Shown: one piece after another, positions 1 to 37,668 of the stretch
Layout of the letters: each line of letters starts with the position of its first letter
Position numbering within the stretch: the first letter of the stretch is position 1
Assembly (NCBI GenBank): GCA_029865385.1
Contig: JAOUGX010000027.1
Location: forward strand, 1-37,668
Source: Gammaproteobacteria bacterium
GTDB taxonomy: Bacteria > Pseudomonadota > Gammaproteobacteria > Steroidobacterales > Woeseiaceae
Direction of reading: 5' to 3'
Length of the DNA: 37,668 bases
The notes under the pieces: generated by a model
The model's input: only the letters and a program-made list of their open reading frames with translations
Told to the model about the DNA's origin: nothing
Databases searched by the model: none
Made by a program: the position numbers and the translations under genes

Positions 1-1
1 C

Positions 2-136
2 ACCAAGCTTCGGTCGGATAACGTCGATCCCCGCGAGTACCTGACGCGCCTCGAGATGTGGCAGAAAAAGGTCGAGGGATCGGGCGGGCGCTGGCAGGTC
101 ATCAACGACCTCGATGGACTGGAGGGTTTGCTTTAG
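2..136 (+). CDS. 3' end of an unidentified gene
   Basis: An open frame runs in from the left edge and stops at TAG 134-136, giving 44 C-terminal residues ending in GLEGLL. The fragment is hydrophilic and mostly helical in character (LTRLEMWQKKVEG), with no signal or membrane segment. I do not recognise the family from this tail. Absence of other stops, ordinary GC-rich codon use and the position just before a new gene support it as real coding sequence, but the product cannot be named. Confidence 0.5.
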   Translation, partial: TKLRSDNVDPREYLTRLEMWQKKVEGSGGRWQVINDLDGLEGLL

Positions 137-205
137 TCCCGCTGGTTTTCCCGTAGGCACTTCCGGCTGCTAGACTTGAACCCGGATGGACAGCCGGAAA
201 AAACC

Positions 206-469
206 GTGACGAAAAAGCTGAAGAACGAGACGGCGCTCCTGCGTGAAGCGCTGCAGATGATCATGGACGATGCGGTCCGACGGGGAATCGTCGAGTTTGA
301 AGCAACGGACAGTCATGAACTCAAGATCGAGTACGCGTACCGGCTGCTGGTTCACGACAAGGAAATCATTCCGCTGCCGAACGACCAGGTTTCCCTGCCA
401 AACAAGAAACATCGCCTGGCAATGTGGGTGACGCACAAACTGCCGCCCGACCATGAGTTGCTCAAGTAG
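206..469 (+). CDS. Small hypothetical protein, 87 aa
   Basis: This is a short cytoplasmic-looking protein rich in charged residues (start MTKKLKNETALLREAL, end DHELLK). It has no signal peptide, membrane segment or recognisable motif. The N-terminal third should be helical; the rest contains a YAYRLLVHDKEIIPLP stretch. I chose the GTG at 206; an in-frame TTG at 176 would add ten residues (MNPDGQPEKT) and cannot be excluded, since neither has a strong ribosome site. It lies 69 bases after the preceding stop and converges with the amine oxidase gene. Function unknown. Confidence 0.55.
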   Translation: MTKKLKNETALLREALQMIMDDAVRRGIVEFEATDSHELKIEYAYRLLVHDKEIIPLPNDQVSLPNKKHRLAMWVTHKLPPDHELLK

Positions 470-489
470 TCCGGAATCGCTCCGCAGAG

Positions 490-2115
490 CTAGGCGATAT
501 CCCGGGCAACGATGCCGTCTATAGCATGGTACGCGGACAATATTGCGCCTTCCTGCCAGCCCTGCAGCAAACTCAGATGCTCCCCGGCGAAATATATGTT
601 GGCGTCAGGTGATAAAAGGATGCCGGGGTCCGATACGCCCCATGCACCGAGCTGAAACGGAACTTTCGGCCAGGCCACACTGATGCCGCGGCCGACCTCC
701 GCCGAATACTCCGCATGCAGGTTTCCGCCCTGGTTCACACTCGAATTGATTCGTTGCTGCGGCGATTGCGCGGCGAACTGATTGCCGGCATTGCCACCAA
801 ACATATAGGCACCGACCAGGACACCGTCATTTCTGCCGAAGCCGTTGTTCGGATACCAGATCTGCGTAATGTCCTGCGTTGTCCACGATATGCCACCGTA
901 GATATTGTGGTTCTGCTCCCAGAATCGCCGCGACTGAAATGCGATTTTACCGGCGGAAGAATAGGCAAAACTGCTGACGGCCGATTGATGCGCGGCGGAG
1001 AAATCGTTGGCAATGCTGCGCAGAACCGTCGCCGGTATCGTGCAGATACAGTAATCCGCATCGAGATTGAACACGCTGCCGAAGCGATCGCTGTAAACGA
1101 CGCGAACACCGTTCGCGATCTTGCGAATTTCACTGACGACGGATTCGTACAGGGTGTCCGCCGCAACCTGCGCTTCGAATGCCCTTGAGATCCGGTCCAT
1201 GCCGCCGACCGGTTGCAGCATTGTCGGCTGCTGCTCGAGACCCTGGGTGAAATCCTGGCGCTGCTGGAAAAAGATATCGCCTATGAGTTGCTGCAGCTGC
1301 AGTGGCGTCACCCGCTCGCCGCGTTGCCGACTGCCTGTATCTTCCTGGCCGGGAAATCCGCCGCGTTCACTGCCCGTGTAATTGAATGCGCTGTCCAGAT
1401 CGCCGAATTCCTGCAGGGCGGCAAGGATGTTGCTCTTGTCCGTTGGCGACAGGTCCTGATCCAGCGCGTTCTGGTTGACTGCTTTGGCGAGCAGCCGTGC
1501 AATATTGCCGCGGGTGTCCGTCAGCACGCGTCGACGAATCTGCGGCTGGCCGCCGAAAGAGGTCGCCGAGTGCATTAGTGCTGCGTGGTTCTCGTTTACG
1601 AAGGTTTCCAGTGCAATGCCGAATTGGCGGCAGTACCCGAGCAGAAACTCATGGTGATGGGAAATTCGCGCCGGGCCCGGATTGAAATAGAGATCCGGAT
1701 CGGCATCGAACGTACACAACTGCGAAGAATCGGTTTCGCTTACGGTGTCTCCGCCGCGAATCGTGCGATTTCGTCCGCCGCCAACCGACGTTGCCTCGAG
1801 TACGGTGCAGGTGTATCCGAGTTTCTTCATTTCGATCGCGGCCGTCATGCCGGCGATACCGGCCCCGAGTATCACGACTGTCTTGCCGACGCCGACATTG
1901 GCTGGCCAATCCCCGGGGCGTGGCGACTGCAATCGAGGAGGTGGTGGCGGCGGAACGACGGGCGCACCGGGCGCGGCGGACGACGAACCGCAAGCCGCTG
2001 CCGATAAACCGATGCCCATCGCCGCCATCGTACGCAACATCGCCGCACTGCCCGCAACCTTGCCGACGACTGTGAGGAATTCGCGACGCGCGATGGACTT
2101 GTTGTCAGTGGTCAT
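490..2115 (-). CDS. Secreted flavin monoamine oxidase family protein (Tat-type signal)
   Basis: This 541-residue FAD-dependent oxidoreductase belongs to the amine oxidase family, which oxidises amines or amino acids with oxygen or another acceptor. The N-terminus has a twin-arginine motif (ARREFL, about residues 9-14) followed by a hydrophobic stretch and SAAACG, then a proline-rich linker. This suggests Tat export and perhaps lipid attachment, although the -3 residue of the lipobox is not ideal. The dinucleotide-binding fold is clear from VVILGAGIAGMTAA and a following acidic residue (VLEA). The C-terminal FAD-contact motif is YFAGEHLSLLQGWQEGA. The ATG at 2115 follows a purine-rich GGGGGGAAG site. 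Substrate is not evident; the gene is monocistronic and convergent with the small gene before it. Confidence 0.85.
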   Translation of the reverse strand: MTTDNKSIARREFLTVVGKVAGSAAMLRTMAAMGIGLSAAACGSSSAAPGAPVVPPPPPPRLQSPRPGDWPANVGVGKTVVILGAGIAGMTAAIEMKKLGYTCTVLEATSVGGGRNRTIRGGDTVSETDSSQLCTFDADPDLYFNPGPARISHHHEFLLGYCRQFGIALETFVNENHAALMHSATSFGGQPQIRRRVLTDTRGNIARLLAKAVNQNALDQDLSPTDKSNILAALQEFGDLDSAFNYTGSERGGFPGQEDTGSRQRGERVTPLQLQQLIGDIFFQQRQDFTQGLEQQPTMLQPVGGMDRISRAFEAQVAADTLYESVVSEIRKIANGVRVVYSDRFGSVFNLDADYCICTIPATVLRSIANDFSAAHQSAVSSFAYSSAGKIAFQSRRFWEQNHNIYGGISWTTQDITQIWYPNNGFGRNDGVLVGAYMFGGNAGNQFAAQSPQQRINSSVNQGGNLHAEYSAEVGRGISVAWPKVPFQLGAWGVSDPGILLSPDANIYFAGEHLSLLQGWQEGAILSAYHAIDGIVARDIA

Positions 2116-2195
2116 GCTTCCCCCCGATCACTGCCGCGGCCGTCCGGGCCGATAGCACACATTCAGTCCGACAAGGCCCGAGTGCGGTAATTCCC

Positions 2196-2213
2196 ATTCA
2201 GGTCTCAATTCAG
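2196..2213 (+). promoter_or_regulatory. ATTCAG direct repeat upstream of the DUF11 gene
   Basis: Two ATTCAG hexamers lie at 2196-2201 and 2208-2213, 12 bases apart, in the gap between the divergent amine oxidase and DUF11 genes. A third ATTCAG is at 2161. A similar pair, 11 bases apart, precedes the envelope operon at 25931. Helical-turn spacing of direct repeats is typical of OmpR/PhoB-type response regulator sites; the regulator itself is not in the window. Confidence 0.35.
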
Positions 2214-2285
2214 GTGGCGAAATCTGTGACCTGATTGGTGTCATCGGTCGCCGCAGTCCACCTATGCTATGTCAAATACGCGGAA

Positions 2286-3794
2286 ATGAGATCCCCGTTG
2301 ACCCGGACTACACAGCACACACTGTCGATGACCGGTCGAATCGCAATGATCGCGCTGCTGATTACAGTGCCGTCAATGCTTCGCCCGGCTTTTGCCGCGC
2401 CCGGCGATATCCTGTTTCGCGATACCTTCGAACGTGCCGCACTCGCCCCCTGGACTACGACCAATGCGCTGGTGTCCGGAATCATGACCGGCCCGCAGGT
2501 ATCGAGTTCGCCAACGCGTGGCGCATTTACCAGCAACCTGGCCGTCACGATTACCAGCCCCACATTCAATGCGGCCGTACCGGCCGCCGAGTTGCGCTAC
2601 TGGGTGCGACGCGGCAGCGACGCATTCAGCGAAGACACAGATGCAGGTGAAGACCTTGTACTTGAATACCGCCGGGCTGACGGCAGCTGGGGCCAGGTAG
2701 CAACCTATCCGGGCGGTGGAGTAAACGGCGAAATCATCCAGGGAAGAACGCGACTGCCGCTCGATGCCCGGCACGGTGCCCTCGCCATTCGGGCGCGACA
2801 GACCAACGGCAGCGGACCGACTTACGACTTCTGGCACCTCGATGATGTCGTAGTTACTGAAGTCGCTCCGCCACCGCCCATTGGCATTGGCCAGTGCGAC
2901 GCCTTCGAAAACGGTTTGATCGGTAACTGGACCGTCGCTCAGTCCGGCGGCTTTGCCGGAACCAACAACATGACCGCCCAGTCTCCCGACAACTCCCTGT
3001 TCCTGAACGGTGGCGTGGTAACCGTAACGTCCGTCGTAATCAACACGAGTGTCCCATCGTTCACAAACCTGACCATGTGGATCCGGCGCGGTGCCGACGC
3101 ATTCAGCGAGGATCCGGATAATGGCGATAATTTCGTTGTCGAATACTTCAACACCGGCGGCACCTGGACCGTGCTCGAACAGTTCAATGGCAGCGGACAG
3201 AAAGGACAGATTTTTCTGCGAACCTACAACCTGCCGGCAAACGGCCGACACGTTAATTTCCGGCTGCGATTCAGGCAAACGAACGGCTCCGGTCAGGGCT
3301 ATGACTATTGGCATGTCGACGATGTCTGTTTCGTGCAGACACCTGTGCCGGCGTTGCTGGTATCCAAGTTCAGCCAGACTTTGTCGGATCCATTCAATGG
3401 CAGCAGCAATCCGAAGGCGATTCCGGGAGCGACAATCCTGTATACGGTCAACGTCGCGAACCAGGGTAACGGCACGGTCGATTCGAACTCACTGATCGTG
3501 ACCGATCCCGTACCCGCCAATACCGCGTTGTTTGTCAGTACGTCCGCCGGCCCACCGATCTCGTTTGTCGACGGGCCGATCGCAAGCGGCCTGAGTTACG
3601 TTTACGCGACCAATGTCAGTTACAGCAATCAGCCCGGAGGAGGGCCACCCTACTCCTACACACCGGTGCCAGACGCACAGGGCTTCGATCCGGCCGTCAC
3701 CGGTACACGCATCGCGCTAGGCGGGGCGATGAACGCTGCTGCCGGCAGCAACACCCCGAGTTTCAGTCTTTTGCTCAGGCTGCGGGTTCAGTAG
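2286..3794 (+). CDS. Secreted protein with two related beta-type domains and a DUF11 domain
   Basis: This is a predicted exported protein of about 500 residues. A signal peptide is visible as [15 protein letters not shown] followed by PAFAAPGD. Two related domains of about 150 residues follow, each carrying a RRG(S/A)DAFSED acidic motif, an RQTNGSG motif and a YD(F/Y)WH(L/V)DDV ending; they look like concanavalin/MAM-type beta-sandwich adhesion domains. A DUF11-type domain completes the protein ([16 protein letters not shown], then [13 protein letters not shown]). The start is uncertain: ATG 2286 is given, ATG 2328 lies directly before the signal peptide, and a GTG at 2235 is also in frame. 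The last 78 bases overlap the 3' end of convergent ttcA. A surface or adhesion role is inferred. Confidence 0.75.
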
Positions 3795-4637
3795 CGAGCC
3801 CGATATCAATCCGGCGGGCGGATCGAATGCGATATCCAACTCGTCCATTTCGTTCGCCGACTCGAGCGTCATCGACGCGAAATCGTAAAGCCCCGTATCG
3901 AGCAAATGACTGCGTGTCACACGTTGCATCGATCGGAATATACTGACGACGCGATTCGGCGACTGCTTCTCCCACTCCGTCAGCATGTTCTTGATCTGCA
4001 CCCGCTGCAGATTGGTTTGCGCGCCGCACAGGTTGCAGGGAATGATCGGATAGTTTCGCGCCCGGGCAAAACGCGCAATTTCCTTCTCGCGGCAATACAC
4101 CAGCGGACGGATCACGATGTTGCGGCGGTCGTCGCTGACCAGTTTGGGCGGCATCGTCTTGAGACGCGAGCCATGAAACATGTTCAGGAACAAGGTTTCG
4201 ACCAGGTCATCCATGTGATGACCGAGTGCAATTTTGGTTGCGCCGAGTTCGCCAGCCGTTCGATACAAAATTCCGCGCCGCAGGCGAGAGCATAACGAGC
4301 ACATCGTCTTGCCCGGTTTGATCTTCTCCATGACGATGCTATACGTGTCTTCCGTTACGATTTTGTACTCGACGCCCAGACCGTCGAGGTACTCCGGCAG
4401 CACATGCTCGGGAAAGCCGGGTTGCTTCTGGTCGAGATTGACTGCGACAATATCGAAGCGGACCGGCGCGCTGCGCTGCAGGCCCATCAGTATTTCAAGC
4501 AGAGTGTACGAGTCCTTGCCGCCGGAAAGGCACACCATGACGCGATCGCCGTCGTCGATCATGTGGTAGTCGGCAATGGCTTCGCCGGCCTTGCGGCGCA
4601 GCCTTTTTTGCAGTCGATTCAATTGTGTGGTCTTCAT
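3717..4637 (-). CDS. ttcA: tRNA 2-thiocytidine(32) synthetase TtcA
   Basis: TtcA thiolates cytidine 32 in certain tRNAs, using ATP and a [4Fe-4S] cluster in the cytoplasm. The PP-loop ATP-binding motif SGGKDS is at residues 38-43. The paired cysteine motifs CSLC (C113, C116) and PCNLCG (C201, C204) are present, as is the family segment [14 protein letters not shown]. Length is 306 residues, close to the usual 310. The ATG at 4637 was chosen because the protein begins there as in the family ([16 protein letters not shown]); a longer in-frame extension upstream looks like non-coding sequence. It is divergent from htpX and its last 78 bases overlap the convergent DUF11 gene. Confidence 0.95.
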
Positions 4638-4790
4638 GGCGGCGAATGGTACAGGGCCTGCCGGGCCCAATACCAGCCAGGGACGCCCTGCTCTGAACTC
4701 CCGGCACGCTGCGCGATCCAAGCTTCTTGAAATGTGCGGATTCCGACCCCAGATCCGCCCCCTGTTCAATCCACGCACCGGAGTGCCCGA

Positions 4791-5678
4791 ATGTTCAAGC
4801 GTATTGCCCTGTTCATCGCGACCAACCTGGCCGTCATTCTGATACTCAGTATCGTTTTGCGGCTGCTCGGCGTTGACCGGATCCTCGACGAGTCAGGCTC
4901 CGGCCTCAATTACGAAGCGTTGCTGATCATGTCTGCCGTCATCGGTTTCGGCGGATCGTTCATATCGCTGGCCATCTCCAAATGGATGGCCAAGCGCGCG
5001 ACCGGCGCACGCGTTATCAACAGCCCGTCGAACAGCACCGAGTCCTGGCTGGTCAATACCGTGCAGCGGCTGGCACAGAAATCCGGCATCGACATGCCCG
5101 AAGTGGCAATTTACGACGCGCCCGACATGAACGCGTTCGCAACCGGCGCAAGGCGAAACAACGCTTTGGTCGCCGTCAGCACCGGCTTGCTGCGCAACAT
5201 GAAGCAGGATGAAGTCGAAGCCGTTCTCGCGCACGAAATCTCGCACGTAGCCAACGGCGATATGGTCACGCTGACGCTGGTGCAAGGTGTCGTCAATACC
5301 TTTGTCATCTTCCTGTCACGAATAGTGGGTCACATTGTCGACCGCGTCATCCTCAAGAACGAGCGCGGATACGGTATCGGCTATTTTCTCTCGGTGATCG
5401 TTGCACAGCTGGTGCTGGGCATTCTGGCCAGCATTATCGTGATGTGGGTTTCGCGGCATCGAGAATATCGCGCGGACGCCGGATCAGCAGGGCTTGTCGG
5501 CAAACAGCCCATGATCAATGCACTCGCAAGACTGGATCGTGGACAGCCGGCATCACTGCCGGAAGCCCTGCAGGCCTTTGGAATCTCCGGTAAAGGCAAG
5601 CGCTCCGGACTGGCTGCGCTGTTCCTGAGTCATCCGCCGATCGCCGAGCGCATCGCGGCATTGCAGTCACTTCCCTAG
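4791..5678 (+). CDS. htpX: Membrane-bound zinc protease HtpX
   Basis: HtpX is an inner-membrane M48 metalloprotease that helps remove misfolded membrane proteins. This copy is 295 residues, the usual size. Two membrane segments lie near residues 4-25 and 43-63, with further hydrophobic stretches near 165-185 and 198-220. The zinc site HEISH is at 148-152, and the third ligand is likely E225 in RHREYRADA. The ATG at 4791 is preceded by GGAG at good spacing and gives the typical start [15 protein letters not shown]. It is usually stress-induced in relatives; no heat-shock or Cpx site was identified here. Confidence 0.95.
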
Positions 5679-5806
5679 TCGCTTCGCTGGCACAACGAGT
5701 ACGCAGGCAATAAGGGTAATTACGTGTCGCGATGCAATCATTGCGCATACAGTCGATAGTCGATTCGATTTAGTATCGTCGTCATCTTTCTTGTCGGAGC
5801 CAGATC

Positions 5807-6355
5807 TTGAACACGCCCAAGCGTATTTCGTGGAATTGGCTCTCATTCGTGATAGGTGCTCTGGCAATCGCACTGCTTGCCGCCTGCGGTGGCCTGCCGC
5901 CGATTTCCACATCCGTCGATTTCTGCTGCAAAGCGCCGCAGCCCGACCTGAAGACATTTCGTGTCGAGTTTGACGACATGCCGGAATTCCTGAAGCCGAT
6001 GTTGCGTGACGAGGCGGCGATCGTTCTGCACGACAAGGGCGTGGAGTACACCGAAGGCGACGCGCATGCCATTCTGAAAATGACCTATGTGCACAACCCG
6101 CTGCCGGAAGATATGCTGGCAAGACCGCACGATTCCTTCAGCGGCACGCAAGCGCCTAGCCACACGAACCGTTTCATGGCGGAAGTAAAAGTCGAACTGC
6201 GCGACGCAGTGAGCCAGGAACTCCTGTGGTCGGGCACGATGGTTCGCGCTCACTACGTACAAATGGGTGCGTACATGCACGACGCGCCCGCGAGGACTGC
6301 TATGCGACAGGCGTTTTACGTGATGTTTGCCGACTATCCAACGGGTGAACAGTAA
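5807..6355 (+). CDS. Hypothetical lipoprotein, 182 aa
   Basis: The protein has a lipoprotein signal: a basic start, the hydrophobic run SFVIGALAIALLAAC, and a lipobox LAAC followed by GG. The mature part is about 150 residues and includes a CC pair (VDFCCKAP), a helix around EFLKPMLRDEAAIVL and a region AEVKVELRDAVSQELLWSG. That pattern is common in lipoproteins with a DUF4136-like or LptE-like small alpha-beta fold, but I cannot assign a family. The start is TTG at 5807, supported by GGAG seven bases upstream. It lies six bases before the next gene and is probably co-transcribed with it. Confidence 0.7.
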   Translation: MNTPKRISWNWLSFVIGALAIALLAACGGLPPISTSVDFCCKAPQPDLKTFRVEFDDMPEFLKPMLRDEAAIVLHDKGVEYTEGDAHAILKMTYVHNPLPEDMLARPHDSFSGTQAPSHTNRFMAEVKVELRDAVSQELLWSGTMVRAHYVQMGAYMHDAPARTAMRQAFYVMFADYPTGEQ

Positions 6356-6361
6356 AATCTC

Positions 6362-6823
6362 ATGGTCGCAGCCCCTTTTATTACCGGGAAAAAGCGCTGG
6401 ATCATCGTAGCCGATGAGTCGACTGCGGAGATCTATCAACAGGAGAAACGTTATTCGCCTGTGCAACAGATTTCTGTAATGCACAATGATGCCGCGAAGA
6501 AAAAGGTCGACGATCTGATAACGGATCATGGAGGCCGCAGTTTCGACAGCTTCGGTGCGGGACGGCATACCATGTCGAAGGAAGAGACCGGACCCAAAGC
6601 AGAAGCGTCCAGGGTATTCGCCAAACTGGTCGCCGCACGAATAATCACGGCACTGAACAACGGTGACATTGGGCAGTTCGGTCTCATCGCAGCGCCGCGA
6701 TTTCTCGGCACGTTGCGAAAAGCTCTGGCGGGATCCCACGGTGCGAAGCCCTGCCTGACCGTCGCCAAGCAACTGGTCGGCCAGGAACCCGCTGCAATCG
6801 ATCGGGTACTGGCAGAACTTTAG
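6362..6823 (+). CDS. Host_attach (PF10116-like) family protein
   Basis: This 153-residue cytoplasmic protein fits the family named 'protein required for attachment to host cells', now also compared with release-factor-like domains. It has the early strand WIIVADESTAEIYQQ, the central GRSFDSFGAGRHTM segment, and a helix (EASRVFAKLVAARI) followed by LIAAPRFLGTLRKAL. The family name comes from Agrobacterium plant attachment work; the biochemical role is unclear, and presence here does not imply a host. It starts six bases after the lipoprotein gene and is followed by a hairpin at 6832-6858. Confidence 0.8.
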   Translation: MVAAPFITGKKRWIIVADESTAEIYQQEKRYSPVQQISVMHNDAAKKKVDDLITDHGGRSFDSFGAGRHTMSKEETGPKAEASRVFAKLVAARIITALNNGDIGQFGLIAAPRFLGTLRKALAGSHGAKPCLTVAKQLVGQEPAAIDRVLAEL

Positions 6824-6831
6824 CGGCAACA

Positions 6832-6866
6832 CCGGTTCCACCGAATCGCCGGAACTGGCGTTTTCC
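6832..6866 (+). terminator. Possible intrinsic terminator after the Host_attach gene
   Basis: An eight-pair stem with one G-U pair is formed by CCGGTTCC (6832-6839) and GGAACTGG (6851-6858), followed by CGTTTTCC. It lies just after the stop at 6823 and before glycerate kinase. The T tract is short, so termination may be partial. Confidence 0.45.
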
Positions 6867-6902
6867 TGCCGGAAATCCACTGAGACCGTTACACTCCGAG
6901 CG

Positions 6903-8051
6903 GTGAAGATCCTCTGCGCACCCGACAGTTTCAAGGACTGCCTCCCGGCGCATAAAGTGGCAACTGCGATGCAACGCGGTATCCACCGCGTCCTGCCGGA
7001 AGCGCTGGTCGACTGTTGCCCGGTTGCTGACGGTGGCGAAGGCACAGCGGAAGTCATCGCCACCGCGAGCGCCGCTGCCCGTCGAACTTTGTCGGTTATC
7101 GGCCCAACCGGGCAATCCGTCGATGCAGATTTTTTCTTGATTGAGAGCCAGCGCCTTGCCGTCCTGGACATGGCGTCGGCGGCAGGCTTGATGCTCGTGC
7201 CACAGGCACAACGCGACGCTATGAAAGCGACGACCTTCGGTGTTGGCGAGCTACTGCTTGCGGCGCGCGCCTCCGGGGCGCGACGCCTGATCGTCGGTGT
7301 CGGGGGCAGCGCTGGAAACGATGGCGGTTGCGGCATGGCGCAGGCGCTGGGTGTTCGGTTCATCAACTCGGCCGGCCACGAAATGCGATCACCGATCGGT
7401 GGCGCCGACCTGCAATCCATTGCCTCGATCGACGTCCGCGGAAGCGGCAATGCAATGCGCGATCTTGAAATCGCAGTGGCTTGCGACGTCGACAACCCGC
7501 TGACCGGCAGCAACGGCGCCGCGCATGTTTACGCTGCACAGAAAGGCGCGACCGCAAAGCAGATCGGATTGCTGGATGCCGGGCTGGTGAATCTTGCCCG
7601 TATCGTGCGCCGTGATCTCGGTATCGAAATAGAGAATCTGCCGCGGGCCGGCGCCGCCGGCGGGCTGGCGGCCGGATTGCTCGCTTTCGTGGGAGCGAAA
7701 CTCCAGAGTGGCATTGACCTGGTCCTCGACATAATCGATTTCGATCGTCGCGTCACGGACTGCGATCTTTGCCTGACCGGCGAGGGACGACTGGACAGCC
7801 AGTCACTCTCGGGAAAAGCCTGCCTCGGGGTTGCGCGCCGCGCCGCCCGGTTCGGTGTGCCGACGTACGCGTTGGTGGGATCCACCGGGAACGGCGCAGA
7901 GAATGCCTTGCAGCACGGGTTGTCAGGTTACGAACTGATTGGCCAGGGACTTTCGGTTGCTGATTCGTTAAGGCGGGCTGAGGAATTGCTTGCCGAATGC
8001 GCAGCGCGGGTGGTGTTGCGCAGGGCCGAAACCGGCCGCCGCTTTCCTTAG
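6903..8051 (+). CDS. Glycerate kinase (GarK/GlxK family)
   Basis: The enzyme phosphorylates D-glycerate with ATP, feeding glyoxylate or glucarate breakdown into glycolysis. The 382-residue protein has the family start KILCAPDSFKDCLPA, followed by PVADGGEGTAEV, GVGGSAGNDGGCGMAQALG, AAGGLAAGLLAF and LTGEGRLDSQS, all in the order expected for the type I glycerate kinase fold. The start is GTG at 6903, which gives the conserved N-terminus; no strong ribosome site is visible. The 3' end overlaps the convergent arsR-type gene by four bases. Whether the product is 2- or 3-phosphoglycerate cannot be read from the sequence. Confidence 0.92.
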   Translation: MKILCAPDSFKDCLPAHKVATAMQRGIHRVLPEALVDCCPVADGGEGTAEVIATASAAARRTLSVIGPTGQSVDADFFLIESQRLAVLDMASAAGLMLVPQAQRDAMKATTFGVGELLLAARASGARRLIVGVGGSAGNDGGCGMAQALGVRFINSAGHEMRSPIGGADLQSIASIDVRGSGNAMRDLEIAVACDVDNPLTGSNGAAHVYAAQKGATAKQIGLLDAGLVNLARIVRRDLGIEIENLPRAGAAGGLAAGLLAFVGAKLQSGIDLVLDIIDFDRRVTDCDLCLTGEGRLDSQSLSGKACLGVARRAARFGVPTYALVGSTGNGAENALQHGLSGYELIGQGLSVADSLRRAEELLAECAARVVLRRAETGRRFP

Positions 8052-8419
8052 CAGGAACCGCCGCCCGTGCCACGACCCGGAGCCGGGCAATAAATATCGT
8101 GCAACAGGCGGATCACCTTGTCGGTCGGACCGGGACTCAGCGTGTAATAAATCGTCTGGGACACGCGCCTGGTCTTTACCAGACCCTGCTCCCGCAATCG
8201 AGCCAGTTGCTGCGACAGCGCAGACTGGCTCAGGGGCACGATTCCGTTCAAGTCACCAACCGATCGCTCACCGTCCGCCAGGGCGCACAGGATCATCAAA
8301 CGATTTTCGTTGCCCAGCGCTTTCATGAGTCCGGCGGCGTCAGCCGCGTGTTCGCGCATATCCGCCAATCCTGGCGCTATATAGGATTGTTTCTTATACG
8401 TTTTCGGATTCTCCAACAT
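8048..8419 (-). CDS. ArsR-family regulator with SqrR/BigR-type cysteine pair
   Basis: This is a 123-residue winged-helix repressor. The ArsR fold is clear: LMKALGNENRLMILCALADGE, then recognition helix LSQSALSQQLARLREQGL and wing VKTRRVSQTIYYTL. Cysteines are at C45 (MILC) and C111 (IYCP), 66 residues apart, the same separation as C41 and C107 of Rhodobacter SqrR, where persulfides form a polysulfide bridge and release DNA. A last cysteine ends the protein (GGGSC). ATG 8419 is preferred; a GTG at 8458 would add 13 residues. Divergent placement from sulfide:quinone oxidoreductase supports a role as repressor of that operon and probably of itself. Confidence 0.88.
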   Translation of the reverse strand: MLENPKTYKKQSYIAPGLADMREHAADAAGLMKALGNENRLMILCALADGERSVGDLNGIVPLSQSALSQQLARLREQGLVKTRRVSQTIYYTLSPGPTDKVIRLLHDIYCPAPGRGTGGGSC

Positions 8420-8476
8420 GATGCAGCGTTGCTCCCGGGGGCCGTTGTGGATATCCACTATATCGGCAGTCGCCTG

Positions 8477-8505
8477 AATATAGATGATACTAATTTAGAT
8501 GTCTA
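8477..8505 (-). promoter_or_regulatory. Promoter of the arsR-type regulator
   Basis: On the minus strand, TAGACA (complement of 8500-8505) and TATATT (complement of 8477-8482) are separated by 17 bases. The palindrome at 8490-8513 covers this -35 box and most of the spacer, so the repressor could silence its own gene. Confidence 0.5.
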
Positions 8506-8513
8506 TAAATTAG
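8490..8513. promoter_or_regulatory. Likely operator: perfect AT-rich inverted repeat
   Basis: CTAATTTA (8490-8497) and TAAATTAG (8506-8513) are perfect inverted arms around an eight-base spacer that itself contains part of TAGA-TG-TCTA. The site lies between the two divergent promoters, abutting the sqr -35 box and covering the regulator's own -35 box. AT-rich dyads of this kind are bound by BigR/SqrR-type ArsR proteins. A second perfect palindrome, GAATATTC at 8536-8543, overlaps the sqr -10 box. Confidence 0.6.
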
Positions 8514-8515
8514 AC

Positions 8516-8544
8516 TTTACTATATTAGATTTTTGGAATATTCT
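8516..8544 (+). promoter_or_regulatory. Promoter of the sqr operon
   Basis: TTTACT (8516-8521) and TATTCT (8539-8544) are spaced by 17 bases, giving a predicted start near 8551 and a leader of about 33 bases that carries AAGGAG before the ATG at 8584. The palindrome GAATATTC overlaps the -10 box. Confidence 0.5.
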
Positions 8545-8583
8545 GTTCCCGTTCCGCGATCGTCCGGCGAAGGAGAATTCGAC

Positions 8584-9867
8584 ATGGCAAGAATAGTGGT
8601 GATGGGTGCCGGTATCGGCGGCATCTCGCAGGTTTACGAACTGCAGAAAAAACTGGGAGCGGCTCATGACATCGTACTGATCGGCGATTCCGGGCGTTTC
8701 GAATTCACGCCTTCCAATCCCTGGGTCGCGGTCGGCTGGCGCAAGCCGGAGCAAACCACGCTCAACCTGCCGCCCTTGATGCAAAAGCACGGCATCGAGT
8801 TTCATTCCCAGGGTGTGCGCCGGCTGAGTCCCGCAGACAACCGGCTCGAGCTCAATGATGGCCGGCATATCGAATATGACTTCCTGGTCATTGCAACCGG
8901 TCCGAAACTGGCATTCGAAGAGGTGCCCGGGCTCGGGCCGGATAGCGGTTACACTCAGTCGGTCTGCAAGACCGGTCATGCGGACGCGTCGCGTGCGGAC
9001 TTCGAGCAACTGGTCGCGAATCCGGGTCCGGTCGTTATCGGTGCGGCTGCGGCTGCATCGTGCTTCGGGCCTGCCTACGAGTACGCCTTCATCCTCGATA
9101 CCGAGCTCAAGAAACGCAAGATCCGCGATCGGGTACCCATGCATTTCATTACTCCGGAGCCCTACGTAGGCCATCTCGGACTGGACGGCGTCGGTGACAC
9201 CAAGAGCCTGATGGAATCCGAACTCCGGGATCGCCACATAAAATGGACCTGTAACGCGAAGATCACTGAAGTCAACGACGGCACCGTGCGCTTCACTGAA
9301 TTTGACGAAAGCGGCCAGGAGAAGAAACGTCACGAGCTTCCGTTTCGGCACTCGATGATTCTTCCCGCTTTCAAGGGCGTCGATGCCGTCGACGGTATCG
9401 ATGGCTTGACCAATCCGCGCGGCTTCATATTGATCGATGAGTTCCAGCGTAATCCGGCCTACCCGAATATCTATGCGGTCGGCGTCTGTGTCGCCATCCC
9501 GCCGGTCAGTGCGACGCCGGTTCCAACCGGCGCGCCGAAAACCGGTTATATGATCGAATCGATGGTCACGGCGACCACTCACAATATAAGTCGTGCACTC
9601 GAATCAAAGGAACCGGACACGCGTGCCACGTGGAACGCAGTCTGCCTTGCCGATTTCGGCGACAGCGGCGTGGCATTCGTTGCATTGCCACAGATACCGC
9701 CGCGCAACACAAACTGGGCATCGCGCGGCAAGTGGGTGCACCTGGCGAAAGTCGCCTACGAAAAGTACTTCCTGCACAAGGTGCGCACTGCCATGACGGA
9801 ACCCTACTTCGAGAAGACGGTCCTGAAATTGCTCGGGGCCACACGGCTGAAGGACGCAAGCCGATGA
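8584..9867 (+). CDS. sqr: Sulfide:quinone oxidoreductase, type I
   Basis: The enzyme oxidises sulfide at the membrane surface and passes electrons through FAD to quinone, forming sulfane sulfur or polysulfide. The 427-residue protein starts with the FAD fold IVVMGAGIGGISQVYEL and contains FEFTPSNPWVAVGW and LVIATGPKLAFEEVPGLG. Three cysteines match the type I catalytic set: C128 (SVCKTGHA), C160 (ASCFGPAYEYAF) and C353 in NAVCLADFGDSG, close to C128, C160 and C356 of Acidithiobacillus SQR. The tail has a helix with basic and aromatic residues for membrane contact. AAGGAG precedes ATG 8584. Its stop overlaps the next start (ATGA), so translation is probably coupled to the RND gene. Confidence 0.95.
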   Translation: MARIVVMGAGIGGISQVYELQKKLGAAHDIVLIGDSGRFEFTPSNPWVAVGWRKPEQTTLNLPPLMQKHGIEFHSQGVRRLSPADNRLELNDGRHIEYDFLVIATGPKLAFEEVPGLGPDSGYTQSVCKTGHADASRADFEQLVANPGPVVIGAAAAASCFGPAYEYAFILDTELKKRKIRDRVPMHFITPEPYVGHLGLDGVGDTKSLMESELRDRHIKWTCNAKITEVNDGTVRFTEFDESGQEKKRHELPFRHSMILPAFKGVDAVDGIDGLTNPRGFILIDEFQRNPAYPNIYAVGVCVAIPPVSATPVPTGAPKTGYMIESMVTATTHNISRALESKEPDTRATWNAVCLADFGDSGVAFVALPQIPPRNTNWASRGKWVHLAKVAYEKYFLHKVRTAMTEPYFEKTVLKLLGATRLKDASR

Positions 9868-12470
9868 AGCAGGCAGCAATAAGGTTCGCAACGGAACGGC
9901 CGAGAACCGTCTACTTGATTGTCGTTCTGCTGGTGGTTGTGCTCGGCGCAATGATGGCGCGCATACGGATCGATACGGACCCGGAGAACATGCTGCCGGC
10001 AAACCAGACAGACCGTGTGTTCCACAATGCCGTGGAGGACCGGTTCACGCTTCACGACGCAATCGTCCTCGGTATTGTCAACAACGAACATCCTGACGGA
10101 ATATTCAACGTCTCATCGCTGGACGCGCTGAGTAGCCTCAGTCAGTCGATACTGCAACTGGACGGCGTGATCGCGCCGGATCTCATGTCGCTGGCGGTTG
10201 CGGACAACATCAGCCAGGAAGGGCCGGGAACGATTCGCTTCGAATGGATGATGAAAAACGCGCCGCAAACGGCACAACAGGCCCTCGACATCCGGACCAA
10301 GGTCAGCCGGCTGCCGTTACTCAATGACACGCTGGTATCCGGCGACGGGCGAGCAGCGGCAATCTACATTCCAATTGAGCGCAAGGACCTGAGTCACCCC
10401 CTGTCGATAAAGATACGCGAGCTCGCGGACGCGCTCGATTCCTCTGACGAATATCACATCACCGGGCTGCCGGTTGCGGAGGACACCTTTGGTCACGACA
10501 TGTTCGTACAGATGGGAATTTCGGCACCACTCGCTGGACTGATGATCTTTCTGCTGATGCTGTATTTCTTCCGCAGCCCCAGGCTGGTCGTTGCGCCTAT
10601 GCTGATGGCAATGGCAACCGTCATTATCAGCATGGGTCTGCTCATAGGCATGGGATTCACGGTGCACATCATGAGTTCGATGATTCCGATTTTCCTGATG
10701 CCGATTGCCGTCGTCGACTCGGTGCACATCATGTCCGAGTTCGCCGATTCCTATCGGGAAGACAGGGCGCCGAAAGAAGTCATTTCCGAGGTCATCAATC
10801 ATCTGTTCAGGCCGATGCTGTTCACGTCGTTGACTTCTGCAGTAGGCTTCCTGTCACTGCTGCTGACGCCGATTCCGCCCGTGCAAATTTTCGGCGTCTT
10901 CGTCGCATTCGGCATCCTGCTGGCTTTCTTGCTGACTATCGTACTGATTCCCGCCTATGTGGTGCGGATGAAGCCGGCAGCACTGGCGAAACTGGTGGCG
11001 CCCGGCAAGACGCCGCGCACGAATACCGCGCTTGCGCGAATTCTGCGCCGCTCCGGCCGGTTTGCCTTTGCCAATGGCAAGCTCATTGTCGGTCTTGCCG
11101 TTGCGCTTATCGCCGTCAGCATCGCGGGTATCTACCGCATCGAGATCAATGACAACCCCGTGCGATGGTTCAAAGCCAGTCACCCGATCCGGGTAGCCGA
11201 CGACGTGCTGAACCGGCATTTTGCCGGTACCTACGATGCATTCGCCGTGATTTCGGCGAAACAGGATGACTCGATTGCTACGTTCATAGCCGACGCCGAG
11301 AGGGTTCTCGCGGATATCGACGGGAGTCTGGCCGACGATATCCGGCGCCAGCTGCAGGTGCCGGCCGGAGAGAGGGATCGCTATTTCGGCGACCTGATTG
11401 CGCTTCTCGACGACGCTCTATTCGATGCGACGGGTCCGGCCACCGTCGATGCGTTTACGCGACTCATGGAGGATGCAGAAAATGCGCAGGTTTCCGCGCG
11501 CATATTCCAGGACCCGGCGCTGTTGCGATCGGTTGCGGAAATCCAGCAAGCGCTGCTTCAATCCGGGGTCGTTGGCAAGACCAACGCGTTACCGGACGTC
11601 GTCAAAGTCGTCAACCGGGAGTTGCGCGGCGGCGATGACTCCGAATACCGCATTCCGGATACCGTTCCCGGCGTAGCGCAGGTTCTTTTGCAATACCAGT
11701 CGTCGCATCGGCCGCAGGATCTCTGGCACATGGTCACGCCGGACTATTCGTCAGCGGCAATCTGGCTGCAGCTGAAAAGCGGCGACAACCAGGACATGAC
11801 GAAGGTCATTGAGACACTAGACGCGTACCTGAGCAAGAACCCGCTGCCGGACAACGTGGAATTCCGCTGGGCAGGCAAGTCCTACATCAATGTCGTTTGG
11901 CAGAATGCCATGGTCAACGGCATGTTATTCAGTCTGCTCGGCGCTTTCGCCGCTGTTTTCCTGATCATGTCGCTGCTGTTTCGCAGCGCCCGTGTGGGCC
12001 TACTGGCTATGGTTCCCTTGTCGGTCACGATACTGGGCGTATACGGAGCCATCGGCTGGATGGGCAAGGACTACGATATGCCGATAGCGGTCTTGTCTTC
12101 TCTCACGCTCGGACTTTCCATCGACTTTGCGATCCACTTTATCGAGCGTATGCGCGGGCTGTTGCGTTCCGGTGAAGCGTTTTCTGCTGCGGCCGAAAAA
12201 ATGTTCGAGGAGCCTGCCCGTGCAATTGCGAGAAACGCCATTGTCATCGCCATCGGATTTACGCCGCTGTTTTTCGCACCGCTGGTGCCTTACATCACCG
12301 TTGGCGCATTCATGGCAGGCATCATGTTCCTTTCGGGGCTGAGCACGCTGCTGCTTCTGCCTGCGTTGCTCGGCTGGGGCAGGCGCTGGCTGCTGCCGCA
12401 AACTGCGGTGGAGATCCGTCCGGAACATGCAACGCAAGCCAATTCAACTTTACTGGAGTCCCGCCCGTGA
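9864..12470 (+). CDS. MMPL/RND-family exporter
   Basis: This 868-residue inner-membrane protein is a proton-driven RND transporter of the MMPL/HpnN type. It has an N-terminal membrane segment at about 14-32, a periplasmic loop of about 180 residues, five further segments between about 218 and 368, and a repeat of the plan in the second half (segment near 408-424, loop to about 680, then segments to about 835). Acidic residues expected to relay protons are visible in the fourth segment of each half: D285 (IAVVDSVHIMSEF) and D754 (LSIDFAIHFIERM). MMPL proteins usually export lipids or hydrophobic compounds. The gene overlaps sqr by four bases and the LolA-like gene by four bases. Its cargo is unknown. 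Confidence 0.88.
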   Translation: MKQAAIRFATERPRTVYLIVVLLVVVLGAMMARIRIDTDPENMLPANQTDRVFHNAVEDRFTLHDAIVLGIVNNEHPDGIFNVSSLDALSSLSQSILQLDGVIAPDLMSLAVADNISQEGPGTIRFEWMMKNAPQTAQQALDIRTKVSRLPLLNDTLVSGDGRAAAIYIPIERKDLSHPLSIKIRELADALDSSDEYHITGLPVAEDTFGHDMFVQMGISAPLAGLMIFLLMLYFFRSPRLVVAPMLMAMATVIISMGLLIGMGFTVHIMSSMIPIFLMPIAVVDSVHIMSEFADSYREDRAPKEVISEVINHLFRPMLFTSLTSAVGFLSLLLTPIPPVQIFGVFVAFGILLAFLLTIVLIPAYVVRMKPAALAKLVAPGKTPRTNTALARILRRSGRFAFANGKLIVGLAVALIAVSIAGIYRIEINDNPVRWFKASHPIRVADDVLNRHFAGTYDAFAVISAKQDDSIATFIADAERVLADIDGSLADDIRRQLQVPAGERDRYFGDLIALLDDALFDATGPATVDAFTRLMEDAENAQVSARIFQDPALLRSVAEIQQALLQSGVVGKTNALPDVVKVVNRELRGGDDSEYRIPDTVPGVAQVLLQYQSSHRPQDLWHMVTPDYSSAAIWLQLKSGDNQDMTKVIETLDAYLSKNPLPDNVEFRWAGKSYINVVWQNAMVNGMLFSLLGAFAAVFLIMSLLFRSARVGLLAMVPLSVTILGVYGAIGWMGKDYDMPIAVLSSLTLGLSIDFAIHFIERMRGLLRSGEAFSAAAEKMFEEPARAIARNAIVIAIGFTPLFFAPLVPYITVGAFMAGIMFLSGLSTLLLLPALLGWGRRWLLPQTAVEIRPEHATQANSTLLESRP

Positions 12471-13267
12471 AAAACTTCGCAATAGCTGTCGTTGTCTCTT
12501 TGTTGCTGGGTACCGGCGCAGCTGCCCAGGATACCGCCGATGCAGACGATATCGTGGCTCGTGCCAATCTTGCCGCCTATTACTCCGGCGATGACGGCCG
12601 ATCCGAAGTTCGCATGATCATCAGCGACGCGCAGGGCCGTCAGCAACGCCGGCAGTTTACCGTTCTTCGGCGCGATATCAGTGACGGTGGCGATCAGCAA
12701 TTCCTGGTCGTGTTCAGCCAGCCATCGGACGTCCGGGGCACCACATTCCTGGTCGACAAACACATCGACAGCGATGACGATCGCTGGCTGTACCTGCCCG
12801 GTCTCGATCTGGTCAAACGAATTTCCGCCGGAGACAAGCGAACCAGTTTCGTTGGTGCTCACTACTACTACGAGGACGTATCGGGGCGCCATCCAGGCGA
12901 TGACGTTCACGAGCTTGTTGAAACCGGCGATCAACATTATGTGTTGAGGCACGTTCCGAAAGATCCTGGCAGTGTCGAATTCGCAAGCTACGTGACCTGG
13001 ATCGACAAGACGACCTGGCTGCCGATGAAGATCGAGTACAGCAACGCAAGCAGCGAAGTGTACCGTCGTGTCGAAGTTCTCGAAGTTCAGGACTTCCAGG
13101 GCCACCCGACAGTGGTCACCAGCCGAGTTTCTGACGTGCAGGGTGGCGGGCAGACCGACATGCAGTTTCGTTACATTCAATACGACCTCGGGCTGCCGGC
13201 CGAGCTCTTCAGCGAGCGCTCCCTGAGGAATCCCCCGCGACAATGGCTCGAGCGGGCCGCCGACTAG
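12467..13267 (+). CDS. LolA-like outer-membrane lipoprotein-sorting protein
   Basis: The 266-residue protein has a signal peptide (KNFAIAVVVSLLLGTGAAAQ) and a mature domain of the LolA-like type, an open beta-barrel that carries hydrophobic ligands across the periplasm. Typical family features are ADDIVARANLAAYY, RRQFTVLRRD, FLVVFSQPSDVRGTTFL, DDRWLYLPGLDLVKRISAGDK and a second half with TWIDKTTWLPMKIEY. Such proteins are usually encoded beside MMPL/RND exporters, as here. The GTG start at 12467 overlaps the preceding stop and has GGAG upstream. It probably takes a hydrophobic cargo from the RND pump towards the outer membrane. Confidence 0.88.
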   Translation: MKNFAIAVVVSLLLGTGAAAQDTADADDIVARANLAAYYSGDDGRSEVRMIISDAQGRQQRRQFTVLRRDISDGGDQQFLVVFSQPSDVRGTTFLVDKHIDSDDDRWLYLPGLDLVKRISAGDKRTSFVGAHYYYEDVSGRHPGDDVHELVETGDQHYVLRHVPKDPGSVEFASYVTWIDKTTWLPMKIEYSNASSEVYRRVEVLEVQDFQGHPTVVTSRVSDVQGGGQTDMQFRYIQYDLGLPAELFSERSLRNPPRQWLERAAD

Positions 13268-13277
13268 CAGAACAGAA

Positions 13278-14558
13278 ATGAAGTCGCCGCCGCTGCTGCT
13301 ATTCCTCCTCTCGTCATTGCCCGCCATCTCGTTCGGGCAGGAGGACTTGTGGAGTGACGATGACTGGGGCGAGGAAGATCAGGCCTCCCGGTGGAGCGGT
13401 TTCATCGAAGCGGGCCTCGGCACGCGATTCGGCAACGACCCGCTGATTGCCGGGCGGAGCACGCTGGAAGAAATTCGCTGGCGCCTTGAGTCCGAATGGC
13501 GTCCCGGGCACTATGCGATCGGTTTCAAAGGCGATGCGGCATACGACCGCGTCGAGAATCGGTGGACCGGCGACCTGCGCGACCTGACGATCGCGTTTAC
13601 CGCCGGCAAGAGCACGGACGTCAATCTCGGGCGGCAGGTGCAGACCTGGGGCACCGGCGATCTCGTCTTTCTGAACGATCTGTTTCCAAAAGATTTCGTG
13701 TCCTTTTTTGCCGGCCGTGATGACGAGTACCTGAAAGCTGCCGGAAATGCCGTACGCGTCACCCTGTATGCGCCGGCAGTCAATGTCGACTTCTCGTGGA
13801 CTCCCGTATTCGAACCGGACAACTACCTGACCGGCGAGCGGTTCTCGTTCTTCTCGCCACTTGCCGGCGGTAACGTCGCGCCATCGCCGCCGTTGTCGGC
13901 AATTGAACCGAGCAAGAGCTTGTCGAACGGCGAGTTCGCACTGCGGCTGTTTCGTACTGTCGAAAGCCGCGAGTACGCGATTTACGCCTATCGCGGCTTC
14001 TTCAAGCAGCCGAACGCGTTGACCGAAACGCTGCAGGCCACTTTCGCTCCGATGAACTCGCTCGGTGCGAGTTTACGGCAGCCGGCCGGGCCGGGGCTGC
14101 TGAACGCCGAGATTTCCTATTACGATTCGCGCGACGACCGCAACGGCAGCGATCCGCGGATACCGAACGACCAGTTTCGATTTCTCACGGGATACGAATG
14201 GGAAGCAAAGGCCAATTTTACGGTTGGCCTGCAATACTTCCTCGAGTGGACCCTCGATCATGATGCTTTGATCGACAATTCGCCCTACCCGCAATACGAA
14301 GCGGACGAGTTCCGCCATCTGCTGACAAACCGACTGACCTGGCGTACCGGGCGGGACAAGTTTACCTGGTCCCTGTTCTCCTTCTTTTCGCCCAGCGATC
14401 ACGACTTCTACCTGCGACCGGTGTTCGCTTACCGGCGCGACGACCAGTGGTCAGTGACGGCTGGCGCCAATCTGTTTGATGGCAAGGACGAGCACACTTT
14501 TTTCGGCCAGCTGCAGGACGCGAGCAACGCCTATATTCGAATCCGTTATCACTACTAG
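13278..14558 (+). CDS. Outer-membrane beta-barrel protein of the exporter operon
   Basis: The 426-residue protein has a signal peptide (LLLFLLSSLPAISFGQ) and an acidic start to the mature chain (EDLWSDDDWGEED). It is then built of alternating amphipathic strands with many aromatic residues and ends IRIRYHY, with the aromatic last residue typical of BAM substrates. Conserved-looking segments include LGRQVQTWGTGDLVFLNDLFPKDF and FFAGRDDEYLKAAG. It resembles the DUF1302/alginate-export type of barrel found next to LolA-like and MMPL genes, but I cannot fix the family. It follows the LolA-like gene by ten bases and could be the outer-membrane end of the export route. Confidence 0.8.
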   Translation: MKSPPLLLFLLSSLPAISFGQEDLWSDDDWGEEDQASRWSGFIEAGLGTRFGNDPLIAGRSTLEEIRWRLESEWRPGHYAIGFKGDAAYDRVENRWTGDLRDLTIAFTAGKSTDVNLGRQVQTWGTGDLVFLNDLFPKDFVSFFAGRDDEYLKAAGNAVRVTLYAPAVNVDFSWTPVFEPDNYLTGERFSFFSPLAGGNVAPSPPLSAIEPSKSLSNGEFALRLFRTVESREYAIYAYRGFFKQPNALTETLQATFAPMNSLGASLRQPAGPGLLNAEISYYDSRDDRNGSDPRIPNDQFRFLTGYEWEAKANFTVGLQYFLEWTLDHDALIDNSPYPQYEADEFRHLLTNRLTWRTGRDKFTWSLFSFFSPSDHDFYLRPVFAYRRDDQWSVTAGANLFDGKDEHTFFGQLQDASNAYIRIRYHY

Positions 14559-14568
14559 GAGAATGACA

Positions 14569-14793
14569 ATGAGCAAGAAAATGTCACTTGAACGCGCCGT
14601 CGAAGCGTTTGCAGGATTCATGGTCCTGCTGTCCGTCGTACTGACCTACGCCGTTCACCCGGGCTTCGTATGGCTTACCGTTTTCGTGGGTGCCAACCTT
14701 TTTCAGCAGTCTTACACCGGATTTTGCCCGGCCGGCATCGTACTGAAAAAGGCATTCGGTTTCCGCCCCGCCGCGGAACTCGCGAGAACCTGA
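14569..14793 (+). CDS. YgaP-like DUF2892 membrane protein
   Basis: The 74-residue protein carries two membrane segments (AFAGFMVLLSVVLTYAV and FVWLTVFVGANLFQQSY) and ends with a CPAGIVLKKAFG motif. This matches the DUF2892 domain that forms the membrane part of the rhodanese YgaP and is frequently free-standing beside sulfur genes. AGGAG lies seven bases before ATG 14569; an in-frame ATG at 14563 is also possible. It is the last gene of the sqr operon, ten bases after the barrel gene. A role with sulfane sulfur at the membrane is likely from context; the rhodanese domain itself is absent. Confidence 0.85.
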   Translation: MSKKMSLERAVEAFAGFMVLLSVVLTYAVHPGFVWLTVFVGANLFQQSYTGFCPAGIVLKKAFGFRPAAELART

Positions 14794-14800
14794 GTACCGG

Positions 14801-16192
14801 TCAGTCTCCGGCGGTCGCCCGAAGGCCGCCGGACGGGACCTGTACATCGTCCGGCTGCGTTTTCACAATCCGGCTGGTCAACACGCCGGCCGTCATTGCA
14901 CCGTTGACGTTGAGTGCCGTGCGCGCCATGTCAATCAGCGGTTCTATGGAAATCAAGAGCGCTGCGATCGTCACCGGGAATCCCATTGCCGGCAGCACGA
15001 TCAGCGCAGCGAACGTCGCACCACCGCCTACACCAGCTACGCCGAAGGAGCTGATCGCGATTACAGCAACCAGTCCCGCAATAAAACTGAGACTTGTCGG
15101 ATCGACACCCATTGTCGGAGCAACCATCACGGCCAACATGGCGGGATAGATTCCTGCACATCCGTTCTGCCCTATCGTTGCGCCGAAAGACGCAGACAAA
15201 TTCGCTATCGGCGACGGAACTTTCAGTTCATCTATCTGCGTTTCGACATTCAGCGGAATGGTTGCAGCCGAACTGCGAGACGTAAACGCAAACGTCAATA
15301 CAGGCCAGACCTTGCGGAAGTAATCCGGAACGTTGGTACCTGCGAGACCTAGCAACAAGGCATGCACACCGAACATGATCAGTATCGCGACGTAGGACGC
15401 AACGATAAATGACAGCAGGTTCAGGATATCTGCAGCATTGGATCCGGCTACGACCTTTGTCATCAACGCAAGGATGCCGTACGGGGTCAGCGCCATGACG
15501 ATACGCACCAGCTTCATGATGACGGCCTGGAACGCGTTGACACCGTTGCGAATCATCTCGCCCTGCGCTGGATTGTCCCTCGCCACCATCAGCGCGGCGA
15601 TACCGAACAGGATGCCGAACAGGACGACGGCAATAATCGAAGTGTCGCGCGCACCGGTGAGATCCAGGAATACGTTCGACGGCACGAATTTCAGCACCAT
15701 GTCTGCGAAGCCGAGATCCGCAATGGACTCACGGCGCGCCACGAGAACATCGGCTCGTGCGAGTTCCCGGGCACCTTCAGTCAGCCCTTCTGCCGTCAGC
15801 CCGAACAGGTTTGCCATGGTGATGCCGACCAACGCCGCGACGACTGTCGTAGCGATCAGGATGCCTATGACCGACCCGCCGATTTTGCCGAGCGCAGCGA
15901 TATCGCTCATGCGGACTACGGCGGCGATCATCATGATCAGCACCAGCGGCATGACAATCATTTTGAGCAAATTGACGTAGATATCTGCGACGAGATTTGT
16001 CCAGGTCAATGTGCCGGACATGACCTCGGCATTTCCCGAATACATCAGTTGCAACGCGAATCCGAACAGCACGCCGGCAACGAGACCCGCGAGAATCTGC
16101 TGCGACAGCGAGAACTTCGGCGAGCGGATTCGCATCAGCAGTGCGACAAGACCCGAGAATACGATCAAATTGATCAGTGCTGGCAAAGACAT
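14801..16192 (-). CDS. tcyP: L-cystine/dicarboxylate:cation symporter, TcyP (YdjN) type
   Basis: This is a 463-residue inner-membrane carrier of the dicarboxylate/amino acid:cation symporter family; the length equals that of E. coli YdjN/TcyP, which imports L-cystine. Several hydrophobic segments are visible from residue 5 onwards, and the substrate-binding hairpin TFAFTSRSSAATIPLNVETQ matches the TcyP subgroup rather than glutamate carriers. The final helices include FGVAGVGGGATFAALIVLPA. The start at 16192 has GGAG eight bases upstream. It converges with the sqr operon (seven-base gap), placing cystine uptake beside sulfide oxidation. Substrate is inferred from family resemblance. Confidence 0.82.
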   Translation of the reverse strand: MSLPALINLIVFSGLVALLMRIRSPKFSLSQQILAGLVAGVLFGFALQLMYSGNAEVMSGTLTWTNLVADIYVNLLKMIVMPLVLIMMIAAVVRMSDIAALGKIGGSVIGILIATTVVAALVGITMANLFGLTAEGLTEGARELARADVLVARRESIADLGFADMVLKFVPSNVFLDLTGARDTSIIAVVLFGILFGIAALMVARDNPAQGEMIRNGVNAFQAVIMKLVRIVMALTPYGILALMTKVVAGSNAADILNLLSFIVASYVAILIMFGVHALLLGLAGTNVPDYFRKVWPVLTFAFTSRSSAATIPLNVETQIDELKVPSPIANLSASFGATIGQNGCAGIYPAMLAVMVAPTMGVDPTSLSFIAGLVAVIAISSFGVAGVGGGATFAALIVLPAMGFPVTIAALLISIEPLIDMARTALNVNGAMTAGVLTSRIVKTQPDDVQVPSGGLRATAGD

Positions 16193-16326
16193 ATCGAATC
16201 TCCGTGTCGTCTCTACAAAACAACTGAGACAACAAGTCTTAGGATCTAGTTATCCGGCGGGTCCGCCGTAATTTACCTTAAGGGCGCCAGGCATTAAAGC
16301 TTCGCAGCGTCAAGCAGCCAACAGGG

Positions 16327-17934
16327 TCACTTCAAACGCAGGGTTTGCGATGGATGTCTGTCCATGACATTCGGCATGTATCCTTGAACGCGTGGCTTCA
16401 CCAAATGCTTGTTTACATAGAAATACAACGGGATTATGGGGTAGTCATCGAGAAACACCCGCTCCGCTTCGCTCAACAATCGCTTGCGATCTGCCTGGTT
16501 CCCGTGTTCGTCGGCAGAATCCAGCAGCTGGTCGAACTGCGAATTACGGTAGCCTGGCAAATTCTGCAGACTGTTACTCCTGAAAAGGCCGGTAAACGTC
16601 GTCGGATCATCAAAATCTCCAAACCACGAAAAACGCATGATCTCCCATTCGAATCTCTGCTCGCGAGTCGCCAGAAATATCTTCCATTCAAGCTTTTGCA
16701 GCGACACGTCAGCTCCGAGGACTTCTCGCCACATTGAACTGACCGCAAGCGCAATCTTTTCGTGCACGTCGCCGGCATCATAAGTCAGCGTTACCTTCAA
16801 CGGATAATCCTGACTGTATCCGGCGGCATTGTACGCGTAACGCGAGGCATTCTCCCTTTTGTCTGTCGTCAAGTCTTTCCAATCGTATTCAACGGGTTCG
16901 TACCCGGACACTCCGGGTGGCACCAGGTTGAATGCTGCAACTTCACCACGCCCCAACAGCTGCGAGAGTTTGTTCCTGTCGACGGCCATCGAAAGCGCTT
17001 TGCGCAACTCGCGATCATTCGTTGGCGCCTCGGTCAGATCGAAAGCCAGGTAGTAGATCCCAAGGCCGGGCGATATCGATAGCTCGTAAGGGCGTTCCGC
17101 GCGAACGTCGGCAAGAATCGTCGAATCGATAGTAGCGGTGATATCGAGTTCGCCTGTGCGATAGAGGTTGTATTCGGAGAGAGGGTTCTCGATTGCAAGG
17201 TATTCGACTGTATCAATAGATACATCGGCCGCTGAATGAAATAGATCGTTTCGCTTCAGACGAATGAAGCTGCCGACCTGCCATTCGTCCAGCACATACG
17301 CTCCATTACCGACGAATTTCGCCGAATCTCTGAATGACGCCGGATTACTGTGCTTGTCCGTCAGCCGGGGGTAGGCAACGGGCATTGCCAGTATGCTGGC
17401 GAAATACGGCACGGGCCTGGCAAGTTCGATACGGACGGTGAAATCATCCAGCGCGTACACACCGAGATCGGAGAGCGGTACCTCGCCGTTCATGACGCCA
17501 CCGTAGTTTTCGAGTGCCTCGAGTAAGAAAGCGCTCGGCGACCGGCTGCCGGGCCCGACGACATGCCGAATCCCGTCGACAAAATGCTGCGCGACGAGCG
17601 GTTCGCCGTTGGACCATCGTGCATCCTTGCGCAAGTCGAAAGTCCACCGAAGGCCCTCGTTGCTGACGACCCAGGTTGCTGCCGAACCGGGCACCGGTGA
17701 GCCCGACGCATCAAATGTGACCAGGCCCTGGAATAGATCCATCAACACATTGAACGCGTGTATGTCTTCGGCAAGCGCCGGATCAAGAGTTTCCGGCTCC
17801 CCCCCATTGCCGCGTTTGAGAACATCTGCGCGACGCCAGTCGGCGGAATCCGCGTCATTCGATTCGCCGCAACTGGCAAGCAAAATCGCTGCAACGACGA
17901 TGAACGCTGGAATAGTCGAGGGACGGACAGCCAT
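16327..17934 (-). CDS. Peptide ABC transporter substrate-binding lipoprotein (OppA/MppA type)
   Basis: This 535-residue protein is an extracytoplasmic solute-binding protein of family 5, which binds oligopeptides for an ABC importer. The N-terminus is a lipoprotein signal (IPAFIVVAAILLASCGES, lipobox LASC). Family motifs are GGEPETLDPALAEDIHAFNVL, a WTFDLRKDARWSNGEPL segment, VGNGAYVLDEWQVGSFIRLKRN and RKALSMAVDRNKL. No permease or ATPase genes flank it, so it may work with a transporter encoded elsewhere. The start at 17934 gives the best signal peptide; ATG 17946 is an alternative, and a longer extension upstream looks non-coding. It is divergent from the DUF6502 gene. Confidence 0.9.
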   Translation of the reverse strand: MAVRPSTIPAFIVVAAILLASCGESNDADSADWRRADVLKRGNGGEPETLDPALAEDIHAFNVLMDLFQGLVTFDASGSPVPGSAATWVVSNEGLRWTFDLRKDARWSNGEPLVAQHFVDGIRHVVGPGSRSPSAFLLEALENYGGVMNGEVPLSDLGVYALDDFTVRIELARPVPYFASILAMPVAYPRLTDKHSNPASFRDSAKFVGNGAYVLDEWQVGSFIRLKRNDLFHSAADVSIDTVEYLAIENPLSEYNLYRTGELDITATIDSTILADVRAERPYELSISPGLGIYYLAFDLTEAPTNDRELRKALSMAVDRNKLSQLLGRGEVAAFNLVPPGVSGYEPVEYDWKDLTTDKRENASRYAYNAAGYSQDYPLKVTLTYDAGDVHEKIALAVSSMWREVLGADVSLQKLEWKIFLATREQRFEWEIMRFSWFGDFDDPTTFTGLFRSNSLQNLPGYRNSQFDQLLDSADEHGNQADRKRLLSEAERVFLDDYPIIPLYFYVNKHLVKPRVQGYMPNVMDRHPSQTLRLK

Positions 17935-18044
17935 GCCGACAATCATTTCACAGAAGCGGCCCGGACTGGGCTCGAGACTGAGAGCTGTAACGGGTCTGCT
18001 GGATGTGGTCTTGGGCGCATTCGGCTGAAAGCCCGGAAGCATGC

Positions 18045-18079
18045 TTGACTTTTACCGTTATTGAGATTATTTTACTCAA
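18045..18079 (+). promoter_or_regulatory. Strong promoter with overlapping inverted repeat
   Basis: TTGACT (18045-18050) and TATTTT (18068-18073) are separated by 17 bases. The predicted transcription start is about 18080-18081, one or two bases before the ATG at 18082, so the message may be leaderless. An inverted repeat TTGAG (18061-18065) and CTCAA (18075-18079) brackets the -10 box and could be an operator. Confidence 0.6.
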
Positions 18080-18081
18080 CT

Positions 18082-18909
18082 ATGGATACGACCATCAGCC
18101 AATCCGTCGATCAGGCCTGCCGGCTTTTGCTTCGGCCTGTCGCGGCCTTGCTGATGAAATGCGGTGTCACCTGGAAACAGTTTTCCGACCTTTCCAAGTC
18201 CGTTTTCGTCGAGGTTGCTAGCAGAGAATTCGGTATCCGTGGCCGTCCGACCAATGTCTCCAGGGTCTCCATACTGACCGGGATAAGTCGTAAGGAAATC
18301 AAACACCAGCGCGATCTGCTGTTGCAGAAAACCGAGGCCAAGCCAGGAAAAACCAACGACGCAACCCGCCTGTTGTCGGGATGGCATCAGGACCCCCTTT
18401 ACAGCGACGGCCACGGCGCGCCGCTTACGCTTCCGGAACGGGGTCCCGCTCCCAGTTTCGAGACGCTTTTCCAGCGTTACGGTGGTGACACGCCGTTCCA
18501 GACACTCATGAAGGAATTGAAATCGGCAGGTACCGTGGAATTCGACGAGCGAGCCAGGAAAGTTGTCGCGAAAAGTCGATTTCACATGCCGGTGCCGATG
18601 TCGGAAGAAAATATCCGGTTTTTTGGTTCGAACCTCTTCGACCATGCCAGAACGCTCGAGGACAACGTCAGTGGGTCCGGCAAGCAGCGCCGTTTCGAAG
18701 GGTTTGCGGTCGACGATCGCGTCGATCCCGGTGCCGCCAAAGAATTTCACGCGTTCCTGAACGAGCGTGGCCAGCAATTCCTCGAGGAGATCGATGAGTG
18801 GCTGAACCAGCATCGGGTAAGCGATGACAACTCCAAATTCGTACCAATTAGGCTGGGCGTGGGGCTCTACGCAATTGACGGCCAATTACCAGAAGGCAAG
18901 CAATCATGA
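18082..18909 (+). CDS. DUF6502 family protein, probable DNA-binding
   Basis: This 275-residue protein matches the DUF6502 pattern: an N-terminal helical region (QACRLLLRPVAALLMKCGV), then TWKQFSDLSKSVFVEVASREF and VSRVSILTGISRKEIKHQR, which reads like a helix-turn-helix. A central WHQDPLYSDGHG segment and a C-terminal region ending in a helical stretch (FLEEIDEWLNQHR) follow. No function is established as far as I know. The start ATG 18082 coincides with the predicted transcription start. The stop overlaps the next ATG (18906), coupling it to the DUF5666 lipoprotein. A regulatory role for the pair is inferred. Confidence 0.8.
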   Translation: MDTTISQSVDQACRLLLRPVAALLMKCGVTWKQFSDLSKSVFVEVASREFGIRGRPTNVSRVSILTGISRKEIKHQRDLLLQKTEAKPGKTNDATRLLSGWHQDPLYSDGHGAPLTLPERGPAPSFETLFQRYGGDTPFQTLMKELKSAGTVEFDERARKVVAKSRFHMPVPMSEENIRFFGSNLFDHARTLEDNVSGSGKQRRFEGFAVDDRVDPGAAKEFHAFLNERGQQFLEEIDEWLNQHRVSDDNSKFVPIRLGVGLYAIDGQLPEGKQS

Positions 18910-20366
18910 AAATTCTATCCGTGTTTTTGACGACTTTATTCCTAATGGTCCTGGCAGCTTGCGGAGGAAGCGGCTCCGACGCGCCGCCGGGTAATAATGC
19001 CCCGCCACCGGTCGGCGGTATCGGCCGAACCGGCGTAGCCTTCGGACCGATTTCCACGTTCGGCAGTATTGTCGTCAACGGCGTGCGCTACGACACGTCA
19101 TCCGCCACCTTCACGGTCGACGACTCGCCGGGCAGTGAGAGCGATCTGCGGGTCGGACATGTCGTCCTAGTGAAAGGCGAAATCGATGACAACCTGACGA
19201 CCGGCACAGCGCAGGAAGTCAGCTTCAATGAGAACGTCAAGGGACCGATTCAGAGCATCGACCTGGCGATGAACCGGCTCGTCGTCCTCGGGCAAACCGT
19301 CATAATCAGCCCGGAGACTTCCTTCGATGACAACATACAGCCGGCGTCACTCGCTGGACTCATTGTCGGTGATATCGTCGAGGTCAGCGGCCAAACCACT
19401 TCTGATGGCAGCGTTGTCGCAACGCGAATCGAGAAAAAGCCTGTCGGGACCTCCTTTGAGGTTCACGGTGTCGTGAGCAATCTGGATGCGGCGAACTCCA
19501 GATTCTCTATAAACGCACTTGCGGTTGACTACAGTGCCGCAGTGCTCGACAACTTCCCCGGCGGCCAGATCAGCAACGGCGACTTCGTCGAAGCCAAAGG
19601 AACTGCGCTGGATGGCAGCGGCGCGCTTGTGGCTTCGCGGGTCGAGTTCGAAGGCGGAGTGATCACCGGTGCCAACGGCGACTACGTCGAAATCGAAGGC
19701 TTCATCACCCGTTTCGTATCCGCGCAGGACTTCGATGTCAGTGGCGTCTCCGTGATCACGAATGGAAGCACGGTGTTCGAAGGCGGTGTGGCTGCGGATC
19801 TCGGCCTGAACGTCAAAGTGGAGGTCGATGGCACGCTGAACTCGAGCGGAATCATCATCGCGGAGAAAGTCGACATCCGGCGCGCCAAAGCGGTTCGGGT
19901 AACCGCCCTGGTTGATTCCGTCAACGCTGCCGGCAATTCGCTGGTCATGCTGGGAATCACATTCAACGTCGATGCCCTGACGAGACTTGAAGACAAGAGC
20001 AGCGCCGATGTAGATCCACTGACGATCGGCGATCTGAATGCCGGCGACTACCTGGAAATTCGCGGCAGCGAACTGCCGGCAGGAAGCGGCCAGATCGCTG
20101 CTGCCATCCTGGAACGGGAGGACATCGACAGCAGGACCATTCTGCAGGGATTCGTCGAAACGGTTTCTGATCCCTCCTTCACTATACTCGGAGTCAGCAT
20201 AACGACGAACGGCAGTACGGCCTTCCGCGACACCGACGACAGCATCATCACGGGCGCGGAATTCTTTAATCGCGTATCAGCAGGCTCGCTGGTTAAGGCA
20301 AGCGGGACCGAAACTTCATCAATGGCCATTACGGCCGACGAAGTGGAATTCGAGCTGGAATTCTAG
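18906..20366 (+). CDS. DUF5666-repeat lipoprotein
   Basis: The 486-residue protein has a lipoprotein signal (LTTLFLMVLAACGGSGSD, lipobox LAAC) and a flexible G/P-rich linker. It then carries about five repeats of a small beta-barrel-like unit of 60-70 residues, seen as alternating blocks such as VGHVVLVKGEIDDN, VGDIVEVSGQTTSDG, NGDFVEAKGTALDG and AGDYLEIRGSE, each followed by AT(R/K)IE or ASRVEFE-type strands. This is the DUF5666 pattern. It is strongly acidic, probably sits at the outer membrane or surface, and forms a two-gene unit with the DUF6502 gene. Its ligand and role are unknown. Confidence 0.85.
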   Translation: MKILSVFLTTLFLMVLAACGGSGSDAPPGNNAPPPVGGIGRTGVAFGPISTFGSIVVNGVRYDTSSATFTVDDSPGSESDLRVGHVVLVKGEIDDNLTTGTAQEVSFNENVKGPIQSIDLAMNRLVVLGQTVIISPETSFDDNIQPASLAGLIVGDIVEVSGQTTSDGSVVATRIEKKPVGTSFEVHGVVSNLDAANSRFSINALAVDYSAAVLDNFPGGQISNGDFVEAKGTALDGSGALVASRVEFEGGVITGANGDYVEIEGFITRFVSAQDFDVSGVSVITNGSTVFEGGVAADLGLNVKVEVDGTLNSSGIIIAEKVDIRRAKAVRVTALVDSVNAAGNSLVMLGITFNVDALTRLEDKSSADVDPLTIGDLNAGDYLEIRGSELPAGSGQIAAAILEREDIDSRTILQGFVETVSDPSFTILGVSITTNGSTAFRDTDDSIITGAEFFNRVSAGSLVKASGTETSSMAITADEVEFELEF

Positions 20367-20377
20367 GCGATGAAAAA

Positions 20378-20402
20378 AGGGGGCAGCGTTTTGCCGCCCC
20401 CT
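20378..20402. terminator. Bidirectional intrinsic terminator
   Basis: AGGGGGC (20378-20384) pairs with GCCCCCT (20396-20402); after one A/C mismatch, GC/GC pairs close a GTTTT loop. Read on the minus strand the stem is followed by a run of six T, a good terminator for the GDT1-type gene. On the plus strand the tail is weaker (ATTTC) but the hairpin lies 11 bases after the DUF5666 stop. Confidence 0.8.
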
Positions 20403-20429
20403 ATTTCAATAACTGGTAAACCGCTTGAC

Positions 20430-20714
20430 TCATGGCTGGCTCCAGGCGCTCCAGATTGTCCAAAAACCAATGATCAGGAAACCTGCTCCCGCGGCAAATG
20501 CAAGGTACCGCGGATTCATCCATCCGGAAATCGCCGAGCCGATTACGACGGCGATTGCCGAGGACGCCACCAGCGCCAGCGATGCCGCCAAGAAAACGAA
20601 CAAGGGTCCGGCCGACTCGCGGGTCGCGAACAGGATTGTCGCCAGCTGAGTCTTGTCCCCGAGTTCCGCCAGGAACACTGTTCCAAATACGATCGCAAAA
20701 GATTTGAAATCCAT
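20430..20714 (-). CDS. Half-size GDT1/UPF0016 (MneA-like) cation transporter
   Basis: The 94-residue inner-membrane protein carries the hallmark ELGDKTQLATI motif of UPF0016 (PF01169), a family that exports manganese or exchanges calcium/manganese for protons. Three membrane segments are visible (about 5-20, 37-60 and 68-90). Family members usually contain two such motif units; this one has only one, so it would need to dimerise. The start at 20714 follows a GGGAAG site. The gene is downstream of, and co-directional with, the M20 homologue 15 bases away, and ends at the bidirectional terminator. Confidence 0.85.
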   Translation of the reverse strand: MDFKSFAIVFGTVFLAELGDKTQLATILFATRESAGPLFVFLAASLALVASSAIAVVIGSAISGWMNPRYLAFAAGAGFLIIGFWTIWSAWSQP

Positions 20715-20729
20715 AACATTCTTCCCGGG

Positions 20730-22298
20730 CTATTTTTCTGCAAGGGCGTAAAGGAGATCCACGTAGGATTTCTCGATTTCCGCGAGGCCCGCGACAGGCG
20801 ATTCCGGCTTCGGCTCGATCAGCATGAACTCGTTTGGCGCGTGCGCGCCGGTACCGTAACCTATGCCAAAGGGCACCATCGGAATTCCGAGTCTTTCGGT
20901 AAACTGGTAGAACGGTGCGCTGCCGGCAATGCGCGGATTCACGGAAACTCTTTCGGTGTATTTGTTGCCGACGCCAATTGCCGCCTGCACCAGCGGCGAA
21001 TTGACCGAGGTCTGCGCGGCAGGATAAGCGCTCATTCGACGCATCTCGATATCGGCAAACCCGTTCGCATCCAGGTGGTTGCGAATTTTCTGCAGCGCTT
21101 CCTCGGGATCGATACCGGGTGGCAGTCGGGAGTCCAGTTTCGCCGTCGCCATGTGCGGCAGGATGGTCTTGGTTCCTTCGCCTGTGTAACCTGCCCAGAT
21201 ACCATCTACATTGAGCGTCGGCATGAAGAGGAGTTCGGTAATCGCATCCGCGCCGGTCAAACCATCAAGCCAGGTATCGACGCCGAGCGACGCCTTCACA
21301 TCGTCGTCGTTGCTGGTCGCCAATACGCCGTTCATCAACACCTGCTCTTCTTCATTCGGCGGACGAATTCCGTCGTAGTAACCGGGGATGACGATCGTAT
21401 TGCCGTCCTTGCTGGTCATCGACGCAATGGCCTGGATCAGGTGCAGCACCGGTGAATCGACCAGCGCTTTGTAGGAACCGTGAATCTCTGCCCTGGTAGG
21501 TCCGCCGCCTGCGTTGCCCCTGGCTTCGAGTTCGAAATAGATGATGCCCTTGACACCCAGCAGCAATGACAGGCTGCCGTCCGGTCGCTGCGAGTTGAAG
21601 GGAAAAATTGCGCCGTCCGCCGCTTTGAGCCGCTCCTCGTAGCGATCGATGATTTGCGGGTAATGTGGCGATCCCAGTTCCTCCTCGCCCTCCGCCGCTA
21701 CCATGAGGTTGACCGGCAACTCACCGCGCACGTCGATGATCGATTGCACCGCGTTCAGGAATGCACGTTGCGGTCCTTTCTGGTTGGTCGCGCCGCGTGC
21801 CATCAACACCGTGCCGAGCTCGTGCTCGACCAGTTCCGCGGCAAACGGCGGGCTTTGCCAATCTTCGGGATCGACCGGCTGCACGTCGTACATCAGGTAA
21901 AGCATCAGTGTTTTTTCGGCGCCCGCGTCGTAGTAACCCCAGACACCGGGATGGCCGTCTGTGGGAACCAGTTCGGCTTCCTGGAAGCCGATTGCCAGCA
22001 GGTCATCTCGCAGCAGTTCGGCCATTTCCCGGATGCCGGTGTTTTGCGCACTGATCGAGGGCTGGCGCAGCCAACGCTGGATATTGACCAGGTGGCCGTC
22101 GAGATTGGCATCGATGTGGCGGTAAATATCGTCGTGACTGCCTTTGTATTGGCCGACGCTCGTTGCCGAGTAGACCTCGTCCGTATCGATGCGAATTTTC
22201 GGTCGTTCGACTGCTGCCGCGTCGACGGAATGCTCGACCGTCACGTCGCCACAGGCCGCCAGCACGCCGGCCAGAAGAAAAGTCCATCGCTTGTTCAT
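20730..22298 (-). CDS. M20-family peptidase homologue with altered metal site (lipoprotein)
   Basis: This 522-residue protein has a lipoprotein signal (TFLLAGVLAACG, lipobox LAAC) and an M20 metallopeptidase fold related to dipeptidases such as carnosinase. The usual GHxDVQP ligand motif reads LMYDVQP (methionine at 136, D138 kept), and the usual GxxDDKGP reads GATNQKGP (asparagine at 172). The catalytic glutamates AEGEEELGS (204-205) and the final histidine in GAHAPNEFM (486) are present. The dimerisation or lid domain spans roughly 245-370. Loss of two standard zinc ligands means that hydrolysis cannot be assumed. ATG 22298 follows GGGGACGA. It may be co-transcribed with the GDT1-type gene. 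Confidence 0.85.
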   Translation of the reverse strand: MNKRWTFLLAGVLAACGDVTVEHSVDAAAVERPKIRIDTDEVYSATSVGQYKGSHDDIYRHIDANLDGHLVNIQRWLRQPSISAQNTGIREMAELLRDDLLAIGFQEAELVPTDGHPGVWGYYDAGAEKTLMLYLMYDVQPVDPEDWQSPPFAAELVEHELGTVLMARGATNQKGPQRAFLNAVQSIIDVRGELPVNLMVAAEGEEELGSPHYPQIIDRYEERLKAADGAIFPFNSQRPDGSLSLLLGVKGIIYFELEARGNAGGGPTRAEIHGSYKALVDSPVLHLIQAIASMTSKDGNTIVIPGYYDGIRPPNEEEQVLMNGVLATSNDDDVKASLGVDTWLDGLTGADAITELLFMPTLNVDGIWAGYTGEGTKTILPHMATAKLDSRLPPGIDPEEALQKIRNHLDANGFADIEMRRMSAYPAAQTSVNSPLVQAAIGVGNKYTERVSVNPRIAGSAPFYQFTERLGIPMVPFGIGYGTGAHAPNEFMLIEPKPESPVAGLAEIEKSYVDLLYALAEK

Positions 22299-22458
22299 TC
22301 GTCCCCGCCCTTTCTGACTCTTGTTTACGCAGCACTCAACAGGCTGCTGGCGCTGACATAATGGCCGTCCGGCCGGACTGCTGTCCAGCCGCACTGGCCT
22401 GCATGGCGCAGGACCAAGGAATTTCTCTTGCGGAATGCTGTCGCATTAAGCGGACAGA

Positions 22459-22486
22459 TTGACAATGGCGGGCACTGGTTTACCTT
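22459..22486 (+). promoter_or_regulatory. Candidate promoter for the sugar dehydrogenase gene
   Basis: A consensus TTGACA (22459-22464) is followed after 16 bases by TACCTT (22481-22486), about 28 bases before the ATG at 22515. The rest of the 216-base gap between the divergent genes shows only a perfect 12-base palindrome GTCCGGCCGGAC at 22367-22378. Confidence 0.45.
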
Positions 22487-22514
22487 GGACGTACAGGCGG
22501 ATGCGGAAAATACT

Positions 22515-23744
22515 ATGAACAAGATGCTCGGAAGTGGATTACGCGCGATTGCACCGGCAATGCTACTGCTGTCGCTGACTGCCTGCGGTGGTGGCGGCAG
22601 CGATGACGGATTCAGCCCGCCGCCCCCACCGCCTCCGCCACCCGGCGGCGTCGACATCGCAACGCAGAGGGCCTATTCCCAACTGAGTTTTATTCGGCCG
22701 CTGGCGATGTTGCAGCTGCCGGGCAACGACACGCGCTGGTACGTGGCCGAGCAGGCGGGAATCATTCGCGTCTTCAACAACGATCCGAACGTCGCTCAAA
22801 GCACCGTGTTCGCCAACCTGACGGCGATCGTCGACGACGGCCCGAACGAGGCCGGATTGCTCGGGTTCGCGTTTCATCCCGACTTTGCAAACAATGGCGA
22901 GGTCTATGTTTCGTACACCGGCAACGCGAACGGCCTCATTTCGCGGATTTCGCGCTTTGTCAGCCAGGATGGCGGCATTACGCTGAACATTGCGAGTGAG
23001 CAGGTATTGCTGTCGATGGCGCAGCCCTTCGGCAATCACAACGGCGGCCACATTGCCTTCGGCCCGGACGGTTTCCTGTATATAGGATTCGGCGACGGCG
23101 GCAGCGGCGGCGATCCCAACAACAACGGGCAGAATACGCAGAACCTGTTCGGCACTATCGTCCGCATCGATGTCGACGCGCCCGCGCCTTACGGCATACC
23201 GGCAAACAATCCCTTCGCCGGCAACCCGCTGTGCTCCCAGGGTGTTGGCGCGGCAGATTGCCCCGAAATCTACGCCTGGGGCTTTCGCAATCCCTGGCGC
23301 TGGAGTTTCGACAGCCTGACCGGAGCACTCTGGTTGGGCGATGTTGGCCAGAGTTCATGGGAGGAAATCGACCGCGTCGAACGCAGCATGAATTACGGCT
23401 GGCGCCAGCGCGAAGGCGCACATTGCTTCAATCCCTCGGTCGGTTGCAGCACTAATTTTGTCGATCCGATCACCGAGTACGGTCGTACGCTCGGCGGATC
23501 GGTCACCGGCGGTTACGTTTATCGTGGCATGGCGGTGACCGGTTTGGCAGGTCATTACGTGTTCGGCGATTTCAGCAGCGGCAGGATATTCAGCGTTCCC
23601 GCGAACAGCATGCAAGGCACGGTCGCCGACGAGCTGTTAGCAAGCGGCCGCAGTATCGCCTCGTTCGCCGAAGACATCGACGGCGAGATCTACCTGCTCG
23701 ACTTCGGCACCGGCGGCATTTTCCAGATCGTCGACGCGCCCTGA
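22515..23744 (+). CDS. PQQ-dependent sugar dehydrogenase-type lipoprotein
   Basis: The 409-residue protein has a lipoprotein signal (IAPAMLLLSLTACGGGG, lipobox LTAC), a proline-rich linker, and a six-bladed propeller of the soluble glucose dehydrogenase/HHIP-like family that oxidises sugars with PQQ. Diagnostic segments are GLLGFAFHPDFANNGEVYVSY, GNHNGGHIAFGPDGFLYIGF, GDGGSGGDPNNNGQNTQNL, WGFRNPWRWSFD, WLGDVGQSSWEEID and YGWRQREG. Two cysteine pairs near 225-235 and 300-315 fit extracytoplasmic disulfides. ATG 22515 was chosen because the signal peptide starts there. No PQQ synthesis genes are in the window. Sugar specificity is unknown. Confidence 0.9.
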   Translation: MNKMLGSGLRAIAPAMLLLSLTACGGGGSDDGFSPPPPPPPPPGGVDIATQRAYSQLSFIRPLAMLQLPGNDTRWYVAEQAGIIRVFNNDPNVAQSTVFANLTAIVDDGPNEAGLLGFAFHPDFANNGEVYVSYTGNANGLISRISRFVSQDGGITLNIASEQVLLSMAQPFGNHNGGHIAFGPDGFLYIGFGDGGSGGDPNNNGQNTQNLFGTIVRIDVDAPAPYGIPANNPFAGNPLCSQGVGAADCPEIYAWGFRNPWRWSFDSLTGALWLGDVGQSSWEEIDRVERSMNYGWRQREGAHCFNPSVGCSTNFVDPITEYGRTLGGSVTGGYVYRGMAVTGLAGHYVFGDFSSGRIFSVPANSMQGTVADELLASGRSIASFAEDIDGEIYLLDFGTGGIFQIVDAP

Positions 23745-23759
23745 GCGACGCGGTCGAGC

Positions 23760-24677
23760 TCAGGCCGCGGACTGCCTGAGGATGTTGTAAGGCGCGAGTT
23801 CGGGCTTCCGGCAGCTCGCCAGCCGCACGATGCTCGTGTGCACGAAGGCATGCTGCCCCGAAAGGCTGGCGTGGCTCACCATGTCGGTAAACACCATCCA
23901 CGCCGAGAAAGGCGGAAATCGAAACTCCACATGACCCTCGGTATCCTGCTGGAACGCGGGCGTGTCTTTCATGAAATTGTGGAACCTGCGCATTACGCGG
24001 TCGTAGGGCGAGGAATCGAGCACATGCGCCGCCGGCAAGCCGAGCGCAGCGACACCCTTCAGCAAGCCGGTTCTCAGGTGATCCAGCGGTCCTTTTCGAA
24101 GATAGTTCGTACCCGGATTGGCGACCGCAATTCCAGCCGCCTTGCCGTAACGCTGATACACCGCGGGAAAGGTGCCCTTGCTGGCCCAGACTCGGTCCTC
24201 GGTCGGGTTCACGTTGATGAAAAACCGCAGGATACGGTCACCGTTGGTTGCGCCGTAGGCGCCCGCGTCGACGTGCACGAGTTCATTGCTCGCGTGCGGT
24301 TTCAGGTTGCGGCCTTTTTCCTGGATGGGCCGGAAACTGCAGGTACCCACGGTCCAGTCTTTCGTCAGGCCGGGCGCTTTCGCTTTCAGGAACCGCTCGA
24401 TCTCGCCGCTGACGCCGGTGAGTACGCGCGTAATGCGCTGCGCGGTTGCCGCGTCGGCATCGCCCAGTCCGCGCACATGGCCGGCTTCTGGATGATAGGA
24501 AATATTTTTTAATTTCAACAATTTAGGGAGCTCAACTCTAAAAAACTCCAAATCATCTGGCGACGGCAGCGGCACCGGTGAACTGGGAAAAAACACGATG
24601 GCGCCTTCTTCGAGCGCATCGGAAAGGTCATTGGGTCCGGCGCCGGCCAGGCGTGATTGATCGAATGTCTGCAGCAT
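23760..24677 (-). CDS. kdoO: Kdo hydroxylase (KdoO family)
   Basis: KdoO is an Fe(II)/2-oxoglutarate/oxygen enzyme that converts Kdo to Ko in lipopolysaccharide. The 305-residue protein matches the family from ISYHPEAGHVRGL through NELVHVDAGAYG and RILRFFINVNPTEDRVW to MRRFHNFMKDTPAFQ and FPPFSAWMVFTDMVSHA. A plausible iron triad is H135, D137 (HVD) and H269 (SHA). The start at 24677 has GGAG nine bases upstream; a longer frame upstream would cross the divergent promoter. It faces away from a heptosyltransferase-family gene, so both act in LPS core building. A patch near 24497-24560 is unusually AT-rich for this genome. Confidence 0.88.
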   Translation of the reverse strand: MLQTFDQSRLAGAGPNDLSDALEEGAIVFFPSSPVPLPSPDDLEFFRVELPKLLKLKNISYHPEAGHVRGLGDADAATAQRITRVLTGVSGEIERFLKAKAPGLTKDWTVGTCSFRPIQEKGRNLKPHASNELVHVDAGAYGATNGDRILRFFINVNPTEDRVWASKGTFPAVYQRYGKAAGIAVANPGTNYLRKGPLDHLRTGLLKGVAALGLPAAHVLDSSPYDRVMRRFHNFMKDTPAFQQDTEGHVEFRFPPFSAWMVFTDMVSHASLSGQHAFVHTSIVRLASCRKPELAPYNILRQSAA

Positions 24678-24729
24678 GGATGGATTCTCCGGATCGGGCG
24701 TCGCGGTTCGCTGGTCGTTTGTCGCCGTG

Positions 24730-24759
24730 ATTATAATGCAGCGATCGACCACAATGGTC
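24730..24759. promoter_or_regulatory. Divergent promoter region of kdoO and the heptosyltransferase gene
   Basis: ATTATAAT (24730-24737) is a perfect palindrome, so TATAAT reads as a -10 box on both strands (24732-24737 plus, complement of 24730-24735 minus). The -35 boxes are poor (TTCGCT 19 bases upstream on the plus strand). Beside it lies an inverted repeat GACCA-CAA-TGGTC (24747-24759) that could be an operator. Confidence 0.5.
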
Positions 24760-24790
24760 CGCACTTTTCCCCGATCCCTGGGTTCCGGCA

Positions 24791-25861
24791 ATGTCAGTAA
24801 AAACCATGGAGCCGCTGTCAAGCGCCCCGGACTCGCTTTGCATTGTGCGCCTCTCGGCGCTCGGGGATGTCACCCATGCCGTGCCGGTATTGCGCGCAAT
24901 CCAGCGCCAATGGCCTGCAACGCGCATTACCTGGGTATGTGCCGTGGTGGAACACAGGCTGCTGTCGCTTATCGATGGCATTCGTTTCGTCACGCTGGAC
25001 AAGAAAGCAGGCTGGCGCGGCTATCGGGAGTTGCGCCGGCAACTTCGCGGCGAAAAGTTCGACATCATGGTGCAGATGCAGACTTCCGCCCGGGCAAATC
25101 TCGCCGGCGCCTGCGTTCGCGCGCGGATAAAGCTCGGTTGGGACAAGGCGCGGGCGCGGGACCTGCACCACCTGTTCATGACGCATGTCATTCCGCCCGC
25201 GGCGAAGCAACACCAGGTACAGGGTCACCTGGCATTCGCACGGGCTCTGGGGCTCGACGCCGACGAACCGGTCTGGGATTTTCCGGTCACCGAGGCCAGC
25301 CGGCAGCATGCCGCCGAACGTCTTCCTGGCGAGCAGCGCACGCTGCTGATATCGCCTTGCTCGAGTCACGTGCATCGCAACTGGCTTGCCGACCGCTATG
25401 CGGCCGTGGCCGATTACGCGGTCGCGACCCACGGCATGCGCATCGTGCTGACTGGCGGCCCATCGGAAATCGAGAAACACATGGGCCGGGATATCGAAAC
25501 GGCCATGCAAAACAATGCCGACAACCTGGTCGGGCAACTGACACTCGAGCAGTTGATGGGCTTGCTGGAACGCGCCGACGTCGTACTTTCGCCCGATTCT
25601 GGCCCCGCCCACATGGCGAATGCACTCGGCAAACCGGTTATCGGGCTGCACGCCTGCACCTGGTCGATTCGCGGCGGTCCGTACCACTCCCTCGACCTGT
25701 GCATAGACAAGTTTCCGCAGGCCGCGCGGCAATTTCGCAACAAAGCGCCGGAAGAGATTCGCTGGGGCACCAAAATAGAGGAGCCCGGCGTCATGGCGCT
25801 GATCGAGGTCGACGAGGTCATAAATCGCCTTGACGAGGCTGTAAGCCGCCTGCCGCGTTGA
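24791..25861 (+). CDS. Glycosyltransferase family 9, LPS heptosyltransferase type
   Basis: The 356-residue cytoplasmic, membrane-associated enzyme is expected to transfer heptose from ADP-heptose to the inner core of LPS. The N-terminal domain begins CIVRLSALGDVTHAVPVLRAI, the classic GT9 start, and the nucleotide-binding domain carries LVGQLTLEQLMGLLERADVV followed by SPDSGPAHMANALGKPVIGLHA. It looks more like the WaaC/RfaC group than WaaF, but the acceptor cannot be read from sequence. ATG 24791 is used; ATG 24806 is an alternative five codons later. It is divergent from kdoO across a 113-base promoter region. Confidence 0.88.
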   Translation: MSVKTMEPLSSAPDSLCIVRLSALGDVTHAVPVLRAIQRQWPATRITWVCAVVEHRLLSLIDGIRFVTLDKKAGWRGYRELRRQLRGEKFDIMVQMQTSARANLAGACVRARIKLGWDKARARDLHHLFMTHVIPPAAKQHQVQGHLAFARALGLDADEPVWDFPVTEASRQHAAERLPGEQRTLLISPCSSHVHRNWLADRYAAVADYAVATHGMRIVLTGGPSEIEKHMGRDIETAMQNNADNLVGQLTLEQLMGLLERADVVLSPDSGPAHMANALGKPVIGLHACTWSIRGGPYHSLDLCIDKFPQAARQFRNKAPEEIRWGTKIEEPGVMALIEVDEVINRLDEAVSRLPR

Positions 25862-25872
25862 TTCCCGGGGCT

Positions 25873-25911
25873 ATTCAGCTTCCATTCAGCGACTTGGCAC
25901 TACCGTATCGT
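25873..25911 (+). promoter_or_regulatory. Promoter with ATTCAG direct repeat before the envelope operon
   Basis: ATTCAG occurs at 25873-25878 and 25884-25889, exactly 11 bases apart. TATCGT at 25906-25911 is a possible -10 box, which puts the second hexamer at the -35 position, the arrangement expected when an OmpR/PhoB-type activator replaces a -35 element. The ATG at 25931 has GAGGGAG before it. Confidence 0.45.
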
Positions 25912-25930
25912 CACACAAGAGGGAGACGAT

Positions 25931-26806
25931 ATGAACGTCATCAACGGTCATAAGGGCACGCTGCCCGCACAGTTTTCGACGACGGGCCCCGCGGCCAGTC
26001 TGGCCTGGATCATCGGTATCGTTGCTTTCGCGTGCATTGCAATGGCTAACAGCGCAATCGCCAATACCTCTGCGCCGACCATCCGCCTGTTCCCGACCAC
26101 CGTGGTCGAAGACCTCCGCCAGACCAGCTCCGTCGCAAAGGAAATGGAAACCGGCCTGCAGGAAGTCATCGGCCGGCTGGACCAGCAGCAGGAACTGTAC
26201 GAACAAAGCAAATGCGAGGGCGCCGAAAACGATCCTGGCTGCCAGCGCCTGTCGCGGCAACTCGGCGCAACCTATCTCGAAATGCTCGGCATCATGGAAG
26301 AGCGCCTGCCGGACATGGAACACACTGTCAACAACACCCGCCTCAGTCTCGAAAAACGGCTGCGCAGCGAACTCGGCAACAAGATGACGTCATGGACGCT
26401 GCAGGAAACTCTGCTCGGTGGCAATCCGCAACCTAGCGCCGCTGCAACGGCCCCGAGCATGCGCGGCAAATCCGGCATGCGACTCTCGGAAAGATTCCGC
26501 CAGTATTACCAGCTGGTGGCGTCATCGAGCAGCCAGAGCGACCAGTCTCTGGCTGTTCTTGCTTCTGATATCTACCTCGATATGGAAGAAACCAGCACAT
26601 TGATTGCGCGAACACGCGAGGAGATCGCCCGCGCGACGCTTATCGAGCAACTGAACCAGTCCTTCGGCACTATCACGCCGGAAATGATGGAAGTCGTCGG
26701 CGGCGTCAAATCGATTTTGTTCGGTGACGAAGCAAGCCGCGTGCAAATAGCCGGTCCGCCTCCCGGCAACATCGAGCAAGCCTACCGAAGCCCGCTCGAA
26801 AACTGA
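25931..26806 (+). CDS. Periplasmic helical/coiled-coil protein, first gene of envelope operon
   Basis: This 291-residue protein is unfamiliar. It has a hydrophobic signal or anchor (SLAWIIGIVAFACIAMANSAIA, written here as the region 24-45) after a polar start, then a largely helical chain. Heptad-like helices occur near 60-90 (TSSVAKEMETGLQEVIGRLD) and 105-150, with two cysteines (SKCEGAENDPGC) between them. The C-terminus is proline-rich (GPPPGN). Cleavage after SAIA would leave a periplasmic protein. GAGGGAG precedes ATG 25931. It heads a run of seven closely spaced genes and may be a periplasmic partner of the ExbB/ExbD-like pair; that is inference from position. Confidence 0.7.
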   Translation: MNVINGHKGTLPAQFSTTGPAASLAWIIGIVAFACIAMANSAIANTSAPTIRLFPTTVVEDLRQTSSVAKEMETGLQEVIGRLDQQQELYEQSKCEGAENDPGCQRLSRQLGATYLEMLGIMEERLPDMEHTVNNTRLSLEKRLRSELGNKMTSWTLQETLLGGNPQPSAAATAPSMRGKSGMRLSERFRQYYQLVASSSSQSDQSLAVLASDIYLDMEETSTLIARTREEIARATLIEQLNQSFGTITPEMMEVVGGVKSILFGDEASRVQIAGPPPGNIEQAYRSPLEN

Positions 26807-26827
26807 AAAATTCATCGGAGAATCGTC

Positions 26828-27367
26828 ATGACCACCCTACGCGGACTCGCCTCGCTCTTCCTTCTTCTCGCCACTGTTATTGCGCTTGCGTCTTGCGCAT
26901 CGACACCGCCTTGCGGCAGCACGCAAAGCAAGAACCTGGACTCGGCAGTCGATGATGTGAAGCGTACCTTGAGCAGCGGTTGCGAGGCGCACTTCGACAG
27001 CTACTACGATGATCTGTTGCGCGTCGCGGAAGGCGATCCGAAGCCGGAGAACAAACGCATCTTCAGTGACTTCCTGATGTGGTCCAGCGACGAAGGGCTC
27101 CTGAGCCAGCGCCAGGCCAAGGATTACTACAATCGTTATTTCAATGTGAAGTTCATGTCGCTGCAGGGCGACTACAACAATTGTTCCCATACTTGCCCGC
27201 GCCGCGAACGCGTCATGCTCGAGATGGAGCGCGAGCTCGGCGACAAGGAACGCGGGCTGCTGAAAGTGAGCCTCGACAACGAGGGCTATTACCGGGCCGA
27301 CGAGCTCTACCAGGAGGTCGAGCTCGTTCTGGAAGCAACCTGTACGGCCTGTGCGGCCGGCAGATAA
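26828..27367 (+). CDS. Cysteine-rich hypothetical lipoprotein
   Basis: The 179-residue protein has a lipoprotein signal (LFLLLATVIALASC, lipid cysteine C23). The mature part is charged and helical, with six more cysteines at 29, 52, 119, 123, 172 and 175, the last four in CSHTC and CTAC arrangements that could form disulfides or bind metal. The segment DFLMWSSDEGLLSQRQAKDYYNRYF is distinctive but not recognised. GGAG lies before ATG 26828, 21 bases after the previous stop. The position in the operon suggests an outer- or inner-membrane lipoprotein partner of the channel-like proteins that follow. Confidence 0.72.
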   Translation: MTTLRGLASLFLLLATVIALASCASTPPCGSTQSKNLDSAVDDVKRTLSSGCEAHFDSYYDDLLRVAEGDPKPENKRIFSDFLMWSSDEGLLSQRQAKDYYNRYFNVKFMSLQGDYNNCSHTCPRRERVMLEMERELGDKERGLLKVSLDNEGYYRADELYQEVELVLEATCTACAAGR

Positions 27368-27382
27368 AACGACTTCCGTGGC

Positions 27383-28039
27383 ATGGACAAGGCAAGAAGC
27401 CAGCGATTCATCCAGGGACTTACGGCGGGCGCCTTCGGCTCGTTCGTCGGCGCCGCCGCCCTTCTCTACATACTTGCGCGCACCCAACTCATCAGTTTTT
27501 CCGGTTCGCAGGAAGCCGACATAGGCGGCTGGCTGCAATGGGCGTACACGAATCTCGGCTCGTCGATTCCTGTTTTCGCCCTGTTATTGATCGCTTTTTT
27601 CGTCACGGTTCGTCGGCTGCGTCATCACCTCGAAAGCGGAAAGCCGCTGAATGAGATCGTGCAACTGGATCACCTGACCGATATCTGGACAACGTTGTTC
27701 TTCGGTACCGGTGTCATCTGGACTGCAATCGGCATGCGCAGTGCGCTGCTGTTTGCTCTCGGAGACCAGGAAGGGCTGCGTGACGGTGCGTCCGAAGTAC
27801 TGAGACGTATGGTGGACGGCGGCATCCTGCTGGCATTGTCGACGACCATTTTCGGCGGCATCGGCGGATATCTCATGCGGGTTTACAAGTCGGTGACACT
27901 CGGCTCCGCGCTGCAGCACTGCTACGACCAGGCGGCGCGCGCCGATACTTCGCGCATGCGCGATTCGCTCGAGCGCATTGAGGGGCACCTCAAGAGTCAG
28001 GCCACGACGAAGGACGCAGCGCCGGGAGGCGGGACGTGA
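27383..28039 (+). CDS. MotA/TolQ/ExbB-like membrane protein
   Basis: The 218-residue protein has four membrane segments at about 13-32, 60-78, 104-126 and 145-166, with a cytoplasmic helical C-terminus (about 170-205, rich in R/D/E). The third and fourth segments resemble the proton-channel helices of MotA/TolQ/ExbB: LFFGTGVIWTAIGM matches the family's GLLGTVxG pattern, and VDGGILLALSTTIFGGIGGYL matches the ALxTTxxG pattern. The next gene encodes an ExbD/TolR-like protein, which is the usual partner and strengthens the call. The similarity is by eye and distant. It starts 15 bases after the lipoprotein gene and overlaps the next gene by four bases. Confidence 0.7.
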   Translation: MDKARSQRFIQGLTAGAFGSFVGAAALLYILARTQLISFSGSQEADIGGWLQWAYTNLGSSIPVFALLLIAFFVTVRRLRHHLESGKPLNEIVQLDHLTDIWTTLFFGTGVIWTAIGMRSALLFALGDQEGLRDGASEVLRRMVDGGILLALSTTIFGGIGGYLMRVYKSVTLGSALQHCYDQAARADTSRMRDSLERIEGHLKSQATTKDAAPGGGT

Positions 28040-28785
28040 GCCGCTCACCGCTGATGTATGCCATGGGGCGCGGGTTCGATCCGGATGCCGGCGGGGCCGC
28101 CGAATTGCAGACGGATGTGATGCGCTTCATGGCCATACTGTCGCTTTGCCTCGTAGCAATATTCGCGCTGGTACAGAGCCTGCCGCCGGCGCCCGTCAAA
28201 GCGACAACACCGGATATAAGCGCAATTCCGCCGCTGTCGATCGAAGAAGAGAAGCCGATTGCTTCACCCGCAGCGGTCGAAGCAAAAAAGCTTGCTGTCG
28301 AGGCAGCCGCTTTGGAGCAACCGATAATACTGACGCGGCCGAAGCCGGTTGCCGCTGACCGGCATGTCGTAAACGCGCCGAACCCCGCTGTCGTGGAGCC
28401 CGTCGCGACACCGATCGTACCGGAGAGGGAGGGATTCACGTTGCAATTCGAGGACGACACCGCATTGACGCGGCTGATTTCCAGCAAGGACGTCGGCTTT
28501 TTCGCCATATCGGCCGACAAGACCATGCGACTGACAATCGATGGCAGCAAGATGAATTTCTGGCCGTCATCCACACCCGGACAATTTCACGAAATGGACG
28601 GCTCGACCGTTCCTGTCGAAGTGAAACGTGCACTGTTGCGTTCCGGTGCCGCACTTCCCGGCACCCCCCAGTGGGGCGTGACCTTGCCGCCGGTGACAAC
28701 CGGTCAACTCACGCAGATCCTGGCCGAATCCAAAGGCGGCTCGCTGATCATCGGCAGCAACGGCGAAATTCGGCTGGAGCGCTGA
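28036..28785 (+). CDS. ExbD/TolR-like single-pass membrane protein
   Basis: This 249-residue protein has a short cytoplasmic N-terminus, one membrane segment at about 28-49, a proline/alanine-rich periplasmic linker (about 50-135) and a folded C-terminal domain. The start of the segment reads ELQTDVMRFMAIL, with D27 in the place of the proton-carrying aspartate of ExbD (IDVMLVLL) and TolR. The periplasmic end includes DVGFFAISADKTMRLTIDG and GGSLIIGSNGEIRL. The GTG start at 28036 overlaps the stop of the ExbB-like gene. Together these two genes would make an ion-driven energy-transducing unit; the force would be passed to a periplasmic or cell wall partner encoded in this operon. Confidence 0.7.
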   Translation: MSRSPLMYAMGRGFDPDAGGAAELQTDVMRFMAILSLCLVAIFALVQSLPPAPVKATTPDISAIPPLSIEEEKPIASPAAVEAKKLAVEAAALEQPIILTRPKPVAADRHVVNAPNPAVVEPVATPIVPEREGFTLQFEDDTALTRLISSKDVGFFAISADKTMRLTIDGSKMNFWPSSTPGQFHEMDGSTVPVEVKRALLRSGAALPGTPQWGVTLPPVTTGQLTQILAESKGGSLIIGSNGEIRLER

Positions 28786-28786
28786 C

Positions 28787-30232
28787 ATGAGTATCCGGGC
28801 TGCGATCTTCACAACAGTTCTGTCAGTGGTGGCCGCCACTCAGAGTGTTGCCGCGCCGCGCCCGGTCGCGCTGGAAAGCTGGATCGACAACGAACTGACG
28901 CCTTACGTTGCCAGTCAACTTTCGACACACCCACGGTTTCGCAATGAATCGTTGCGACTGGTTGTCATGAAAGATGGCAACCCGCAGCCGGTTGCCAGCG
29001 CACTGGCGATCGCGCTGCGCGATCGCCTGCAGCTGGCATTGATGGACACGCCCGGCGTGAGGATTACCTGGCAGCCCGACCAGCCAAAATTCGGGCACGT
29101 GCCTGGCGGCACCGGTGTCGATTGCAGCGCAGATGTCGTTCATTACTACATCGGCCTGGAGCTTGCAGAAAAACGCAGCGGCGAATTCGAGTTGTCGCTG
29201 CGTGCGCTGGATCTCGAGGATCGCAGCTGGGTCAGCGGCTTCGGCAAAACCTGGAACGGTGCGTTGAGCACGTCACAACACCGAAAATGGCGGGAAGTTG
29301 CCACCGACCTGTCATTCCTCGGCGAACGTGCGGCACCGTTCGACGAATCGCAGTCCGACATGCTCGCCGCGCACCTCGCGCACAAACTGGGCTGTTCGCT
29401 GCTGCAGCAGGTTGCCGGCGAGTACGTTGCGACACCGGTGTTCGACGACGAGGGCGAACCACAGAATATGATCGAGCTCGTTGCCAACAACCTTGCCGCC
29501 TATCGCGCACTGCAATTGACGACCGATGCTACTCAGGCCAACGCCGCCATCGAGGCGAAAGCACACCGTGTCGATGACGACCTGTACCAGTACTGGATAA
29601 CCGTAAGACCGCGGGACACCGCTTCGGATCTTCCGGCGATCAGCGCAAGTGCGTACGTTTACATGCAACAGCCTTTCATCGACGCGGAGAAGGTGCCGTT
29701 CGTGCCGGCCGTCGCGGCGAGCCGGGCGGGAACGGTACTGAGCGCCTCACGCCTGGTGCAGCTGGACGATTACCCGGCTTGCAGCACTCGATTCGAATGC
29801 TTTGCCCTGCAGGCGCGGAGCAACGAAGATGCCGTCGTCTTTTTCCTCAATCACCAGCTCAACCGGGGGCTCGTCCGACTGGCCGATGATCGCTGCGATC
29901 GCCGCGCCTCTGCGCGCGTCGTGCGCGCCAATGAATCCGTGAATTTTGCACTGCGCGCCGATGACCCCGGAACCGGTTCGTGGCTGCCCGGCGAAAGCTG
30001 GGAGCTGGAGCCCGACATGGAGACTTACTACGTTGTCGCGGCAAGCGACACCAAGGCCGCGCGCGCTATTGCTCGCCATATCGAACAACTGCCGCAACGC
30101 TGTACATCTTCCGTACGCAGCGGCTTGCGCGGAGCTGTGCTGCAACGCTGGATCACCGAGCTGAATGCGATAGCCGATCACTGGAAAGCACAGATCGACT
30201 GGCAAATCATTCGCGTCAGAAACGTGTATTGA
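28787..30232 (+). CDS. Secreted protein of the envelope operon, unknown family
   Basis: The 481-residue protein has a signal peptide ending around SVAA-APRPV (residue 23). An N-terminal domain (about 30-220) contains LRLVVMKDGNPQPVASAL followed by LRDRLQLALMDTPGVRI, an arrangement reminiscent of CsgG/LpoB-type periplasmic domains that start with a strand and a helix. The C-terminal third has paired cysteines (CSTRFEC, DRC, QRC) and a segment WLPGESWELEPDMETYYVVAASD that resembles DUF4384-type modules. Both comparisons are tentative. It begins two bases after the previous stop and is the largest gene in the operon. Confidence 0.7.
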   Translation: MSIRAAIFTTVLSVVAATQSVAAPRPVALESWIDNELTPYVASQLSTHPRFRNESLRLVVMKDGNPQPVASALAIALRDRLQLALMDTPGVRITWQPDQPKFGHVPGGTGVDCSADVVHYYIGLELAEKRSGEFELSLRALDLEDRSWVSGFGKTWNGALSTSQHRKWREVATDLSFLGERAAPFDESQSDMLAAHLAHKLGCSLLQQVAGEYVATPVFDDEGEPQNMIELVANNLAAYRALQLTTDATQANAAIEAKAHRVDDDLYQYWITVRPRDTASDLPAISASAYVYMQQPFIDAEKVPFVPAVAASRAGTVLSASRLVQLDDYPACSTRFECFALQARSNEDAVVFFLNHQLNRGLVRLADDRCDRRASARVVRANESVNFALRADDPGTGSWLPGESWELEPDMETYYVVAASDTKAARAIARHIEQLPQRCTSSVRSGLRGAVLQRWITELNAIADHWKAQIDWQIIRVRNVY

Positions 30233-30242
30233 GGATGGAACC

Positions 30243-30797
30243 ATGATTCGCCTGCTGGGATTCATAGTCGGGTCGGCCGTTTCGATCGGCGCCATACTGC
30301 TGATTCTCGGCATGCCGGAATTTCATCTGTCGAATCCGCACCTGGACAAGAGCCGCTTCGACGAAGCGCTGCAGAGCCTGAAGGAAAAGCAACGCCAAAT
30401 AGAAATGGCTGCGGTGCCGGTCGATGAATCGCCGCCGGAACCCATTGCAGCGTCGCCAACAATATCCGATGACGACGTTGCGATCGTCGCAGATTCGACC
30501 CCTGGCGCGGCCGATACAATGCAGCACGCATCGATTGAAAATTCTATTGACGACGTACTGCCGGTCGAACCGCTGCAGGAACGGCATTGGCATTCCTTCT
30601 GGAATCCGTTTCGTAGTGAAATCGCAGCGCGTGGCTTCGTCTCGCAACTGGAAAGGGTTACAGGGCTCGATTACCGGGTCGTCAAGGTGAAAACCGGCGT
30701 TTACGAAGTTGCCTTCGCCTATGACAGTGATCTCGAGCGACAGGCCAAACTGTCGAAGATCCAGGCCGCGACAGGCCTCGACCTGCCCGGCTCATGA
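30243..30797 (+). CDS. Single-pass membrane protein with SPOR-like C-terminus
   Basis: The 184-residue protein has an N-terminal membrane anchor (LLGFIVGSAVSIGAILLILG), a periplasmic linker rich in D, P and A, and a C-terminal domain of about 70 residues starting near WNPFRSEIAARGFVSQLE. The order (aromatic start, helix with FVSQLERVTG, strand YRVVKVKTGVYEVAF, helix, GLDL) fits SPOR domains, which bind peptidoglycan strands lacking stem peptides and often gather at division sites. The stop overlaps the start of the lytic transglycosylase gene (ATGA), so the two products are probably made together and may act together on the wall. Confidence 0.72.
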   Translation: MIRLLGFIVGSAVSIGAILLILGMPEFHLSNPHLDKSRFDEALQSLKEKQRQIEMAAVPVDESPPEPIAASPTISDDDVAIVADSTPGAADTMQHASIENSIDDVLPVEPLQERHWHSFWNPFRSEIAARGFVSQLERVTGLDYRVVKVKTGVYEVAFAYDSDLERQAKLSKIQAATGLDLPGS

Positions 30798-31582
30798 GAA
30801 GCTGGCTTGCCGCGTTTGCCTGTGCCGTCACGCTGACGATAGCTTCGTATTCCATTGCCGGGCCGAAAACAGCCATCGACCCGGAGCTGGCGTGGAAGCA
30901 GTACTTGCGAAGTGATACCGACATCAAGCCGAGCTACCGCTTTCCGCACGCACAGTGCTTTCGATCTGCATCGCTCGCACATAACCTGCCGGAGACGCTG
31001 CTGCTTGCGGTTGCGCGCGGCGAAAGCGATTTCGATGCGATGGCGCGATCCAAGGCGAACGCACATGGCGTGATGCAGATTCAATGGCCAGGAACAGCAA
31101 GGCACCTTGGCATTTTCCGGTTGACGGAACTCTACGACCCCTGCACGAACATTGAAGCCGGCGCGCGCTACCTCAATGAACTTCTGCAGCAGTACGGCGG
31201 CAACGTGCACCTTGCGCTCGCCGCTTACAACTACGGACCGGGCCGCATCGCAAAAGACGGCATGGACATCCCATCCGGCGCCGAGTGGTACAGCGGCTAC
31301 ATCCTGCGTCACCTGGATTACGTGCTCGGCAATCGGGTGCGCAGCAACTCGGGGGTCGAGCACTTGTATTCGGACCTCGGTCGAACGACTTTGGTCAGTT
31401 TCGCCGAGCCCTACCGCGCAGCTGCGTTCGTGACCAGCCTCGAAGAACAATCACCGGCTTTGCAGCTGGACTGGTTTCGCCATGACGTCGGCAGTTTTAC
31501 CGTCGTGCTTCGCTACGCCGACAAGGACGATTTCCACAAGAGCGCAGCACTGCTGGCAAACGTGGGCTTTCGCCTCGAGTAA
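30794..31582 (+). CDS. Lytic transglycosylase (SLT family)
   Basis: The enzyme cleaves the glycan of peptidoglycan to 1,6-anhydro ends in the periplasm. The 262-residue protein has a signal peptide (LAAFACAVTLTIASYSIAG), the catalytic glutamate E77 in ARGESDFD, the substrate motif HGVMQIQWPG (91-100) and AYNYGPGRI (144-152). After the SLT domain, about 80 further residues end in GSFTVVLRYADKDDF, a segment that resembles the end of the SPOR-like protein encoded just upstream. It closes the seven-gene operon; a small hairpin with five T follows. No lipobox is present, so it is likely soluble or held by its partners. Confidence 0.9.
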   Translation: MRSWLAAFACAVTLTIASYSIAGPKTAIDPELAWKQYLRSDTDIKPSYRFPHAQCFRSASLAHNLPETLLLAVARGESDFDAMARSKANAHGVMQIQWPGTARHLGIFRLTELYDPCTNIEAGARYLNELLQQYGGNVHLALAAYNYGPGRIAKDGMDIPSGAEWYSGYILRHLDYVLGNRVRSNSGVEHLYSDLGRTTLVSFAEPYRAAAFVTSLEEQSPALQLDWFRHDVGSFTVVLRYADKDDFHKSAALLANVGFRLE

Positions 31583-31583
31583 C

Positions 31584-31599
31584 CGGCCGGGCCGTTTTT
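31584..31599 (+). terminator. Weak intrinsic terminator after the envelope operon
   Basis: CGGC (31584-31587) and GCCG (31591-31594) form a four-pair stem with a three-base loop, followed by TTTTT (31595-31599). The stem is short but lies directly after the stop at 31582 and next to the end of a convergent gene. Confidence 0.4.
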
Positions 31600-31799
31600 C
31601 AGGCGTCTGCGCGACCTTGCGCTCGTAACATCATTTTGTCGCGCAGCCTGCGCAGCGCTTTGCGACTGTCCGTATCGAGGTCCGCAGGCACAGGCGTGTA
31701 CGCTGCCAAAATCGCAATGTCGTTCGCCTCGGCCAGGTTGACATTCAATAGCTGCAGTTCCTTCTCAATTCTGTCCAATGTCGGGTCCGACAATTTCAT
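31599..31799 (-). CDS. Small hypothetical protein, 66 aa
   Basis: The protein (start MKLSDPTLDRIEKELQLL) is short, cytoplasmic and helical, with a basic C-terminal helix (DSRKALRRLRDKMMLRAQ). I do not recognise a family. The start at 31799 was chosen over a longer frame reaching 31916 because a promoter-like pair lies between them: TTGTAT and TATTGT, 17 bases apart, on the minus strand at 31852-31824. GGAG sits directly against the start codon, which is too close for a standard ribosome site, so the start remains open. The gene is divergent from hpt. Confidence 0.55.
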   Translation of the reverse strand: MKLSDPTLDRIEKELQLLNVNLAEANDIAILAAYTPVPADLDTDSRKALRRLRDKMMLRAQGRADA

Positions 31800-31823
31800 C
31801 TCCAGGGAGGGGTGGCGGCTGAG

Positions 31824-31852
31824 ACAATAGACGTAGGGCCCGGAAAATACAA
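31824..31852 (-). promoter_or_regulatory. Promoter for the 66-residue hypothetical gene
   Basis: On the minus strand TTGTAT (complement of 31847-31852) and TATTGT (complement of 31824-31829) are 17 bases apart. The predicted start falls near 31817, about 18 bases before the start codon at 31799. Confidence 0.45.
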
Positions 31853-31973
31853 TTGATAAACGCCACAGGGCGAAAAAGCCGGTCGAACCAAACTTGCGCC
31901 GGCCGCTTGTTCGCACCTAGGATAGGCGGCGCTCCGTCAGTACAGCCGGACATTCGCAGGGGAAAATGAAAAA

Positions 31974-32510
31974 GTGGCTACCAAACCCGAAATCCTGATC
32001 AGCGAGTCTGTCATACATACTCGCGTTCGGGAGCTGGCAGAGCAGATTTCGAAGGACTATTCGGGCAAAGACGAGTTGGTTTTGCTCGGAGTGCTCAAAG
32101 GATCGTTTATTTTTCTCGCCGATCTTTCGCGCGCATTGACCATTCCGCGCACGATCGAATTCATCGCCGTCTCCAGCTACGAGCACGGCTCGGTTCCGAG
32201 CGGCGCGGTACGCCTGGTCATGGACGTCCGCGGCAGTATCGAAGGACGCCATGTTCTGATAGTTGAAGACATAGTGGATACCGGCCAGACTTTGCACTAC
32301 CTGATCGACATGCTGAAATCTCGAAACCCGGCCTCCATACGCACCTGTGCGTTGCTGCACAAGGCGCACATGACAACCGCGGAAGTCGATATCGATTACC
32401 TGGGATTCAGCATCGGCGACGAATGGGTAGTGGGTTACGGGCTCGACTATATGGAGCAAAATCGCACCCTGCCCTACATCGGCATCGTCCATCCCGACGA
32501 CCGGAACTAG
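31974..32510 (+). CDS. hpt: Hypoxanthine phosphoribosyltransferase
   Basis: The enzyme salvages hypoxanthine (and often guanine) with PRPP to form IMP or GMP in the cytoplasm. The 178-residue protein has the expected order: [19 protein letters not shown], the flexible-loop motif SSYEHG, and the PRPP-binding motif [14 protein letters not shown] at about 93-106, ending with [11 protein letters not shown] and PYIG. The start is GTG at 31974, with GGGGAAAA upstream; a nearby ATG is in another frame. It lies 25 bases before the ABC exporter genes and may be transcribed with them. Confidence 0.94.
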
Positions 32511-32535
32511 CCGGATTTCGAGCGACTGGACAACG

Positions 32536-33522
32536 GTGCACGTAATGCAAGACTCTGCCGGAACCCCGATAATCCGCGTCGAAGGCCTGGGAAAGACTTA
32601 CGCCGACGGCTTCGAGGCGCTGAAGAACATCAATCTCGATGTCTATTCCGGCGAGATCTTCGCTCTGCTCGGACCCAACGGTGCCGGCAAGACCACTCTG
32701 ATCAATATCATATGCGGCATCACCAGGCCGAGCGGTGGCCGCATCACGGTGGACGGACGCGACATTATCCGTGATTTCCGCCACACCCGATCAATGATCG
32801 GCCTGGTGCCACAGGAACTGTCGACCGACATGTTCGAGTCCGTTTGGTCCACTGTGAGTTTCAGCCGCGGTCTGTTCGGTCGTCCCGCCGACCCGCAGCA
32901 CATTGAAAAAATTCTCAGGTCGCTGTCTTTGTGGAACAAGAAGGACAGCAAGATCATGACCTTGTCCGGCGGCATGAAACGTCGGGTTCTGATAGCCAAG
33001 GCGCTGGCGCACGAGCCGCGCATCCTTTTCCTGGATGAACCGACCGCGGGTGTCGACGTTGAGCTCCGCAAGGACATGTGGCAGATCGTGCGCGACCTGC
33101 GTGAATCCGGCGTGACCATTATCCTGACGACGCACTACATCGAGGAAGCCGAGATGATTGCGGATCGCATCGGTGTCATCAACCATGGCGAAATCATTCG
33201 CGTCCAGGAAAAGCACGAGTTGATGCAGGAGCTGGGACGCAAACAGCTGGTCGTGCACTTGCACGCGCCGCTTGCACGAGTACCGGATTCACTCGAAAGC
33301 TACGCGCTCGAACTCGCCGACAATGGCACCCGGCTCGTATACACCTACGAAACGCGTGCGGAACGCACCGGCATTACAGCCCTGCTGCAGCAAATAAGCG
33401 ATGCCGGCATTCGATTTCATGATATCGAGACCAGCGAGAGTTCTCTCGAGGAAATTTTTGTCGGGCTCGTAAAACAAGTAGTGCCACCTGCAAGCGCTGT
33501 GGCCCGGGGTGAAGTGCGATGA
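32536..33522 (+). CDS. ABC exporter ATP-binding subunit (YadG type)
   Basis: The 328-residue cytoplasmic ATPase has Walker A GPNGAGKT (46-53), a Q-loop in GLVPQELS, signature LSGGMKRRV (143-151), Walker B ILFLDEP (163-169) and an H-loop in [11 protein letters not shown]-terminal domain of about 110 residues follows. The arrangement matches ABC-2 type exporters of the YadG/drug-resistance group. The GTG at 32536 is preferred because GGA lies at proper spacing; ATG 32545 is an alternative. The stop overlaps the permease start (ATGA). The exported substrate is not evident. Confidence 0.92.
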
Positions 33523-34286
33523 ATCTCAATTTCTACGCCATCGCTTCGATTTATCGGTTCGAAATGGCGCGCATGCGTCGCACCTTGTTTCAGAGCATTG
33601 CAACGCCGGTCATCTCGACCTCGCTCTACTTCATCGTTTTCGGGGCGGCGATCGGCTCACGAATTGCTGAAATCGATGGTGTAGGTTACGGCTCATTCAT
33701 TGTGCCTGGGCTAATCATGCTGATGTTGCTGACAGAAAGCATTTCAAATGCTTCCTTCGGCATCCACATGCCGCGCTTCACCGGCACGATATTCGAGGTG
33801 CTGTCGGCGCCGATCTCGTTTGTTGAAGTGATCGCCGGCTACGTCGGCGCGGCAGCAACAAAATCGGTAATTCTCGGCGCGACGATTCTCATGACCGCAA
33901 GTCTTTTCGTTGACATCCACATTGCACACCCGTTCTGGATGCTGCTATTCCTGGTGCTGACCTCGGTGAGCTTCAGCCTGTTCGGCTTCATCCTCGGCAT
34001 CTGGGCCGACGGCTTTGAAAAATTGCAGATCGTTCCGGCACTGATCATCACGCCGCTTGCTTTCCTCGGTGGCAGCTTCTACTCCATCAGCATGTTGCCA
34101 CCGTTCTGGCAGACCGTGACACTGTTCAACCCGGTTGTGTACCTGATCAGCGGTTTTCGCTGGAGTTTCTACGACAACGCGGACGTCAGCGTCGCACTGA
34201 GCCTGTCGATGACCTGCGTATTCTTGTGCATCTGCCTCGTCATCATCTGGTGGATTTTCCGCACCGGCTACAAACTCCGCACCTGA
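33519..34286 (+). CDS. ABC-2 type exporter permease (YadH type)
   Basis: The 255-residue inner-membrane protein has six membrane segments, starting with [18 protein letters not shown] and ending [12 protein letters not shown]. It contains the ABC-2 features [15 protein letters not shown], a central [16 protein letters not shown] coupling region and the [19 protein letters not shown] motif typical of YadH/NodJ-like permeases. It overlaps its ATPase gene by four bases, so the two subunits form one exporter (probably two of each). It converges with the CDF gene 25 bases away, with no clear terminator between. Confidence 0.92.
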
Positions 34287-34311
34287 AAAACCACGCTACC
34301 GAACTTCGCTA

Positions 34312-35193
34312 TCAATGGTCGGCGCAGTCGTCGAATTCGACTTCGATGGTCGAATGACTGATGCCGTATGCCTCGCGCAGCACGCGCTTCACTTCCCGAA
34401 TTACCGGGGTGGCCGGCGCCGGTACATCGTTCAACGATACGTGCATCGTCAGCATCAGGTGCTGCGGTGTCAGTCCCCAGACATGCACGTGGTGAATGTC
34501 GCTTACGGCCGGCACCCGGCCGACAATGGTCTTTTTCATCGACGCGATGTCCAGCCATTCCGGGGCACCTTCCAGCAGGATGTGCGCGCTGCGCTGCACG
34601 AGTTGCCAGGCGCTGCGAAGGATCAGCATGGCGACCAGCACCGAAAGCAGTGGATCAATCGGCATCCAGCCCGTGTACATGATCACCAGTGCCGCGATGA
34701 TCGCTGCGAGCGAACCGAGCAGGTCGCCGGCGACGTGCAATGCGGCACCGCGAATATTCAGATTGTCCCTGTCGCCGCCGTGCAGGATCACAAACGACAT
34801 CAGGTTGACCACCAGCCCTGCTGTCGCGACCAGCAGCATCGTAGTTGCCATGACCTCCGGCGGCGCCGCCAATCGGCGAATCGCTTCATACAGAATCCAG
34901 CCGACGATCAGTAGCAGACTCAAGCCGTTGACGAAGGCAGCGAGAATCTGGAATCGCTGATAGCCGTAGCTTCGCCGCGAGTCCGCCGGTTTGGTGCTTA
35001 CCCGAAATGCAAGTGCGGCAAGCGCCAGAGCCATGGAGTCCGTCAACATGTGCCCGGCATCGGCCAGCAGCGCAAGTGACCCGGAAATCACTCCGCCGAT
35101 CACCTCGACGATCATGAACGCCACGGTCAGAACCAGCGCGAACTGGACCCGGCGCAGGTTGCCGTGCGAGTTGTGGTCGTGATCCTGGCTCAT
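34312..35193 (-). CDS. Cation diffusion facilitator, zinc-type exporter (CzcD/ZitB group)
   Basis: The 293-residue inner-membrane protein exchanges a divalent metal for protons. It starts with a histidine-rich tail (SQDHDHNSHG), then six membrane segments and a cytoplasmic C-terminal domain. The transport site is the zinc-type pair: H48 and D52 (GHMLTD) in the second segment and H153 and D157 (HVAGD) in the fifth. The C-terminal domain has DIHHVHVWGL and a final IEVEFDDCADH that can bind regulatory metal. It starts 13 bases after the stop of the symporter gene and may be transcribed with it. Confidence 0.92.
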   Translation of the reverse strand: MSQDHDHNSHGNLRRVQFALVLTVAFMIVEVIGGVISGSLALLADAGHMLTDSMALALAALAFRVSTKPADSRRSYGYQRFQILAAFVNGLSLLLIVGWILYEAIRRLAAPPEVMATTMLLVATAGLVVNLMSFVILHGGDRDNLNIRGAALHVAGDLLGSLAAIIAALVIMYTGWMPIDPLLSVLVAMLILRSAWQLVQRSAHILLEGAPEWLDIASMKKTIVGRVPAVSDIHHVHVWGLTPQHLMLTMHVSLNDVPAPATPVIREVKRVLREAYGISHSTIEVEFDDCADH

Positions 35194-35206
35194 TGTCCGG
35201 TTCGAT

Positions 35207-36982
35207 TTACCCGTGGTGCGATTCCAGTTCCCGCGGCACGCGAATCTGCTCGACCAGGCGCTGTATGTGCACAGGCGGTGGCGCCGTCAGATGGCTGACG
35301 GTGAGTGCCACGGCAAAATTCAGCAGCATGCCTATCACTCCGATACCCTCCGGAGATATGCCGAACAGCCAGTGATCGGCCGTGTTGATGCCCCATGGCG
35401 ACCCGGCCCACTTGAGGAAGAGCCCCTTGTAAAATTCGATATAGCCGTAGGTGAACAGCAAGCCCGCCAGCATGCCGGCGATTGCACCCTGCTTGTTCGC
35501 CCGCTTGACGAAAATGCCAAGCATGATGGCAGGGAACAGCGACGCTGCGGCAAGGCCGAAAGCAAATGCGACGACCTGGGCCACCCAACCCGGCGGATCG
35601 AAGCCGAGATAACCCGCCACCAGTATCGCAAAGGCCGCCGCAATGCGGCCTGCGCGAAGTTCGTTTCTCTCGGAAATGCCAGGCACGAAGATTCCCTTGA
35701 TCAGGTCGTGCGAAACGGCTGCCGATATCACCAGCAGGAGTCCTGCCGCGGTCGACAGCGCGGCGGCGATGCCGCCCGCCGCGACCAGCGCAATGACCCA
35801 GTTCGGCAGGCCGGCAATCTCGGGATTCGCGAGCACCATGATGTCGTTGTCGACGACCAGCTCGTTGCCGTTCCAGCCGTAGTCCTCGGCGGTTGCCGAG
35901 AACTCGGGGTTTTTGTCGTTGTAATATTGAATTCGCCCGTCGCCGTTCTTGTCTTCGATGCTCACCAGCCCGGTATTTTCCCAGTTGCGCATCCATCGCG
36001 GCCGCGATTCGTATTCCAGGTTTCCGTCGATCGCACCGACCGGTCCGGGTTGCACGGTATTCAGCAGGTTGAAACGCGCCATCGCACCAACGGCGGGGGC
36101 AGTCGTGTACAGAATGGCGATGAACAACAACGCGTAGCCGGCCGACTTTCGCGCGTCGCGAACTTTCGGCACCGTAAAAAACCTCACGATGACGTGCGGC
36201 AGCCCGGCCGTGCCGACCATCAGCGCAAGCGTGATGCAGAATACGTCGACCGTCGATTTTGATCCATCCGTGTACTGGCTGAAGCCCAGCGAAGTCACGA
36301 TATCGTCCAGCTTGTCGAGCAGTCCCGTGCCGCTGCCGTGGATATCGGCGCCGAAGGCAAGCTGCGGAACCGGGTCGCCGGTAATCTGGATCGCGATAAA
36401 TACAGCCGGCACCGTGTACGCGAAAATCAACACGCAGTACTGCGCGACCTGCGTGTAGGTAATGCCTTTCATGCCACCAAGCACGGCATACACGAACACG
36501 ATACCCATGCCGATGATCAGGCCCACCGTGACATCCACCTCCAGGAAGCGCGAGAAGACGATGCCAACGCCGCGCATCTGTCCGGCCACATAGGTAAAGG
36601 ACACGAAAATCAGGCAAATAACCGCGACGATACGCGCGGTCCTGGAGTAATAACGCTCGGCAATGAATTCCGGCACCGTGAACTTGCCGAATTTTCGCAG
36701 GTACGGTGCGAGGAACAGCGCCAGCAGCACGTAACCGCCGGTCCATCCCATCAGGTACACCGAGCCATCGTAGCCGAGGAACGCGATCAGCCCTGCCATC
36801 GATATGAACGAGGCCGCACTCATCCAGTCGGCGGCGGTCGCCATGCCGTTGGCGACCGGCGATACCGTCTTGCCAGCGATATAGAAGTCACCGGTGTTGT
36901 GCGCCCGGGACCAGAATGCGATGCCGATGTAAAGCGCGAAGCTCGCGCCGACGACGAGGTAGGTGAGCGCTTGCAAACTCAC
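35207..36982 (-). CDS. Sodium:solute symporter large subunit, VC_2705 type
   Basis: The 591-residue inner-membrane protein belongs to the SSS family, near the acetate permease ActP. About thirteen membrane segments are visible; family features include AGKTVSPVANGMATAADWMSA, the GGMKGITYTQ stretch and ALSTAAGLLLVISAAVSHD near the sodium site. A non-membrane insert at about 310-385 carries an EF-hand-like loop starting DKNGDGRIQ (344-355). The insert and the adjacent DUF4212 gene mark the VC_2705 subfamily. The start is GTG at 36982, nine bases after the DUF4212 stop. Substrate is unproven; a short carboxylate such as acetate is a fair guess. Confidence 0.9.
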   Translation of the reverse strand: MSLQALTYLVVGASFALYIGIAFWSRAHNTGDFYIAGKTVSPVANGMATAADWMSAASFISMAGLIAFLGYDGSVYLMGWTGGYVLLALFLAPYLRKFGKFTVPEFIAERYYSRTARIVAVICLIFVSFTYVAGQMRGVGIVFSRFLEVDVTVGLIIGMGIVFVYAVLGGMKGITYTQVAQYCVLIFAYTVPAVFIAIQITGDPVPQLAFGADIHGSGTGLLDKLDDIVTSLGFSQYTDGSKSTVDVFCITLALMVGTAGLPHVIVRFFTVPKVRDARKSAGYALLFIAILYTTAPAVGAMARFNLLNTVQPGPVGAIDGNLEYESRPRWMRNWENTGLVSIEDKNGDGRIQYYNDKNPEFSATAEDYGWNGNELVVDNDIMVLANPEIAGLPNWVIALVAAGGIAAALSTAAGLLLVISAAVSHDLIKGIFVPGISERNELRAGRIAAAFAILVAGYLGFDPPGWVAQVVAFAFGLAAASLFPAIMLGIFVKRANKQGAIAGMLAGLLFTYGYIEFYKGLFLKWAGSPWGINTADHWLFGISPEGIGVIGMLLNFAVALTVSHLTAPPPVHIQRLVEQIRVPRELESHHG

Positions 36983-36991
36983 GTAGCGTGC

Positions 36992-37249
36992 TCAGTCTTC
37001 ATGTACATCGAACTTCTGATCGATGTGATTCATGCGCCAGGCATAGAAAAATATCAGCGCGACGAAAATGTAGATCGATCCCTGCTGTGCAAACCAGAAT
37101 CCGAGCTTGAAGCCACCGATGCGTATCGCATTCAATTGGTCAACCAGCAGAATGCCGAATCCGTAAGAACACAGGAACCAGACAAGCATGCAACCCAGCA
37201 GGAGACGCAGGTTTGCCCGCCAATAAGCGGAACGATTTTCAGGAGTCAT
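36992..37249 (-). CDS. DUF4212 sodium:solute symporter small subunit
   Basis: The 85-residue protein has two membrane segments (LRLLLGCMLVWFLCSYGFGI and GSIYIFVALIFFYAW) with a family-typical RRN-like start (TPENRSAYWRANLRLLL) and the middle segment IRIGGFKLGFWFAQQGS. DUF4212 proteins are encoded directly before VC_2705-type symporters and are taken as their small subunit. The start at 37249 follows GGAG five bases away; a longer frame to 37270 has no such support. It is the first gene of the minus-strand group 37249 to 34312. Confidence 0.9.
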   Translation of the reverse strand: MTPENRSAYWRANLRLLLGCMLVWFLCSYGFGILLVDQLNAIRIGGFKLGFWFAQQGSIYIFVALIFFYAWRMNHIDQKFDVHED

Positions 37250-37337
37250 CGATTCTCCGGTGACGGGCACAGCGATTTTGTTATGCGCAATCTATCAGAG
37301 CATAATGCAGGATACACGAAAGCTTTTTACTTAATTG

Positions 37338-37357
37338 TGCGCGGTGCGCAATATAAA
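37338..37357 (+). promoter_or_regulatory. Promoter -10 box and inverted repeat before the dehalogenase gene
   Basis: TGCGC (37338-37342) and GCGCA (37346-37350) form an inverted repeat around GGT, flanked by ATTG and CAAT. It is followed at once by TATAAA (37352-37357), 15 bases before the ATG at 37372. A -35 box is weak (TTACTT at 37327-37332, 19 bases upstream). The repeat lies between the two, where a repressor would block transcription. Confidence 0.45.
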
Positions 37358-37371
37358 GACGCGGGATAGCA

Positions 37372-37668
37372 ATGATTTCCACTTCGGAGCCGGAGAAAAA
37401 GTTTATCGAAGTCAACGGCAAACGCATGGCGTATGTCGAGATGGGGCAAGGCGATCCGATCGTCTTCCAACACGGCAATCCGACCTCTTCCTACCTCTGG
37501 CGCAATATCATGCCGCATCTTGCCGGCCAGGGCCGATGCATTGCGGTAGACCTCATCGGCATGGGCGATTCGGACAAACTCGACCAGCCCGGCCCGTCCA
37601 GTTATCGCTACGTCGAGCACAGGGAATTCCTGTTCAGAGCCTGGGAAAAGCTCGGCATCCGAGATCGC
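37372..37668 (+). CDS. Haloalkane dehalogenase-type alpha/beta hydrolase, 5' part
   Basis: The frame is open to the right edge and gives the first 99 residues. They match haloalkane dehalogenases of the LinB/DhaA group: [17 protein letters not shown], the oxyanion/halide region [14 protein letters not shown] (N41 is the expected halide-binding asparagine in that motif) and [12 protein letters not shown]. These enzymes hydrolyse carbon-halogen bonds to alcohols in the cytoplasm. The catalytic aspartate, expected about ten residues further on, lies outside the window, so activity cannot be confirmed. The start ATG 37372 follows GGGATA. A plain alpha/beta hydrolase is less likely given the [10 protein letters not shown] motif. 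Confidence 0.85.

Follow-up and report, generated by a model that had tools for sequence, protein, structure and literature searches.

Seven closely spaced genes in a Woeseiaceae-like gammaproteobacterium of marine sediment form a real unit, which is found together across distantly related bacteria. The genes lie on the plus strand at 25931-31582 of the window, the term used here for the whole 37,668-nucleotide stretch of DNA that was analysed (contig JAOUGX010000027.1). With about even confidence, we propose that they encode a single trans-envelope ion-driven machine, which would couple ion energy to the pulling or reorganising of the outer membrane where the wall opens and would work beside Tol-Pal. 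The tight packing described in an earlier sequence-only reading is borne out by the ORFs, all seven of which are present with gaps of -4 to 21 bases (21, 15, -4, 1, 10 and -4 bases from gene 1 to gene 7). The genes and the features within them are as follows.

25931..26806, plus strand: gene 1 (g1), 291 aa, secreted, with an N-terminal hydrophobic (signal) segment
26828..27367, plus strand: gene 2 (g2), 179 aa, lipoprotein
27383..28039, plus strand: gene 3 (g3), 218 aa, remote ExbB/TolQ-like candidate channel subunit, multi-span
27722..27724, plus strand: gene 3, codon for T114, which aligns with TolQ Thr145, 44/44 members
27845..27847, plus strand: gene 3, codon for T155, which aligns with TolQ Thr178, 44/44 members
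28036..28785, plus strand: gene 4 (g4), 249 aa, remote ExbD/TolR-like candidate axle subunit, one membrane helix
28114..28116, plus strand: gene 4, codon for D27, a candidate ion carrier bordering the membrane helix, 38/38 members
28180..28431, plus strand: gene 4 linker, residues 49-132, 19% Pro in the window protein
28432..28782, plus strand: gene 4 C-terminal domain, residues 133-249, confidently predicted, with blocks at pLDDT 91-97
28787..30232, plus strand: gene 5 (g5), 481 aa, secreted in the window genome
29801..30049, plus strand: DUF4384-like stretch of gene 5, residues 339-421, by profile match
30243..30797, plus strand: gene 6 (g6), 184 aa, membrane anchor, variable linker and SPOR-like C-terminal domain
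30794..31582, plus strand: gene 7 (g7), 262 aa, secreted, SLT lytic transglycosylase whose C-terminus is SPOR-like
31022..31024, plus strand: gene 7, codon for E77, which aligns with the Glu of the IARQES motif of E. coli Slt70, 18/18 members

Gene 3 was present in 27 of the 99 genomes searched, the window genome included, and was not found in the other 72, some of which are incomplete. Besides the window genome, 21 of 26 carriers show all seven genes in the same order, some of these loci being truncated at an end, and the remaining five lack only genes expected past the contig end. Among named-genome loci (the best 80 of 120 relatives), which share several contigs with the 27-carrier set and are not an independent sample, the seven genes stand in order in 57; 17 others are cut by contig ends, three have lost gene 6 only, in two a shortened gene 4 is followed by the loss of genes 5-7, and one is divergent. 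The three loci without gene 6 are of the Desulfobacterales type, and this gene is therefore placed outside the core. Three of the 80 are flagged for gene order: L084, a fragment next to a contig end; L139, in which a single frame spans genes 3 and 4; and L123, the divergent locus. A neighbourhood survey had been named beforehand as a way to refute the idea of one system, and the idea survives it, the genes being unsplit in relatives except at the few loci that lack gene 6, lack genes 5-7 or are divergent. The flanks behave differently: of eight window neighbours tested, only a phosphoribosyltransferase is common nearby (22 of the 48 loci with room), and the other seven occur near the set in 0 to 6 loci. 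Plasmid records searched with gene 3 gave no match. Scans around the operon were uninformative for both promoters (one promoter-like site, against 1.9 in shuffles) and terminators (12 terminator-like sites, against 7.8, sd 2.8).

The window proteins alone yield no family label for genes 3, 4, 5 and 6, for which relatives were needed; PADLOC returned only one weak, unrelated match over the seven proteins (Csx1, E 0.046), and neither gene 3 nor gene 4 of the window is recognised by a curated model in Pfam, NCBIfam or PADLOC. Alignments of rows picked from the 27 carriers comprised 19, 20, 23, 23, 19, 22 and 18 rows for genes 1 to 7, respectively. Wider alignments of genes 1 to 6 comprised 32, 33, 44, 38, 36 and 31 rows, hand-picked from both locus sets for diversity and completeness.

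Gene 3 had been labelled a MotA/TolQ/ExbB protein, a label that stands as a remote relation only. Its product has four hydrophobic segments (about 13-31, 58-76, 105-123 and 147-165). Pfam MotA_ExbB (PF01618) leaves the window protein unmatched and finds a single member of the 44 (E 0.43); following a looser first look, the same model used at E <= 10 matches nine other places in the genome and not gene 3. Compared with 41 MotA/TolQ/ExbB sequences, the gene 3 profile gave a weak match (P 0.0033) that was reached by 0/60 and 1/60 column shuffles, and the weak alignment (P 0.0033-0.004) sets T114 and T155 on TolQ Thr145 and Thr178. These two residues and the Asp of TolR/ExbD are termed essential in PMC12905483; residue names were also sought in PMC12215075 and PMC10666116, where none was found. 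As a yardstick, a flagellar MotA sequence matched the ExbB profile from which it had been left out at P 1.1e-5, far more strongly than gene 3 (P 0.004 as a profile and P 0.024 as a single sequence), and the gene 3 profile reached that MotA only at P 0.092. Global profile alignment of gene 3 with ExbB gave no useful result.

The predicted model of gene 3 (pLDDT 84.1, pTM 0.69) was compared with PDB folds. TolQ, ExbB and ZorA account for 18 of 50 PDB entries among the VIA-align matches listed, with a best Z of 10.6 over 147 residues, where Z below about 13 may reflect a common helical-bundle arrangement and unrelated helical proteins reach 10.5 over about 100 residues with the same model. In Foldseek they make up 17 of 50 chains among the matches listed, and the first five include the ExbB structures 6ye4, 5sv0 and 7ajq, but none is significant by E-value (best 0.24). 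The weak profile match on the Thr pair and a fold rank at or near the top are consistent with remote homology; Pfam does not match the window protein, and the Foldseek E-values are not significant. Genes 3 and 4 overlap by four bases in the window and are fused into one reading frame in one metagenome bin.

For gene 4, the ExbD/TolR label holds at the level of a motif. The protein has a single hydrophobic window (28-46), a long linker and a folded C-terminal domain, and the Asp that had been assigned to the proton-carrying position, D27, is present and invariant (38/38). Two further members that stand outside these 38 (L059 and L061) carry the Asp-bearing helix just upstream, in frame with a later start. 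Arg occupies position 30, close to D27, in 37 of the 38. The linker varies from 57 to 217 residues among aligned members; it contains 19-38% Pro in 14 aligned rows of the window's family, and less than 10% Pro with 40-52% charged residues or Gln in 11 of the 38 rows, a composition that we read as coiled-coil-like. The rest of gene 4 shows no convincing relation to ExbD. Pfam does not match the window protein, ExbD is missing from the 25 of 102 families listed for the 38 members, and the coiled-coil families that do match were dismissed as composition. By profile, the membrane helix alone did not match that of ExbD, and the whole protein matched weakly over its last 29-30 residues only (reached by 0/60 shuffles). 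Searches of PDB folds with the C-terminal domain gave nothing convincing: the lowest Foldseek E was 0.24, and VIA reached a Z of 2.8 at most, largely at the membrane-helix end. This is no proof of a new fold. The single sequences of genes 3 and 4 had no PDB match at E <= 10, and the PDB matches of the profiles of genes 1, 3, 4, 5 and 6 were all read as chance, the best being that of gene 1 to Abl interactor 2 (E 0.025).

Gene 1 is the most conserved of the six widely re-aligned families, with a mean column identity of 60% and invariant Cys95 and Cys104 (32/32). The sequence-only reading took it to be helical, and we infer the same. It belongs to no NCBIfam or PADLOC family and its Pfam matches are weak and inconsistent; those to Ppnp (7/32 members) and CATRA-C (6/32) were dropped. 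The description of gene 2 as a cysteine-rich lipoprotein is confirmed by a lipobox Cys23 in 33/33 members and by six further cysteines (Cys29, 52, 119, 123, 172 and 175) conserved in 28-33 of 33. Because Asp occupies the +2 position in only 2/33, gene 2 is probably an outer-membrane lipoprotein. The window protein has no family in Pfam, NCBIfam or PADLOC, and the matches of its relatives are weak and inconsistent, including SCO1 (4/33 members), which was dropped. A simple lipobox pattern occurs in 14 of 36 gene 5 members, all from outside the window's family. Sequence matches place relatives of gene 5 in DUF4384 (PF14326; 5/36 members at E <= 1, best 6.5e-11); the window member is unmatched by the Pfam model, and the profile-profile comparison gave P 7.3e-6, reached by 0/40 shuffles.

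Gene 7 is an SLT lytic transglycosylase by family (PF01464, residues 55-155, E 4.5e-27; 18/18 members), and E77, which had been reported as intact, is invariant; we take the Glu of the Slt70 motif to be catalytic. The best NCBIfam model is that of a flagellar-assembly transglycosylase, and IagB (type III secretion), Slt, MltF, MltD and MltC also match, all far below their cut-offs; EtgA matches weakly (E 0.00086). Gene 6 has an N-terminal membrane anchor (about 4-22), a variable linker and a SPOR-like C-terminal match at 30606-30755, and a similar match lies in the C-terminus of gene 7 at 31394-31558. Both are weak by profile (P 0.0019 and 0.0061, reached by 1/40 and 0/40 shuffles for genes 6 and 7, respectively). 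Pfam SPOR (PF05036) is found in 7/31 gene 6 members (best E 0.028) and 3/18 gene 7 members (best E 0.0071). The SPOR-like character proposed for gene 6 draws weak support from its relatives; neither window protein is itself matched by Pfam SPOR.

The cluster resembles TolQR/Tol-Pal in pairing a multi-span subunit, whose two Thr align, with a single-span partner that bears a membrane Asp, and in having an operon that also encodes secreted partners and an outer-membrane lipoprotein. It departs from that system in gene 3, which gains a membrane segment at its N-terminus and has only a very short loop ahead of the final two helices; in gene 4, which supplies a long linker itself and ends in another domain; and in the added lytic transglycosylase and SPOR-like proteins. 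The absence of pal, tolB, tolA and tonB from the cluster, remarked on earlier, was confirmed: searched with Pfam and NCBIfam, the seven proteins include no TolA, TolB or Pal/OmpA family and no TonB, TonB-dependent receptor or transporter. As genes like tolQ, tolR and tolB are grouped at another place in the window genome (TolB at C6:61241), the seven-gene set is an addition and not a substitute. Replacement of Tol-Pal was rejected, since TolB was found in 25 of the 27 carriers and in 63 of the 72 other genomes. Flagellin is more frequent in carriers (16/27 versus 19/72, Fisher p 0.004). Since 11 of the 27 have no flagellin match, four of them from genomes at least 98% complete, and since carriers seem, by impression from the genome list, to tend towards larger genomes, a flagellar part was also rejected; nor does Pfam find a MotB-type OmpA domain.

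Other systems offer partial likenesses. The fold rank of gene 3, which carries no significant E-value, and the Asp-bearing helix of gene 4 recall ExbB-ExbD, unlike which the set has no TonB or receptor and a gene 4 C-terminal domain with no significant ExbD match by Pfam or fold. ZorA and ZorB are among the fold matches of gene 3 (Foldseek 8vvi, 8qyk and 8qyh; VIA 8qyh, 8vvn and 8qyy), but PADLOC finds no Zorya defence part in the set. Gene 6, with its anchor, linker and SPOR-like end, is built like the septal proteins FtsN, DedD, DamX and RlpA, and gene 7, in coupling a lytic transglycosylase to a SPOR-like domain, resembles RlpA, whose enzyme fold is a different one from SLT. The SPOR-like domains of genes 6 and 7 are weak. 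Likeness to GldLM/GldKLMN of Bacteroidota and to AglRQS with AgmT of Myxococcus is by analogy only. The GldM axle reaches far into the periplasm, and the gldKLMN order of lipoprotein, channel, shaft and periplasmic protein is that of the seven-gene set. According to a review (PMC13104615), GldLM is 5:2-like but not homologous to MotAB, and it thus provides a precedent for such a motor outside the Pfam family. In M. xanthus, the lytic transglycosylase AgmT is described in PMC11444678 as coupling a proton-driven motor to peptidoglycan.

In the machine that we favour, copies of the gene 3 protein would assemble in the inner membrane into a ring of the ExbB/TolQ type that encloses two gene 4 helices. 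The passage of ions between D27 in gene 4 and T114/T155 in gene 3 would turn or tilt gene 4, as the conserved residues and fold suggest. With its linker and end domain, gene 4 could reach through the wall, unlike ExbD/TolR, and for this reason the axle would also be the force transducer, a role played elsewhere by TolA or TonB. Gene order and conservation suggest as its partners the outer-membrane lipoproteins of genes 2 and 5 and the periplasmic gene 1 protein. Genes 6 and 7 may bind stripped glycan at division sites through their SPOR-like domains, where gene 7 would cut it. The net job would most likely be to turn ion energy into pulling or reorganising of the outer membrane at the site of wall opening. 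The earlier proposal that the motor controls wall cleavage is about as plausible as an enzyme that merely opens or prepares the wall for the motor.

The latter possibility can be taken further: gene 7 might be a dedicated wall opener or modifier that lets the shaft of the same motor cross or grip peptidoglycan, while the work itself, such as movement, transport or adhesion, would be done on the cell surface or the outer membrane. We consider this version rather unlikely. It has precedents in the assembly-type transglycosylases of flagella and type III secretion and in AgmT of Myxococcus gliding (PMC11444678), and it accords with the flagellar-assembly, IagB and EtgA matches of gene 7 and with a gene 4 whose length should suffice to cross the wall. 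However, two SPOR-like domains point to denuded septal glycan and not to a hole made at random. Families of surface adhesins and secretins are absent from the seven proteins, and the carriers in which flagellin is unmatched speak against a flagellar part.

Two further explanations appear improbable. The set could energise uptake or export across the outer membrane in the manner of ExbB/ExbD/TonB, with the lipoproteins as a gate, which would suit the ExbB-like fold rank and residues of gene 3 and a Pro-rich gene 4 linker resembling that of TonB; but the TonB, receptor and transporter families are missing, and a wall-cutting enzyme is not known from Ton systems. Nor do we give much credence to genes 3 and 4 as a membrane scaffold pair with a convergent resemblance to ExbB/TolQ, holding a wall-remodelling complex with no ion flow. 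Such a scaffold would fit the lack of family matches, the weak profile and fold scores and the Arg30 near D27, which is unusual for the ExbD/TolR kind, but it would hardly explain why T114, T155 and D27 are all strictly conserved together at the key places of TolQR/ExbBD.

Returning to the ion-driven machine, a literature search by titles and abstracts, with most subscription papers and bioRxiv preprints outside its scope, found no name or description for the seven-gene unit, which is also unmentioned in the accessible parts of two motor-family surveys (PMC12505986 and PMC12204202). We suggest, tentatively and with somewhat more doubt than belief, that it represents a class of ion-driven trans-envelope motor that has no name as yet and is distinct from MotAB, ExbBD, TolQR, GldLM and ZorAB. 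The axle of this class would be a periplasm-spanning transducer, its linker varying between Pro-rich and coiled-coil as reported for TolA, with fixed links to outer-membrane lipoproteins and to an enzyme that cuts the wall under SPOR guidance.

Few ion-driven envelope motors are known, and each has opened a field (flagella, Ton, Tol, gliding and Zorya). If the proposal is true, a motor would have been missed by standard family models, and the kind would be broader than Pfam-based surveys show. Ion flow would then drive the remodelling of outer membrane and wall in one device. The set is small enough for transfer to a test strain, and a long-standing question, whether membrane energy directly drives or times the cutting of the cell wall, would become testable.

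The seven packed open reading frames on which the sequence-only reading was built (genes 1 to 7) are all present as it described them, with intergenic spacings of 21, 15, -4, 1, 10 and -4 bases. In the window, they and their neighbours are arranged as follows.

23763-25861: Kdo hydroxylase gene and family 9 heptosyltransferase gene, overlapping head to head, just upstream of gene 1
25931-31582, plus strand: genes 1 to 7
Downstream of gene 7, opposite strand: small ORF lacking a Pfam match
31974-32507: phosphoribosyltransferase gene, beyond the small ORF
Downstream, near the phosphoribosyltransferase gene: ABC exporter

The two upstream genes are an LPS-core pair. Among the eight flanking genes tested, only the phosphoribosyltransferase gene is common near the unit in relatives (22 of the 48 loci that extend far enough downstream), and each of the remaining seven occurs in 0 to 6 loci; no functional link between the phosphoribosyltransferase gene and the unit is evident. 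Read by eye, a purine-rich stretch precedes five of the seven starts and is absent at genes 3 and 7. Near the end of the window, a minus-strand ORF of 518 aa (35193-36746) overlaps a plus-strand ORF of 343 aa (36338-37366), and both lack a Pfam match at E ≤ 0.001. The source genome comprises 3.9 Mb in 198 contigs, and a scan of named genomes places bins labelled Gammaproteobacteria and Woeseiaceae among its nearest relatives.

The proposal that these genes form one system is upheld by their conservation. A search of 99 genomes located gene 3 in 27, the window's own being one of these. Among the other 26 carriers, 21 loci keep the full set of seven with order and strand unchanged, some being cut at an end, and in the remaining five every missing gene would fall past a contig end. 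A profile search of named genomes, in which the best 80 of 120 relatives were kept as loci, recovered all seven genes in order in 57 of the 80, with contig ends cutting 17; record titles of these loci include Motiliproteus, Marinobacterium, Ectothiorhodospiraceae, tubeworm symbionts and Desulfobacterales. Three loci (L131, L135 and L140, from Desulfobacterales bins and an Olavius symbiont) keep six genes and lack gene 6. In two others (L129 and L130), genes 5 to 7 are gone directly after a shortened gene 4 and unrelated sequence follows, which reflects either real loss or misassembly. Both of these are chromosome-level metagenome assemblies with the break after about position 11000, and in L130 the cut gene 4 is followed by a protein that, by eye, resembles ribosomal S1. 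In a Marinobacterium bin (L123:9974-11330), gene 3 is divergent and has behind it an ORF for a gene 2-like lipoprotein; no other unit genes were found there, including a gene 1 upstream, and the locus may represent a second branch of the system, truncated by a contig end. One genome of the class (G438) has two gene 3 copies on separate contigs (L144 and L149), each accompanied by genes 1 to 5 within the stretch covered.

In a tree of genes 1 to 3 joined (31 rows), rows of the window's family and one Chromatiales-labelled bin group together at full support, and one gammaproteobacterial bin shares a deep branch with four rows of Desulfobacterales type. The system occurred in seven of 369 genomes drawn at class level, a count that includes the window's own genome, one known carrier and one very weak match (E 7e-4), and in one of 398 drawn at phylum level, the window's own. 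From the conserved order, the tree and these counts, we conclude that the system is old and held together, yet patchy.

The membrane protein encoded by gene 3 had been called MotA/ExbB-like. Its sequence has no match in Pfam, NCBIfam or PDB, and the MotA_ExbB model finds only one of 44 members (E 0.43). Since the Pfam test failed, we do not count gene 3 among the established MotA/TolQ/ExbB members, and what stands of the label is a remote resemblance. A gene 3 profile (44 sequences) matches a MotA/TolQ/ExbB profile (41 sequences) at P 0.0033, a score reached by none of 60 column shuffles in blocks of 9 and one of 60 in blocks of 5, with reversed controls giving half the score. With E. coli TolQ as reference, this alignment places T114 and T155, both kept in 44 of 44 members, at Thr145 and Thr178; a review describes these threonines as essential, together with the Asp of TolR or ExbD (Asp23 or Asp25; PMC12905483). 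As a yardstick, a flagellar MotA encoded in the window's genome and excluded from the MotA/TolQ/ExbB profile matches that profile at P 1.1e-5, compared with P 0.024 for gene 3 as a single sequence and P 0.092 for the gene 3 profile against that MotA, so that gene 3 lies further out than MotA.

The AlphaFold model of gene 3 (pLDDT 84.1, pTM 0.69) has helices at 2-33, 47-58, 61-85, 89-127 and 136-211. The first six PDB chains returned by Foldseek, all at E ≥ 0.24, are ExbB, ExbB/ExbD, ZorAB, ExbBD and TolQ-TolR together with a designed protein, and TolQ/ExbB/ZorA types make up 17 of 50 chains among the matches listed. VIA-align likewise has TolQ, ExbB or ZorA in 18 of 50 entries among the matches listed, with Z 10.6 over 147 residues for TolQ; designed, SNARE-type and other helical proteins reach Z 10.5 over ~100 residues, and helical bundles may attain such values through arrangement alone.

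Gene 4 encodes one hydrophobic segment (28-46) with LQTDVMRF at its inner edge. D27 within this motif is kept in 38 of 38 members, in keeping with the suggested ExbD/TolR-like identity, which other comparisons bear out less well: the membrane helix alone has no profile match to ExbD, and the end domain (133-249), confidently folded in prediction, has no convincing fold match in PDB. Against ExbD profiles, the final 29 residues of this domain give a weak match (0/60 shuffles reach the score). An Arg three residues past the Asp, present in 37 of 38, sets gene 4 apart. The linker (49-132) ranges from 57 to 217 residues among members; within the window's family (14 aligned rows) it is 19-38% Pro, and 11 of the 38 rows, all belonging to other lineages, have Pro below 10% and 40-52% of residues charged or Gln. 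A TolA study describes spans that switch in this same way between a helical and a Pro-rich character (PMC12204202). In one Desulfobacterales-labelled bin (L139:1119-2750), a single open frame of 544 residues spans genes 3 and 4, either because the two are naturally fused or through faulty assembly; by eye, the linker and the order of genes at this locus look like gammaproteobacterial rows, and the contig may therefore be misbinned.

The remaining genes encode envelope proteins. Gene 1 is secreted and highly conserved, with no convincing family match among the members searched. Gene 2 has the lipobox Cys in 33 of 33 members, Asp at +2 in two of them, and six further Cys each kept in 28-33 of 33. 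For gene 5, Pfam detects DUF4384 in five of 36 relatives (best E 6.5e-11), the window member giving no match, and profile comparison agrees (P 7.3e-6); 14 of 36 members, none in the window's family, show a lipobox pattern. From its look and one weak match to ABC_trans_aux, its first half may be an LpoB/CsgG-like domain. The SLT enzyme proposed for gene 7 proved correct: the domain, aligned to Slt70, is found in 18 of 18 members with E77 fixed in all. Its C-terminus is weakly SPOR-like (match in 3/18; profile P 0.0061, 0/40 shuffles). The membrane anchor proposed for gene 6 also stands, and its SPOR-like end matches faintly (7/31 members, best E 0.028; profile P 0.0019, score reached by 1/40 shuffles). 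Denuded glycan at division sites is the ligand of SPOR domains (PMC12440217).

These comparisons establish the conserved gene set, the conserved residues, the enzyme family of gene 7, the lipoprotein signals and the presence of DUF4384 in relatives, and they support genes 3 and 4 as a putative motor-type pair. Gene 3 would form a ring around a gene 4 dimer, ions would flow through the pair, gene 4 could act as a shaft reaching the outer membrane, and the unit may work at division sites. Alternatively, gene 7 would prepare the wall for a motor that itself acts elsewhere. We consider this somewhat less likely, but it is kept alive by Myxococcus gliding, in which a lytic transglycosylase links the proton-driven motor with the wall (PMC11444678).

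TolQ-, TolR- and TolB-like genes lie together on another contig (C6) of the window's genome and TolB is present in 25 of 27 carriers; therefore, the seven-gene unit adds to Tol-Pal. In two relatives from the same taxonomic order (G080, contig C28; G067, contig C35), the unit lies within ~20 kb of flagellin genes, a proximity that is probably chance, since no flagellin was matched in 11 of the 27 carriers. The literature, covered in part, yielded no description of the unit by title or abstract. The seven-gene unit appears to belong with the ion-driven envelope motors, and it would function as such a motor provided that the residue evidence stands up.
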